From Bolinopsis microptera (taxonomy: Eukaryota > Ctenophora > Tentaculata > Lobata > Bolinopsidae): 64,000 nucleotides of DNA. Location: NCBI RefSeq assembly GCF_026151205.1, contig NC_087079.1, positions 8,114,635-8,178,634 on the forward strand, given 5' to 3'. This document shows positions 1-64,000 of the stretch, one piece after another. Every line of letters begins with the position of its first letter. Position 1 is the first letter of the stretch. The notes beneath the pieces were generated by a model that was not told where the DNA came from, ran no database searches, and saw nothing but the letters and a program-made list of their open reading frames with translations. Position numbers and translations under genes: made by a program.

Positions 1-798
1 GATTCGCTTCAACTCCATATTGATGGCTTTCCAATTAAAAAAACCAAAGCAACTAAGTTTCTTGGAGTTGTTATTGACGAACAGCTTTCCTGGGGGCCTC
101 ATATAACAGCACTTAAACGAAAGTTAAACTATGCCTCTGCCACCTTAAATAGAATTAGGGACTCTGTACCAAAGGAACTCCATAAAGACCTCTACCACAC
201 ACTATTTGAATCCCACCTTACATATTGTATCTCAGTTTGGGGTGATGCAGCACTCTTTAGGACAGCAAGTATCTGGCTGTCTCAGAAGCACTGTGTACGG
301 GTCCTCTTTGGTGATAAAGAGGCATACCTAAACAAGTTCCTTACATGTGCAAGAACAAGAGAGTTTGACAGCCAGGCACTTGACCACACATTCTTCCAAC
401 TAGAGCACTGTAAACCACTTTTCAAGCAACAAAACATCCTGGCTTTCAAAAATTTATATACATGTCACACATTTATGGAAGTTTTTAAAATACTAAAACT
501 AAGGTGCCCAGCATCACTGCAACAGCATTATCAGTCATCTTCTAGAAAGGAAACCACTATCATTTCACAACTCCCATCTAATGACTTCATATCAAGATCC
601 ACCAAAATTTGGAACACAATTGCACCTAAACTTAAGCTCTTTGACTACTCCTACAAGATTAGCGTTGCTAAAAGTCGCCTGAAAATGGCACTACTAAAGC
701 TGCAACATGCTTATAATGATTCGGCATGGACCACAATTACAAGCGATTATGACATAATGCAGCTGTCATTTGAAAACAATCCCCTTCATCAAATTTAA
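1..798 (+). mobile_element. LINE reverse transcriptase, C-terminal part, cut by window edge
   Basis: One frame is open from base 1 to the stop at 796-798, 265 codons. It starts inside the reverse transcriptase, after the catalytic motifs, at the block FLGVVIDEQLSWGPHI, which in jockey/CR1-type non-LTR elements follows the YADD/FADD core. Later landmarks such as HLTYCISVWG and STKIWNTIAPKL are typical of the C-terminal region of this superfamily. The 5' part, including endonuclease and catalytic core, lies off the left edge, so it cannot be said whether this copy is full length. No frameshift is seen in the visible part. Roughly 300 bases of AT-rich 3' tail follow. CR1/L2-like is the best guess for the clade. 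Confidence 0.8.
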
Positions 799-1918
799 TC
801 CAATGATCTCGGCCCACAGGCTCCTCCTCCTATTAAACAATTTTGATTTTGGTAAATGTGTGCTGACTCCACCACCTATGTATTTAACCTAATATTTAGT
901 GTATTACAGGTAGAAATTGACTTAGGTAGGTATTTTTCTCTTAGGTAGATATTAAGAATTTGGTTAATTTCTTAATTGTATGACTATTTCCATTACTGAG
1001 ACGTTTTTAATATTTAATTTAGGAGGGTTTTTGAAATTTTTATAGGAATGGTTCACAGAGTGAACAGATTCCAGATTTATATATTTTTAAACTGATATTT
1101 AATAAATGATTAAAAGAACAAATTTTAAAGTTGCCATTAGATCCAAAAATACACCCATTATGCTCACTTAAAAACAACTCTAAATCAATAGGCTGTCACT
1201 TTATTAATGCACGACACCGCTACCTCCACTGCACTAATAGTTATACAATAAATTCTACAATCCTAATTTTGTATCGTGATGGAGACCGGTGTTCATACAA
1301 AACCTTTACTAGGTTGCCGTTTGGTGTGAGCAATAGCGAACAGCACGCACACTCCTTTGCCCCGTCAACCTATATCTAATCTATTTAAAGAGTGACAACC
1401 ATACTGCACATTGAATTAGGATTCCGTTAAATATCAAATTGATTTATTGTAAACTTGTTTAATCTGTAATAAATGGCATAAAATTGAAATTTTTGTTTAA
1501 CTGAAATTTTTGTTTAACTGGTTGTATATAATTATTTAAAAACTTTATTTGTTAGTAGTGACATACTTATAATTCTGAGAAATAAACATCGAGCGACATA
1601 AAGCGACATAAAGCGACATACTTACAATTTCGCTTACAAAGGGACTCGCGAAATCTTTTTCAAGAAAACAACAATTCGCACTTTTAGTGTCAAAATCCAG
1701 TCTCATCGCACTTTTTTTAAAATCTTGATAGGGGACGAGAAGTGGTTGCGAGAAGATGCGCGGCGCGGCCCAGTAGTGCAATGTGCATTTCGCTACAAAT
1801 ATTTTGCTAGAAAGATTCAAACAATATACACATAATATATCAATGGCCCAATATAAAAGTTTTATAAAAATGTAAAATTGTAATGATTTATAAAATCCAC
1901 AAATTCACATCACAACAA
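799..1918. other. AT-rich gap, no gene supported
   Basis: The left part is probably the 3' untranslated tail of the preceding LINE. Around 1590-1625 a 10-base unit (AGCGACATAA) is repeated about three times. The stretch 1755-1850 resembles sequence seen far to the right: GATGCGCGGCGCGGC near 1756 recurs near 51355, and CAATATACACATAATATA near 1823 recurs near 61828. This points to dispersed repeats. The short open frames here show no codon or family signal. Confidence 0.5.
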
Positions 1919-2650
1919 TTAACAGCAGTTTAGATGTTAGACCCACGTCCAAAAAGCACTCCATGACCTTTCAGGGTTTAGGAGTGTTGATCAGGTTAAG
2001 GTCCAAATCACTTATCGCTGTGGGTGGAAGAGTTTTGGTACCTTTGTACCCCTGATAGAGATTATACAGGTTCTGAGTAGATCAAAACGTTGATTCACAA
2101 TCAACAATGTCCAATGTCAATCCTTCGCGCAATCCTTCGCGCTACAAATCAAAACGCAGTCTGCGTCTGACAAATGACATCACTTCACAATACCGTTGGC
2201 CTTTCTTAAGGCTAATCTTTTCAGCGAGTTGTTATAGGAACTGTGAAGCCTCAGACGCCATTCCTCCTGTAGTACTGAACACCAGTGGCGTGAAGGTAGC
2301 CTTTTCTACATTGAGGACTCTGTCATTGTACTCACGTTTTTGTTTTTTCTCGTGAGATTGGTACATCTGCGAGATGCTCTTGTCACTGTTGGACTGGGCT
2401 TGATATATGAGGGTGAAGTACCTTTACATCTGTGAGTGCCCTGTCCAGCGGCGACCAGAACGATCTCGCACTGATGTCCAGTCTTGCATCATCCTGTCTA
2501 TTTGTTCCATTAGATAGTTTAAGTGTGTGAGGAACGGAGAGAATTGAAGCTGAGTTTCTGTTTCAACGTCTTTGCAAACAGTGGTTAGGAATTCAGCTCT
2601 TGTATCTCAGAGTGAATTGTGTCTAAGTGATTTTAAACCGGGACGGTGCC
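1919..2650 (-). pseudogene. C-terminal fragment of a VWYADD-type reverse transcriptase element
   Basis: Read on the minus strand, this stretch shows in order LRHNSLRDTRAEFLTTVCKD, DDARLDISARSFW, SHEKKQKREYNDRV, ATFTPLVFSTTGGM and QRYCEVMSFVRRRLRFDL. These are the ordered C-terminal blocks of a reverse-transcriptase family common in cnidarian and other invertebrate genomes. Reading them requires at least two frame changes and passes an in-frame stop after EASQFL, so the copy is dead. The 3' tail probably extends to about 1919. The matching upstream part of the protein is at 4925-5938 in the same orientation. The two pieces are probably one element split by later insertions. Confidence 0.7.
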
Positions 2651-2814
2651 CGGGTGGTTCTAATGACCAATTTAAATCTACAAATATATTTTTAAAAATG
2701 ATAATAATCCCTTACAAGGGCACTGCACTCTTAATATAATAGGTCATCCAATCCTCAGCTTTAAACATAGTATTGTCAATTTCGGTGTCGTCCACAGCTG
2801 CCATGATGCAAGGC

Positions 2815-3195
2815 TAAGCCACAAGGTGAGCGGCACAAAATCTCACCGTTAAACAAGGCGAGATAAGAAAGCAGATAAGAGAGCAAATTAAACAAACGTA
2901 TGCTATATACAACAAACGGATTGTAGAAGTCAAACATGGGACGTTTACACCGATAGTCCTATCAACCACTGGGGGTATGGGAAGGGAAGCTAATAAGTTC
3001 TTCAAGAAATTAGCGGATAAACTATCTAGGAAATCAGGCCAACGATATAGTGAGGCAATGACATTTATTAGGAAGAGAGTAAGATTTGATCTATTGATAA
3101 CAACAATCATAGCTCTTAGAGGAGAGAGAGGGTTGAAAAGTAGTAGTGCAGTAAAAATAGCAGAATTAGATATAAATTTGGAGCCAGTTCTTTAA
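2815..3195 (+). pseudogene. Second C-terminal fragment of the same RT family, opposite strand
   Basis: The plus strand encodes the same terminal block as the minus-strand fragment at 2107-2650: YNKRIVEVKHGTFTPIVLS, then TTGGMGREANKFFKKLAD and QRYSEAMTFIRKRVRFDLL, ending at the stop 3193-3195. It is open from about 2830. Upstream of that the frame has stops, so only the C-terminal 120 or so codons remain. Protein-level similarity to the minus copy is clear, but the two have diverged well beyond a recent duplication. It appears to be an independent, 5'-truncated insertion. Confidence 0.7.
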
Positions 3196-3545
3196 ACTGG
3201 CTTACTTATACTACTTAAAGGGTGTTTATAAATTTTATTTAGTTTTCTATTGAATTTCTATTGAATTTTTATATAGGGTAATTGTTATATTATGTGTATA
3301 TTGTTTGAATAATTTTTTGGAAAAAAAAAAAGTATGCTATTAGTGTAGTAGGATACAAGGATACAAGGATACAAAAGTGATAATTACTTTATTGAGTACA
3401 CAATAGTTGTAATTCTGAAATAATTTAAGTTACATAATTCTAATTATTTACAAGTGTGTAGGGATAATTTAGAAATGTTATATAAGGGCTAGTTTTAGAA
3501 AAATAGATAAATCGAGTTTGTATGGTTCAATCTTATTTTAAGGTC

Positions 3546-4925
3546 CTATAGCATTATGCACTTGCCAGTATTTGAGTGGAAATCTGGGCTCTTATAATAG
3601 GCTGTATAATTTTCGTTCACAGAGAGAATTAAATGGATTGCTCTTGCTGTGGCAGTGAGTGTGGTAGGATCTAGAGTTTTGTTGGAGAGCAAACCGACTA
3701 GGTCAGTAATGTTTAGGGGATGGAAATTGAATTTTTCCCTAACTGGGGAGTAGAGCATACAGTCAATCAATACGTGACTTTCGTCCTCAATAGGCTTGAA
3801 CCCTTTGCTGAAAAAGCAGTAGGTGCACCAACGTTCTTCTCTTGGTACAAGGGGGGTTTCGTATCTGCCCCTTTCGATGTAGAGGTTGTGGCAGCTGATA
3901 CGAAACCTTGTCAGACTTTTTCGAACATCAGGTATTTTGATAATTTGTAGATATGCCTCTGGTTCGAAATCATGTTTAATTAAGTTATAGAATCCTAGTT
4001 TTGGCGAGGAGGCCTTGGCAGCTTTCCAGGTATTCACGAATTCTTCCCTCATGTTATGACTGATTTGGGTGGAGAGCTTAGATTTTGAGGAAGATGAGGG
4101 GGTGACGTGAAATATATAAACCTACAACTATCATCAATCAATATAAAAGAATAAACCTAAACTATAACCTACACTAGAACCTACCGGTGTTCTACTACAC
4201 TATCCACGAAGGACTTCGCAGGCTGGTACACCTTCTACACAGCACTGTTACTCTAACACACCTTCTGTTACTCCTTCCTCGTTGGATCTCTTCTTTACCT
4301 CTTCTTCACCGTGACACCTTCTCACATTAGCTATAATATATATTTATAATACAAAGAATAATCTTAGAACTCATATATTATAACAGTATTTGGTGAGAAG
4401 CTTTGAGATGTTGGTATACCAAGGAAGTCCCAACATGATTTGTTCGTGAAATGCAGCACAGACTAGTTCGTTTTCAGTGTTTTCAAGGCGACTATAGTAA
4501 TCTATTGCAAGTTTGCAGGCTTCAAAGAATAGGGGGTGGCGCCCGCTTTCGCCCCAGCAACCTATATTTGATGCTTTTGAATGTACAGACAAAGACCACT
4601 TGATAAACTTTAGGTGGAATTTTTCATAGTGGTCTTGTGCAATGTACTTCAAGGTATGCTGGGGGTTGGCTTTGTCATCTATTTTTGAAAGGTATCTCAT
4701 GGTTTTTGAGTGGGGGCATAAGACTTGACAGCCATAAAGCAGGATTGGTTTTATTAAGGAGTCAAATAGAATATTAAGGGCACGGTGTGAGAGGGCATCC
4801 TTAACTATTTTGCCTTTGAGGCCATAGAGAGCACGGAGAGCCTTGGCCCTCAGCTCAGTATTTGCTGCTGTAAACGATCCATTTCTGTGGAATATTATGC
4901 CAAGATAGCAGTATTTATTATTATT
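3546..4925 (-). mobile_element. LINE C-terminal region, interrupted, minus strand
   Basis: Read from about 4925 down to 4371, the minus strand gives KYCYLGIIFHRNGSFTAA and LIKPILLYGCQVLCPH, the thumb and post-RT region of a non-LTR reverse transcriptase, and ends at a stop at 4371. A second open frame, 4052 to 3546, continues with LTRFRISCHNLYIERGRYET and a cysteine-histidine cluster (CTYC, then H and C in ESHVLIDC), the usual C-terminal zinc-knuckle-like region. The 318 bases between (4053-4370) carry no coding signal and look like an insertion. At the 3' side, three repeats of GGATACAA near 3354 may be the tail repeat. The catalytic core is absent, so the copy is 5'-truncated. Confidence 0.65.
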
Positions 4926-5938
4926 ATTATATAGTATGCTATTAAACGTAGCCTCCGATTTTGCAAGTTTAGAGTATGGTTGATATGATTTTGTTTTCCA
5001 CATACACATATGGGACTTCTGTTAGCTGTAGACAGTGTAAGATTATATCTGAGTGAGAGGGCATGGAAGAATTCTTGTTTGTTGAGGACATACCCACATG
5101 CTTTTAGAGGGAGTGTGGATAACCAAATGGATGCTCCTTTTTCACTAAGGAGTTCTATTTGCCTTTTTGTGGATGGTGATACCTCATTCATAATAGTTTC
5201 ATGTTGGTGTTTGTAAAGCTCTTCCTTATGCTTCTTTACTTCGTTTATGATGTCATGTTGCAGTTCCTCGTTTAGTTGTAAAGTAGTATACTGTTGAAAA
5301 ACTGCTTCCGTGAGCTGTTTTGTAGTATTTACTGAGTTAGAGTACTCCATCTCTGCTGTTGATGTGCAGTCTGGAATGCTCAGACCGCCCATTCTTGCGA
5401 AAAGTGAAGCTATCTTTCTGATCTGATCAGGCACAAAACTTTTGCCGATAATGGCTGGTATAGATTCTTCCTTGACACAATATTCCAAGAGTTTTAGGTG
5501 ATCTGAAATACCTGGGGTGGTACGGCAAACAAAGTTACACCTTTTGGAGGTTCTGTAGATGAAAGCGGAGTAAGCTAGCTGGGGTTCGTTTGCAGCTATA
5601 TCGACGAGCCCCAGAATATCTGCTTTCCAACTTTCTGTCTCCTTCAATATGAACTCTTTTACTCCTTCTTCTGGTCCAATATATGACCCAAGATAACAGT
5701 GGCCTTTGGTAGTAATCTGTACATCTGGAAAGAGTTCCTTAGCTTTGGTAGCATGCTCTGGTTCCGGTTTCACTATCAACCATGTCTTGCTGGGCTTTGG
5801 GTAATACCCATACATGGGACCATGATCTTTTAGGTCCTCCCACCATTTCATGAGTTGATCAAGTTTACCCCCTGCTGCAGAGTCGTCTGCATACCAAACT
5901 TGTTTGGGATAAGTGCTAGGTTTAAGAGCAAGACACAC
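4925..5938 (-). pseudogene. Reverse transcriptase central part with VWYADD motif
   Basis: The minus-strand frame from 5938 starts next to the catalytic motif VWYADDSAAGGKLDQL and runs through GYYPKPSKTWLIVK, CYLGSYIGPEEGV, ARMGGLSIPDCTS and ASIWLSTLPLKACGYVLNKQ to a cysteine pair, CVCGKQNHINHTL. These blocks in this order define an RT family abundant in cnidarians. Near 4970 a one-base shift would restore the expected CKIGGYV block, after which two stops occur. The N-terminal half of the RT is missing; SINE sequence begins exactly at its 5' break (about 5925). Its C-terminus is at 2107-2650. Confidence 0.75.
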
Positions 5939-6187
5939 GATATGTCAAGGTTCTGGGATCATTCCCCAGTTGTCCCTAGTTTTTCAGAATTAATCATCAC
6001 CTATAGACAGCATGAGAGTAGGCCCGGCCCTGCCATCTCGAAGTGATAATAATAATTAAATGTTTCGCAGATTGGCAATTGATCGGTTTAGTTGGTGTTG
6101 TACACACTGTACTGATAATAACATCACGTTGAACGTGTAATGTAAATATAGTGTGGATATATGCGAATATATATTCTAATAACTGAT
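5925..6187 (+). mobile_element. SINE copy 1, 5'-truncated
   Basis: This about 260-base block repeats almost exactly at 6274-6531 (offset about 349). It starts at AGAGCAAGACACACG, lacking the A-box half of the tRNA-like head, and ends near TCTAATAACTGA. The body includes a T-arm-like stretch (CTGGG, loop, CCCAG) and a shared 3' tail with GTTGAACGTGTAATG. It abuts the 5' break of the reverse-transcriptase fragment. Confidence 0.6.
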
Positions 6188-6253
6188 AAATGATATTCCG
6201 CACAAAGCATGAAATTGTGCTGTATATGAGTGGTGATTTCGCTCTGAGAATCA

Positions 6254-6531
6254 GGGTCAGTAGCTTAATAGGTAGAGCAAGATACGCGATATGTCGAGGT
6301 TCTGGGATCATTCCCCAGTTGTCCCTAGTTTTTCAGAATTAATCATCACCAATAGACAGCATGAGAGTAGGCCCTGCCATTTCGAAGTGATAATAATAAT
6401 TAAATGTTTCGCAGATTGGCAATTAATCGGTGTAGTTGGTGTTGTACACACTGCACTGATAATGATATCACGTTGAACGTGTAATGTAAATATAGTGTGA
6501 ATATATGCGAATATATATTCTAATAACTGAG
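6254..6531 (+). mobile_element. tRNA-derived SINE copy 2 with A and B box
   Basis: The head reads like a degenerate tRNA. TAGCTTAATAGG fits the polymerase III A-box consensus, and GGTTCTGGGATCATTCC, about 40 bases on, sits where the B box belongs, with a CTGGG/CCCAG T-arm stem. The tRNA-unrelated body and AT-rich 3' end match copy 1 at 5925-6187. No poly-A tail is seen. The B box has an altered loop, so present transcription is uncertain. Confidence 0.6.
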
Positions 6532-6699
6532 AACCCTTAATGTATGCTAACAATTTTTCTTCTAGTCCTAATGTGAGCTTAGTCTCTAAAAACTTAACTG
6601 AACTAGCATTTCGGTGTGTACAAATGCTTCCAGGCACGGGTATTCCTTGCCCCGTTAGTTACCTGTCCTTCCAAAACCAAACTAGCATTCAAGGACAAA

Positions 6700-6800
6700 A
6701 AGTCATACACCAAATGGTCATTATAATTTATGAATTGTTTTACAACTTTTTATTCTGTAAAATGTGCTAAAATTAAATTTCTTCTTTCATTGAAATTTCT
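6700..6800. repeat. Dispersed repeat, paired with 49855-49970
   Basis: About 100 bases beginning GTCATACACCAAATGG and continuing through TTTTATTCTGTAAAATGTGC match 49855-49970 with only a handful of differences by eye. Both copies are in the same orientation. The second lies at the edge of an inverted-repeat element, so this is probably the end of a mobile element. Confidence 0.6.
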
Positions 6801-7344
6801 TGTTTCATTGTCTTCAAAGGGGTTTATTTGAAAAATAATTAAGTTCGCAACGCAATAACTATTTCGTTTGTGTTTCCTTTGATTATTTTACCTGATTCAC
6901 TTCTTGTTTCTACTCTGTTACATGACAGTAGTTAAATAAGTTATTTCTTAGTTATGATCATTGCATTCAGTTTAATTTGCAATTCCTCTAGAAGTCAAGG
7001 ATACAGGACATTTGCTGTTTTAATAATGCTGTTATTGTATCAATCTATAGTATCATATCAATCTATAGTATCATATCAATACAATGCAATCAACTGTGGC
7101 ATAATAAAGGCCACACAGATGCAGACCTTGCTATTGGCAAGGGGGAGGGGGAGGCATCAAATAGCTATAGAGGGCCGGGGGGACCAAAAAAAATGTTTGA
7201 AATGGCACAAAAACATTTTAGCAGGGAGCTGGCATGGAGGGGGAGGGGGCGACAAATGGTAACGTTTTGCCACTGGAAATCATATATCGCAAGTTTGAAT
7301 GTTTTTAAAACTGTCATGCTTTCTTTAGTTTGTGCTGTGCTCAA

Positions 7345-10300
7345 TTATACACCTTCAGATGTGCTGTGGATCTGAGAGGCACCTCTTCCTGTTCTTTGTG
7401 TTTTATTTCCTGATCTCACAGTGTTTTCAACATTACTGTATGAAGTGCTCCTTTGTGATTTGCTGTCATGATGTTTCCTGCATACCAATTCCCGTACTTT
7501 GTTCCTCAGTGGTGTATTCATCAAAGGGAGCAGGAAGGGTGTAAGCACACAGAAAAAGAATCTGCAGACATTTCCAACAAACTCACAGTTTCGGACGCTA
7601 AATGGGAGTTTCTGAAAATTAATATGAAGACGGTTTATTGTATCTAGGTATAATATTAATTAGGGTATTGCACACGATTTAATCAATTTTGAATTAATTG
7701 TTTTAACTTTAAGCTTTAATTTTACATATTATGAACATAATTTGTAAATTAAAAAATATCACTTGCCATGTGAAAGTAGTGAGCATAAGACAGAATAGCT
7801 ATGGGTAGTTTGGTGCCAACAAAAACACACAGCAGCATTATAGTTATTCTTGCATTATAGAGGGACTGCTTTATTTTGTCCATACTGATTCCTGTTTCAG
7901 CTTCCACCTCTGAAAAAGTTATTTTTAGTTTGATTGGAAATAAAACAAAATTGAAGTCAAATTGTCATGTACCTTGTGTTAACTTTTCACAATGAAGAAA
8001 TCGGCAATGATTTTAAACTTACTCTTATTGGTTCCAATCTTGCATTCTTCTCTAAATTGTTTTGTCATCCTACGAGCTTGTGCAGCTTTTACCTGTGCAA
8101 AACATTGAGGTAGTTCTTTATTTAGTAGGCCAGGATTGAATTGACTTGTAGGAATCTGGTGTATGGATAAAATTTGAATAAATCAATGTAAATTGTCGAC
8201 ATAAAAGATTATTTGCAGACCTGAACTGCAATGTACACAGCAACCACGCCCAAGATAGATGGTATGTAGATAGTACAGTTGCTCAGCCATATGTAAGCCA
8301 TCAAATCAGAATTACTTCCAGCCATCCGACAGTACATCCGACTTCCTGTTTTGATATTTTAGTCTCAGTCATCACGTTAAAGTTGAAGTATGTTTTATAG
8401 TTTTATACCAAATAGCCGATCAATGCAATATTGATGATTGGTATTGTATGTTTTGCACTATTTTTCAGTCATTATACATTTGCAGAGTTCAAAACAGGTA
8501 AAGATCCTTACTGCTATGATGATATTCCACAAATTGTGTCATTAGAGGAATAACTGTTGGCACTGTGCCAAGTGCTACCATAGCCACATTTATCCACAGC
8601 GAATATTTGTTTTCCGTCCAAACTGTGCTGAAATTGATAGAAAAAATGAATTTTTTAGTTTTACTGTCTTGGATTTTTTAGATGTTTGGGACTTATAATA
8701 TCATGTTATCTATCAAAGCATTATAAGGATTATAATTATATACATACCTAAACCACAGAGGTTCCATAACTGAGATCAGTCTCTCCACGCACATTCCAAG
8801 CATTGTTGTTAGCGATACGTTGTATAGCACCTAAATAGTGTTAATTTCAGGTCCTTAGTGCTATTCTGGATAAAGCAAATAAGATAATTCATTATTATTA
8901 TCCTGTTTTGTTGTACCTGCCGCTTTTGATGTACAGTTAAACTCCAGTTTTATAGGAGTTTCGCAAATATCCCGTAAGTCAAATATCTAGGAAAGTTAGG
9001 GTTCTGGCATTTAAATACTGTTGGGGTGAAATAATTTCCTTGGTTAATAATCAGGGTTTATTTAATATTAGGTTGACATAGTAAATCTGGGATTGATTGC
9101 ATAAGTATGTAATAGTATTATATGTTCTGGATTACCTCAATAGAGCATCCGTAAAAGTAATGGCAAACTTTGTCCATCAGTTCAAAGTCAGAATTGTAAG
9201 TTATCAGAATGTATGAGTAATAGATGGCTGCATTCAATATCGACACCGTCAACATGATAATAAATGGAAGATTTTTCATTTTCCTCAAGTTGCTGAAATA
9301 AAAAGATTTCATAATAATATCAATACTTCAAAAAACACCTTGTTCAAATCGCATTTTTTCTCCATTTGAACAAAATCAAAAAATTTATCTATGAGCAACC
9401 AAGTTGTAAAAATAATTCGAAGAGTTGCCATTTTTATATCGGTTTAATGTTAATCTACAAGTTCCTACAAGTTTCTACAAGACAGGTTATGTTTCGCCAC
9501 TATTCAAGAAAGGCAGTAGATGTGAAGCTGGAAACTACAGACCTGTAACTTTGACCTCCAACGTTGTAAAAGTGTATGAAAGAGTGGTAAGGAAACATAT
9601 AATGGTGGAGTATTTGGAAGCCAACAGTCTCTTGACCGATAAGCAGCATGGTTTCAGAGCGAATAGGAGCTGCTTGACTCAAATGCGCGGCCATTTTGAC
9701 GACATCTACGAAGGGTTTACTCGTGGTGAAGATACAGATTCTATATATATCTGGATTACGCTAATATAAGGCGTTCGATAAAGTTGACTTGAACCTTCTC
9801 ATCCACAAGCTGAAAAAATATGGGTTTCATGGCAAGCTAATAGAGTGGATAAAGTCCTTTCTGTTTGATCGTGAACAAGTAGTGGTGCTTAATGGAGTTC
9901 ACTTGGACATCGCAAAAGTTTTAAGTGGTGTTCCCCAGGGAAGCGTTTTGGGGCCGCTTCTCTTTATCTTGTTCATCAATGATCTAGAACAAGTCGTGGA
10001 TTCATCTAGGGTGAGTTTTTTTGCCGATGATACTAGGGTCTCCAAACAGATTGGCTGTTTTGAAGACTGTCAGTTGTTACAAGAAGATATCTATAAGATT
10101 CTTAACTGGTCACGTAGCAACAACATGAAGCTTCACGAGCAGAAGTTCGAGCTGTTAAATCACCTCCATAACAGTAAGAGCTCATTCCCCGAACTACCCT
10201 TCTTTGCCGAAACACTGCGTTACAAAGTACCTATCCAGTCAGGATATACTTTATCCTGTCGAAAACGTCCGAGATCTTGGAGTTATGGTCTCAAGTGATC

Positions 10301-11631
10301 GTAGCTGGTCGACACATATCAGCAACATGGTACCCAAAGCAAGGAGCACGCTATCTTGGGTATTCAGTGTGTTCAAAACTCGCGACAAGACCGTAATGAC
10401 TACTCTCTATAAGTCACTAGTAAGAAGCCTACTGGAATATTGCTGCCCACCCTGGAGCCCTACCAAGGTGACTGAAATACAGCTGATAGAGAGGGTGCAA
10501 AGAACTTTCACCAGTCGTATTGGCGGTCTTCAACATCTCAACTATTGGGAAAGACTTGTACAGCTTAAATTGATGTCTCTACAGCGCAGACGGGAGAGGT
10601 ATATCATCCTGATGATGTGGAAGATTCTCCATAATGTGGTACCAAACTGCTGTGATATCAAGTTCAAGGTGACCCCAAGACACGGTGATGTAGCTGTCAT
10701 ACCCTCATTGTCCAAGTCAAGTTCCGTACGCAACCAGTCACCAGGGACAAAAGGATTTCGCGATTATTTTGGCCAAAAATCGCGGTACCGCGAAATTTAA
10801 CAGGCTGTACATTAAAGTATACATAAAATTTGTCGCGGAGAATGGGAAATTTCGCGATTTCGTACATGCCGCGAAATCCTTTTGTCCCTGCCAGTCACTG
10901 TACAACAGGTCTTTTGCAGTCCAAGGACCGAAACTGTGGAACATAGTGCCGCACACAGTAAAGGCTGATACATCCTTTGACATGTTTAAGTATAGTTTGT
11001 CGAACTTTCTTGCTTTGATACCGGACAACCCTCCGGTCGCCGGCTACAGCTGCAGTTGGTAAAACTCACTGGTTGACTACTCGCCATCCAGGTGGTCAGA
11101 TATCTGATCTTCTGATGACCCTTCCGGCTCCACGGATGAACTCAACGAAGTAACGAAGTAAGTAATCCAATGTAGAAATTATTTCTGTTGTAATTTATTG
11201 TTGAACATTAATTAACTTGAAGTGTATTATTTAGCAGTTTACCTGTTTTTGAGAAGAACCATGAGAACAAGTCCATTAGCAACAATGGCAAATAATGATA
11301 AAACTGCCAGCGTTGCTAACAGTGTATGTATTTCCCACTGTTTAGCTCTTTCAAATCCCTCAATCCCAGAAAGGATCCTGTGATAAATTGGCAGTGTTAA
11401 ATGCTTTGAATACCTCGGAATCAATTTACAATAACAGAAAATTTCAAGAGCACAGTGTACTAAACAAAGTGGTGTTACTGAAATAGTAAATTAATATAAA
11501 ATGGTAGCATACTTCGATTTCTTTTTTGGGACATCTGGTATGAATAGAGTGTCGTTGGTAAGTAATTTAAATGTTGAGTTTAGGATGTGCGGAATCACAT
11601 CGCCTGTCTTTCCTATTGACGATTCTCCCAT
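7345..11631 (-). CDS. Rhodopsin-like (class A type) seven-transmembrane receptor, 9 exons, 404 aa
   Basis: Minus-strand coding exons: 11631-11513, 11377-11243, 9292-9136, 8830-8748, 8627-8512, 8345-8221, 8092-8023, 7909-7767 and 7611-7345. All phases join; the intron after exon 8 needs a GC-AG donor. Predicted membrane segments fall near residues 58-81 (with VANGLVL, the TM1 Asn motif), 93-115, 133-152, 175-196, 222-244, 291-312 and 328-347. Extracellular cysteines near 128 and 209 could form the usual TM3-loop disulfide. The N-terminus has Asn-glycosylation sites NST and NDT. The TM3 DRY position reads ERL, TM6 lacks CWxP, and the TM7 NPxxY position is degenerate (LPLMN) before LRNKVREL. It is therefore a divergent receptor; ligand and G-protein coupling cannot be told. 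The large second intron holds a LINE. Confidence 0.8.
9480..11165 (+). mobile_element. Degenerate CR1/jockey-type LINE inside GPCR intron
   Basis: Broken plus-strand frames give KGSRCEAGNYRPVTLTSNVV, KQHGFRANRSCLTQM, a LDYA..KAFDKVD block crossing a two-base insertion near 9765, GVPQGSVLGPLLFILFIND, FFADD, and after another shift near 10250, VRDLGVMVSSDRSWSTHISN and SLVRSLLEYCCPPWSP. The end block KLWNIVPHTVKADTSFDMFK closes at the stop 11060-11062. Frameshifts and truncation make it a fossil. The 3' end shows ACGAAGTA repeated near 11150-11162. It lies in the second intron of the receptor gene, antisense to it. Confidence 0.8.
10742..10890. mobile_element. 149-bp hAT-type MITE with 8-bp target duplication
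   Basis: Perfect terminal inverted repeats CAGGGACAAAAGGATTTCGCG (21 bases) bound a 149-base element. The 8-base sequence CCAGTCAC is duplicated directly on both sides (10734-10741 and 10891-10898). An 8-bp duplication and a CAGGG start are hallmarks of hAT transposons. Removing the element restores the LINE frame around it (VRNQS joined to LYNRSFAVQGPKLWN), so it inserted after the LINE did. Confidence 0.9.
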
Positions 11632-11639
11632 ATTACTGC

Positions 11640-14331
11640 ATCACATTCAATGCCTACAATTATAAAGCTGTGTTTCTTACTGGAAGCAAGTTGATACTTA
11701 ACAAGAAAATTCTGAAAGTGCTGGATTTCTTCAATCGTCTTCATATTATATATAGCCTGTAAGACGACAAATTAAATTGCACTCAAATATGTTACAGCAT
11801 ATTGACCTGCTTGTTAAAAGGGTTAATTTGACAGTGATAAATACCATCTTCACTTTATCGATGTTGGTGACTTGGTGCTGCACTTATCAGAGAATCTCGT
11901 CATCACAGTGCCAATAATATAGTACTTTCTTGACTGATACATTATATTATCAGTCAAGAAAATCCTATATCAATGTTTCACTTCGTAGAGCTGAGAAATA
12001 GGTTACAACTACAGGGGGGGGGGGGAGTCAGTAGCCATACGTTGGGTCATATACCACCGCCGTGTTTTATATTTGAGAGTTGTTGCTTTGCAGATGGCAT
12101 ACTGTACCTACTTGTTCGAGGATTCCGTCACAAAAATTTGAAAATTCGATTTTTTCTTTTTTTTGGGGATTTAAAATGACAAAGTTATCAAGCAATTTGT
12201 TTATCTCGTTAGCAAAATTGATTGGGTACTCAATTATTACCCAATTCCGACGACACCGCAATTGAGCTCTCTGCACGATTCCCATAATGCGGATGTAGCC
12301 TCAACCCAATCACCTGATCACACGTAATGAAAAAACTCGTTATGCTTCATATCTCGGTCACCTGAGAAGCTAGAACTCTCATTTCTTCAGGACAAACGTA
12401 ATTTAAATGGTCAAACACCATTCAATAAAATTTGGCTCGATCCGACTATCCAAACCATCAAATAAATGCGAAAATGAACCTTGATATGCAAAAAATGAAA
12501 ACGAATATTTTTCCATTTGACAAATTCCTCGAACCAGTGGTGGTAGGAAGTCATACCAGAAAGAATTATTTCAATTGGGCACTAAGTGACTGAGCTATTA
12601 AGGCCAACGTATGACTTTTGCCCCCCCCCCCCCCCCCCCCCCTGTACATTATTTCATACATACCAAATTTGATGCTGTTTTCTGGGGAGGTATAGTGCGC
12701 ACCCTGTGAGGAAACGAAGCTGCTTCTCAGTTACCCAGGTCTCAAATTTGAAAATACTTTTCTGACAATTTTTTTTTTCCTTCACAAGAAATCAGAATTG
12801 CGTCTAATTTTAAGTGTCACCCTTAAAAATTAAGGGTGACACTTAATCGTGAATTTGGTGAATACTATTTTTAAATTTGCCACTTAAACTCCTTTTTAAG
12901 TGCGACCTCATACTTAAAACGCTTGGTGAATACGGGCCTTATATACTGCCTTTGAAAAGTTGAATCATTATTCATGAGTTTATAAGTAAGTCAAAAAGTT
13001 TGTGGTAAGTTCGATTTTAACCACGAGATTACTATATCGTAGTTTCGTCACAGATCTTATCTTAACTGAAGTTAATTTATCTTACAATGAATTAGTTATT
13101 CACTTTAAATAATTCTTTGCTTATCTAATTGCTATGGTGTAGATTATTATTGTACTAACAATTTTTTGTTTTAAATTTAGTATGGTTTCTTGAAACATGA
13201 AAGCTACCGGTTCTCATTCATGAGCATCAGCTAAGAGAGCTAAAGGCTAGAACGTGACCGGAAGCTGTTGGCTCCTCTCCACAGCTCCACTCGCTAGTCT
13301 CCAGGTAAATTTTTATAGCTTAATACTAAAATTGGAATTATAGTACATCAATTTATAGCTGGGGCAGATGTTGTACTCACATGATCATGTGAATACTGAA
13401 TAGGCATTGTTTGTGAAAGATTCTTTTACAGACCTAGAGGAATGAGGATTCAATAGTAGTCCCGTGCGTCTAGAGTTAATCATCCATTCACAATGTCTGA
13501 ATCACAGCAAATTTACTAATTTTTATTGCTTTCAAGAGGATACCTTAAAAGTTGGAGGTTTGGTGTTTTTCATTTTAAATCCTGGCAATATTGCAACATA
13601 TCATAATGATGCAGCACTGAAAATGTAATTTGAAGTAGAATAATGAAAAATCATCTCGAATTGACACGCAGATCGACAATTAGACATAAATAAATTTGTA
13701 GCTTAACTCACATTTGCATTTATTGGTCACGTTATTATAACGTCTCCTTAATTCCTTGGCATGTCATTATAAATTTGATCTTACTTCGTAATTCGTATGT
13801 TAGTTTGTTTGTAATCATGTGATTGTAACCGTCTTAAGCTGTGACACTTGTTTTAGTCGCTATGCCATTCACTTTCGTTTAAATTTTTTCCAACATGAAC
13901 ACTTACAGTTTGAAGAAAGCGGAATAAAAATCATGAAATTTTACCACATCCGAAAAAAACTGTGATCTTAAGTTAATCTTCACGTGGTAATCCACCACGT
14001 CCTGCTTACTATTTCATTCCTCTATTTTTAAATATTAGGTTTCGTGTGCACGAGATTTCCGGAATGGTTAATCAACGTTTCAATCTTACTGATCAATGAT
14101 CATGCATATTTCTTTGAAGGTATCAATTATTGTCGGTGAAACGAAACAACGTGGATTCGACAAAGGAAATTAAAGTTCTTTAAATTTATTTTCCTTCTCT
14201 TTTTGCGACACGAGAGTTGCTTCAGATCAAACGGTTTCCTTGTCCATCCGATCATAATCACGTTGCTTATACTTCTTAATAATTGTAATTAATTTGTGGT
14301 GCAGATATAGGCTTTAAAAATTATAATATAA
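11640..14331. other. No gene supported; low-complexity runs and repeat fragments
   Basis: A G run lies at about 12014-12025 and a C run at about 12620-12641. The block 12239-12300 (CGCAATTGAGCTCTCTGCACG and following) resembles 63060-63110, suggesting a dispersed repeat. GGTGAATACGGGCC near 12923-12936 looks like one end of a MITE, but I found no partner end. CTCCAG followed by GTAAAT at about 13300 could be a noncoding exon end, but nothing confirms it. Confidence 0.4.
12810..12846. repeat. Perfect 17-bp inverted repeat with 3-base loop
   Basis: TTAAGTGTCACCCTTAA at 12810-12826 is followed by AAA and then its exact reverse complement at 12830-12846. It is probably the internal fold of a degraded MITE, because GAATACGGGCC-like sequence lies about 85 bases downstream. 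Confidence 0.7.
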
Positions 14332-14406
14332 TTTCTAGAATATGAATACGGTGCTGTTACATATTATTATGTACCGGCACCGTTTTCATAATTCATATTC
14401 TAGAAA
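14332..14406. repeat. 75-bp inverted repeat
   Basis: TTTCTAGAATATGAAT at the left is mirrored at the right end, and the inner arms ACGGTGC/GCACCGT continue the pairing with a six-base offset. The centre is ACATATTATTATGT-like. It looks like a very small foldback or MITE; no target-site duplication was identified. Confidence 0.65.
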
Positions 14407-14671
14407 CATACGTTTTAAAATCGGTAAAATTCGAAACAAAGGTAGTGCGGCTGTAGGTCTAAAGTATTAAATTTAAAGACGGATAAAAACAGACGAAAAA
14501 CCGTCATAAGACGGCACAACATTCTAGAAGTCATAGCACCGAGCCGAGAAGTACGATATTTATTCTGTAACAAGCAAACTATCCCGTTTAGTTTTGAAAA
14601 GATCTCAGAGTTAGTTCAAGTTTATCAAAGTTTTTCGATGTGATCATTTTTTCGATTGTATGTACACTGTA

Positions 14672-14881
14672 CAGTAATACCCTGATTTACCGCGGAGTTT
14701 GCTAAAAAGCCGCGGTAAATCGGGCCAGGGTTTGGCAAACCCGGTTTGCGGTAAATCGGAGTTTTGATTGTTTACATTATGTAATAATATGTATGTTAAG
14801 TCCTATTTAGGGGAAGGAAATGGTTGCGGTAAATCGGGGTTTGCGGTAAATCGGGGTTTGCGGTAAATTGTAGTTTTACTG
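14672..14881. mobile_element. 210-bp pogo/Tc1-like MITE with TA target site
   Basis: The ends CAGTAATACCCTGATTTACC and the inverse of GGTAAATTGTAGTTTTACTG are imperfect inverted repeats, flanked by TA on both sides (14670-14671, 14882-14883). The unit GCGGTAAATCGGGGTTT is repeated near the right end. The CAGTAnnACCCnGATTTA-type end resembles pogo/Tigger elements. There is no coding capacity. Confidence 0.6.
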
Positions 14882-14883
14882 TA

Positions 14884-17800
14884 CTTATCTCTACTGTATA
14901 CAGTAGAGAATCTAAAATTTGTGTTACTGATTTATAGTGAGATATGAATGTGGTCCAATTCACTCCGACCATCCTCTTTTAGATAGAGCTTTTTTCGTTA
15001 TATATATATATGTCTTTTCTTACAAAAACCACGGTGCAGTTATTGACTGATATTTTCGAACTGATAGTCAATATGAATATTTAAAGAATTTCGTCTAATG
15101 ACGGTCAATCATTCCATTGCATAGAGGCATAAAGTATCAAGATCAATGAAGCTGAGTGACCATTTCCAACCACCGGCTTGCCGCAATGTGGCTTAAAAAG
15201 ACAATTGGATGTTTAGAGATAGTTAGACTAGTGGAGAGTGAGTGGGGGGGAGAAGGGGGAGGAGTCGTTTGAGGGGTCACAAAGTGGACAATTATAGAAT
15301 TATTCAATTAAATCAAGCTGAACTAGGCAAGGGTTATGTTTCTCTGCATCTAGCCTTTATTTCGATTCTGCTGAATAATTTAAGGCATCTAATTTTACCG
15401 CTGTGTAGATTGGATGTAAAAACTTTCTGTTACATTTTACTTACATCTTTACTACTGTAGTAATTTTCGGTACTTAACCTTGTCGCTGTCTCGTCCTTTT
15501 TTTAAGAGATCTCATGATTATCCAGATTAGGGACGATTGAGCCCACTTTAATGTCTTTCCTTAGGGTTCTACTAAGCCCTTTAGTAATTTGGTAACTTTA
15601 AACTTAATTTGTCATCGTATTTGCTTTTCTGGTGGTACTCAATAACATTAACAGTTCAGATGCGCATCAAATTATATTGTGCGTATTGAGCATATCGGTA
15701 ATCGGAATGTAAAGAATTGGTTATTATTTACATTTTGAAAATATAATACTTCAAGAACAGTGAAATAATTGTTTCCACTGACACACCTTTGTTTTGCTTT
15801 ATTATATGCCTTTCTCTTATCTTGGATTTTCTCCAATATCTTGTCAATGCCCCACTACATCAGGAAGTTTGATAATGTAATTTAAATTAACGTTTAAGTT
15901 TATTCTATAAACGATAATATAATTTATAAAGGCGTCAACTAACGGTGATGGGCGTTAACCTCAGTTTATCTTTTGTCCAACATTGCAAGGATTGCATCAT
16001 AGTATTCAGTAAGCCGCCTTAAACCAGGTTTATAAGCCGCTTTAAAATTCGAATATTAGAGAATGATCATGCAACATGACCGTCACACTGTTGCTTAAAA
16101 CGTTTTACGTAAATACCAATATGTTACATGAATGAGTCTTATTCAGTTTATCTTGAACGTACGGCGTTTTACTTTATTCGCCAATTTAAAGATATCCCCG
16201 AAGTTAAACTGGCCTTTTGATCCCGAGCCAAGCATGAAGTTCAGTGTGTGACCTGAATAACACATGGCACCATTTATTGTCGCTTCTCCGTGCTATTCAG
16301 CTACAGATAGCTGCTCCAGCATATTATTTTCCTTCCCAGAACTTTCTTGGAATCTATTCACAAATCACGATAATATCTCGGAAATGTCCATCCTCCCACT
16401 TTCCGGTCCCAAACCAAACCACCAATGAACGCCCACAACTCCAACTCTGTCTCGCTGCAACCCCCTCCTCCCACTTCTCTATTTCAACAACAAACACAGC
16501 ACTATTTTAACTATTTTTATTTTAACACATTTTAAACGTTGCTCCCCCACGTGTTTATACTACAGACAATCTCTGCTTATCAGCTGAGATGGCGTGCTGT
16601 GGAATTCCGGGTCCATATTGCTGTGTTTTGTGGGTGGGGGAGGGGGTGATCTGCTGATGTAGGAGGAGATGATGGAGGACTGGAATGTTCCATTATAGAT
16701 GAGGGTTTCCTTCCGATGGTGAAACTTTCCCATGCCTGCTTTTAACATTTGTAGTCTGTTACACCGTGTTTTGAATTGGTAACTCCTACAGTTAAGTATT
16801 TAAAGAAGTCGGCGGAGTAGAATCGAATTTTCCAGTTTCACTTTTACTGAACTGTTCTGAAAGCCGTCCTGTTTTTTGCTAACCGTCCTGCTTTCGCTAA
16901 ACTTCAATCGGCTCATTAATATCGGATACCTTTATCGGCAAACGCCCATCTAACATCTTATACAGTGGCCATAGAGAGCATAAAAACAAAGCCATGAGCT
17001 CATAATTCTTGTATCGTAGAAAGATGGACTATAGTAACATTTTATAACTGTGCACAATCATAGTTGTACTTTGCTTATGTTGTAATGTACCGACCAATAG
17101 GATAGGGGCGCTGGAATTTTCTCACAGCAAACAATCGATATTCTTGTATCTTGACTTGATGTGTTACTTTGAAGTGTAAACTGTGCTGAGTTCATTACGA
17201 GTTTGTAAGAATCAGAATGGTTACATTTTAAAAGAACCCATCTGACACCTCATGTATCATATAGTAAAGGAACAGCTTAGTAATCAGTATCCATGGAAAC
17301 AAAAGGATAATTTACAGATAGATCAAATATTTATATTATGTTGTACTGAAGTTGATTTTGGTCGATGTCCAATTTCTCACGGGGCAATGCCGAATAATTA
17401 TCGAAGATGTCAATTTGTAAAAGAGCAATGAGCACACTATTGCTGCCAGCATTTCATAATTTCTGATTACCTTTTGGCTTTTGGTCGACAAATGTGGGAT
17501 TGAGTTGCTTGTTTATGATATTTGAGATCTACATTATAGTAATTTATATATCCTTGCCTTATTAGTTCAATTAGGTTCGATTGGGTTATTTACTTACCGT
17601 AAGGCTAAAGTTTACCGACTAAGTCTGCACAAAATTTTGTAGTCATTAATTAAGTTAGTATCAGCTTGAGTAGATACTAATGTAGTTTAAGGTGTATATG
17701 TATACATTTTAGGATAAGTGTGTATACCTGCCTGTTAACCAGAGTATCACATTTTCGTGAAGTTCGCATTTCATCTTTGTTATTCTAAGTCCATTTAACC

Positions 17801-19259
17801 GTGGTTTTTAGTTTCAGTAATCAATCATTTCTTTGCACTATCAATTATTGTGACAGACTGCGTGTAAATCTGTGTTGCTGACTCACTAAAGTTATTTGTA
17901 CCTCTGGACTTTATTTGAAAAAAGGTTTCCAGGCTTCATTTTATTTTTAATTTCTCAAAATTCGTTCAATACCTTCAATAGACCATTCTATCAGAAGCCA
18001 ATCCTTTGAACATCTTTTTTCTGAATATTCTAGCTGCTACGGTAGATACGATCGATGAGCATTCAGCATACCATGACCATTACATAATACATGTCAAACT
18101 CCAAAGGATACAGATAATACATGTTAAACTCACTTCCGAAGGATACCAATGTCACGTGACTTCTCACTGCGACGATTATCAGTCCGACTATCAATTCCAG
18201 AGCCCCCTGGTCCCTGAACTAAACTAATTCTGTTTTGTCTAAGTTTGACTAATGCTTGACAGCAACTGTCTCCATCTGCCCTGTACTTAACTCTGCTTCT
18301 GTCTGCTTGTCAAACACGGCTCACTATTTCATGATTGTTTACTTTATCAGGAGGATCGAGCTATGATGTGCTATTTCTGTGCTGCGCGTGCATAATTATT
18401 TAGTGCTTGATAAATTGGCTAATGTTTCTGATGTTATAATCTTTTGTGCCGTTTTCTTTTTGTTATGGTAACATAACACATACGAAAAATTACGATTCTG
18501 ATAACTTAATAGCTTATAAAAGTATAAGAGTTGATCTTTTGTGTGAGTTTATGAATAGAATTATATCACTAACGTTTGCAGCTTTTGTTGATTTGGAAGT
18601 TTTAAAAGACAGAAACAAAGGAGAATGGACGTGTATAATGTTATTGCGGCTACGAAACGAAAACTGACAACATCCGCTGACGCGGTTATTGATAGCGAAA
18701 ATTTTTGTTTTAAATACGTATGAAATATATACCATGTACGTATTTTTACCTGAATTTTGGGCTGATCGTCATTTACCAAAACTGTCATAGAGATATTTAG
18801 CTAGTTTAATCAATAACCATATATATAATGGCAGATTAAGTCTTCAATCATTGATAAACAAATTGGTTACGTTAGTAATTGATAGGCTTCCTCCCGTATC
18901 CGATTTCTCAATTACTGTCAAACTTATAAGCTATAGCTCAACAAGGTTTTTTTGCAAGATAGTGTATATAGAATTCGTCATCGTTGTTATTACTAATACG
19001 GTAGTATGTTCGGTGCCTTTCCTTTCAATTAAAATGAACGTTGTTTGTATTCTTCGTAGTATCCTAGTTAATTTCAGCTAGTTTTTAACGGTTAGCCAAT
19101 AGCCATCTTTTAGAGGGGCTAGACTCTAGACCACTAATTAGTAATTAAGACACTTGGTATAATTAACATAAACCCTCTATCTATGGTGCACGCAATAGTA
19201 TTATAGGGAATAAAATATAAGGATAAGCTATCTATATATAATAGTCTATGTTCACTGTA
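14884..19259. other. AT-rich intergenic DNA, no gene supported
   Basis: Only short open frames without family resemblance are present, for example around 16244-16510, 18006-18227 and 18446-18667. A 20-base palindrome CTCTACTGTATACAGTAGAG lies at about 14889. A (TA)n run lies near 15000. ACATGTnAAACTC is repeated near 18089 and 18119. It could contain 5' noncoding exons or enhancers of the kinesin gene, which cannot be recognised by eye. Confidence 0.4.
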
Positions 19260-19542
19260 TGTCATAGTTCCCAAAGTTGAAAATCCGTTTGGCGCGGCTG
19301 TTCAAGTTTGATCCACCTTGTTCAGACTGAACGAGCTCGCGATAGGGAAAATTAGCAGAGACTTTGACGTCGCGCGCAATCTCCAAATCGCTTATACGCG
19401 TTAAAAGTCTAACTCTTTATCCGTTTCCGTGACATGTTTTTGTGAATTCAAAGTAGTTGGCGGCAATTTTGTGAACATATAATTACATCTTCCATGACCC
19501 ACGTAAGTAATTGTGTCAACTTTTACTCTTTTAGGTCAAGCA
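19260..19542 (+). promoter_or_regulatory. Probable upstream region and splice acceptor before kinesin start
   Basis: This stretch is richer in CpG than its surroundings (GCGCGGC near 19292, GACGTCGCGCGCAA near 19366) and contains a CRE-like TGACGTC at 19365-19371. A pyrimidine-rich tract ending in TTTTACTCTTTTAG at 19521-19534 is an evident 3' splice site only 8 bases before the start codon at 19543. The nearest upstream donor-like GTAAGT (19503) would give a 32-base intron, too short to be likely. The acceptor therefore serves either a distant 5' noncoding exon or a trans-spliced leader. Confidence 0.4.
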
Positions 19543-22500
19543 ATGAAAGACAGAATCAAAGTAATAGCGAGATTTAGACCGGGCGTCCCATCAAACATTT
19601 ACGATGTCAGAGAAGGCTCAGTGTTTGTAGATGTAAGTATGGGGGGGGGGGGGGGGGGGGCCCCCCCCAAGTATTCTGTAATCAGAAGTAAATAGCTTAG
19701 CTATACTCTTGGGAATTGACTGAAGCGCTTTATAATTAGTGATTATTGCGTAGATGTCAACAAGCATTCCAGTTTTATTTTCCTAGGTGCCCTATTAATG
19801 GTTGGAATTTACTACAGTTTTCAATTTCAACCACTCAAGTTATTCAATAAAAGTTTACTTCGAATTTTCAGGGGAAACCATACACGTATGACAGCGTCCT
19901 TGATCCGCAGAGTAGCCAGGAAGCAGTTTACAACAGTACAGCTAAACCTATCGTGCAAGGTTGGTTCACTTCTTATGCCCTCCGAGCGGACAATTTCTAA
20001 AAAGTCATGCAAAAATGTCTACCAAGACTCTTCGTGTTTAGAGGGAGAGTTCTCCCCTTGTTTAAAAAGTTTTGTTTCTTATTTTAAATATTCAAATGAA
20101 GCAAAAGAAGGGTCAACGTTGTGCTACCAGCTTGAGGAGGCCTCAAGTGGCAGTAACATTAACAATTCTTTCTGAGGATAATTTTGTCTATATTCTCGGC
20201 TATAAGATAAATCCTTGTGGTCTGGCTACAAGGCAACACTGTCATTTTCAACATACCAGGTGTTACTTTCAGTAAAGTCTCTTCTTACTTTGATAATTTA
20301 TGTTAAAAAATAAGAGTTGGATTTGTGATAGTTTGTTTTTTTTTCAGAACTGTTAAAGGGATACAACGCTACAATATTTGTGTACGGACAGACATCGAGC
20401 GGCAAGACGTACACAATGGAGGTACTGTATTCACTCTAGTAGATATAGACTTGGCTAGGACTGTGATAGCAAAACACATTTATTTTGACTCGTGGTTGGT
20501 CATCATATTATGTGTCTATACAAACTTCTCCCTAACTTTCTTATTGAATTCACTCATCTGATCTGCTAAAAGCTGCCTTGATGATCCATCTTACTATATA
20601 TAAAGCGAGACGATATATATATATCTGTGCCATTTTACTGACACCACGGCATCAACTTTAACGCGACTTTCCGCAAAAACCGTAAAAGATATACAACTGA
20701 AACTTTTTTGACTGGGTCAAATGCTTTTATGCTTTTCAAATCAGTATGAAAAAATGAAAAATTGGCCAAGGAATAGAAGTTTTAGAGCCCAAAATTTGGA
20801 CCCCCAAGTGGTGTCAAAAACGCGAATTAAATAGGTAATAATTATTTTAGTCTCTTGAGTCTTGACACCATTTTAGGGTTATACGGGTTCCTGCTAGTCC
20901 ATACAAAGTGTGTAGTTAATCTGTTTCTCAATAAAAACACTCTCCAGGGAGACCTAAGTGGGAGGAAACGCGGTATCATACCACGTGTGGTGGGGGACAT
21001 CTTCTCTCACATTGCAAAGATGGAGGACAAAGCCGAGTTCACCATCAAGATTGCTTATTACGAGATTTATATGGAGAAGATTCGGGATCTGCTCGATCGT
21101 GAGTAAACTTAAACTTTGAAATATCTCACTAGTCAACGATCATGATGGTTTAAATCCTGCTCTCTTCAAGAGACAGAAAACATCTGCTGATTTTAACCTC
21201 AAATATAATATGAAATGATTTCAAGAAATCTCTTTGAAGTAAACATAATTTCCACGTATTGCTTTTATTTCCCACGCCGATAAATACGTCTGAACTCAGC
21301 AAACAAGAAGAATCTGAGTATACACGAGGACAAGGCTAAGACGACGTATGTGAAGAATGTTACGGAGCAGTTTGTGGACTCTTCAGCTCAGATTCTGGAG
21401 TTGCTGAAGGAGGGGAAGAGGAACAGATCAGTCGCAGTCACTGGTAAGTTCAGACTTGTAATTTAGACTTGTGATTTGATGGTGTAAATACCAATTTGCA
21501 AAGATGTAACTAGTGATAAAATGAAAACAGTGATACAATTTATCTTTTAAAAACACGTAGACAGATACACAATTTGCCTTTTATCGGTTATATTGGTTTA
21601 TATCTTTATCACACACTTCGCAATTCGCATCAATTATTTCTTTTGGCATCACAATACGGAGCTATCTCGTACATATAAATACTAAATAGTCTCATAATGA
21701 AGTCCTACAACTGAGTTTTAATTCTGAATATTTTATCATGACGGTCGTAGTTACGAGTCTTAACGCTTGGTATTGTTATCAAGTTTTTCCCTTGTTCGAG
21801 ATAGACGTGTGATGTTTGCTTTAGTTGCTGCTGTGAAGGGGTTTATAAAAACCGAAGGTGAGTCGAGGAATGCTTGCCATCCTTCTCGTAATGTTTCCTG
21901 AAAATTCAATCGATTGGTGCCTCGGCTTAAATTTAACTATCAGTATAATAGTCAGGCAAGTAGAAAAAGCAAAATGAAAGCCAGAAACATTAAAACGTTA
22001 AAACGTGGAAATGATGAAAAGTGTTGAGTATCTTACGGATAGTTTCTCAGATGTAGTCTTGTTATTTTCAGTATCTTGTATCTCAGTTAGTTCCTCGTCT
22101 ACTGCTACTTTCTGGTATCCGCCACCAGACATTTAATTATTGTCCCTGATGCAAGTCATCAATCTTACTTTTACTAAAAAGTGCATTAAGTTACTGGGGT
22201 GTACTGGAAATAAGGAAGGGAAAAAGTGAACAAGTATTGAGTTCTATTACATGATTTAAATTCCCAAGGAATGGTTCCCAATTAACAAACAATTCTATAA
22301 CTCTTCTTGATAATACCGTAAACACAGGATTGATCAGAACGTAAAAGTGATGGAGTCAACTGAATTTAGATATGTGGTGTAACATGGTACTCGTTAAATC
22401 CCAACATTCCGACAAAATTATTATCTTATCGTGAGTGAAGTGGCTCTAACACTTATATCGCTCCTAGATCATGAGATATCAATTACAATTCTATATCTCA

Positions 22501-25500
22501 CAGAGGAACTCGATATATCCTGTAATCCAATTCATGAAAATCTTTTCTTATCAAACTGAGAAATTTCGTCAAATTTAGCAAAACTTCGAATACGGTTCAA
22601 TTATAATATCTCAAACATTATGAACCGAATATGGAACCATAAAATACAAGCCTCGTCAACGTTCAATGAGCCACTAAATGTATTTACAATACAGAAACGA
22701 GTGACAGTCCGTACAGAGATGTTTAATTAAACCGGGTACAGAGTACAGAGTGTATCCCATATGTTCATTATGTACCGACTACTGAGTGTGTTCAACATCC
22801 TAGAACCTTGCCTAGACGTCTAGTAATGACTAATGAGTAATACTGGGCCAAAGTGGAAAGTTTGTTCGAATAGATGAAAAAAGTATAACAAAAGGAAATC
22901 AGAAAATACAACACTGTAGAACCATACAATATGCTGATATGATAGTAGATCTAGAGTGTAAACTGTTGTGTGCACTATACGACTAGTGCAAGTGTGCACT
23001 GTACACTATACGACTAGTGCAAGTGTGCACTGTGCACTTTACGACTAGTGCAAGTGTGCACTGTGCACTTTACGACTAGTGCAAGTGTGCACTGTGCACT
23101 GTACGACTATTGTGCTCTGTAGCCGCCTCGTAAGTTGAGGGTGGTGGTAGAGAATGATATTGTAATGTAGGGCGAGTTTGTGTAATTATACCTTATTTGG
23201 AAGTTATTTTAGAGGTTTTGATTCAATTCATAGAATCCGCTGTGGTTGTGATGATTCGAGGCTTCGTAGATAGTTTCAGGTAGTGAGTTGATTGAATTTT
23301 AGGAAATTGTTGCGAAGTGGGGAAATTGTACACTTTCTGATGTGACTGTTAAGGATTTTAAGTAAGGCAGAAACTTTAGCCACAGGACTTAATCTATCTA
23401 AACATTTTAATGATTACGATGTATCTTAAAAATAAAACTCTAAGTTTCCCTGGATCTGTGGTATAACTTACAATTTCGGGACACATTATAAAGGAGCAAT
23501 GTTTCAGACATGAACGAGCACAGTTCGAGGTCGCACAGCGTGTTTCAGATCACTGTGAACCAATGTAACACTACCACGCAACAGAAACTCTCCTCAAAGC
23601 TGTATCTGGTTGATCTGGCTGGCAGTGAAAAGGTTTGATAATCGTTTCGTTGTAAGGAATCTTGGGATCCCAAAATTGTTGATCAATTATAAAGCTCATT
23701 CTGATCACCATTTTTATAAAAATGTTGAAAATCTCAAACGATTTGGGTTTACAATTTAACGGGGTAACCATGATTGTAACATGTTAGTATGGATAGTAAT
23801 TGGTAATTAGTAAAGCACTCTGACTTACACTCCACCCCAGACTTCCAAGACGAACGCACAAGGTATGACCCTAGACGAAGCTAAGAAGATCAACACGTCC
23901 CTAATGTGTTTGGGGAAGGTCATTTCAGCTCTGTCGGAGGGACAGGGACATATCCCGTACCGGGACAGCAAACTCACTAGGGTCCTTCAGCACAGCCTTG
24001 GTCAGTTTTTAATAACGATCTGTCATCAGTAAAATAGACACTATGATTTTTCACTTCTTGTGGGGTTGTAAGAGGGATAAGTTGAAACGTGATATTGTTA
24101 CTTCTCCTCGTGAATGTGGGGGTCTAGGTCTCTTCTATACTAACGATTTTATTATAGGTTTAAAAGTGTCACTTATAGGAAAAGTTATCGATCCTAATTT
24201 CCAACATGCCTGGAAAAATATTATCATCAATCAGCTTTTACACCCAAATATACCAACTGTGTGTATAAAAAACTGTCTCACATTAAAGAATACTGGTTTT
24301 ACCTTTAACCTACTTCGCCATTATAAGCTTTGGAAGTCTATTTCTTCACAGTCAAGTAAGAGTACAGTCAACCACTGTGTGTGGGGAAGCGACGTAATAA
24401 CGGACATTGGCTCCAAGCTCTGGAACGATATTCTTATTGATAGAAATATCATCTATCTTTCTGATTTCGTTTCAGAGGAAGGTAACCTCTTAAGTTTCCA
24501 GCAATTTCTGAGAAAGTGGGGCCAAACAAGTAGTATAATCTCTTCGACTCAATATGCGAGTATAAAATTGGGAATACGTCGATTTAATAATACCGATACG
24601 TTTACAAGTAACATTACATTTATCGATACCCAACTTTCACTTCGCTTTTGGAGAGGTAGGAATACCCCCAACTCTAGAGATACTCCTCTCACTATCAAAG
24701 GTAGAAACATTCGAGATACCATGTCTAAGCGTTTAGATCCCAGCACCCTTCCTCCAATGAGGAACTGGAGTGCTAACCTCTCCTTAACGGATATTGATTG
24801 GATTAGTATTTTTACGGATATTTTTACTTCTTTCTCAAATAACTTCAAACTTATTCAGTACCAATATAAGCTCCTTCACCGGATTAGTACTTGTCGGTAC
24901 ATGAGATATAAAATGAAGATTGAAAAAGATAGTCCAAATTGCTCGTTATGTAATCACAACCTCGAAACTATCTCTCACATATTTATTGACTGTCCAGCCA
25001 CAAGCTCTTTCCTACAGGGAGTAAATCTGTTTATTAGATCGAATATTGACGCAAATTATGACGACCCATAATCCATATCGTCACTATTTGATTTGCTTAA
25101 ATCACAGAGATAAAAGTGTTAACTTCATAAATTCGGTTTGCTGTTGGTTTATTGGAAGGAGTTTCCAGAACAAGGAACCCCTATTCTGGGAGCGATATCT
25201 TAAACATCTTAAGCTTTTCTTATTAGGTGAAAAACCGGATATTATACGGTGCCTTAAAGACGTTATACCTTGATGACCATTTTATACCCAAAGTTCTGGT
25301 TCCACTATACACTCTTGTTTATTTATTTTCTCGAAAATTCAGCCGTGCCTTACCTTTACCCTTTATTTCACAAGTTGTAGCTAGTGGAGTTATCTCCACT
25401 ACTAGTATTGATATAGACTCACATTTAAAACCAGTAGTATCTCTCCTTTTTCTCTCCATCTTATGTGCAATTTATTACTCTATATCCACTGACTTTATTC

Positions 25501-28500
25501 GACGTATTATCTAAAAGAATAAAAAAAATTGTGTGCGTGTGTTTTTATATTTATTTTGCTACGGCGCATGTGAAACCCCAGGGCATCCAGCACCGGAGAA
25601 GCTGAAATGACACTCTCTGAACCCTTGGTGCCGCTCAGATTTTGCCTCTTGGCTGGTAAGCCGAGTCATGATCGATTAACTCAGCTTCTTCGGTACAACA
25701 CAGACCGGAGGGTACTATTAGCCGCTTTGCCGGTGGTATCCTCCTGGTGTCCTGGGGTTTGGCAGGTTCCTCATTTAAAAAAAAAAAAAAAAAAAAACGA
25801 TCTGTCAGATTTTTTTTAAATTATTAAAAACATATATGGGCAATTCTCATAAAAAGCGTCATTTACTCCCTCGAATTTTCAATCTCATATCATTTCATTT
25901 CAGTAAATAACAAAACGTTGATTCAAGCACCAATTGACTGATAAACGTTTGAAATCTACTGTGTCATCATATCACTTTTAACATGAATAACTTAAAAACT
26001 GATTATCAATTTAGATAATTAATTAAAAAACAGGCTTTTTTCAGAGGTGTCAGCACTTTTTCCTGTCCGTGACGCCTGAAAATGAGTCACGGACGTGACA
26101 ATGTCTTATTCTGTCACGTCTGTGATGCATCACGGGCGTGACTATGGCTTATTTTGTCGTGTCTGTGACACTTTTTTTAGAGTTTCTAATTGAATTCAAG
26201 CATTAGAACTTCCTTGATACCTCAATTAGAGTGTTCCAATTGATTCTATCAGGTATACTAAAACCTCAATAATCATTTGGGAATACAAATTCAAAGATTC
26301 AGAACCCCTAAAGTGGCAAGTCACAAAGTGCTATGATAACACAATATCTATGGTACAAAAGTGCAAAAAGCTTTTAAAGCGAGGAACAAAACATAGAAAC
26401 ATGGAATTTAACCGGATAGGAAATGGAATTATCACATCTATGTACAATGTAACAACTATAACACTCATTTGTGGAATGTAGGAGGGAGGTGAATGGTGTT
26501 CAAGGTTGCCAAAATCGATTAAATTTTGTGTTCAAAGTTACCTAGTGCCGTTAAAAGTTACCCCAGGCTGTTCCAAGTTACCCCAGGCTGTTCCAAGTTA
26601 CCCCATGTTCCAAGTTACCCCATCCTACCCTACTGTGTACGTGAAAAGTATTTATCAGTATGTATCACATACATAAATTACATACAGTTTTTAGATTTCA
26701 GCTACTCTAAAAGTGCATACAGACGGGACAAAATAAGAATTGTCCTGTCCGTGATGCATTACGGACGTGACTATTCTTATCCTGTCCTGTCCGTGACAAG
26801 TCACGGACGTGACTATTCTTATTTTGTCCTGTCCGTGACCAGTCACGGACGTGACTATTCTTATTTTGTCCTGTCCGTAACCCGTCACGGACGTGACAAA
26901 AACGTCACGGACGGACACCCAATGTAAACAAATTAAGAGAAGATATATTCACGTACTCGAAGTATGATGTCCTTTGTTTTAACGAGACTAATCTCTTGCA
27001 GGATAAGCTTCCTAATGGTATTAATGACCTAGTGCTTGAGGGATTTTATGAACCACTGTTACGAGATCCAATACGTAGTTCTGGTCGTGGTGGGGGTTTA
27101 GCAATTTATATCAATACGCGCGTATGCGAGTCTGAAAATATTGAAAAATTCTTTCCCCAAAACTTTGATGTGACAGACAAGAGTGGTGAATTCATGTTGG
27201 TAAAACTCCATAACTGCAAAGGCTTTAACAAAACAAAGATAATCGTCAATATATATCGGTCACCAGCATCAAAAAATCCTGATAATTTTAACAAACTCAT
27301 TGACTCCCTATTACACGGCATGGAAAGGCACTCGAGAAAACATACTATATTAGTCGGTGACTTCAATGTAGATCTTACACATTATGATACTGACAAACAC
27401 TGTCAAAATTTGATTGAAACTATGACCAAATACGGTTTCTTTCAGCTAGTCTCACGTCCCACACGTATCACTGATCACAGTGCCACTCTTATAGATCATG
27501 TTTACAGCAATAATGTACAACACACACACAGCTGCAATGTTCTTACTGTTGACCTGTCTGATCATCTAGCCACTCTTGTTACTATCTCACTTGGGCAATA
27601 CAGCCACATTGCAGGGAGCAGAAACAAACGACACAGAGTCGACCATGGAATGAATGTTGAAAAACGTATGTTTAACGAGTCGAACAACCTTAAATTTATA
27701 GAATTAATTGGATCCGAAATGTGGGAGGAAGTCACACGTGAAAATTGTGCTGATGAACAATATAACAAATTTATTGAAATATACGGTCAGCATTATGATG
27801 AGGCATACCCAGTGAAAACCAATCATGTGCGCCGCAAATGTGAAAGGCAGGACCCCAAACCTTTTATGCTACCCTGGCTTGAAATTGCATGTGCTCGTAA
27901 AAACAAATTATTCCATGCCAAAATAGTGGACCCAACGGAGGAAAACTACAAGGCTTACAAAAAGCATAAGGCATTCTGCGACAAGCACGTCAATAAGGCA
28001 AAAGACAAATACTACAAAACACAATTTGATAAGTATAAAGATTGTTCAAAGAAACAATGGCAGCTGATCAACACTCTACTTGGCAGAAAATCTAAATCTC
28101 ATAACAAAATTAAACTCCAAAACGCCGACGGAAATATCATAAATAGTGACAGTGATGTAGCTGAGCACTTTAACTCTTACTTCTCCAACATTGCCACAAA
28201 AATCAAAGATGCGATCAGCGCGCGTACTGTATTCGATCCAGGGGGTTTTAAACATTACCTTAGCAGCCCAGCTTCGCAGTCTATGTTCGTAAGACCAACT
28301 ACCGAAAGTGAAGTTGAACAAATTATTAGCAAGCTTAAGAATAAATCCACTCAAGACACTAAAATTGAACCCCTAAAAATGGTAAAAGACTGCCCCTCCT
28401 TCTGTAAAGTCTTGTCCATAATCATTAACACATCATTTAGTCAAGGTATCTTCCCATCATCTCTCAAAATAGCTAAAGTTATACCAATTCACAAAGGAGG

Positions 28501-31500
28501 CAGCAAATCCGACGCCACTAACTATCGACCCATATCTTTGCTGTGCACCTTTTCCAAATTGTATGAAAAACTTATGCATAATAGAGTAATGGACTTCCTT
28601 GACAAGAAAGGCTCGCTCTTTGAAGGGCAATATGGCTTCCGGCCAGGCCGATCCTGTGAGCATGCTCTTTTGGATGCTCAACACACGATTCTGAATTCCC
28701 TTGCCAAAAAGGAAGTTGCTCTATTACTCCTAGTCGACTTTAGTAAAGCTTTTGACGTTTTGTCTCATGATGTATTGATTGACAAACTCCAGCACTATGG
28801 AATCCGTGGGCAAGCTTTGCAATGGTTTAAATCCTACCTGAGCACACGTCAGCAATATGTATGTTTGAATGGTATTAAATCAGCTCTTAAACCTATTACA
28901 TACGGAGTTCCACAGGGCAGTATTATGGGACCTTTGTTATTCCTAATCTACATCAATGATATGCCAAATATCAACAGTATGATAAAGTTTATACTCTACG
29001 CTGATGATGCAAACATCATAATAAAAGGCAAAAATGCAAACGATGTTATACAAAAATTCAACCAATTCTCCCACGAGTTTGTACGCTGGGTTGACTGTAA
29101 TGGACTTGCACTTAATCTAAAAAAGACCTGCTATATGCTTTTCGGTGTTAGAAATACTGATAATACTCCAAATATTCATATTGCAGACACACAATTAGAA
29201 CGTAAAAGGGAAGCACGGTTCCTTGGCGTTATAATGGATGATAAACTAACATGGTCTAAGCATATAGCAGCTGTTAGATCAAAAATGATGCGGTATGTAG
29301 GAATTATGTATAAAATAAAACGTCACCTATCGATTCAAATAAGGCTACAGATATATCAAAGTTTTGTTCAATCGCATTTAAACTTCTGTTCAATTGTATG
29401 GGGGTTTGCAGCAAAAAATCACATTGAATCACTCTTCTCACGACAAAAACAGGGTATCAGGGCAGTAATGCCAGGTCACATTAATTACTTTTACAAAGAC
29501 GGTCGACTGCCAGAACACACAAAACAATTTTTCAATAACAATGGTATACTCACGGTGCACAGTGTTATTGTAAAAAACACACTAATTCTCATGCACCGAA
29601 TCAAACATTTCCGCAGCTCAGTCCCTCAACAAATCTGTATGACTATCCCAGAAAATGCACCCACTGCAAACTCAGATCACGTGACTGCAGCATCCTGGTT
29701 AGCCGAGTACAACACCACACATTTCAGATCTTCGATGTTCTTCAAAGGACCTTTACTCTCAATTTATGCTGTAAATGCAAATGTAAGCACCCTACCAACA
29801 CTTTTTTCCATAAACCTTTTTAAATCGGCTACAAAACGCATGCTCTTGAACCTGCAGAGTGAAAATGACGATGACACGTGGCCCAGTTTCTTATTACATA
29901 ATATTCCAGGTCTAAGAAGGTCACAACGTGTCTGAAAGTTACTGGACACAACGGTCATTATATCAGTTTAGTGAATTAGTTAATTAGTTAATTAGTAAAT
30001 CAGTTATTAGTCATATGGTTATTATTAAGTACTATATATTATATAATATTACAAAAATAAACTATGAATATATATTTGCACACAAAAAAACCAGAACAAA
30101 CTGATCACAGACTAGCGGCAACTAATATTAATGGATAAGCCACACATCCTAAATTCCAGGTCCATATTTACACTGCCACATTCCCCACTATCACTATTTT
30201 CCTATCAGCACAAACCGTAATTAATTTATTTCAACAATCACAAACACTACATATCCAAACTAATGGCATGGCATAGCATTATCTACGATATCCTAAATCA
30301 GTCCCTAACAAACTTAGCGCGAGTCTGAAAGGCTGTTGGAAGCACAGAGTGCTCCATATTTTGTTTTTATCAATAAACTTTTTTTTTCATTTTCTTTTTT
30401 AATAAATTTATTAACTGCGTGCAAATTTGTGTTTCAGATTTGATCTATTTATGATATATATTTATGATTATGTAATAAAGTTATTAATATTATATTCGTA
30501 AACATTGGCTGGCTTACAAACCAGTCCCCAAACAAACAAACACTGATTGGTCAATTTAGCAGCTAAAAAGTCTGCAAACTGCTGACACTACAATGGTGTC
30601 CAATAGAGATCTTTATAAGCTAACGCATGATATAACTTTTATAGAAATTGGAGGAAAAAATTTCTATTAGTGACTTGTGACGCTTTTTATGAGAATTGCC
30701 CATATGCCAGTTGAGCAGAGGGTGTGGTCGTCAGGTAACAGGTTAAGTTATGTTAATGTGAATTTAAATTTCAGGTGGTAATTCCAGAACTACAATAGTA
30801 ATCTGTATGTCAATGGATGCTACCAATGAGAGCGAAACTAAGTCTACTCTTGCTTTTGGGACTCGGTAAGTGCAATTAACCAATAATACTCACAACTTTT
30901 TGCTCAAACTTTAAACTGCGAATTTTAAACGTATATCCCCACTTTTTTAAATAACGACCATTTGTTTTAGAGCGAAGAAGATCAAGAACGTGGTAACACC
31001 CAACATAGAGCTGTCACACGACGAGCTGAAGAAGAGATACGACAGAATCAAGCACATGTACGAGAAATGTAACTCAGAGTTACTACGGTGGAGAAGCGGT
31101 TAGTTTACTTACCTCACTACTTACCTTTACTTACCTCCTACTTACCTCACTACTTACCTTTACTTACCTCCTACTACTATTACTGATAAATGACAAGTCT
31201 AGACGAAAGCTGGCTGATGATATTATACATTTATCTGACCCATCTGGTGCTCTTATTAGTTTTTGGCGACTCCACAAAAGCTTTGTTAAGAGTTAATAAG
31301 AGAAAGAATTCCTTATATAATATAAAGAATTCTAGGAAGTGAATGAAATTTTATATTTCGCATCCCTCAGGTGAATCAGTTAACGAAGAAGACCGAGTAG
31401 AGCTAATGACCAGTATGACTGATATAACTATGAGTAGCTACCCTCCCACTCAGCCCACGTGCACGTGCACGAGCGCGCCGACTGTGATCCCAGTGTGCAC

Positions 31501-34500
31501 GTGCACAAACATAGTTCCCGTAATCAGGGCTGGTACACAGCACAGAGCACCTTGTCTGGTTAATCTGAATGAGGACCCCCAGGAGGGGGAGTATCTGTCC
31601 ATTGACATTCCAGAGGTGCGTGACACGTGACATTGAATACTTTATTTAGAAATAAGTTGGAAAACTTAACTTGTGGGATGATTGTTTATCAGTCCATAAA
31701 TTTGCAAACTAATTTTACTTATTAACTGATCTATATAATCTATATGTTATTGATTAATAGTGAACGATTGTTATCGATAGTTGACAATTGCTAATGGTGG
31801 CTGTCATTGATAATATTAATTTAATTGTTTTCAGGGTATGCTCCTGGTAGGAAGTTCCCAAGTCCCAGACACTGTCGACATTTATCTGTCCGACGTTCTT
31901 ATACACCCAATCCACTGGTAAGCTTCTTCCTCTAAAACGAGTCAACTCGATTTTCTATAGCAAAACTAAGGAATTAGCTTGTTTTTTCTTATGTAGCGAT
32001 AATATATTGACTCGGCTACAGCAACTGTTTTGAAATTCATTTTTATTTTTCCACAGCAAGCTAGAAAACTGCGAAGGGAGAGTTTTCTTGAAACAGTGGG
32101 AATCAGAGGCGACTGTCTTTGTCAACGGGCAGCTTTTGATCGGTGAAATTACCTTGAACCACGGAGACAGGGTTATCTTCGGAGGTGGCCACTATTTCAG
32201 GTTCATTTGATCACAGTTTCCCGTATTTATAGTTAAGTAATTATAAACCCGGAAATCTTCATAATAACTGCTAATTATACTTATAATCTAGCTATAAAAA
32301 TGAAATAGATATAAGATTATCGATTAAGATTATCAACACTTAACAAAAACGGCACTATAACATGCTATTTTTTAAACATAGCTGCATAATGAGAGTGCTA
32401 ATATTCAATGTTTCAACATTTTTAATTACGAACAGGTTCACAGCACCTGGTGGGACTGTTGTTTTACCGGAAAATAAACTACGGAACGTGGCAGACTACG
32501 AGTTTGCTAAAACAGAACTCATCAACTCGTGAGTTGGTTCATTTTTGATCCAAATCACAGTTTTTAAAGATCATCCCAGAAATCCAGCAATTTCTATAAC
32601 GAAACGAAACGAAACATAGTATTTACTACCGCGCTTCTATGCGGCAAAGATATTGTATACAATATAACTAAATAGCTTACACAATAAAGTGCCCAAGTCT
32701 GAACGGCTCTCCTAAAAAACTTTCCTCTTCGGAACAAAAAGTTAAAAACAAACACGGATTTAAACAATAAAATTTCAGAGTAAATAACCAGAAGCACATG
32801 AAGCTGATGACAGAGAACGAATCACTGAGCAGAGAGTTGGATAAAGCCAGGAATAAGATATCGGAGATGACTTGTGAACTGGAGGCTGGGCAGGCCATCA
32901 TTGAGGTACGGATTTAGTTTAATTTAAATGAATAAATAGATAAATCATTTTTTTACAGCGCAATTATATTTGATTAAAGAGAATGATTTCGCCTCTCATT
33001 TTAAAATTTCGCACTTTTTTTGTTATTCGTTGACGTTTTTAACGTTATACTCGCCCGCTCAAACTCAAATCGATAGTGTTTGTTCAATAAGATATCTGAG
33101 TTAATTCAAGTTCTGATCATCTCAGATGACAGATCTGACTGTGTTCTCAGACTTGCCCATGCAATATGTTTTCTAAATGCTTTATCATATTGCTCATTGT
33201 TACCATTATTATACTGCATTGTGATTTGTGAATGAATTGTCTATGAGTCCAAGTTTGGAATGGGTGAGATCACGTGTTTTTCTAGTCCAAAGCCGAAGTG
33301 ATATCACGTGATACGTACCTATTCCTTGAGGGACCGTTCTTTCCACATAATTATTATCTCCCCAAACCATCCCTGTATCTCCTGATTCTAAGAAAAGTAG
33401 ATGTGTCCCTGTGTTGTACTCCACTCCTGAAATATCCCTGGCTATTTCACTTACTTTTTATATCAGAATTTATTAGACCAAGATCGTAAATTGAAATAAT
33501 TTTACCGCCAGCGTAATTTTAAATCCTATGTTTACGCAAGTAGCAATATTTAGCATTCGAACTCGCTCAGCTCAAGTTTACCTTTTCTGTTGATGGGAAG
33601 GTCGCCGTCTGATATGAGTTTATCATCAAGGTGCACAATGTAAAATTGCTGTCCTGAAAATAGTTTTCAGGAAACTTTCTAAACTTTTTACCAAGAATTG
33701 TTGCTTAAAGAATAGAGAGGGTTTCAACGGTAAAAATCACAGGATTAGAAAGAATCGACTGTCCAAGTTTAAATATAGAACCAAGCCGAAAATATTCACT
33801 AACGTCAATAAGTCAAAGTTTGAATTTTACCTATTTCCACCTTGAGCGAGAAGGTAACATTGGATTTTATATAAAGTGGGAACTTTAACTCCGCTCCCCA
33901 CACTTTATTTCTCATTGTATTAAGGATCAAGTTATTTTCGTGAAACCTTAAGCCGTAGTTAAACACTGCGTTTCTCCGATCCTTTTTTAACACCTGTTTT
34001 GTAGGGACTTTGGATAAAACAGGTGAACATGCAAAAAATCAATATAATCGAAAAGAGAAGTATTTGATAAATTTGTAAAATCCATATATTCGACGAATTG
34101 CCCAATCCAGGAAATAAAACCAAATTTCTAAATCACTTAAAAATTCGACCATGAATTTAATCAACTAATTTTTGGATCCTTTGAAATAGAAACCTCCCAA
34201 ACCTGAAAGTTGTTCTTATTCGTCAACTTCTTGTGGGGATCTAAGTTTCTTCCTGAAATTACTATCACGTCTCCAATTTGAAGAGACTGTGAAAGTAATA
34301 TCGGGTTACCGTATCCAGGAAAATCAAAATTCGTTCTCTTTCGGGCCTCCCATCCTAGTGTGGGAAATTAGCTATTGTTATCTCTTTTAACAAAGAGTCT
34401 GGTTAAATATCCTACAGGGATGAGAAGACTGGACCAGGGTTATTTTTGGTAGAGTTGAGTAATTACTAATTAAATTAAATGACATTTTACATCCCTAAAT

Positions 34501-37500
34501 ATCTAATCATGGTCGAACACAGAAATTGTAGCCATTTATCCTGGAAACTACTTAAGACTTACCAGGAATAGAAATAGCGAGAACAGTGAAGATAACATTA
34601 ACCATGCAGATAAAACTCGGCCATGACGGCATGACATTTCACTATTTCAGTCCTGAGAAATAATTATTAATCAAACACAACGCACAGTTACTACGGGCAT
34701 AATATCTAAAAGGTTCTGGAAAATTTATTTTAAATGAACGCGGAAATGTAGTTTGAACTTTAAGATAACTAATACCACACTTTATGTTAATGGTCGCGAG
34801 ACAAGAGACAAGAAAGCGTGTTTGGAAAGAACGTGAGCTGTTGCTCAAATTGTACGTGACCTCGTGCTAATAGTGTGGCCCTCGCACCAAGGTATCAAGG
34901 TGAAACGTGCTAAAGGCACTCAAGGGGAGCAACATGGTGCGTTAAATCACAATTACATGAACGGATCAGTTGTACGTACGCTGGTCGCTGCCACAACCCA
35001 GACGTTGCTACTAAACCCAGGTTACTTTGTTACTTATGCCTAATTACCGGGGTGATTAGTTTTTTGGACTTTATGTCCTTGAAACCAGAATTTAGTCTGT
35101 TCGTTCCTGTAATCTGGCGATGGGTGCGTTGCTACTTGCTGTTACCTATATTTCCAAGTACCGCTTATAGCATGGTGTAATAGACTTATAAGAAGCTTCA
35201 AAACCTTATAAACCCTTTCAATTAGGGTAAAGATTGAAATTAGCGCAATATGGGTCAACATTTTTGTTTCTAAATCTTAGCATTCGATCGAAATAAGACC
35301 ATCTTTCCAACGTTAAATGAAAAATCGAAGGGTGATTTATCAGCAAAATATAAATTAAGTAAAAACTAACGTGCAATAAGTAGATACTAGATATTGATAT
35401 GGGAACGTGAATTTGAATAATAGGTACAACCATATAACATAAATGCGGATTCCAGAGTAAAGTAAAAAGGTTAGGTCAATGAGTGGCATAGACTTCATAA
35501 TACGCATACGTTCTTAATGTTAACCATCATAGGAGAGAATATAGTATAAGAGGCAGGTGTTGAATCATAGGCACTAATGCACCGGTACAGAATTACCAGG
35601 CCTTCGTGGTGTCTGACATGCATTATTCTTCTTTGGCCAAATGTCGCGGCTTAGTCAATCAATACAATGGCAGATGTTGTTTAATAATTCAACAGGTATA
35701 TCTGGTTCTTCATAGTATAATATTATTATATAATATATAATTTATGAATGTAAATTGCAAATACAGTTAAAGCAGTAAGATAAGGGAAGAGAAGTAAAAC
35801 ACGCATCATTGATGCAGCCGGCAGCTGCCCATGTTAAACATGTTGAACATGTTGAACATTGAATTATGCTCCTTCTATCCGTCGAATAGACGTCCACTGT
35901 GTGCCACACCTAAACAATTCGCTATTGTATAGACTATACAATAGACTATTGTATAGTCTATACAATAGACTATTGTATATACTACAGCTTTAAGGGATCT
36001 TAAAGTAAAGGAAAACACTTTAGCACTGAATTATGCTCCTTCTATCCGTAGAGTAGACGTCAACTGTTAAAACGACTGTTTTTATCATAATTATGTCTTT
36101 AGTCGTGCCACATCTAAACCATTCGCTAGAATTTTAAGGGATCACACATAAATAAAGGAAAACACCTTAAAAACTTATTTATAGATATAAAGGAAATTTA
36201 CATTTTCCAGGGTTTTTTCCGGACCTAATTTTTAAACCAAACCAATTGATAAAGAGACTTCAAAGGGTTCAAACCCTGAATTCCCTATTACAATACTTAT
36301 GAAACCCTCCGCGTCCGTGCTAAAATTTAAGCATAATAAAACCATTCTTTCCTGAGATCTTCATAACATCTTCATTCTTCATTGAATGACTGGTGCCTGA
36401 GGTCGTGGTTCCCTGAGGCGGCCAGAATACACTATGGCTTTGGTCCCGACCTCATCAGTGATTAAAATCTGGGGCAAGATGATATTCAATCTGGCATCAG
36501 TGATTCCTGACAATTGACGAAGATTCTTTAGGAAAGTAGGAAGATTCGGATTCACTAATTCGGAGTAATACATGTTTGGTATTAAACATGATTTTGACGA
36601 CACACATAACATTAACATTAACATACTTACGGAAAATACATTATGTTGTAGCACTTCTCTGTGCCGTTTCAATTAGTGATTGAATATGCATAGCTCTACT
36701 TTCGATAGCACTGGTTAATTTACGCTTTCCTCTATATAATTATTGATCCTATTCTTACATGAGCTTCTGGCTGATGTGACTGTGTGAGCAGCAACACCAG
36801 CTTTTTAACCGGCTACTCTTTTTCTTTCTGTCGGACTGTTTTGAATTTCTTGAAAACCTCGTCTTAAACCACTTAAATATGGTGTTACACGTGGCTTGAC
36901 CACGCGTTACCATGGCGTTACCACGTGACTAACCACACGTGACCTTTTTAATTGAGTAATGGGCTCTGGCTATATTGGTGGTGCCGGAGACTTCCATTAT
37001 TAGACACACATTATTATTTGCACCTTCACGGTTAATTTCACCGCACGATATAATTGAAATTGTCGTGCTGATGCTGTTTGAAAGTTTACCATTTAATGAG
37101 TTTGTAAGCGGTAGGCTGGTAGTTGGCTTTTTTTAATTGATTATAAGCTATAAAATACCTGAATTATGAGTCATATCTTTTCCTGCGTTATTATAATGTC
37201 CGTATATTAATAAATGCGTAATAATAATGCCAGCATTGAATAATTTTTCTCATCGATTTGTTGCTTATATCAATTCAAAATCAATTTTTCCGACATTTTC
37301 CAAAAATCTGTAAAACATGGTTTTCTTTGAATTTGATAATTCTAATCAGTCGTCAGTCAATGAACTTAATTTTGCGAACTAATGATTAACTATCGGTTTT
37401 GACTACCTTTAATTTAAAGAAAAATCCGAAATTTCCACGGCTTTCAACTTGTTGCTAAAACAGGGCCTTGGTTAACATGAGATGAGAATATGGCTGGAGA

Positions 37501-40500
37501 ACTAAACATCAGGGAAATGTTAAACAAGTTTCCATACTTCTACGTTCTTCTCGTACTTTCTTTCATCGTCATCTTCCTGGCTTGTTCCTGTTGGAGTTGG
37601 AACATATTGAGGAAACGTATGATTCTGCTACCTCCATCTAAATATATCAACCCTTCTTATGATTCTCATTTCTCTTCAAGTAAGATATGCAGTCAAGAAG
37701 TAGAACATTCAATTCATAGTTTCAAAATTCAGGCGAATACCAGCGCTTTATTGTTTGTCAAAAGCACTTATAGCTTTCATGTTTAATTAATTATATTAAG
37801 AGTCTTCCTTGTCAGTAAGAAACTGTTGAATCCCACAACATTTGCCGTTAGTGGTTAACGGCCTGCAGAACTTTGTCCATTTTTAGACAAAATCCAAAAC
37901 TCACTAGAAGATTTTCAGGATCTTATAACTGCTAATCTCAGTTAATCTTCTGAGCGTAGAACTACTTCAGTCCACTTTTCATTCTTCCAAAATCATAACG
38001 TGAACTTCATTATATCATAGGATGTGAACACACAAAATACTAAATATTAGAGATATACTTGAAAACCAAATAAGCTTAAATATATGACACTCTAACCCGC
38101 TCCTAACCCTCTCACCCACTCCTAACCCTCTAACCCGCTCCTAACCCTCTAACCCGCTCCTAACCCTCTCACCCGCTCCTAACCCTCTAACCCGCTCCTA
38201 ACCCTCTAACCCGCTCCTAACCCTCTCACCTGCTCCTAACCCTCTAACCTGCTTCTAACCCTCTAACCCGCTCCTAACCCTCTCACCCGCTCCTAACCCT
38301 CTAACCTGCTCCTAACCCTCTAACCCGCTCCTAACCCTCTAACCTGCTCCTAATCCTCTAACCCGCTCCTAACCCTCTCACCTGCTCCTAACCCTCTAAC
38401 CCGCTCCTAACCCTCTAACCCGCTCCTAACCCTCTAACCCGCTCCTAACCCTCTAACCCGCTCCTAACCCTCTAACCTGCTCCTAACCCTCTAACCCGCT
38501 CCTAACCCTCTAACCCGCTCCTAACCCTCTAACCCACTCCTAACCCTCTAACCCGCTCCTAACCCTCTAAATCACTCCTAACCCTCTAACCCACTCCTAA
38601 CCCGCTCCTAACCCTCTAAATCACTCCTAACCCTGTAACCCACTCCTAACCCTCTAACCCGCTCCTCTCTCCCGCAGGGTCAAGCAGCAAACACTCGCCG
38701 GTTAAGCTCCCGACGCCAGTCTAGTGTCACCACGGTGTCTTCTTCTTCAGACGGAGGTGAGGACTGTGTGGAGAGACTAGTCCTCCTCTCTGGGCAGCTC
38801 CGAGACCGCATCATGGTCAGTAGTCTTGTTAGTCTTGTTAGTCTTATAAGGCATTCTCTAGATTGTTTTGGAATTTGTAGTCTAATTTATCTATAAATAA
38901 ACCTTGAAAATTTGCGAATTTCATCGGCCAACGACTTCAGAGAGTGAAATTTTAGCTTAAATATGAAAAGTGAAATGTTGATTTTTTTCACAGGAAGGAC
39001 GGGTACCTAAACAAGACAAGAACCTACAAATCTCAACATACCTCGACTCCTGTGATTCCTTGCTCAGCGACGAAACCTTCAACATGTACCTAAAAATGAA
39101 GGAAGCAGGCGAGCTCTGTAAGCTCATCAAACGAAACATCGTCTTCACGCGAGAGACCGTCTCCATGGACAACAGATCAGACGTGTTCATCAGAGCTGCT
39201 GACTTGACGAATAACAGAGCGATTGTTTGGAGCTTTGAGACGTTTTGTGAGCGAGTTGAAGGGTTGAAGGCTTATTATCAGGCCTTGTGTCAGGTACGTT
39301 TAGTAATCTTGTGATAATTGACACTCTTACAGATCAGCCAGCTGCTTTCTGCAAGGTTTGGCGGCTGTTCTGATCCTTATTTAGTCTAAAGTTTTGATGA
39401 CATTTACTCGCCAATATTGCACGTACGTCGTATAGCAGAGTATTTTCATTCGCTTCAGTATTGTATTTAATCTCGTAATATCTCCTCAGAACTCGGTGGT
39501 GCCAATAGAGGGTAAGGACATGTCAGGAATATTCGGGTGTGAGGAAGAGTGGGAGAAGGACCTCAGCATGCTCTCAGACGAGGCGAGCATTATCTCCGAG
39601 ACTAAGCTTTCTTCTAGCGCTTCCGAGAGTTTCCTGAGTGCCACCTCTTTTATCAGCACCCCTAGGAGTAAGTAGATGATGTTATTGTTACACTGACATA
39701 TTCTTACACTGGGACAATATTGTTAAACTAGGATGATATTGTTAAACAGTTAAAAAATCGTGGCTTTGAAAAAGTAGCGATATGTCTTGTCAGAACAATC
39801 TTTTTGTTACTCATTTAACTTTTTTGTTTATAAAACTAACTTTAGTTTATTGAACTAAATGTTTCTAACTTGCTCAATTTAACTAAGTTTCTCATCACAT
39901 CAGGTTGCAAATCAAGAGGCGGAGACCGTTACGGAGACTGCTTATCACAACTACACCTCCTACTGACAACAACACCTCAAATGTGTAACACCTTCTCTGG
40001 TAACACTCTCTGCGACACCTTGTTAGAAAGTGTCAGAGCTGTCAGCTACACTCTCTCCTCCATCGCTGACAGTGAGTCAGAACTCCATTTAAATACCTAA
40101 TCGTATAATTTATATTGAAGCGATTTACTTTAAGTTCCTGATTGAAATTTTAACCTACATTTTCCGTGGCGTGTTTTTTAATTGGCTTAATGGCTTAGAC
40201 AATTATATAGGGCCATATAACAGCAATCCTCACGTAACACTTCTCCTTCTCAGAGGAGGTGAGTCTGGTACCCAAACTAACCCACCATCTGACATGTCTG
40301 TACCGTGATGCTGCCTCCTGGACCCAACACACTAAACCTAACTTCAAACTAACCCACGCAGTACAGGATGTCCTGTCTGCTGTTAAGAGAATCGTGCAGG
40401 TAATAAGATTGTGTGGATTTTGGAATGTGGAAAGTTTTAAATCCGGTTTGGACTGATTTTGTGGTTTTTTAATATTTGAGTTAAAGAAACCTTATTTATT

Positions 40501-43500
40501 CATCTTTGTTAAAAGCTCATTTCTTAACCCGCCTTATATTTTCAGCGGTCGATCGAAGGAAGAAACATTCATGAAGCGGATCTGAGTCGAGCACAGGGGC
40601 TGTTATTGGAGGTGGTTTACCATGCTGGTCAGATGTGTGGAGCAGCTCTGGTGGACTCATCCTCTGCAGTTCCTCCAACCGAGGGTCAGCATTTCCTTTT
40701 AGCTTTTGTTATTTATTGTTACATTTGAATCCAACTCAGTAACTAAATGTTTAAACGACTGGTAAACATTTAAGCTTATATTAAAACTCTGTGCTATAAT
40801 GTGACTACATAGTGCCATGACATAAGTTTTCTTTCAATATGAGCAACATTAAGAGACATCAAGGTTGGGTCTGCTACTATTTACTAAAATCCTACTCAAA
40901 TCCTAGCGCCCTAAACATATTCCCCTTTAAAAATGAAAAACGTAAATTCATCAGAAATAAGCGCAGAAGTCTATTAAACTCGCTACCAAGTCCAACACAG
41001 AACAAAAACCATCTTATCAAAATGTCCACTCAGAAGGGGGTTCCATGGTGAGTTACCAAGCTTTGCATGTCTTCCTAATAACCGGGCACCCACTCTCGTC
41101 TGCTCCGTTAGGGCAGTGGGTGTAGCCGTCACAAGCCCTCCAGATTGGAATACAGAAGCTCAATGAACCGCACTTGAACCCAAATCTTCCACATGGCACT
41201 GAAATGAGGGATTTTGTAATATTACTGCGCTTTATTGAGATGATGAGATTCTTGTTAATCGTTGGGTAGTGCAGTACAAATATATGGGAACGTTTAAAGA
41301 AAAGAGCCCAAGTTTTGATCCATAAATAAAAAGGTTGGTTAGTAAATGTTGCGTGTGTTAGCCTCCTGAAACACGCACAGTATTCATCACTGTCCCAACC
41401 AAAAGGCGAGAGGGATGGTGAAATCACCAGTGTAATCACATGACAGCTCTTAAATCTGGCGACATTTTTTCACTTATTTTTTTTTCGGAAAAGTTTAAGA
41501 CTTCAGGTATGATTTTCAATTAGTGAATTTCTGAACGGAAAAAAAAACAGAGACTGTCTTGTGATTACAGGTCTCCCCTTTTGGGTGGGTCATGTGATTA
41601 CACTGAGACAGCCTGACAAACGTGACTAATCTACTCAAATACAAGGAAATATTTTGTGTCGACGTTTATCAGCTGCCGTAATATCACCACCCCTCCTACC
41701 TCTAGTTGTAACAGCCCTGTTCATCAGTTCCTCCGGGACAGTTCCATACACCGTCACAAACATTCCACACTCCGATACAGTAACTGTTTCTAGATTCCGG
41801 GTTACATGCCCAACCAAATGAACCGCAACTTGTTTTGATCTCTTATGGGTAGGTAATTGTGATTTTCTTGGTGTAATTATGTTATTATGTAATTATGTAA
41901 TTACGATATTCAAGTGCGCTTTAGCTTTCTAAAGGCTGTAAATGGAGTTTAACTAATGCTTATGATGTTAACAAAATAAGTAGCTGCACCAACATCGAAA
42001 GACGGCAAACACCTTTCTGTTATCTGAGAAGCTTAGAAAATTGTCATGAGTAAATGCCACCCTGTCATTAGCAACCGAGCTCTCAGTTCTAACTTTAACA
42101 GAAACACCCTTTATTAGACTGATCGATAGTGAGAATCTCAATGAATTTATCAATTTATGGTTAACAATTTAATTAAAAGGATTTAATGCAACAAGAATTT
42201 CGCCGCGGTAACACCACGCACGATCAAATTTCCCTACTGCCTACAATGTATTTGTTCTACTTAAGGGGTCGTTCACATATTACGTAATCAGCTGAGGGGG
42301 GGGGTTTCCGAATGATTACGCTAGTGTAATTTCGACACAATAGCTTTGTGTAAAACTGATTACGGAGGGGGGGGGGGTAAAACTGTTCCAAAAAATGATT
42401 ACGTAATATGTGAACGACCCCTTATTGTATCCCACAGTGGTGTTTGGCGCACGCGATAATCGTTTATATTATATTAGGCGTGCAGAACTTGTAAAATTCT
42501 GCGCGCATCTGAAGTGTCGCCGTCGAATGTCGATCTGTATGTGGTTTGGTTGTAGATCATTTCATTTTTGCGCGGTTTTGTTTTGTGTTAACGATGAGTA
42601 TCATAAATCAAGAGGCTTGCATATAATGAACATATTGACACGGGTGCAGAGTTGAGTCTGTACGGAACCTAGTAGTTTCAGATCCTTGTTTAACTTGCCG
42701 TACAGCAAGGTCATCCACTACTTTAGCCCGGCGAGGCACATAACTCCCTCTACAACTCCATGACAAATGTTTCATATATACTAGCCGAGCTCACAAGATG
42801 TCACGTCATATTATTGCATCGTATGCCAACTTTATTGACTGTAATCAACTATTCTGTCTCATCTTAGTTATTATTTGTATATAACATAAACTAATGCTTT
42901 TGATGCTTACATCTACAGCACCATCGACTATCGACTATCGAGCCTTTGATTTTATATAGGATTCTTTAAAAGCATACCGCAATCTTGATCTTAGTTGCTC
43001 CTTGAATGTAAATGTAAAGTAACATCTTTTGTCAACTATGTTTTCGCTTTTTAAATTTTACCATGAAGTGTCGATCAACTGTTATAAGTAATATATATTA
43101 AGTAATCAGCAACGAGTTTATCAGCTGATATCATAATTTAATTTGTTTCGACTTGCTGAATTTTATCACTCGGTAATTTATTAAGCTTGTTTCACCAAAA
43201 TAACACTTACATTGATGATTGATCCGCTCTGATGACTAATATGCTATATTAATGAATAAGAGTGAATTGTAACCCGATGGAAACCTGTGTAACAGTCGTC
43301 AAGCACCAAAAACTGGTTGCTATGCCTGTAATTAATTAACACATAACAGGCGTCGCGCGCGCAAAATAGACTCCTTTTATACACATAGTTATAGGAGAGT
43401 GGTCTATATTGCGAAGGAGCAGACTTTTGTCGTCAACGTAGGACCGTCGGGCCACCTCATATATCCAAACCCGATTACTTATTCCCTACGATCTTTTTGC

Positions 43501-46076
43501 CTTCGGCAAGAGTAGGGAAAAAAATTCTCGGTGACCTGACGATTCTCTAGCTAACGTTATTTCATCAATTCATAAAAAAGAATTAAAATCGAGTTAGTGA
43601 AAAAAATCTACATTCATTTAGGGACAAATTGGCTCAATGAATTTATTAACTTACTTTTAGGGCAGTAGTTGTTGTTGTTGTTGTTATTATTGTAGCAGTT
43701 GCCACAGAACCAGTTGGCATAGTGAGGGTTGTTGAAGTTGTTATTGTTGTTGTTGTTGTTGTTGCTGTTGTTATTGTTGTTGTTATTGTTGTTGTTATTG
43801 TTGTTAGCCAATTGACGCTCAGCTAACTCTACAACTTCCTGACCCCAGCTGTTGCTCCATGGGTTACAATTCCAATAGTTGTTATTGCCGTTGTTGTTAT
43901 TGTTGTTGTTATTGTTGTTGTTATTATTGTTGTTGTTATTGTTGTTGTTCGCAGCCAAGGCGGCTCCAACGATAACAACCAGGACTAAAACTTTCATCCT
44001 TGAAATGGTGTTGGTTTTTTAACAAATCGCTATAATAAAAAATAAGGTCAAACGTTTTTTATGGCGTAACATCAAAAAAATCGGAAAATATAGTCACCTT
44101 TTAAAATAATTGGGAAAAGCACATATTGAACAATCCCCAAAAAGTTCATTATTAATATTATCAGATGGCAAGTTGATAATGCAGCGACTTTTAAGTTTTA
44201 ATACTATCGATATAGAATACAAAAGAGAGTAAATCTTGGCAAATGAATAAAGTTTCAAGCTGGATCGCAATCCTATAGTACTATGTTTACAGTATGCACT
44301 GAAGGGGTATCCTAGGAAGTTAAGGAAGAACTAGAATTCCTTGAGCATTTTTTGATATCTTCATCTCCATCCAAAATTGTATGTTTGATGCGCATAAAGA
44401 TGTCTCCAAAATTGCGCTGTCTATCGCCACGTAATTATAGGGAGAGACAGATCGAAAAACAGTGAAAATCGAACGGAAATTTGCAAATTGAATGTCTGTG
44501 ACGCTTAATTTATTGTCAACGAAAATGTATTTAGCTACAATTTCTGTGAGGTGCCGTAACTTCATGAGATTAACACTCAAATCCGAGCAAAGAGCTGAGC
44601 TTGACGATCCAGTCTCTCTGCCAGTAACTTAGGTCACTAGCCACCTGGTCATTTGCTGGGCGTGTCTAGTTCACAGTTAACAAACATGAACAGATGATCA
44701 TAGTGTACATTTTATTAGGGAATTTAACGCAACCTCTGGTGAGATTTTGAAGCTAAGACTGGGTAACTAGCCGCAACAACTGGTCACGAAATTTAACGAA
44801 CGTCTGCCCCTGGGCCCATGATCTGCTGTTGTTCACTTCAATTCAAATTTTAAATATGCACGTACCTACAAAGATTAGAGGTTCTGGACGCTGAAATTTA
44901 ATTTGGAATAAAAGTCCTCTCTAAAATACGATTTCTGAACGAAAACATGTTAAAATTGAATAGTATCGTAATCTTATCATGTTTTTCAGGAAAGAGTCAA
45001 GCAGCTGAACGGACCTCCTTACCAGCTACCAGCACTCCTAATAGACATAGCATTCTCAGTCCTAGAAATATAGACCTGGACGTTACTAGTGATTACAACT
45101 CTTCTGGAAGCTCCATTGATACCAGCCAAGGTATTTGAGAAGTTAACTTGTCGTTTTGTTCACCCTAATTTCGATTAAGAAGAGGATTGAAATTAATGGG
45201 TCCTTGTCAAAATAAGTATTGATGTGGGCGGTGGTTTTAACATAAATGTTTTCAGGGGACATCTCTGAAACAATGCGGGAGAAGTTACTGCTGGGAGTTC
45301 AGGTTTACCTCCAGCAACTGATTGATGATACAACTGAGGGGCTCTCTTCAACTCTCACCCTGTCTGTTAGTCCATCTGTTCGTCAACCGAGGAAGCTAAA
45401 GGACAATGTGGCCAAGTTGTCGGCAATTCTCAGGGCTAAGGTTTGAATTTTTGTGTTTATTCACCATTCACTGCGTGGTATCCGTATAGCAAAAATATTG
45501 GATCTAAAAAAAACAATTCGTTGTTTGACGACAGCACTCATCAGTTCAACTACATATTATTGATTATTATAACATCATAGTGGGAATAGAATTTCTTTAC
45601 ATATTTAACGAGTATTTTACTTCAGAAAGACGATATTTCTAGAGTATTTACGATTCAAGACTCCGCTACAGAATCTGTGCAATTCCTCCTTTCTGGAGTC
45701 ACATCACCTGAAAACCTATTTCCAAAGCTAAATGAGGTTGGTTACTACGTTTGTCCTATAATTTTATTTCAAACATTTTTTGATGTTGATAAGGTTTACG
45801 AATACGGCGAGGGGAATTAATTTTCGCCATTTCTCAACTATTTATAAAAATTTTTATTTTTGCTGACTATTCCATCATTCCTTGATATCTGTAGTGTTAA
45901 CAAATAACCCCTCTCAGATACAGAGCTGGTCTCGGATCGTAACCGCCGCGGTAACAGACAAGGAGAACACACGTGACACTAGCCACGTGATACGACAACT
46001 AAACTACAAGATCGAGGAAGTTCTGGGGTTGGTGAGGGTTGATCCTGTTCTTAGCTCAACTCCTAAAGTGAGATGA
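19543..46076 (+). CDS. Chimeric kinesin: kinesin-1-like motor and neck joined to kinesin-3-like FHA block, 24 exons, 1,135 aa
   Basis: Exons: 19543-19632, 19872-19959, 20348-20421, 20948-21098, 21300-21443, 23508-23632, 23841-24000, 30775-30865, 30971-31098, 31371-31615, 31835-31917, 32057-32200, 32436-32528, 32779-32905, 38678-38815, 38994-39293, 39490-39667, 39904-40071, 40254-40399, 40546-40684, 44990-45130, 45256-45440, 45626-45736, 45918-46076. All introns are GT-AG, all phases join, and the sum is 3,408 nt. The motor (1-350) has P-loop GQTSSGKT (73-80), switch I NEHSSRSH, switch II DLAGSE (218-223) and kinesin-1 signatures [28 protein letters not shown] and a kinesin-1-type neck ending LLRWRSGESV. 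Residues 412-510 form an FHA domain introduced by LVNLNEDP, a kinesin-3 hallmark, followed by [11 protein letters not shown]. Residues 628-730 (AGELCKL to [19 protein letters not shown]) resemble the kinesin-3 stalk region. No PH domain or kinesin-1 tail is seen; the last 350 residues are unrecognised. It should be a plus-end microtubule motor; cargo is unknown. Confidence 0.85.
19641..19668 (+). repeat. G20C8 run just after kinesin exon 1
   Basis: Twenty G followed directly by eight C begin eight bases after the exon-1 splice donor. It could fold as a hairpin or quadruplex, or be an assembly or sequencing artefact of a homopolymer. Confidence 0.8.
22965..23112. repeat. 31-bp tandem repeat in kinesin intron 5
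   Basis: The unit TACGACTAGTGCAAGTGTGC followed by ACTGTGCACTT is repeated about four to five times with few changes. Each unit contains the palindromes GACTAGTG-like and GTGCAC. It is intronic; no function is evident. Confidence 0.85.
24026..25795 (+). mobile_element. 5'-truncated L1/Tx1-like LINE with 12-bp target duplication
   Basis: AACGATCTGTCA occurs at 24014-24025 and again at 25796-25807, directly after an A tract of about 19 bases, so insertion boundaries are precise. The frame opens right at the left boundary and gives [17 protein letters not shown], then [12 protein letters not shown], as in the post-RT region of L1/Tx1 reverse transcriptases. It passes a C-terminal [19 protein letters not shown] zinc-knuckle-like block and shifts frame near 25060 to end at 25273. 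A 3' untranslated part rich in CCAGGGCATCC-type sequence precedes the A tail. It sits in kinesin intron 7, same strand. Confidence 0.85.
26068..26178. repeat. Palindromic CACGGACGTGAC motifs, left cluster
   Basis: Variants of GTCACGGACGTGAC, each near an inverse copy GTCACGTCTGTGA, occur two to three times. They relate this part to the ordered tandem array at 26705-26915. Confidence 0.6.
26535..26630. repeat. Short tandem repeat GTTACCCCAGGCTGTTCCAA
   Basis: A 20-base unit is repeated about three to four times with shortening at the right end. It lies between the two clusters of palindromic motifs inside the TIR-bounded element. Confidence 0.7.
26705..26915. repeat. Tandem array of about 54-bp units, each containing an inverted repeat
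   Basis: Each unit carries GTCCGTGAC, five bases, GTCACGGAC, then GTGACTATTCTTATTTTGTC. Three to four units are present. The array reads open on both strands (repeating [10 protein letters not shown]-like peptides), which is a by-product of the repeat and not a gene. The LINE ORF begins directly at its right edge. Confidence 0.8.
26918..29935 (+). mobile_element. LINE ORF2 (endonuclease and reverse transcriptase), about 1,005 codons, intact frame
   Basis: The frame is uninterrupted from about 26918 to the stop at 29933-29935. An apurinic-type endonuclease comes first: [31 protein letters not shown] and SDHLATLV. A reverse transcriptase follows with [71 protein letters not shown] and LYADDANI, then [16 protein letters not shown]. 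These place it in the jockey/CR1 superfamily. Only the first few endonuclease residues and any ORF1 are missing, so it is 5'-truncated but otherwise undamaged, which suggests a young insertion. The first in-frame ATG (26996) is internal to the domain. The 3' end is not marked by a clear poly-A; no target duplication was found. Confidence 0.85.
31104..31180. repeat. CTTACCT-rich tandem repeat next to kinesin exon 9 donor
   Basis: A 44-base unit made of CTTACCTCACTA and CTTACCTTTACTTACCTC is present twice. On the minus strand it reads as strings of AGGTAAGT, the ideal 5' splice-site sequence; on the coding strand it is inert. Confidence 0.7.
33209..34632 (-). CDS. Secreted galectin-like protein nested in kinesin intron 14
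   Basis: Minus-strand exons: 34632-34563 (signal peptide [20 protein letters not shown]), 34354-34203, 33993-33831 and 33653 onward; phases join. Exon 4 either reads to the stop at 33550-33552 (162 aa) or splices at 33582 to an exon at 33426 that reads to a stop at 33209-33211 (224 aa). The fold pattern is that of galectins: [15 protein letters not shown], then [28 protein letters not shown] and [10 protein letters not shown]. The Asn, Trp and Glu of the sugar site (LILNT, VWGAE) are kept, but the HxNPR strand reads NYGLR, so beta-galactoside binding is uncertain. A hydrophobic N-terminus is unusual for classical galectins. The acceptor-like TTATTTCTCAG lies 26 bases before the start codon. 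Confidence 0.65.
35857..36172. repeat. Imperfect tandem duplication of about 165 bp with internal palindromes
   Basis: TTGAATTATGCTCCTTCTAT near 35859 recurs near 36026, followed by matching CCACACCTAAACAATTCGCT-type and TTAAGGGATC-type sequence. Copy 1 has gained a run of CTATTGTATAGACTATACAA palindromes. The rest of kinesin intron 14 between 34650 and 37480 shows no other gene that I can support. Confidence 0.6.
36379..36672 (-). CDS. Unrecognised open frame, 97 codons
   Basis: A minus-strand frame ends with [20 protein letters not shown] then [15 protein letters not shown]. The composition looks coding-like, but no domain is recognised and no splice partners are evident. It lies in kinesin intron 14 between the galectin-like gene and the membrane-segment frame at 37490. 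It may be the last exon of a small gene or a transposon remnant. Confidence 0.2.
   Translation of the reverse strand: MKRHREVLQHNVFSVSMLMLMLCVSSKSCLIPNMYYSELVNPNLPTFLKNLRQLSGITDARLNIILPQILITDEVGTKAIVYSGRLREPRPQAPVIQ
37490..37678 (+). CDS. Possible first exon of a small single-pass membrane protein
   Basis: From an ATG at 37490 the frame encodes [20 protein letters not shown] followed by a strongly hydrophobic stretch ([17 protein letters not shown]) and a basic flank NILRKRM. A good donor, TCAA followed by GTAAGA, lies at 37679. Without splicing the frame runs to a stop at 37786. No downstream exon was found. It is within kinesin intron 14, same strand, so it could also be an alternative start or cassette exon. 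Confidence 0.3.
38093..38664 (+). repeat. 19-bp minisatellite running into a kinesin 3' splice site
   Basis: About 30 units of CTAACCCGCTCCTAACCCT with scattered C/T changes fill the end of kinesin intron 14. The last unit grades into CGCTCCTCTCTCCCGCAG, the acceptor of exon 15 (38678). The units are pyrimidine-rich and each holds CTAAC, matching the animal branch-point consensus, so the array could supply many branch sites and polypyrimidine tracts. Confidence 0.9.
41053..43997 (-). CDS. Secreted poly-asparagine protein with LDL-receptor class A terminal exon(s)
   Basis: Exon 1 (43997-43655) encodes the signal peptide [15 protein letters not shown] and then long asparagine runs broken by short aromatic and cysteine islands ([29 protein letters not shown]), ending with a GTAAGT donor in phase 1. 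Two downstream minus-strand exons each have a phase-1 acceptor, one LDLa domain and a stop. They are 41841-41702 ([20 protein letters not shown]; total 160 aa) and 41198-41053 ([20 protein letters not shown]; total 162 aa). Both show the C..CDG..C..G.DE..C calcium-binding pattern. The gene lies in kinesin intron 20, antisense to it. Whether the LDLa exons are alternatives, or one belongs to a second gene copy, cannot be told. The asparagine runs use mostly AAC/AAT and are a likely slippage zone. Confidence 0.6.
42264..42422. mobile_element. 159-bp MITE with TA target site
   Basis: Perfect inverted ends beginning AGGGGTCGTTCACATATTAC (over 20 bases) bound the element, and TA flanks both sides (42262-42263, 42423-42424). 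The middle contains two G-runs and a second inverted GATTACG motif. It lies in the intron of the poly-Asn/LDLa gene model and within kinesin intron 20. The TA target suggests mobilisation by a Tc1/mariner-type transposase. Confidence 0.8.
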
Positions 46077-46548
46077 TGAGCTTGGTGATCTGACTGAAAT
46101 TAAAAAGCAAGACTTTTCGGATGAGTTTTAAGATGACCATTTTTGTTGCCTTAAACATGAAATGTTGACAAAGAGACAGACATTGAGACGATTGAATTTG
46201 TTCGATTATTGAACTTGAAGACTACTGCCACTGGTCATGACGTTCACTATTTTTTATATCACCTTAGCGAGTGTGACTTTGCAGTTTTGGATGAAGAAAA
46301 TCGTTAAATTTCTTGAGTTAATGTACATATTTAAATTTTAGAGTAGTAGCTATAATATAGAGTCAAAAGGCATGTTTGTAACTTTGTCGTTGTAAGTAGA
46401 AAGTCTAGCTATTTTCAATTATAAATATTAGGTTAATACTTAGTAGTAATGATACGTTGCTACTTAAATGTAACAAAGTAACAGGATCCTGAATTTATGA
46501 TCCAAAGAGAGAAAACATTACGCTTGTTATATTTGTGCTTTCTTTTAA
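46077..46548 (+). other. Kinesin 3' flank
   Basis: This holds the presumed 3' untranslated region. An ATTAAA variant polyadenylation signal lies at about 46098; no perfect AATAAA with a convincing downstream element was noticed. The stretch ends at a TTAA-flanked transposon, so the untranslated region is at most about 470 bases unless it includes that element. Confidence 0.4.
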
Positions 46549-48619
46549 AGGACCAGTTAACTCAAAAAAAAGTTATCCTCATATTTTGACAGATTGTGAC
46601 AAATAGCAAACTGAGCAACGAATCGAAATTCCTAAATCTCTAACTGCTCTCTAACGCGTGTAATTAGCGTTTGTATTATTTTGGCGATGACGTCATAAAG
46701 TCCCTTGCGCGCACAGAAGAGCTCGTGAGACTGTATTTTACAGGTAAAAATGGACATAATACAATATTTCTCCCCTAAATAACTCGAAAAATAAGTGTTT
46801 TAGGGTACATGTTGCTTCATAAGTTGTATATAAACATGGCCATTCTGCACAATTTGCAATCATTCAAAAATCTGTAGGGCCTTCATAGCCCAATTTACAA
46901 GATACCCATACTTTTGCATGATTTCTGGAACCGGAAATCAGTTTTTCGCCAATAACTGAAAAAGTAAGCACTTTAAGGCATCTGTTTCTTCGTAAGTCAT
47001 ATATAAATATGCTAATTGCGGTTCTTTTGCACCCTGTCTAAAGACTCTATCACGATCCTATCGAAAATGGGCTCAGCACCACGCCCAAAATGGTTTTTGG
47101 CAAATTTCTCGAAGAGTAAGGATTTTAGGCCATGTGTTGCTCAGTAACTCCTATATAAACATGCATATGCCGCTTCGTTTAAGCCTATTTAGAAGTCTAC
47201 GACCTTCAGAAGCAAAGGGTCGGTTACGTTATTGGGTCAATATCGGCGTGGTCAATATGTCTCCAACCGAAAATCGTTTATTCATACTTTTGAGAAGGTC
47301 TTTGCAAAATTTCGTGAGTATACGAAAATTTGCAGGTTCAATTCCATAAATGTCCTTAAATGACTGGACTACACTAGTTTAGAGTTAACTTTAGAGAAAC
47401 TCATAAATCATTATTATCTAAAATTAAGCTGTCAGTGTCCATGATCAACCTATGGCTACAATGTTTTACATGAAAATTGAAATGTAAAAATCAGGAGTAA
47501 TATAATAAGTGTATTTCTAGATTAAAGTGCTATCTCATAGTTTAAGAATTGTATAGATTAACGTATGTCGTTTAGCCATCTAAGAATCAATCGTGCCGCA
47601 ATATATATGGCCAAAGAATAATAGGGTCTTGGAAATTCTATATTTGTTCAGTGGGTCGATTGACTGAACACGTTTGCACTTGGTATTTAATTTTACCAGT
47701 AGTTTATTTATGTTATGTACCTACCGATGATCATACAAGTAGGACGATAACTAGGTAAGTCAAATTCAAAACACACCGCTCACCGTACACTCCAATCAGT
47801 ATTACGTATACCGGGTATTTTTCAGTTCCCACGGCACCGTTCTGATAGGAGCTACTTCTACTGATGGTCCGATGGGAACGGCCGTAAAATAGCCAGACTT
47901 CATGTCTCCTGTACTGTCTGGCACGTGTGGATTAAAGTAAGAAATTTCGCTATGCTAGAAATATAATTGCTCTCGGAACTATGTCTTTTAGGATAGCGAA
48001 CCATTTGACTGCTCGCATTCTTCCGAACAACTGTAATATTATATTACATTTACAGAGTTACACTCTGATCAGCTATATTTAATATATAGCACATTATTTT
48101 GTGTATTAGTTTCATGGACTGGGGAAAAATAATCGGTACAGTCTCCCTTCGTTTTAATGAAGCAATGAAAACAATCCAAAATTATCACATATGACATAAC
48201 TTGTAATAGCAGAAACTTTCTAACCGTACATTCACCCGCCACTGTTCAAGAACTTATGTCACTGTTTAAAATCCTGACGTGAGCACTGTACATCCAATCA
48301 GCTATTCATATAGTTAGGGTGATAGCCAAAACTATAAGGATTTTGGAGAACTAGGGAAATAGTCATAACTCTAAAATTTGAGTGAGTTACACGTGTTTTA
48401 TTGACGATGATAAACATTTGTGCATTGTATTACGCTATGCCAGCGCGCACTGAGGGACTTTATGACGTCACGCGGCCACAGCTTATTATTGCAATAACAC
48501 GCGTTACACGTAAGCTAGAGAGTTGGTTCTTTCGGCGATACAATTTTTTACGAGTTTGTCACAGCTGATTTAAATCTTAGCCAAATTGGAGACTACAAAT
48601 TTTTCAGTTAACTGGTCCT
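46549..48619. mobile_element. 2.07-kb non-autonomous TTAA-type transposon with long TIRs
   Basis: The ends are AGGACCAGTTAACT and its inverse, with TTAA on both sides (46545-46548 and 48620-48623). Inverted similarity extends imperfectly for about 200 bases on each side and includes a CRE palindrome TGACGTCA in each arm (46688-46695 and 48463-48470) followed by TAAAGTCCC. TTAA duplication fits piggyBac or Kolobok-type transposases. No transposase frame is present. Three degenerate repeats of about 150-170 bases, each with a TATATAAACATG-like core (46827, 47000, 47152), lie in the left half. Confidence 0.8.
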
Positions 48620-48623
48620 TTAA

Positions 48624-49442
48624 ATTGATCACTGATCGATGTTTACTGACTTTGCTATGAAAATTTTACAGTAGTTTTGTACAATATTTTTAAACTTCCA
48701 ACTGCTAGAAACAAGTAAACCCTCTTAGCCTTAAACATTAATCTACTCTTTTCCCAAAAATCACTTTAGGCCCTGTTCATTGCACTGCCACATGCCATAA
48801 TATATAATTAATATATAATTAATATATAATTAATATAATAAATAGACAAATTTGTTTCAGGAAAACGAATTTGATCTGAAATTGTTTGATTTTTTCTGAG
48901 TTTTCAGAGTTTTGAAGATGATATTTGATTTGTCTTTGCTTGTGAGATTGGATTTACATGTTTCAAATGTGTACATAGTATAAACGTATATTGCATATAC
49001 GTTACTTAATTTGTATATCAGTATATTAATGGAAATGTTGAATAAACTGCTAATACAATTATTCAGATTTCTCGTAAAAAAATACGCTTTATTTGTAATT
49101 CAATTATGAATTAAAACGATCACATTCATAGTTGGACGAAAAAACGGGACACTTAGAATTTTGTGATGACAGAGGTAATAAAAGGCGAGCGTGCTAAATC
49201 ACTCTACAGTCGATCTTCGAGATTGTTCTAAAAGGGTCCCCGACAGTTGAAACCAAGCACAGTGCACAGGGGCTCTGATCGCTGATAAGAGCACAAAGCA
49301 ATCAAACAAGTGTAACCATTTTTTGCGTGCGCGTTCGCAGTTCGAAATCAGAACTATTCGACAAAAGCATGAAATTTCAGAAGACGTGTTGCTGTAAAAT
49401 ATTTCAAGCAAACTCGCAAAGTTGTTTGTCCATTGTTAATGA
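48624..49442. other. No gene supported
   Basis: AT-rich sequence with a short TAATATATAAT tandem repeat near 48800-48835. No coding or RNA signal was seen. The stretch about 49200-49400 is less AT-rich but shows no convincing frame. Confidence 0.4.
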
Positions 49443-49837
49443 AGTTAACGGGTGATACTCGTAAAATATTTGTTCCAACCGTCGACGAGTCCAACTCGTC
49501 GCAAATCCTAGTAGGTTATAAACTTAAAATAATGAAGTAACCCGGCGCGCACTACTTTGAGTTTGAAGAACTTTTGACGGATGTTACTCGTCTAAATTTC
49601 TTCGAAGTAGCGCGCGCCGCTTTCTTCTCCAAATGTTGATGGCACGAGCTACGAAGTAGCGCGCGCCGGGCCAGATCATTAACAATGGTCAAAAGAAATT
49701 TAGAAGAGTATTTGGTATTATCCGTCAAGAAGTTACTTGTAGGTTTACAACCTACCAGGACGCGCGCCGAGTTGGACTCGTCGACGGTCCAATATATGGA
49801 ACAGATATTTTACGAGTATCACCCGTTAAGAAGTTAC
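49443..49837. mobile_element. About 395-bp inverted-repeat element with GATACTCG ends
   Basis: The left end GTTAACGGGTGATACTCGTA and following AAATATTTGTTCC are mirrored at 49800-49837. Inside each end lies a hairpin block, CGACGAGTCCAACTCG, followed by a TAGGTT..AACCTA palindrome. The middle has GAAGTAGCGCGCGCCG twice. The same end-plus-hairpin block recurs near 50520, 52140, 58500 and 60450. Confidence 0.65.
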
Positions 49838-50099
49838 ACTTGCAGATGTCATACACCAAATGTCATACACCAAATGGGCATTATATTTTATGAATTGTTT
49901 TACATCTTTTTATTCTGTAAAATGTGCTAAAATCAAATTTCTTGTTTCATTGACAATTGAACATTTCTTGTTTCATTGAGATGCACCCCTCTGTAAGCGC
50001 AAGCAAAAAGGGCTTTGGTTAGCTTAGAGTTAACACACGTTGTAACCCCTTTCACGTGCAAGGCACTTTATAGCTTGTCATACGTTGTACATTGTATGA

Positions 50100-50910
50100 C
50101 CCACCGTGCACTCGTGCGCGGCTCCCCCTGTATCGTAGAAACTCTACACTATAGTGAAACGACGATGGGGGTCACGACGTGATATAACGAAGCACGTGGT
50201 GGCCTTCGGCCTCTCCGGCCAGACGGAGTTTGTACCTGGGGACCTCAGGCTTTTATGTTTATGTTCATAATCATTGATCATAGAGATTAGGCGGAATCAG
50301 GATTACTGGGCCGCGCTCAGCCTGTCATTCCGCCAAATCTTTATTCGGCGGAATTCCGCCAAATCTTTATTCGGCGGAATTCCGCCAAATCTTTATTCTT
50401 TATGTTAATGAACATAATAGCCTGGGGTCCTCAGGTAAAATCAGGAATGACAGGCCGGCTGAGCGCGGCCCAGAAAGCCGGAGTGCACGCTTCGAGTGCA
50501 GTGAGTGCACGAAAGAAATGTTAACGGTGATACTCGTAAAATATTTGTTCAAAAATACAAGACCGTCGACGGGTCCAACTCGGCGCATGTCTTGGTAGGT
50601 TATAAAGCTACAAAAGAGGTGTAAAAAGTGTAGCAAGCTTAGTAAAAAGTTTATGGAGCAAGGGTTCACCTAACCATGTGCTTTCGCGCCACTGCAAGCG
50701 CGAAAGCGCCACTGCAAAACAAAAATGTTTGCTACTATCAATATTTTGCAAAGCATAATTCAAAAACTTTCAAATATGAAATTGCAAATTAGTGCCCGAA
50801 ACTAAATTTGAAACTGAACGTTGTATGCAAACTGAACGTTATTATACAATAACATATTTTTAATTGATATTTGATTTTACTCCACAATTTTATAAGCTAC
50901 ACATCATTAT
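50100..50910. repeat. Nested inverted repeats left of the large palindrome
   Basis: GGGCCGCGCTCAGCCTGTCA near 50309 is mirrored near 50450-50471, with a triple CGGCGGAATTCCGCC-type repeat between. A second pair, CCTGGGGACCTCAGG at about 50231 and its inverse at about 50421, interleaves with it. Another GATACTCG-type end with hairpin block begins near 50522. Sequence at 50100-50190 (TCATACGTTGTA and GCGCGGCTCCCCCTGTATCG) resembles parts of the palindrome arms near 51500 and 59150. No gene is supported. Confidence 0.55.
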
Positions 50911-52686
50911 GGAAGCGCATGTGTGTCAAAAAAAATAATGATACACATGCGCTTCCTAGGTAGCGTATGTGTGTCAAAAAAATTTTTGATACACATGCGC
51001 TAGCAGGTTTATCACGTATATCATTAGGTGGCCCATGTGTGTCATTTTTGTAAAATTGCTGTAAAATCTCTATTTAATATTCTAATCGCTATCTTTATCT
51101 ATTTATATATGTATTTTATCCTTATCTCTATTTTATCTTTAAACTCCTCTCCGTTCGCCTCCCGTGTGAAACGAGCGCGCCTGCACGCTGCAGTGGCGCA
51201 AAAGCACATGGTTAGGTTAAAGCGCGTGTACTGTTGCTGCACAGGCTATAATATAGGTTAATTGCCGATGTCAATTCATCGCAGCTCGGCGAGGCACAGT
51301 AGCGCATTTCACCGATTTAGCGTTGCAAGAAGCATAATCAATAATTGAATGCGCGGCGCGGCACAGTAACGCATCGTGCTACAAGCTATAATATTTATAA
51401 ACATACTCATTGGAGAATGGAGCTATGGAGGAATTTGTATCACGTTGTGACACCCACGGTCGTCCTGACGATACAGGGGGAGCCGCGCACTTCGTGCGCG
51501 GCGGGTCATACAACGTATGACAAGGAGGAATGAAGCTGCCTGCTGCGCGTGCTGTAGAATGACAGGCTGAGCGCTGCCAAGTATTGCATATTGAAGCGTG
51601 TACGCCGACGCATGACAGGCGAGCTCCTGTGTCCTGGGATCGTGCGCGAAGATCGAAATGCAATTCGTGTATCAAGCCAACTGCCAAGTGCCAACAATTT
51701 GTTTATCGTTATAAATGATAATGGACTAACCAGTTTCGGGATACTTCGTAGCAACTAGCAAGCTTGCCGCGCATCGATCCAATAATGCTTCTCGTCGTAA
51801 GGCCACCTTACGACGTAAGTGTTTGTCGTTAGATATAGGCAAAATGCACCCGGCACCCCTGCGGACCTCGCTGAGCTGCTATGCAAAGCGAAAAAGCAAA
51901 AACTCAATGGATGGTTAGTGGTTACCCGTACCGTAATGGGTGCCACATGCCTAGCATGAAATATTTACTTACTTACTTGCACCATCCGGTAAATTTATTA
52001 CCCTCAGCCCTTCGTTGTGGGCTGCGCGGTCGTATCGTGGCTTTCGCCATGGTATAGCGGGGGCGAAATGAAATACAAATGAGGATCGCGACGCGTGACT
52101 TGTAGGTTTATAACCTACCAGGACGCGCGCCGAGTTGGACTCGTCGACGGTCCTGATTAATATTTGAAGCAAATATTTTACGACTACAAGTATCACCTGT
52201 TAAAGAAAGGATTGGAAATTAAACTCGCCGGTACGTCGACGGATGATGCTTGTCTAAATTTGTTCGAAGTAACACGCGCAACTTTTTTTCGAAGCGAAAT
52301 GTCTGTGTTACTGGGCGGCGCTCAGCCTGTGCCTTTTCAATGTCATTCCGCAACCGTTTATCATTTACGAACGAATAAAAACAACGTCAATATTTTACAT
52401 GTCACAGTTAGCTGGCAGTACGGCCCAGTTGATAAATTGTGCATCGCGCCGATCTAGCAAAAAAACATTATTTGATGCGCTGATCAGTCTTCTAAGACTA
52501 ATAATATAAAACATCGTTTCTTTTGTCCGTAATTGCCTGTACTGCGTGAGAATTACAAAATAATTACAGCACATTTACAAAATAAGAATAATGAAAAAGT
52601 AAACGTGTTTTCTCGGTTATAATTCATAATTATTTTTAGAATAACGCTTTATTGTTAATCCAATCATAGTGGTCAGCTTGTGACAT

Positions 52687-52972
52687 GGCTATGACGCCTT
52701 TTTCTTACATGGTTATGACATGGTTATGACATGGTTATGACATGGTTATGACATTGTTATGACATGGTTATGACATGGTTATGACATGGTTATGACATTG
52801 TTATGACATGGTTATGACATGGTTATGACATGGTTATGACATGGTTATGACATGGTTATGACATGGTTCTGACATGGTTATGACATGGTTATGACATGGT
52901 TATGACATGGTTATGACATGGTTATGACATGGTTATGACATGGTTATGACATGGTTATGACATGGTTACAAC
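52687..52972 (+). repeat. 11-bp minisatellite ATGACATGGTT, left arm
   Basis: About 25 nearly identical units, occasional changes (ATTGTT, GGTTCTG). It is mirrored by the AACCATGTCAT arrays in the right arm. It is uninterrupted and has no spacers, so it is not a CRISPR. Confidence 0.95.
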
Positions 52973-55900
52973 CAAAACTCCTTCAGACCAATTTTGAACC
53001 ATTATGAGCACTTTCAGGATACAATTCATTTCCGTTCATTTCCGTTCATTCTATGAACCTGGGTCATTTTGTGCGACCTTCGATGACCTCTTATCTAGGC
53101 CTAGCTTATGACACTATCTATCATAGAAAACCGAATTGGGGGTTCCCAGCCCTTACGTAATAAGTCTCAAATTGAAATGACACACATGCGCCACCTATTG
53201 ATTTACATGATAAACCTGCTAGCGCATGTGTGTCAAAAAAATAATGATACACATGCGCTTCCTAGGTAGCGCATGTGTGTCAAAAAAAATAATGATACAC
53301 ATGCGCTAGCAGGTTTATCATGTAAATCAATAGGTGGCGCATGTGTGTCATTTCAATTTGAGACTTATTACGTAAGGGCTGGGAACCCCCAATTCGGTTT
53401 TCTATGATAGATAGTGTCATAAGCTAGGTCCAGAGGTCCTCGAAAGTCGCACAAAATGACCCAGGTTCATAGAATGAACGGAAATGAATTGTATCCTGAA
53501 AGTGCTCATAATGGTTCAAAATTGGTCTGAAGGAGTTTTGGTTGGTCCTACGACCACTCCAGCAAATTTTGGGGACGAAGGGATCCATGGGGCTATAATA
53601 ATAGCCTCATTATACATTATAATTTATATATGGCCATGGGGACCCGGGACATCGAAGTATAAGCTGTATTTGAGCGCTGGGAAGAAAACCGAATTAATGC
53701 TTCCCAGCACTCAAATACAGTGAATACTACGATGTCCTCATGTCTTCGAAATGGTACCAAAAATCTAAATAGTAATTCCCAAAATTTGCTAGGGTGGTCC
53801 TAGGGCAGACCAAACTCTTCAGACCAATTTTGAACCATTATGAGCAATTTTGGGATACAATTCATTTCCATTCATTTCCGTTCATTTCCGTTCATTCTAT
53901 GAACCTGGGTCATTTTGTGCGACCTTCGATGACCTCTTATCAATATCTAGGCCTAGCTTATGACACTATCTATCATAGAAAACCGAATTGGGGGTTCCCA
54001 GCCCTTACGTAATAAGTCTCAAATTGAAATGACACACATGCGCCACCTATTGATTTACATGATAAACCTGCTAGCGCATGTGTGTCAAAAAAATAATGAT
54101 ACACATGCGCTTCCTAGGTAGCGCATGTGTGTCAAAAAAAATAATGATACACATGCGCTAGCAGGTTTATCATGTAAATCAATAGGTGGCGCATGTGTGT
54201 CATTTCAATTTGAGACTTATTACGTAAGGGCTGGGAACCCCCAATTCGGTTTTCTATGATAGATAGTGTCATAAGCTAGGCCTAAAGACCATCGAAAGTC
54301 GCACAAAATGACCCAGGTTCATAGAATGAACGGAAATGAACGGAAATGAATTGTATCCTGAAAGTGCTCATAATGGTTCAAAATTGGTCTGAAGGAGTTT
54401 TGGTTGGTCCTACGACCACTCCAGCAAATTTTGGGGACGAAGGGATCCATGGGGCTATAATAATAGCCTCATTATACATTATAATTTATATATGGCCATG
54501 GGGACCCGGGACATCGAAGTATAAGCTGTATTTGAGCGCTGGGAAGAAAACCGAATTAATGCTTCCCAGCACTCAAATACAGTGAATACTACGATGTCCT
54601 CATGTCTTCGAAATGGTACCAAAAATCTAAATAGTAATTCCCAAAATTTGCTAGGGTGGTCCTAGGGCCAACCAAACTCTTCAGACCAATTTTGAACCAT
54701 TATGAGCAATTTTGGGATACAATTCATTTCCATTCATTTTCGTTCATTTCCGTTCACTCTATGAACCTGGGTCATTTTGTGCGACTTTCGATGACCTCTA
54801 GGCCTTATGACACCTAGCTTATGACACTATCTATCATATAAAACCGAATTGGGGGTTCTCAGCCCTTACGTAATAAGTCTCAAATTGAAATGACACACAT
54901 GCGCCACCTATTGATTTACATGATAAACCTGCTAGCGCATGTGTGTCAAAAACAAAAGTGACAGACATGCGCTAGCAGGTTTATCATGTAAATCAATAGG
55001 TGGCGCATGTGTGTCATTTCAATTTGAGACTTATTACGTAAGGGCTGGGAACCCCCAATTCGGTTTTCTATGATAGATAGTGTCATAAGCTAGGTCCAGA
55101 GGTCCTCGAAAGTCGCACAAAATGACCCAGGTTCATAGAATGAACGGAAATGAACGGAAATTAACGGAAATGAACGGAAATGAACGGAAATGAATTGTTT
55201 GAGTTTGTAGCGTATATATGACATATTGGACAGTTCTAGATTCTTTGGCCTAACATCTATCTTTTGCTTTAAAATTTTCTACCGCTTAGAATCTTCCCAT
55301 TTATTTTTAATGTTTCTCAGAGTTTTATGTATTAATTTGGATATTTACCAGGTCACTATGTAACAAAGTTTTTGTTCCGCCTTGAAGAAGCCATGGGGGC
55401 GAAACGTCGGCAATAACGTGTGTTATTTGTATTCAATTCAGAGGAGATCAGCCAATTTCAATCTAAACTCATAATGGAAATGAATTGTATCCCAAAATTG
55501 CTCATAATGGTTCAAAATTGGTATGAAGAGTTTGGTTGGTCCTAGGACCACCCTAGCAAATTTTGGGAATTACTATTTAGATTTTTGGTACCATTTTGAA
55601 GACATGAGGACATCGTAGTATTCACTGTATTTGAGTGCTGGGAAGCATTAATTCGGTTTTCTTCCCAGCGCTCAAATACAGCTTATACTTCGATGTCCCG
55701 GGTCCCCATGGCCATATATAAATTATAATGTATAATGAGGCTATTATTATAGCCCCATGGATCCCTTCGTCCCCAAAATTTGCTGGAGTGGTCGTAGGAC
55801 CAACCAAAACTCCTTCATACCAATTTTGAACCATTATGAGCACTTTCAGGATACAATTCATTTCCGTTCATTCTATGAACCTGGGTCATTTTGTGCGACT

Positions 55901-56332
55901 TTCGATGGTCTTTAAGCCTAGCTTATGACACTATCTATCATAGAAAACCGAATTGGGGGTTCCCAGCCCTTACGTAATAAGTCTCAAATTGAAATGACAC
56001 ACATGCGCCACCTATTGATTTACATGATAAACCTGGTAGCGCATGTCTGTCACTTTTGTTTTTGACACACATGCGCTAGCAGGTTTATCATGTAAATCAA
56101 TAGGTGGCGCATGTGTGTCATTTCAATTTGAGACTTATTACGTAAGGGCTGGGAACCCCCAATTCGGTTTTCTATGATAGATAGTGTCATAAGCTAGGCC
56201 TAGAGGTCATCGAAAGTCGCACAAAACGACCCAGGTTCATAGAATGAACGGAAATGAACGGAAATGAATTGTATCCTGAAAGTGCTCATAATGGTTCAAA
56301 ATTGGTCTGAAGGAGTTTTGGTTGTAACCATG
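52973..56332. repeat. Palindrome centre: alternating palindromic units P1 and P2
   Basis: P1 units (about 53100-53425, 53960-54285, 54820-55095, 55920-56200) are self-complementary: GGGGGTTCCCAGCCCTTACG on one side, its inverse on the other, around GCGCATGTGTGTCA repeats. P2 units (about 53484-53872, 54346-54735, 55473-55866) are also self-complementary, from AATTGTATCCTGAAAGTGCT to its mirrored variant, around AGCGCTGGGAAGAAAACCG. Short GGAAATGAAC tandem repeats join them. The first two P1-P2 pairs are 862 bases apart. The 79-codon frames in P2 are by-products of the repeat. Confidence 0.85.
55190..55472 (+). mobile_element. Insertion in palindrome centre, Penelope-like tail suspected
   Basis: About 280 bases of unrelated sequence interrupt the GGAAATGAAC repeat between two units. 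It contains CTTGAAGAAGCC, a short loop, GGGGGCGAAACGTCGG, a pattern seen in terminal repeats of Penelope-like elements, where it corresponds to a hammerhead ribozyme core. Here the core position expected to be CTGA reads TTGA, so any ribozyme is probably inactive. No reverse transcriptase is present. Confidence 0.35.
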
Positions 56333-57947
56333 TCATAACCATGTCATAACCATGTCATAACCATGTCATAACCATGTCATAACCATGTCATAACCATGTC
56401 ATAACCATGTCATAACCATGTCATAACCATGTCATAACCATGTCATAACCATGTCATAACCATGTCATAACCATGTCATAACCATGTCATAACCATGTCA
56501 TAACCATGTCATAAACATGTCATAACCATGTCATAACCATGTCATAACCATGTCATAACCATGTCATAACCATGTCATAACCATGTCATAACCATGTCAT
56601 AACCATGTCATAACCATGTCATGTAGGGTGAGAATCCCTGCCACGTTTTTGGTCAGCTTCGCCGGGGCTCATGTCTTTCCTCGAGGGAGCATTAGTGTCT
56701 ACAGAAAAACTGACAAATCCTAGCGAAGTCCAATCCGAACCACATCTTCCATCAGAGGTGGTGCAGGGTCAGCTGGTTACTGAACGGATTGGCCTGGAGA
56801 AAGGCATAGTCCTGTTATTCTCAAGTTAACCATAGAGGGGGTCAGGCGCTGTTCGCTCACGGCTGGTTCTTGGAGCCAACACCCTCAGCCCCACAGAAGT
56901 GGGAGCACTGTCTGTGGTGGCTCACCCAGATAACGGACGGTGTCTCTCCTTCTTTCTTCTTGGATTTGCATTGTTGCTGGTGAGTCAGCTGGCAACAGTG
57001 TACCATACTTCATATTCATGTTTTCTTCCCCACTTCTCCTACACCTCACTTTTTTACTCACTCATTCACTCACATGCCGCCTTAGGGCCGCTACCAGTTA
57101 GAGGGGATCTAACAATCAGACAAACTGCCAGCCTCAGGGCCGCTACCAGTTAGAGGGGATCTAACAATCAGACAAACTGCCAGCTATTGGAGATATAGCA
57201 CTTAGATTATTTCCAGCAAACGTAAAATTAGCAATAATTACGTGAACAAAGAAATTGCCAAATTGCGACAGCAAAAGGGTCTACTCAAAATGCAAATATC
57301 GGATGCAAATTCGTGAGTCAGCACTTTAGTATTATATAGCGCGGAAATTGAGCCGCGCAAAGACAAAGAATTAATACAAAAATAACAAAGGAAAGGGGAG
57401 AATTACATCATAGGCTCAGGCATGCCTGGTAGGTTCCTGTCAGCCCACTAGAATGACAGGGGGCAGCCTGTTCTATCGAGTACCCGGGAGAACATCCAGG
57501 CATGGGTGGTGTTCTCCCGTGAACGAGCATTATGACAGTTTCCCTCACGGGAAACGTCGCTCACCAGGCTTTATCCTCTGGAGGGGCGGGATCACTAGCC
57601 CATGCCAAGTGACCCAAACCTACTGACACCTACAACCAGAGGAACCCCAATAGACGTTAGTCACTAATTGACGGACGTAGCCTCCCAATAGAGAGGTAAA
57701 GTGGGTGCCCCAACATAAAAAAAAAAAAAAATAACCATGTCATAACCATGTCATAACCATGTCATAACCATGTCATAACCATGTCATAACCATGTCATAA
57801 CCATGTCATAACCATGTCATAACCATGTCATAACCATGTCATAACCATGTCATAACCATGTCATAACCATGTCATAACCATGTCATAACCATGTCATAAC
57901 CATTTCATAACCATGTCATAACCATGTCATAACCATGTCATAACCAT
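56333..57947 (+). repeat. 11-bp minisatellite AACCATGTCAT, right arm, split by an insertion
   Basis: About 26 units at 56333-56622 and about 19 at 57732-57947 form one array, the mirror image of 52687-52972. They are separated by the poly-A-tailed insertion at 56623-57731. Confidence 0.95.
56623..57731 (+). mobile_element. 1.1-kb poly-A-tailed retroposon inserted in minisatellite
   Basis: Non-repeat sequence begins GTAGGGTGAGAATCCCTGCC and ends in an A tract at about 57717-57731. It has no open frame of note. A 50-base block (GGGCCGCTACCAGTTAGAGG and following) is tandemly duplicated at about 57083-57182. The poly-A tail and lack of coding suggest a non-autonomous non-LTR retroposon or an internally deleted LINE. 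The target duplication cannot be read because both flanks are the same minisatellite. Confidence 0.6.
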
Positions 57948-59746
57948 GTAAGAAAAAGGCGTCATAGCCATGTCACAAGCTGACCACTATGATTGCATTA
58001 ACAATAAAGCGTTATTCTAAAAATAATTATGAATTATAACCGAGAAAACACGTTTACTTTTTCATTATTCTTATTTTGTAAATGTGCTGTAATTATTTTG
58101 TAATTCTCACGCAGTACAGGCAATTACGGACAAAAGAAACGATGTTTTATATTATTAGTCTTAGAAGACTGATCAGCGCATCAAATAATGTTTTTTTGCT
58201 AGATCGGCGCGATGCACAATTTATCAACTGGGCCGTACTGCCAGCTAACTGTGACATGTAAAATATTGACGTTGTTTTTATTCGTTCGTAAATGATAAAC
58301 GGTTGCGGAATGACATTGAAAAGGCACAGGCTGAGCGCCGCCCAGTAACACAGACATTTCGCTTCGAAAAGAAAGTTGCGCGTGTTACTTCGAACAAATT
58401 TAGACAAGCATCATCCGTCGACGTACCGGCGAGTTTAATTTCCAATCCTTTCTTTAACAGGTGATACTTGTAGTCGTAAAATATTTGCTTCAAATATTAA
58501 TCAGGACCGTCGACGAGTCCAACTCGGCGCGCGTCCTGGTAGGTTATAAACCTACAAGTCACGCGTCGCGATCCTCATTTGTATTTCATTTCGCCCCCGC
58601 TATACCATGGCGAAAGCCACGATACGACCGCGCAGCCCACAACGAAGGGCTGAGGGTAATAAATTTACCGGATGGTGCAAGTAAGTAAGTAAATATTTCA
58701 TGCTAGGCATGTGGCACCCATTACGGTACGGGTAACCACTAACCATCCATTGAGTTTTTGCTTTTTCGCTTTGCATAGCAGCTCAGCGAGGTCCGCAGGG
58801 GTGCCGGGTGCATTTTGCCTATATCTAACGACAAACACTTACGTCGTAAGGTGGCCTTACGACGAGAAGCATTATTGGATCGATGCGCGGCAAGCTTGCT
58901 AGTTGCTACGAAGTATCCCGAAACTGGTTAGTCCATTATCATTTATAACGATAAACAAATTGTTGGCACTTGGCAGTTGGCTTGATACACGAATTGCATT
59001 TCGATCTTCGCGCACGATCCCAGGACACAGGAGCTCGCCTGTCATGCGTCGGCGTACACGCTTCAATATGCAATACTTGGCAGCGCTCAGCCTGTCATTC
59101 TACAGCACGCGCAGCAGGCAGCTTCATTCCTCCTTGTCATACGTTGTATGACCCGCCGCGCACGAAGTGCGCGGCTCCCCCTGTATCGTCAGGACGACCG
59201 TGGGTGTCACAACGTGATACAAATTCCTCCATAGCTCCATTCTCCAATGAGTATGTTTATAAATATTATAGCTTGTAGCACGATGCGTTACTGTGCCGCG
59301 CCGCGCATTCAATTATTGATTATGCTTCTTGCAACGCTAAATCGGTGAAATGCGCTACTGTGCCTCGCCGAGCTGCGATGAATTGACATCGGCAGTTAAC
59401 ATATATTATAGCCTGTGCAGCAACAGTACACGCGCTTTAACCTAACCATGTGCTTTTGCGCCACTGCAGCGTGCAGGCGCGCTCGTTTCACACGGGAGGC
59501 GAGCGGAGAGGAGTTTAAAGATAAAATAGAGATAAGGATAAAATACATATATAAATAGATAAAGATAGCGATTAGAATATTAAATAGAGATTTTACAGCA
59601 ATTTTACAAAAATGACACACATGGGCCACCTAATGATATACGTGATAAACCTGCTAGCGCATGTGTATCAAAAAATTTTTTGACACACATACGCTACCTA
59701 GGAAGCGCATGTGTATCATTATTTTTTTTGACACACATGCGCTTCC

Positions 59747-60429
59747 ATACATCATACATTAGGAAAGAAAAATTTTTAGGAAAGAAAAATTTTTAATGGA
59801 GAAATTCCAAAAACCGCGCGCTCGTTATTTGTGATTAAATTGAGTGGTATTATATGCGCGCCTCTGTGAACAGCAGTACCGCTCAAGCATGAAGTACTAA
59901 GCGGTACGCAGTTCTGCGTGAGGCGTAGACATTTGTAGCACACGTTTCATTCAACTAATCAATTATGTGACATGTAATTATATTAAAGCAAAAAGAATAT
60001 TAATTTTAGTAATAATTGACGTAAACATATGTGTTTAAATAACATTTATAATCTAGCGAGTTACCAATAATATAATACTATTTGTTTGTATTATTGATTA
60101 TATATGTTTACACTAGCCTATATTATGATGGAGATATACATTATATAATTGCTCCAACACTGCTAAACAACAAATACCTACTCGCCCATCGATGAAGCAG
60201 TCGCCAAAACAAAGCTCAAAGTTAATATACCTTCGTACTTCGTTTTGGAAACTGTAGAATGCCAGTAAATAATTAGTGTTTCAATCAGGTATTCGATGAG
60301 CAAGCACTCGCCACTCGAGGCCGAGACAAACGGCACCGGCTCCGCCCTACAACCATGAAGTAATGTAAGCAGTAAGGCGGGGCGGTGGTGTGCGCCGTTT
60401 ATACGGCCCACAGCACGAGACATTTTGAG
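59747..60429. other. No gene supported
   Basis: AT-rich sequence with AAAGAAAAATTTTTAGG repeated twice at about 59763-59795 directly outside the palindrome. Open frames are short and lack family features. Confidence 0.4.
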
Positions 60430-60540
60430 CTTAACGGATAATGCTCGTAAAATATACTGTTCCAAATATTGTAGACTGTCGACGAGTCCAACTCGGCGCG
60501 CGTTTATAAGGTTATAAACCTGCAAATTTCAAAATTTGAG
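60430..60540 (+). repeat. Further copy of the GATACTCG-end plus hairpin block
   Basis: CTTAACGGATAATGCTCGTA and following AAATATACTGTTCC, then CGACGAGTCCAACTCGGCGC and a GGTTATAAACC palindrome, match the block near 49450, 50520, 52140 and 58500 with moderate divergence. No partner end was found within reach. Confidence 0.6.
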
Positions 60541-62888
60541 CCGGAAAAAAAGTTTTTTACATAAACACGTTGACCCAATCCTTATTTTAACGTCCAAAAT
60601 ATCTAAAATTAATTTACTTACATACCCTAACGGCCATTTCATAGCACATATGATCTGAAAAGAATATATGCCAAGTATTTTAAAACTTTTAATTTCTGTT
60701 GAACAGTAAAATACAATTTTTATTTTCCACAGAAGAATCAATACATATATTGAATATTCGATAATTTCATTAATAATCATTAAGAGTTGTTTTGTAAAAT
60801 AAAAACGAAAAGCCGTAAGCTGAACGCGCGATAAGTCTTATCGGCAGCTGCCCAACTTGCAGCCACTGACATCAAAGCCACCGCGCGCGCCAAGTGCCGG
60901 GGTGCATTCTCATTGACAATTAAACTTGGCCAAAGATATTTATATTGTATATACAATTCTTGAATTAAATCAATAATCATGCAGATATAAGTATTCAACA
61001 CTACTCGACAACAAATATTTGTCGGCCCATCGATGATTCACAAACAAATAAATAAATACCAGACGCGCTCTTTTCGAGATCCTGTATTATATTTCGTAAG
61101 AGAAGCGAGCAATATATAAGCAAGCTAGGTAAATGAATAAATCAAAACTAGTGATGACTAGCGCTCCCATTAAACTGCTCGCCCAAATTTTTACATAAAA
61201 CCTAGCAAAAACGCCTAGAGATTAGAGATAGGGTATGAAAATGACATTGACCGACGTATTTCCCAATACGATATTCTTTAACATTTTTAACCACACCATT
61301 TTAATATAATATGTAAATCATGTGCTTCACAGCAGGTTATTTAGTATCGAAGTACAAAGTAGTTTGTAATAGCCTTGGAAATTAATCGTATTATTACCTA
61401 CAAGACAACCTCCTTCAGTGTGCTCTTACAATAGTTTTGAAATGATCCTTCATAATCTAATGTTCCTCCCGTACACATAAGATTAGCTCTGTTAACTATC
61501 TTGTATTCTCAAAACTGAATACAGGGAATTTACAACTCATACAAGTCACTATTATTGCATTGTAAAGACATGTTAGTTCGTTGTAGTGAACTTTTTTGAC
61601 CGACTGATTCGTTTGATTTAATTTTTGTTAATATTTCGCCATAACTGTTTGAAAATATTTAACATCCAACTTAAAATGTGTGTGCCACCTTCCTTAAGAC
61701 TATCATGTTAGAATTTAAAGAACTATATTGTAATAACATTGCAGCAAAGTTTCCTAAACATTTCGTCGTTTTGAATGATATTGTCCGTTAAAAAAATAAT
61801 ACAGACTACAGGTCTGTTGAAAAGAATATTCAAACAATATACACATAATATAGCAATGGCCAATTGGCTGACTATAAGGTCATGGCCTGAACAAACAATT
61901 TTTTTTAAATAGTCAAGTGATGCTAAAGCAGAGCACAAATGTGTAATAAGTTAATAGATTAAAAAACTGATTCATGTGATGCATTCGCAGAGCACAGATA
62001 AAAATACTGATTCAATGATTAAAATTATAGCTGTGAGTGTCAATAAATTACTGTGTCGTAAAAAAAAGGATCGATGCACACGTGATCTGAGATACCAATA
62101 TCTCAATATCAAAAGGATAGTGTCTAGAAACATTCATAGTCCATGGTGGCAGGTATCAAGTTAAACGAAGTTACACTGACTGGCAATGTATACGATTGCC
62201 GTCTCCCTCTCTCACCCCTGACCGCTATCAGGGTGCTCCTGAGGATTGAGAATCTAATCCTGGTGCGCATGTAACACATAATAGCCGCATAGTCTTCTCC
62301 TCTCTTCTGGGATAGTTTTTCAGCGAGTCTCTACAGGTCTGTTAGTACAGTCAAATCCGTCTTTTTGTCGGACAAAATTCGCAACAAAGCGATTTTAACG
62401 GGATATGGTCGGGACAGGTCCCAGAAATCATTCCAGAAAAGTCCCAAAAAATCTGACTTGAGCAAAATCCGCAATTACCACTTTTTTACCACCTTTTTAC
62501 CACTTTGGTTTTCCGCAAATAAGTCACGTTCTGAATATCCTAGAAGATTTTAGTTTAAAGCAGTGTGTTTAGAAAACAAAGGAGAACAACTTTTTCTTAA
62601 ACAACTTTTTCAAAAATAAATTATTTAATTAATTAATTAAATAATTAGTAAATTTTCAAATATTTCAAAAATATATTTTGATACAAAATGTTCACAATTA
62701 CATTACACGTACAATGAACTAATTTTTATAAAACTTTTCATCTAGTGATCTCGATTTTGATGAAATCAGCTGCAGCATCAAAAGTTCTCAGACATGTTTT
62801 ATGGTAGCTGGTGTAGAATTTGCCGAATAAAAAGCATCTATTACACTTTCATCGATAGATGCAATCGTTCTGAATAGCCGATTCTTAC
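60541..62888. other. No gene supported
   Basis: AT-rich DNA without convincing coding, RNA or repeat structure, apart from the motif CAATATACACATAATATA near 61828 shared with about 1823 and a TTAATTAATTAA palindromic run near 62625. It could be intron of the gene that starts at 63859 on the minus strand. Confidence 0.4.
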
Positions 62889-63859
62889 CAACTTCAGCTC
62901 ATCTACATTTCTACCCCTCTTCGAAATTGGTGTAGATGTCTTTTCGAAACGAGGCTTCTCTCGATCCTTGAAAAACGACTGGAAACATTTCCTATGATAG
63001 CGGCCTTCAACTGCTGGCAAATCAATACCAACTGGAACTCTCGTAGCACCACAGGGTGCTACGATACCGTAATTGGGCTGTCTGCACGATCCCTATAGTG
63101 GGAATCTAGTGCACTAAGCTACGAAGAAACAATACCCTAACGTATGCACTCCTACTAAAGGCCCTTTGGGTATGAAATTAATCTAAATCAGTGTATTTTT
63201 AGACATTCCGAATCGCCCCAAGACGTAGGGTAAAAATGCCTAACGTATGTGTACTATACCACCTCCCCCCTCCCCCACACAATATCTTACCCTGCCTGTA
63301 ACCCGACTTGAGGATTTATCATTTGGTGCGATCTCTAGGTTACAGAATGGACATATGTTTAAACTGTGTTTGTGAACTAAAGATGGTTCTGCCTCAGTTA
63401 CAACGGACTCATCTTCATTGGCCGATAAGAATCTTTGGAACTGGTCTATGGTCACTGTTTGCAATAACACACAATAGACGTCACTCTGAGCGTAATCGGT
63501 CAGGCCGTTGTACTGCCGTTTAATTTCGTTTAGTCACCAGGGGTTGTTGATCCAACCTGTGTTACGATGGTTTGTTTATTTATACAGAGTATGAGAGGCC
63601 TCAGGATAATGAATAGGACTGTAACCATCCGTTTCAAACTTGCTGGGCATAGTTTAAAAGTTAGTGCACTTACTAAAAGATAATTAGTTAAAATAGTACC
63701 TGGGGACAGCAACCCTTTCCATATTTCATTCCATACAAATGTACTTTGTCGATTATTCGCCTTCTTAAAGCTATTCACCGGAATTAACTCCTCATTTGAC
63801 TGGTAAATTAAAACATTGTATTGGTTAAGAATGCCTCTAGTCGCGCTCTCCGCTGACAT
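62889..63859 (-). CDS. First exons of an unrecognised gene with a Cys-His motif
   Basis: Exon 1 (63859-63700) encodes MSAESATRGILNQYNVLIYQ and on to TFVWNEIWKGLLSP and ends in phase 1. Exon 2 (63454-63291) joins in frame: VTIDQFQRFLSANEDESVV to HSLNICPFCNLEIAPND. A third coding-like segment, about 63035-62889, reads VEGRYHRKCFQSFFKDRE to GRNVDELKL with a good GTAAGA donor, but I could not find an acceptor whose phase fits. CPFC in exon 2 with YHRKC in segment 3 would make a C2HC-type zinc site. The acceptor-like TTTTACTTTTAAG is four bases before the start codon. The gene should continue to the left; function is unknown. Confidence 0.45.
63045..63280. repeat. Dispersed repeat, diverged match to 12239-12640
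   Basis: CCGTAATTGGGCTGTCTGCA followed by CGATCCCTATAGTGGG resembles 12255-12292, and CAACGTATG/CTAACGTATG followed by a C-rich run occurs in both places (12603-12641; 63239-63276). It falls between exon 2 and the possible third exon of the minus-strand gene. Confidence 0.4.
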
Positions 63860-64000
63860 CAAACTTAAAAGTAAAACGGTAAAAACATATTACTATTATT
63901 GTATATTAGTTGACAGTTACTTACAAAGAATCTACACGCGTATAGTATCAGGCACACGATGTGTTCTTCTGTTGTCAAAATATTAACTATTTCGAGTGAT

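Follow-up and report, generated by a model that had tools for sequence, protein, structure and literature searches.

Collectively, our results identify in the comb jelly Bolinopsis microptera, within the 64,000-nucleotide stretch of genomic DNA analysed here (the window), a gene for a hybrid kinesin, in which residues 1–354 form a kinesin-1 motor, neck and hinge, and the protein from approximately residue 412 onward is a kinesin-3 with KIF14 as its nearest family. The gene has the appearance of a naturally occurring motor exchange between two families of kinesin. We estimate at roughly 60% the probability that the sole KIF14 of comb jellies runs on a kinesin-1 engine, the native motor having been lost and the cargo and regulatory half kept, with this arrangement fixed across species. 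The coexistence of a kinesin-1-type motor, neck and hinge with a kinesin-3-type FHA domain in one gene, proposed in a first-pass annotation of the window, is borne out by PDB matches, motor trees and an orthologue (P0001) in Mnemiopsis leidyi.

A 24-exon gene and its orthologue

The predicted gene model comprises 24 coding exons (Table 1), which encode 1,135 aa in a single open frame, with AG/GT borders and compatible phases throughout. Some donors conform weakly to the consensus (e.g., gtttga at exons 6 and 22, gttcat at exon 12), and an acceptor at 19535, just 5' of the initial Met, would allow a further upstream exon. Exons 1–7 run from this Met to ...LQHSLG and include the P-loop. In a single reading of the hybrid, Pfam recognizes Kinesin (376 bits) and FHA (PF00498; 41.2 bits). 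The first-pass annotation had delimited the hybrid to 30971..32905; the exons in that interval were retained in our model, but eight earlier motor exons (from 19543) and ten more in-frame exons (38678–46076) extend the gene in both directions. Its description of a kinesin lacking both parental tails had to be abandoned, because approximately 600 residues follow the FHA domain, the first module among them being of the KIF14 type (residues ~656–763; segments in exons 15 and 16, extending into exon 17). A truncated protein without a tail is ruled out by exons 15–24. The region after the module (exons 17–24) is predicted, with low confidence, to be mostly helical, and no Pfam family scored above the cut-off there.

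Table 1. Features of the hybrid kinesin gene, in window positions.
Feature	Positions	Strand	Remarks
Whole coding region, 24 exons	19543–46076	+	predicted gene model
Motor exons 1–7, first part	19543–19632, 19872–19959, 20348–20421, 20948–21098	+	kinesin-1 best in PDB
Motor exons 5–7	21300–21443, 23508–23632, 23841–24000	+	kinesin-1 best in PDB
Intron 7	24001–30774	+	retroelement ORFs inside
ORF in intron 7	24016–25071		retroelement-like (our reading)
ORF in intron 7	26897–29935		non-LTR retrotransposon (endonuclease and RT)
Exons 8–9	30775–30865, 30971–31098	+	motor core end, neck linker, neck coil
Exon 10 (fusion exon)	31371–31615	+	kinesin-1 hinge, linker, FHA start
Exons 11–13	31835–31917, 32057–32200, 32436–32528	+	remainder of FHA and the residues after it
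Exon 14	32779–32905	+	predicted helix following FHA (low to moderate confidence)
19-bp minisatellite, 30.8 copies	38090–38666	+	intron 14; ends 11 bases 5' of exon 15
Exons 15–16	38678–38815, 38994–39293	+	end of post-FHA linker, most of KIF14-type module
Exons 17–20	39490–39667, 39904–40071, 40254–40399, 40546–40684	+	module end, then C-terminal region
Exons 21–24	44990–45130, 45256–45440, 45626–45736, 45918–46076	+	C-terminal region to stop

The two halves meet within exon 10. Exon 9 ends in ...LLRWRSG, and exon 10 reads from (G)ESV through LVNLNEDP to ...IPE, so that the motifs quoted in the first-pass annotation are present where it had placed them (LLRWRSG in exon 9, GESV to LVNLNEDP in exon 10). 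This one exon of 245 nt contains the kinesin-1 hinge GESVNEED, a CTCT-containing linker and the FHA start CLVNLNEDP; since it opens with the former and closes in the latter, the join lies inside it. Recombination at an intron, as originally suggested, thus finds no present intron at the join, and recombination exactly at a present-day intron is ruled out by the position of both parts in exon 10. Possibly, the breakpoint fell in an intron that was lost later.

An orthologue with the same order of parts in a related genome, as envisaged in the initial annotation, is present in Mnemiopsis leidyi. P0001, predicted on a 14.9 Mb contig, has a layout identical to that of the hybrid and is 81% identical to it (902 of 1116 aligned residues), the identity reaching 92% in the motor and 86% in both the FHA domain and the module. 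This predicted protein model spans the junction, consistent with continuity from exon 9 to exon 10. Given that the layout is the same in Mnemiopsis, an assembly artefact is very unlikely, and the 24 phased exons together with the orthologue rule out a chance motif match. The 6.8 kb intron with its retroelement ORFs and another intron of 5.8 kb do split the predicted gene, as they might if a kinesin-1 gene (or pseudogene) and an adjoining KIF14-like gene had been joined by chance or mis-assembly. However, the retroelement ORFs lie between exons 7 and 8, in the motor and away from the junction, which is itself a single exon holding both hinge and FHA start; every exon phase fits, and the Mnemiopsis protein is the same, making an accidental joining of two genes highly improbable.

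Origin of the motor

Compared with PDB entries, the hybrid motor scores 414 bits against kinesin-1, 253 against KIF3B (the next family) and 224 against KIF1A. In a motor tree of 23 rows, the hybrid falls within kinesin-1 (100/100), as sister to three KIF5 proteins, namely, that of B. microptera itself, that of Mnemiopsis and P0013 (96/99). A wider tree of 30 rows, with 18 other loci of the same genome, also places it within kinesin-1 (99/100) and leaves the sister relation to ctenophore KIF5 without resolution. These trees rule out a kinesin-3 motor and agree with the first-pass assignment. Loop 12 of the hybrid, like that of ctenophore KIF5, is devoid of the kinesin-3 lysine-rich insert.

Gene structure points to a specific source: the hybrid motor traces back to the conventional kinesin gene of the animal itself, because 7 of its 9 introns match those of the KIF5 gene on C13 in position and phase, and the hinge residues GE[SA]V[SN]E are common to both genes across an exon border. 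Randomly placed introns coincided at no more than two positions in 20,000 draws. Three of the 10 KIF5 introns in the compared stretch are without a match in the hybrid, and 2 hybrid motor introns are without a match in KIF5, one of them being the neck intron, offset by 5 nt. The neck coil and hinge align to KIF5, with one heptad deleted in the hybrid. Beyond the motor, comparison of the hybrid tail with the KIF5 stalk and tail yielded no significant match, and the IAK motif was not found, its only occurrence being at residue 106, within the motor.

An intact KIF5 gene is retained elsewhere in the genome, and hence the motor came from a duplicate. Because the hybrids diverge outside the trio of ctenophore-clade KIF5 proteins in the 23-row tree, the duplication should predate the common ancestor of these three. 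Retention of KIF5 would also suit a chimera that was simply added to the kinesin complement with a role of its own (e.g., in ciliary or neural transport), next to an undetected ordinary KIF14, and our inventory of the genome is partial, 9 of the 28 fetched kinesin loci being outside the tree. Nevertheless, none of the 18 other kinesin loci in the 30-row tree groups with KIF14, a KIF14 query of the genome, which gave 33 matches with 34 of 73 candidates scored, matches best at loci resembling KIF13 and KIF28, and none of the 8 matches from the tail search described below (7987 candidates scored) is a further Mnemiopsis protein. We therefore regard an additional gene as rather unlikely.

Origin of the FHA domain and tail

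The first-pass annotation had traced the FHA domain to the KIF1/13/16 group in general; our searches narrow its nearest family to KIF14. Among the best 120 of 704 matches to the FHA domain plus module, one was the orthologue P0001 and 119 were KIF14-type proteins, 116 of them identified as such from their names or from the KIF14 bundle in Pfam, and no protein named KIF13 or KIF1 was among these 120. BLASTP query coverage was 90–97% for 97 of the 119 and only 30–68% for the other 22. The module without the FHA domain fits a profile of 38 KIF14 tails with a probability of 97.3 (E 2.3e-11), whereas the controls were negative (KIF13 1.2, KIF5 0.3 and reversed 0.3). Because the FHA domain and module match KIF14-type proteins and the module also fits KIF14 tails on its own, the tail retained in the hybrid is, by sequence comparison, of the KIF14 type.

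Several observations would suit a tail from a generic kinesin-3 of the KIF13 or KIF1 type, with KIF14 lost separately. KIF13B is the closest FHA domain among 16 PDB matches, which include no KIF14 FHA; the FHA-only tree sets KIF14 and the hybrid apart from KIF13 and KIF28 weakly (59/74); and the first tail search (8 matches, 7987 candidates scored) returned five KIF13 proteins, all from mosquitoes and ranked behind two KIF14. In trees of the FHA domain plus module, with 3 and 6 KIF14 rows, KIF14 does not form a single group. Weighed against the composition of the 120 matches, pairwise FHA scores of 83–86 bits to KIF14 versus 66 to KIF13, a module spacing that, from the alignment rows, appears to be of the KIF14 kind, KIF13 having the longer one, and a profile test passed by KIF14 tails and failed by KIF13 tails, a generic kinesin-3 source seems quite improbable.

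At E values up to 5, Pfam gave no entry for the four-helix bundle PF23313 in either the hybrid or P0001 (helices are predicted at 788–956 of P0001, with low confidence), and Pfam's Kinesin-associated region gives a sub-threshold match of 15.9 bits in the hybrid. The N-terminal extension with the PRC1-binding part is absent from both hybrid models, each of which begins 4 residues before the motor IKV, though an exon farther 5' might have escaped recognition.

Probable engine replacement and comparison with known kinesins

We consider it likely that the motor, neck and hinge of a kinesin-1 duplicate were joined to a KIF14 FHA domain and tail before the Bolinopsis and Mnemiopsis lineages separated. 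The most probable course of events is engine replacement, in which a KIF5 duplicate came to sit 5' of a KIF14 gene whose own motor and N-terminal extension were lost. The neck coil, shorter by one heptad yet in register, would support a plus-end-directed dimer of the kinesin-1 type, and the FHA domain and tail module may position the motor and perhaps keep it inactive, as in kinesin-3. In bilaterians, KIF14 acts at the midzone and midbody in cytokinesis. The work of KIF14 would then be driven by a kinesin-1 engine devoid of the KIF5 tail and of the KIF14 N-terminal PRC1-binding part, a proposal on function drawn only from the relatives of the hybrid.

It is the motor that defines each kinesin family, and the usual assumption is that motors and tails co-evolve. 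A conserved natural chimera provides a test of which half sets function, that is, of whether a transport engine is enough for a cytokinesis kinesin or the job has changed. It also illustrates that family assignment from the motor alone can mislabel a gene. The chimera may serve as a shared derived character for ctenophores and, given the age suggested for the duplication, may occur more widely.

With KIF5 (ctenophore P0012 and the gene on C13), the hybrid shares the motor, neck linker, neck coil, hinge and seven motor intron positions, but it differs in its shortened neck coil, an 8-residue gap and an N-terminal end shorter by 5 residues. With KIF14 (kinesin-3; Klp38B in Drosophila), it shares the FHA domain, the module that follows it and the sequence of parts (motor, FHA, predicted helix, module), whereas its motor is that of kinesin-1 and not of kinesin-3, a linker of ~50 residues lies at the position of the Kinesin-associated region, no extension precedes the motor in the two models, and PF23313 is missing from the Pfam list. 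Among 121 KIF14-type proteins, 119 have a motor that resembles KIF13 more closely than it does either KIF5 or the hybrid, the other two having none or a partial one. KIF13, KIF1 and KLP-6 likewise carry their own kinesin-3 motors; in KIF13, the module loop is longer, and the mosquito proteins are listed with CAP-Gly and other tail domains, which are absent from the Pfam list of the hybrid.

Structure of the chimeric gene and its junction

The chimeric kinesin gene of Bolinopsis microptera (hereafter, the hybrid) is, close to certainly, a real and conserved cross-family chimera, in which a kinesin-1 engine is mounted on a KIF14-type tail. The motor family, the hinge, the FHA domain, the KIF14-type module that follows it (residues ~656-763) and conservation in two species are all established. 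Reading and in silico splicing of the DNA yielded 24 coding exons for 1135 residues. The exon borders are AG/GT and the phases compatible, and several donors match the consensus weakly (gtttga following exons 6 and 22, gttcat following exon 12). The coding part has a GC content of 48% (a figure counting one surplus base) versus 38% for the window. At 30971-32905, the first-pass annotation had placed a kinesin-3 FHA domain behind the motor and neck of a kinesin-1, and this order is present in the spliced gene; its extent, however, was too short, covering exons 9-14, with 8 more exons upstream and 10 downstream. The intron between exons 7 and 8 spans 6.8 kb and carries retroelement open reading frames, and the length of a minisatellite near exon 15 may influence splicing.

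Features of the hybrid gene and its surroundings, in positions of the whole stretch
Feature	Position	Strand	Details
Hybrid coding exons	19543-46076	+	
Non-LTR retrotransposon frame	26897-29935	+	Open for 1012 residues stop-to-stop; endonuclease and reverse transcriptase domains; within intron 7
Cysteine pattern of the linker	31457-31507		Residues 380-396
19-bp minisatellite	38090-38666		~31 copies; 3' end 11 bases upstream of exon 15
Low-complexity region	43660-44000	-	Minus-strand reading asparagine-rich; possibly a short secreted protein

Exon 10 encodes the hinge residues at its start and LVNLNEDP in its later part, and the join therefore lies within this exon. Behind the neck, the window encodes GESVNEED and the Mnemiopsis leidyi orthologue (P0001) has GESVSEEDQ; these residues align with GEAVSEDEQ and GESVSEEEQ of the two conventional kinesins. 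The linker at the join is poorly conserved, with 57% identity between the two species versus 92% for the motor and 86% for the FHA domain; both ctenophore hybrids carry a cysteine pattern in this linker, TCTCT...CTCT (CTCT...CTCT), right at the fusion point.

Family and source of the motor

Against solved structures, residues 1-354 scored 414 bits with kinesin-1, compared with 253 for KIF3B, 246 for KIF4 and 224 for KIF1A. The kinesin-1 character claimed for the motor in the first pass was upheld by phylogeny: a first tree, built from 23 motors, placed the hybrid and its Mnemiopsis counterpart within kinesin-1 (paired support values 100/100), as sisters to the conventional kinesins of the same genome, Mnemiopsis and P0013 (96/99), with 11 kinesin-3 rows, including KIF14, on the opposite side. 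A second tree of 30 rows, including 18 further kinesin loci from this genome (16 assembled from matches and 2 intronless), again placed the hybrid in kinesin-1 (99/100), its exact sister there being without resolution. None of these 18 loci, which leave out 9 of the 28 fetched, grouped with KIF14.

The genome also retains a conventional KIF5 gene (contig C13, 10739600-10753307), recovered as 22 pieces spanning residues 1-960 of Mnemiopsis KIF5 (P0012). Of the 10 introns of this gene in the compared stretch, 7 coincide in position and phase with introns of the hybrid, which has 9 there, versus a maximum of 2 common positions in 20,000 random draws; the neck introns of the two genes lie 5 nt apart. 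Relative to KIF5, the neck coil of the hybrid is shorter by exactly seven residues, or one heptad, so that its register is preserved, and the N-terminal strand is shortened, with 4 residues before IKV versus 9. From these sequence comparisons, we infer that the hybrid motor is derived from the animal's own KIF5 gene through a DNA-level duplication.

Affinity of the FHA domain and tail

The FHA domain (41.2 bits in Pfam) matches the FHA structures of KIF13B, KIF1B, KIF1C and KIF1A, and the best protein match of the tail is the Mnemiopsis protein. A search with residues 390-1135 listed eight proteins, namely, this orthologue, two insect KIF14 (E values of 4.8e-18 and 1.1e-16) and five mosquito KIF13 (1e-6 or weaker). 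With residues 405-740, 704 proteins had E values no higher than 1; among the best 120 of these, the Mnemiopsis protein ranked first and the remaining 119 were KIF14-type, 116 by name or the Pfam KIF14 bundle and three (P0133, P0183 and P0213) only by kinesin and FHA domains and rank. Of the 119, 97 had a BLASTP query coverage of 90-97% and the other 22 one of 30-68%. When the FHA was removed, profile alignment of the two ctenophore tails with 38 KIF14 tails gave a probability of 97.3 (E 2.3e-11) over the module, and the controls were negative (KIF13 tails 1.2, KIF5 stalks 0.3, reversed KIF14 tails 0.3). Judged by eye, the spacing of the aligned module, [19 protein letters not shown]...[30 protein letters not shown], is short as in KIF14, without the longer KIF13 loop.

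An FHA-only tree separated the hybrid and KIF14 from KIF13 and KIF28 at only 59/74, and two trees of FHA plus module split off KIF13 at 100/99 and 100/100, the few KIF14 rows included there not uniting as one group. The KIF14 four-helix bundle is absent from the hybrid's Pfam listing, and the last 370 residues, which have no Pfam family above cut-offs, are predicted, with low confidence, to be mostly helical in the Mnemiopsis protein. The tail is likely of KIF14 origin; the first-pass layout of a kinesin-1 motor with a kinesin-3 FHA stands, but the whole is better described as a kinesin-1 engine carrying a KIF14-type tail. The most probable history is replacement of a KIF14 motor by a kinesin-1 motor.

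Rarity and predicted function

Among the best 120 of 7985 motor relatives, an FHA domain occurs in the Mnemiopsis orthologue alone. Conversely, 119 of the 121 KIF14-type proteins from two tail searches have motors nearer KIF13 than KIF5 or the hybrid, the other 2 having no or a partial motor. The kinesin-3 loci recognised in the genome are those we take to be one KIF13-like, one KIF1-like and three KIF28-like; the KIF13-like locus at C11:9238253 and a KIF28-like one at C1:18694886 are open without interruption over 1015 and 984 codons, respectively. Two pairs of kinesin loci have equal best scores (C13:4982550 and C13:5070304; C11:11303567 and C11:11341653, on opposite strands), representing either recent duplications or uncollapsed haplotypes. 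According to a survey covering 45 eukaryotes and 1624 kinesins, motor-FHA is one of three ancestral architectures, and the majority of the 105 domain architectures are confined to a single organism (PMC2867816). We found no published account of the hybrid protein among the papers listed on ctenophore or Mnemiopsis kinesins, KIF14, FHA and domain shuffling, a coverage outside which most subscription papers fall.

Because neither motif, [17 protein letters not shown] or DLAGSE, is disrupted, the hybrid is predicted to be an ATP-driven plus-end motor. Its in-register neck coil would permit dimerization, and the shorter N-terminal strand may weaken force production. In KIF1C, the motor can be contacted and suppressed by FHA and stalk elements (PMC12905500). 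KIF14 carries a PRC1-binding part in an extension at its N terminus (PMC8206134) and partners citron kinase at the midbody (PMC4821246, PMC9656288). Unlike KIF14, the hybrid lacks the N-terminal extension in both the window and Mnemiopsis gene models; therefore, if it serves cytokinesis, it would need a different route of recruitment, for which the tail is the simplest candidate.
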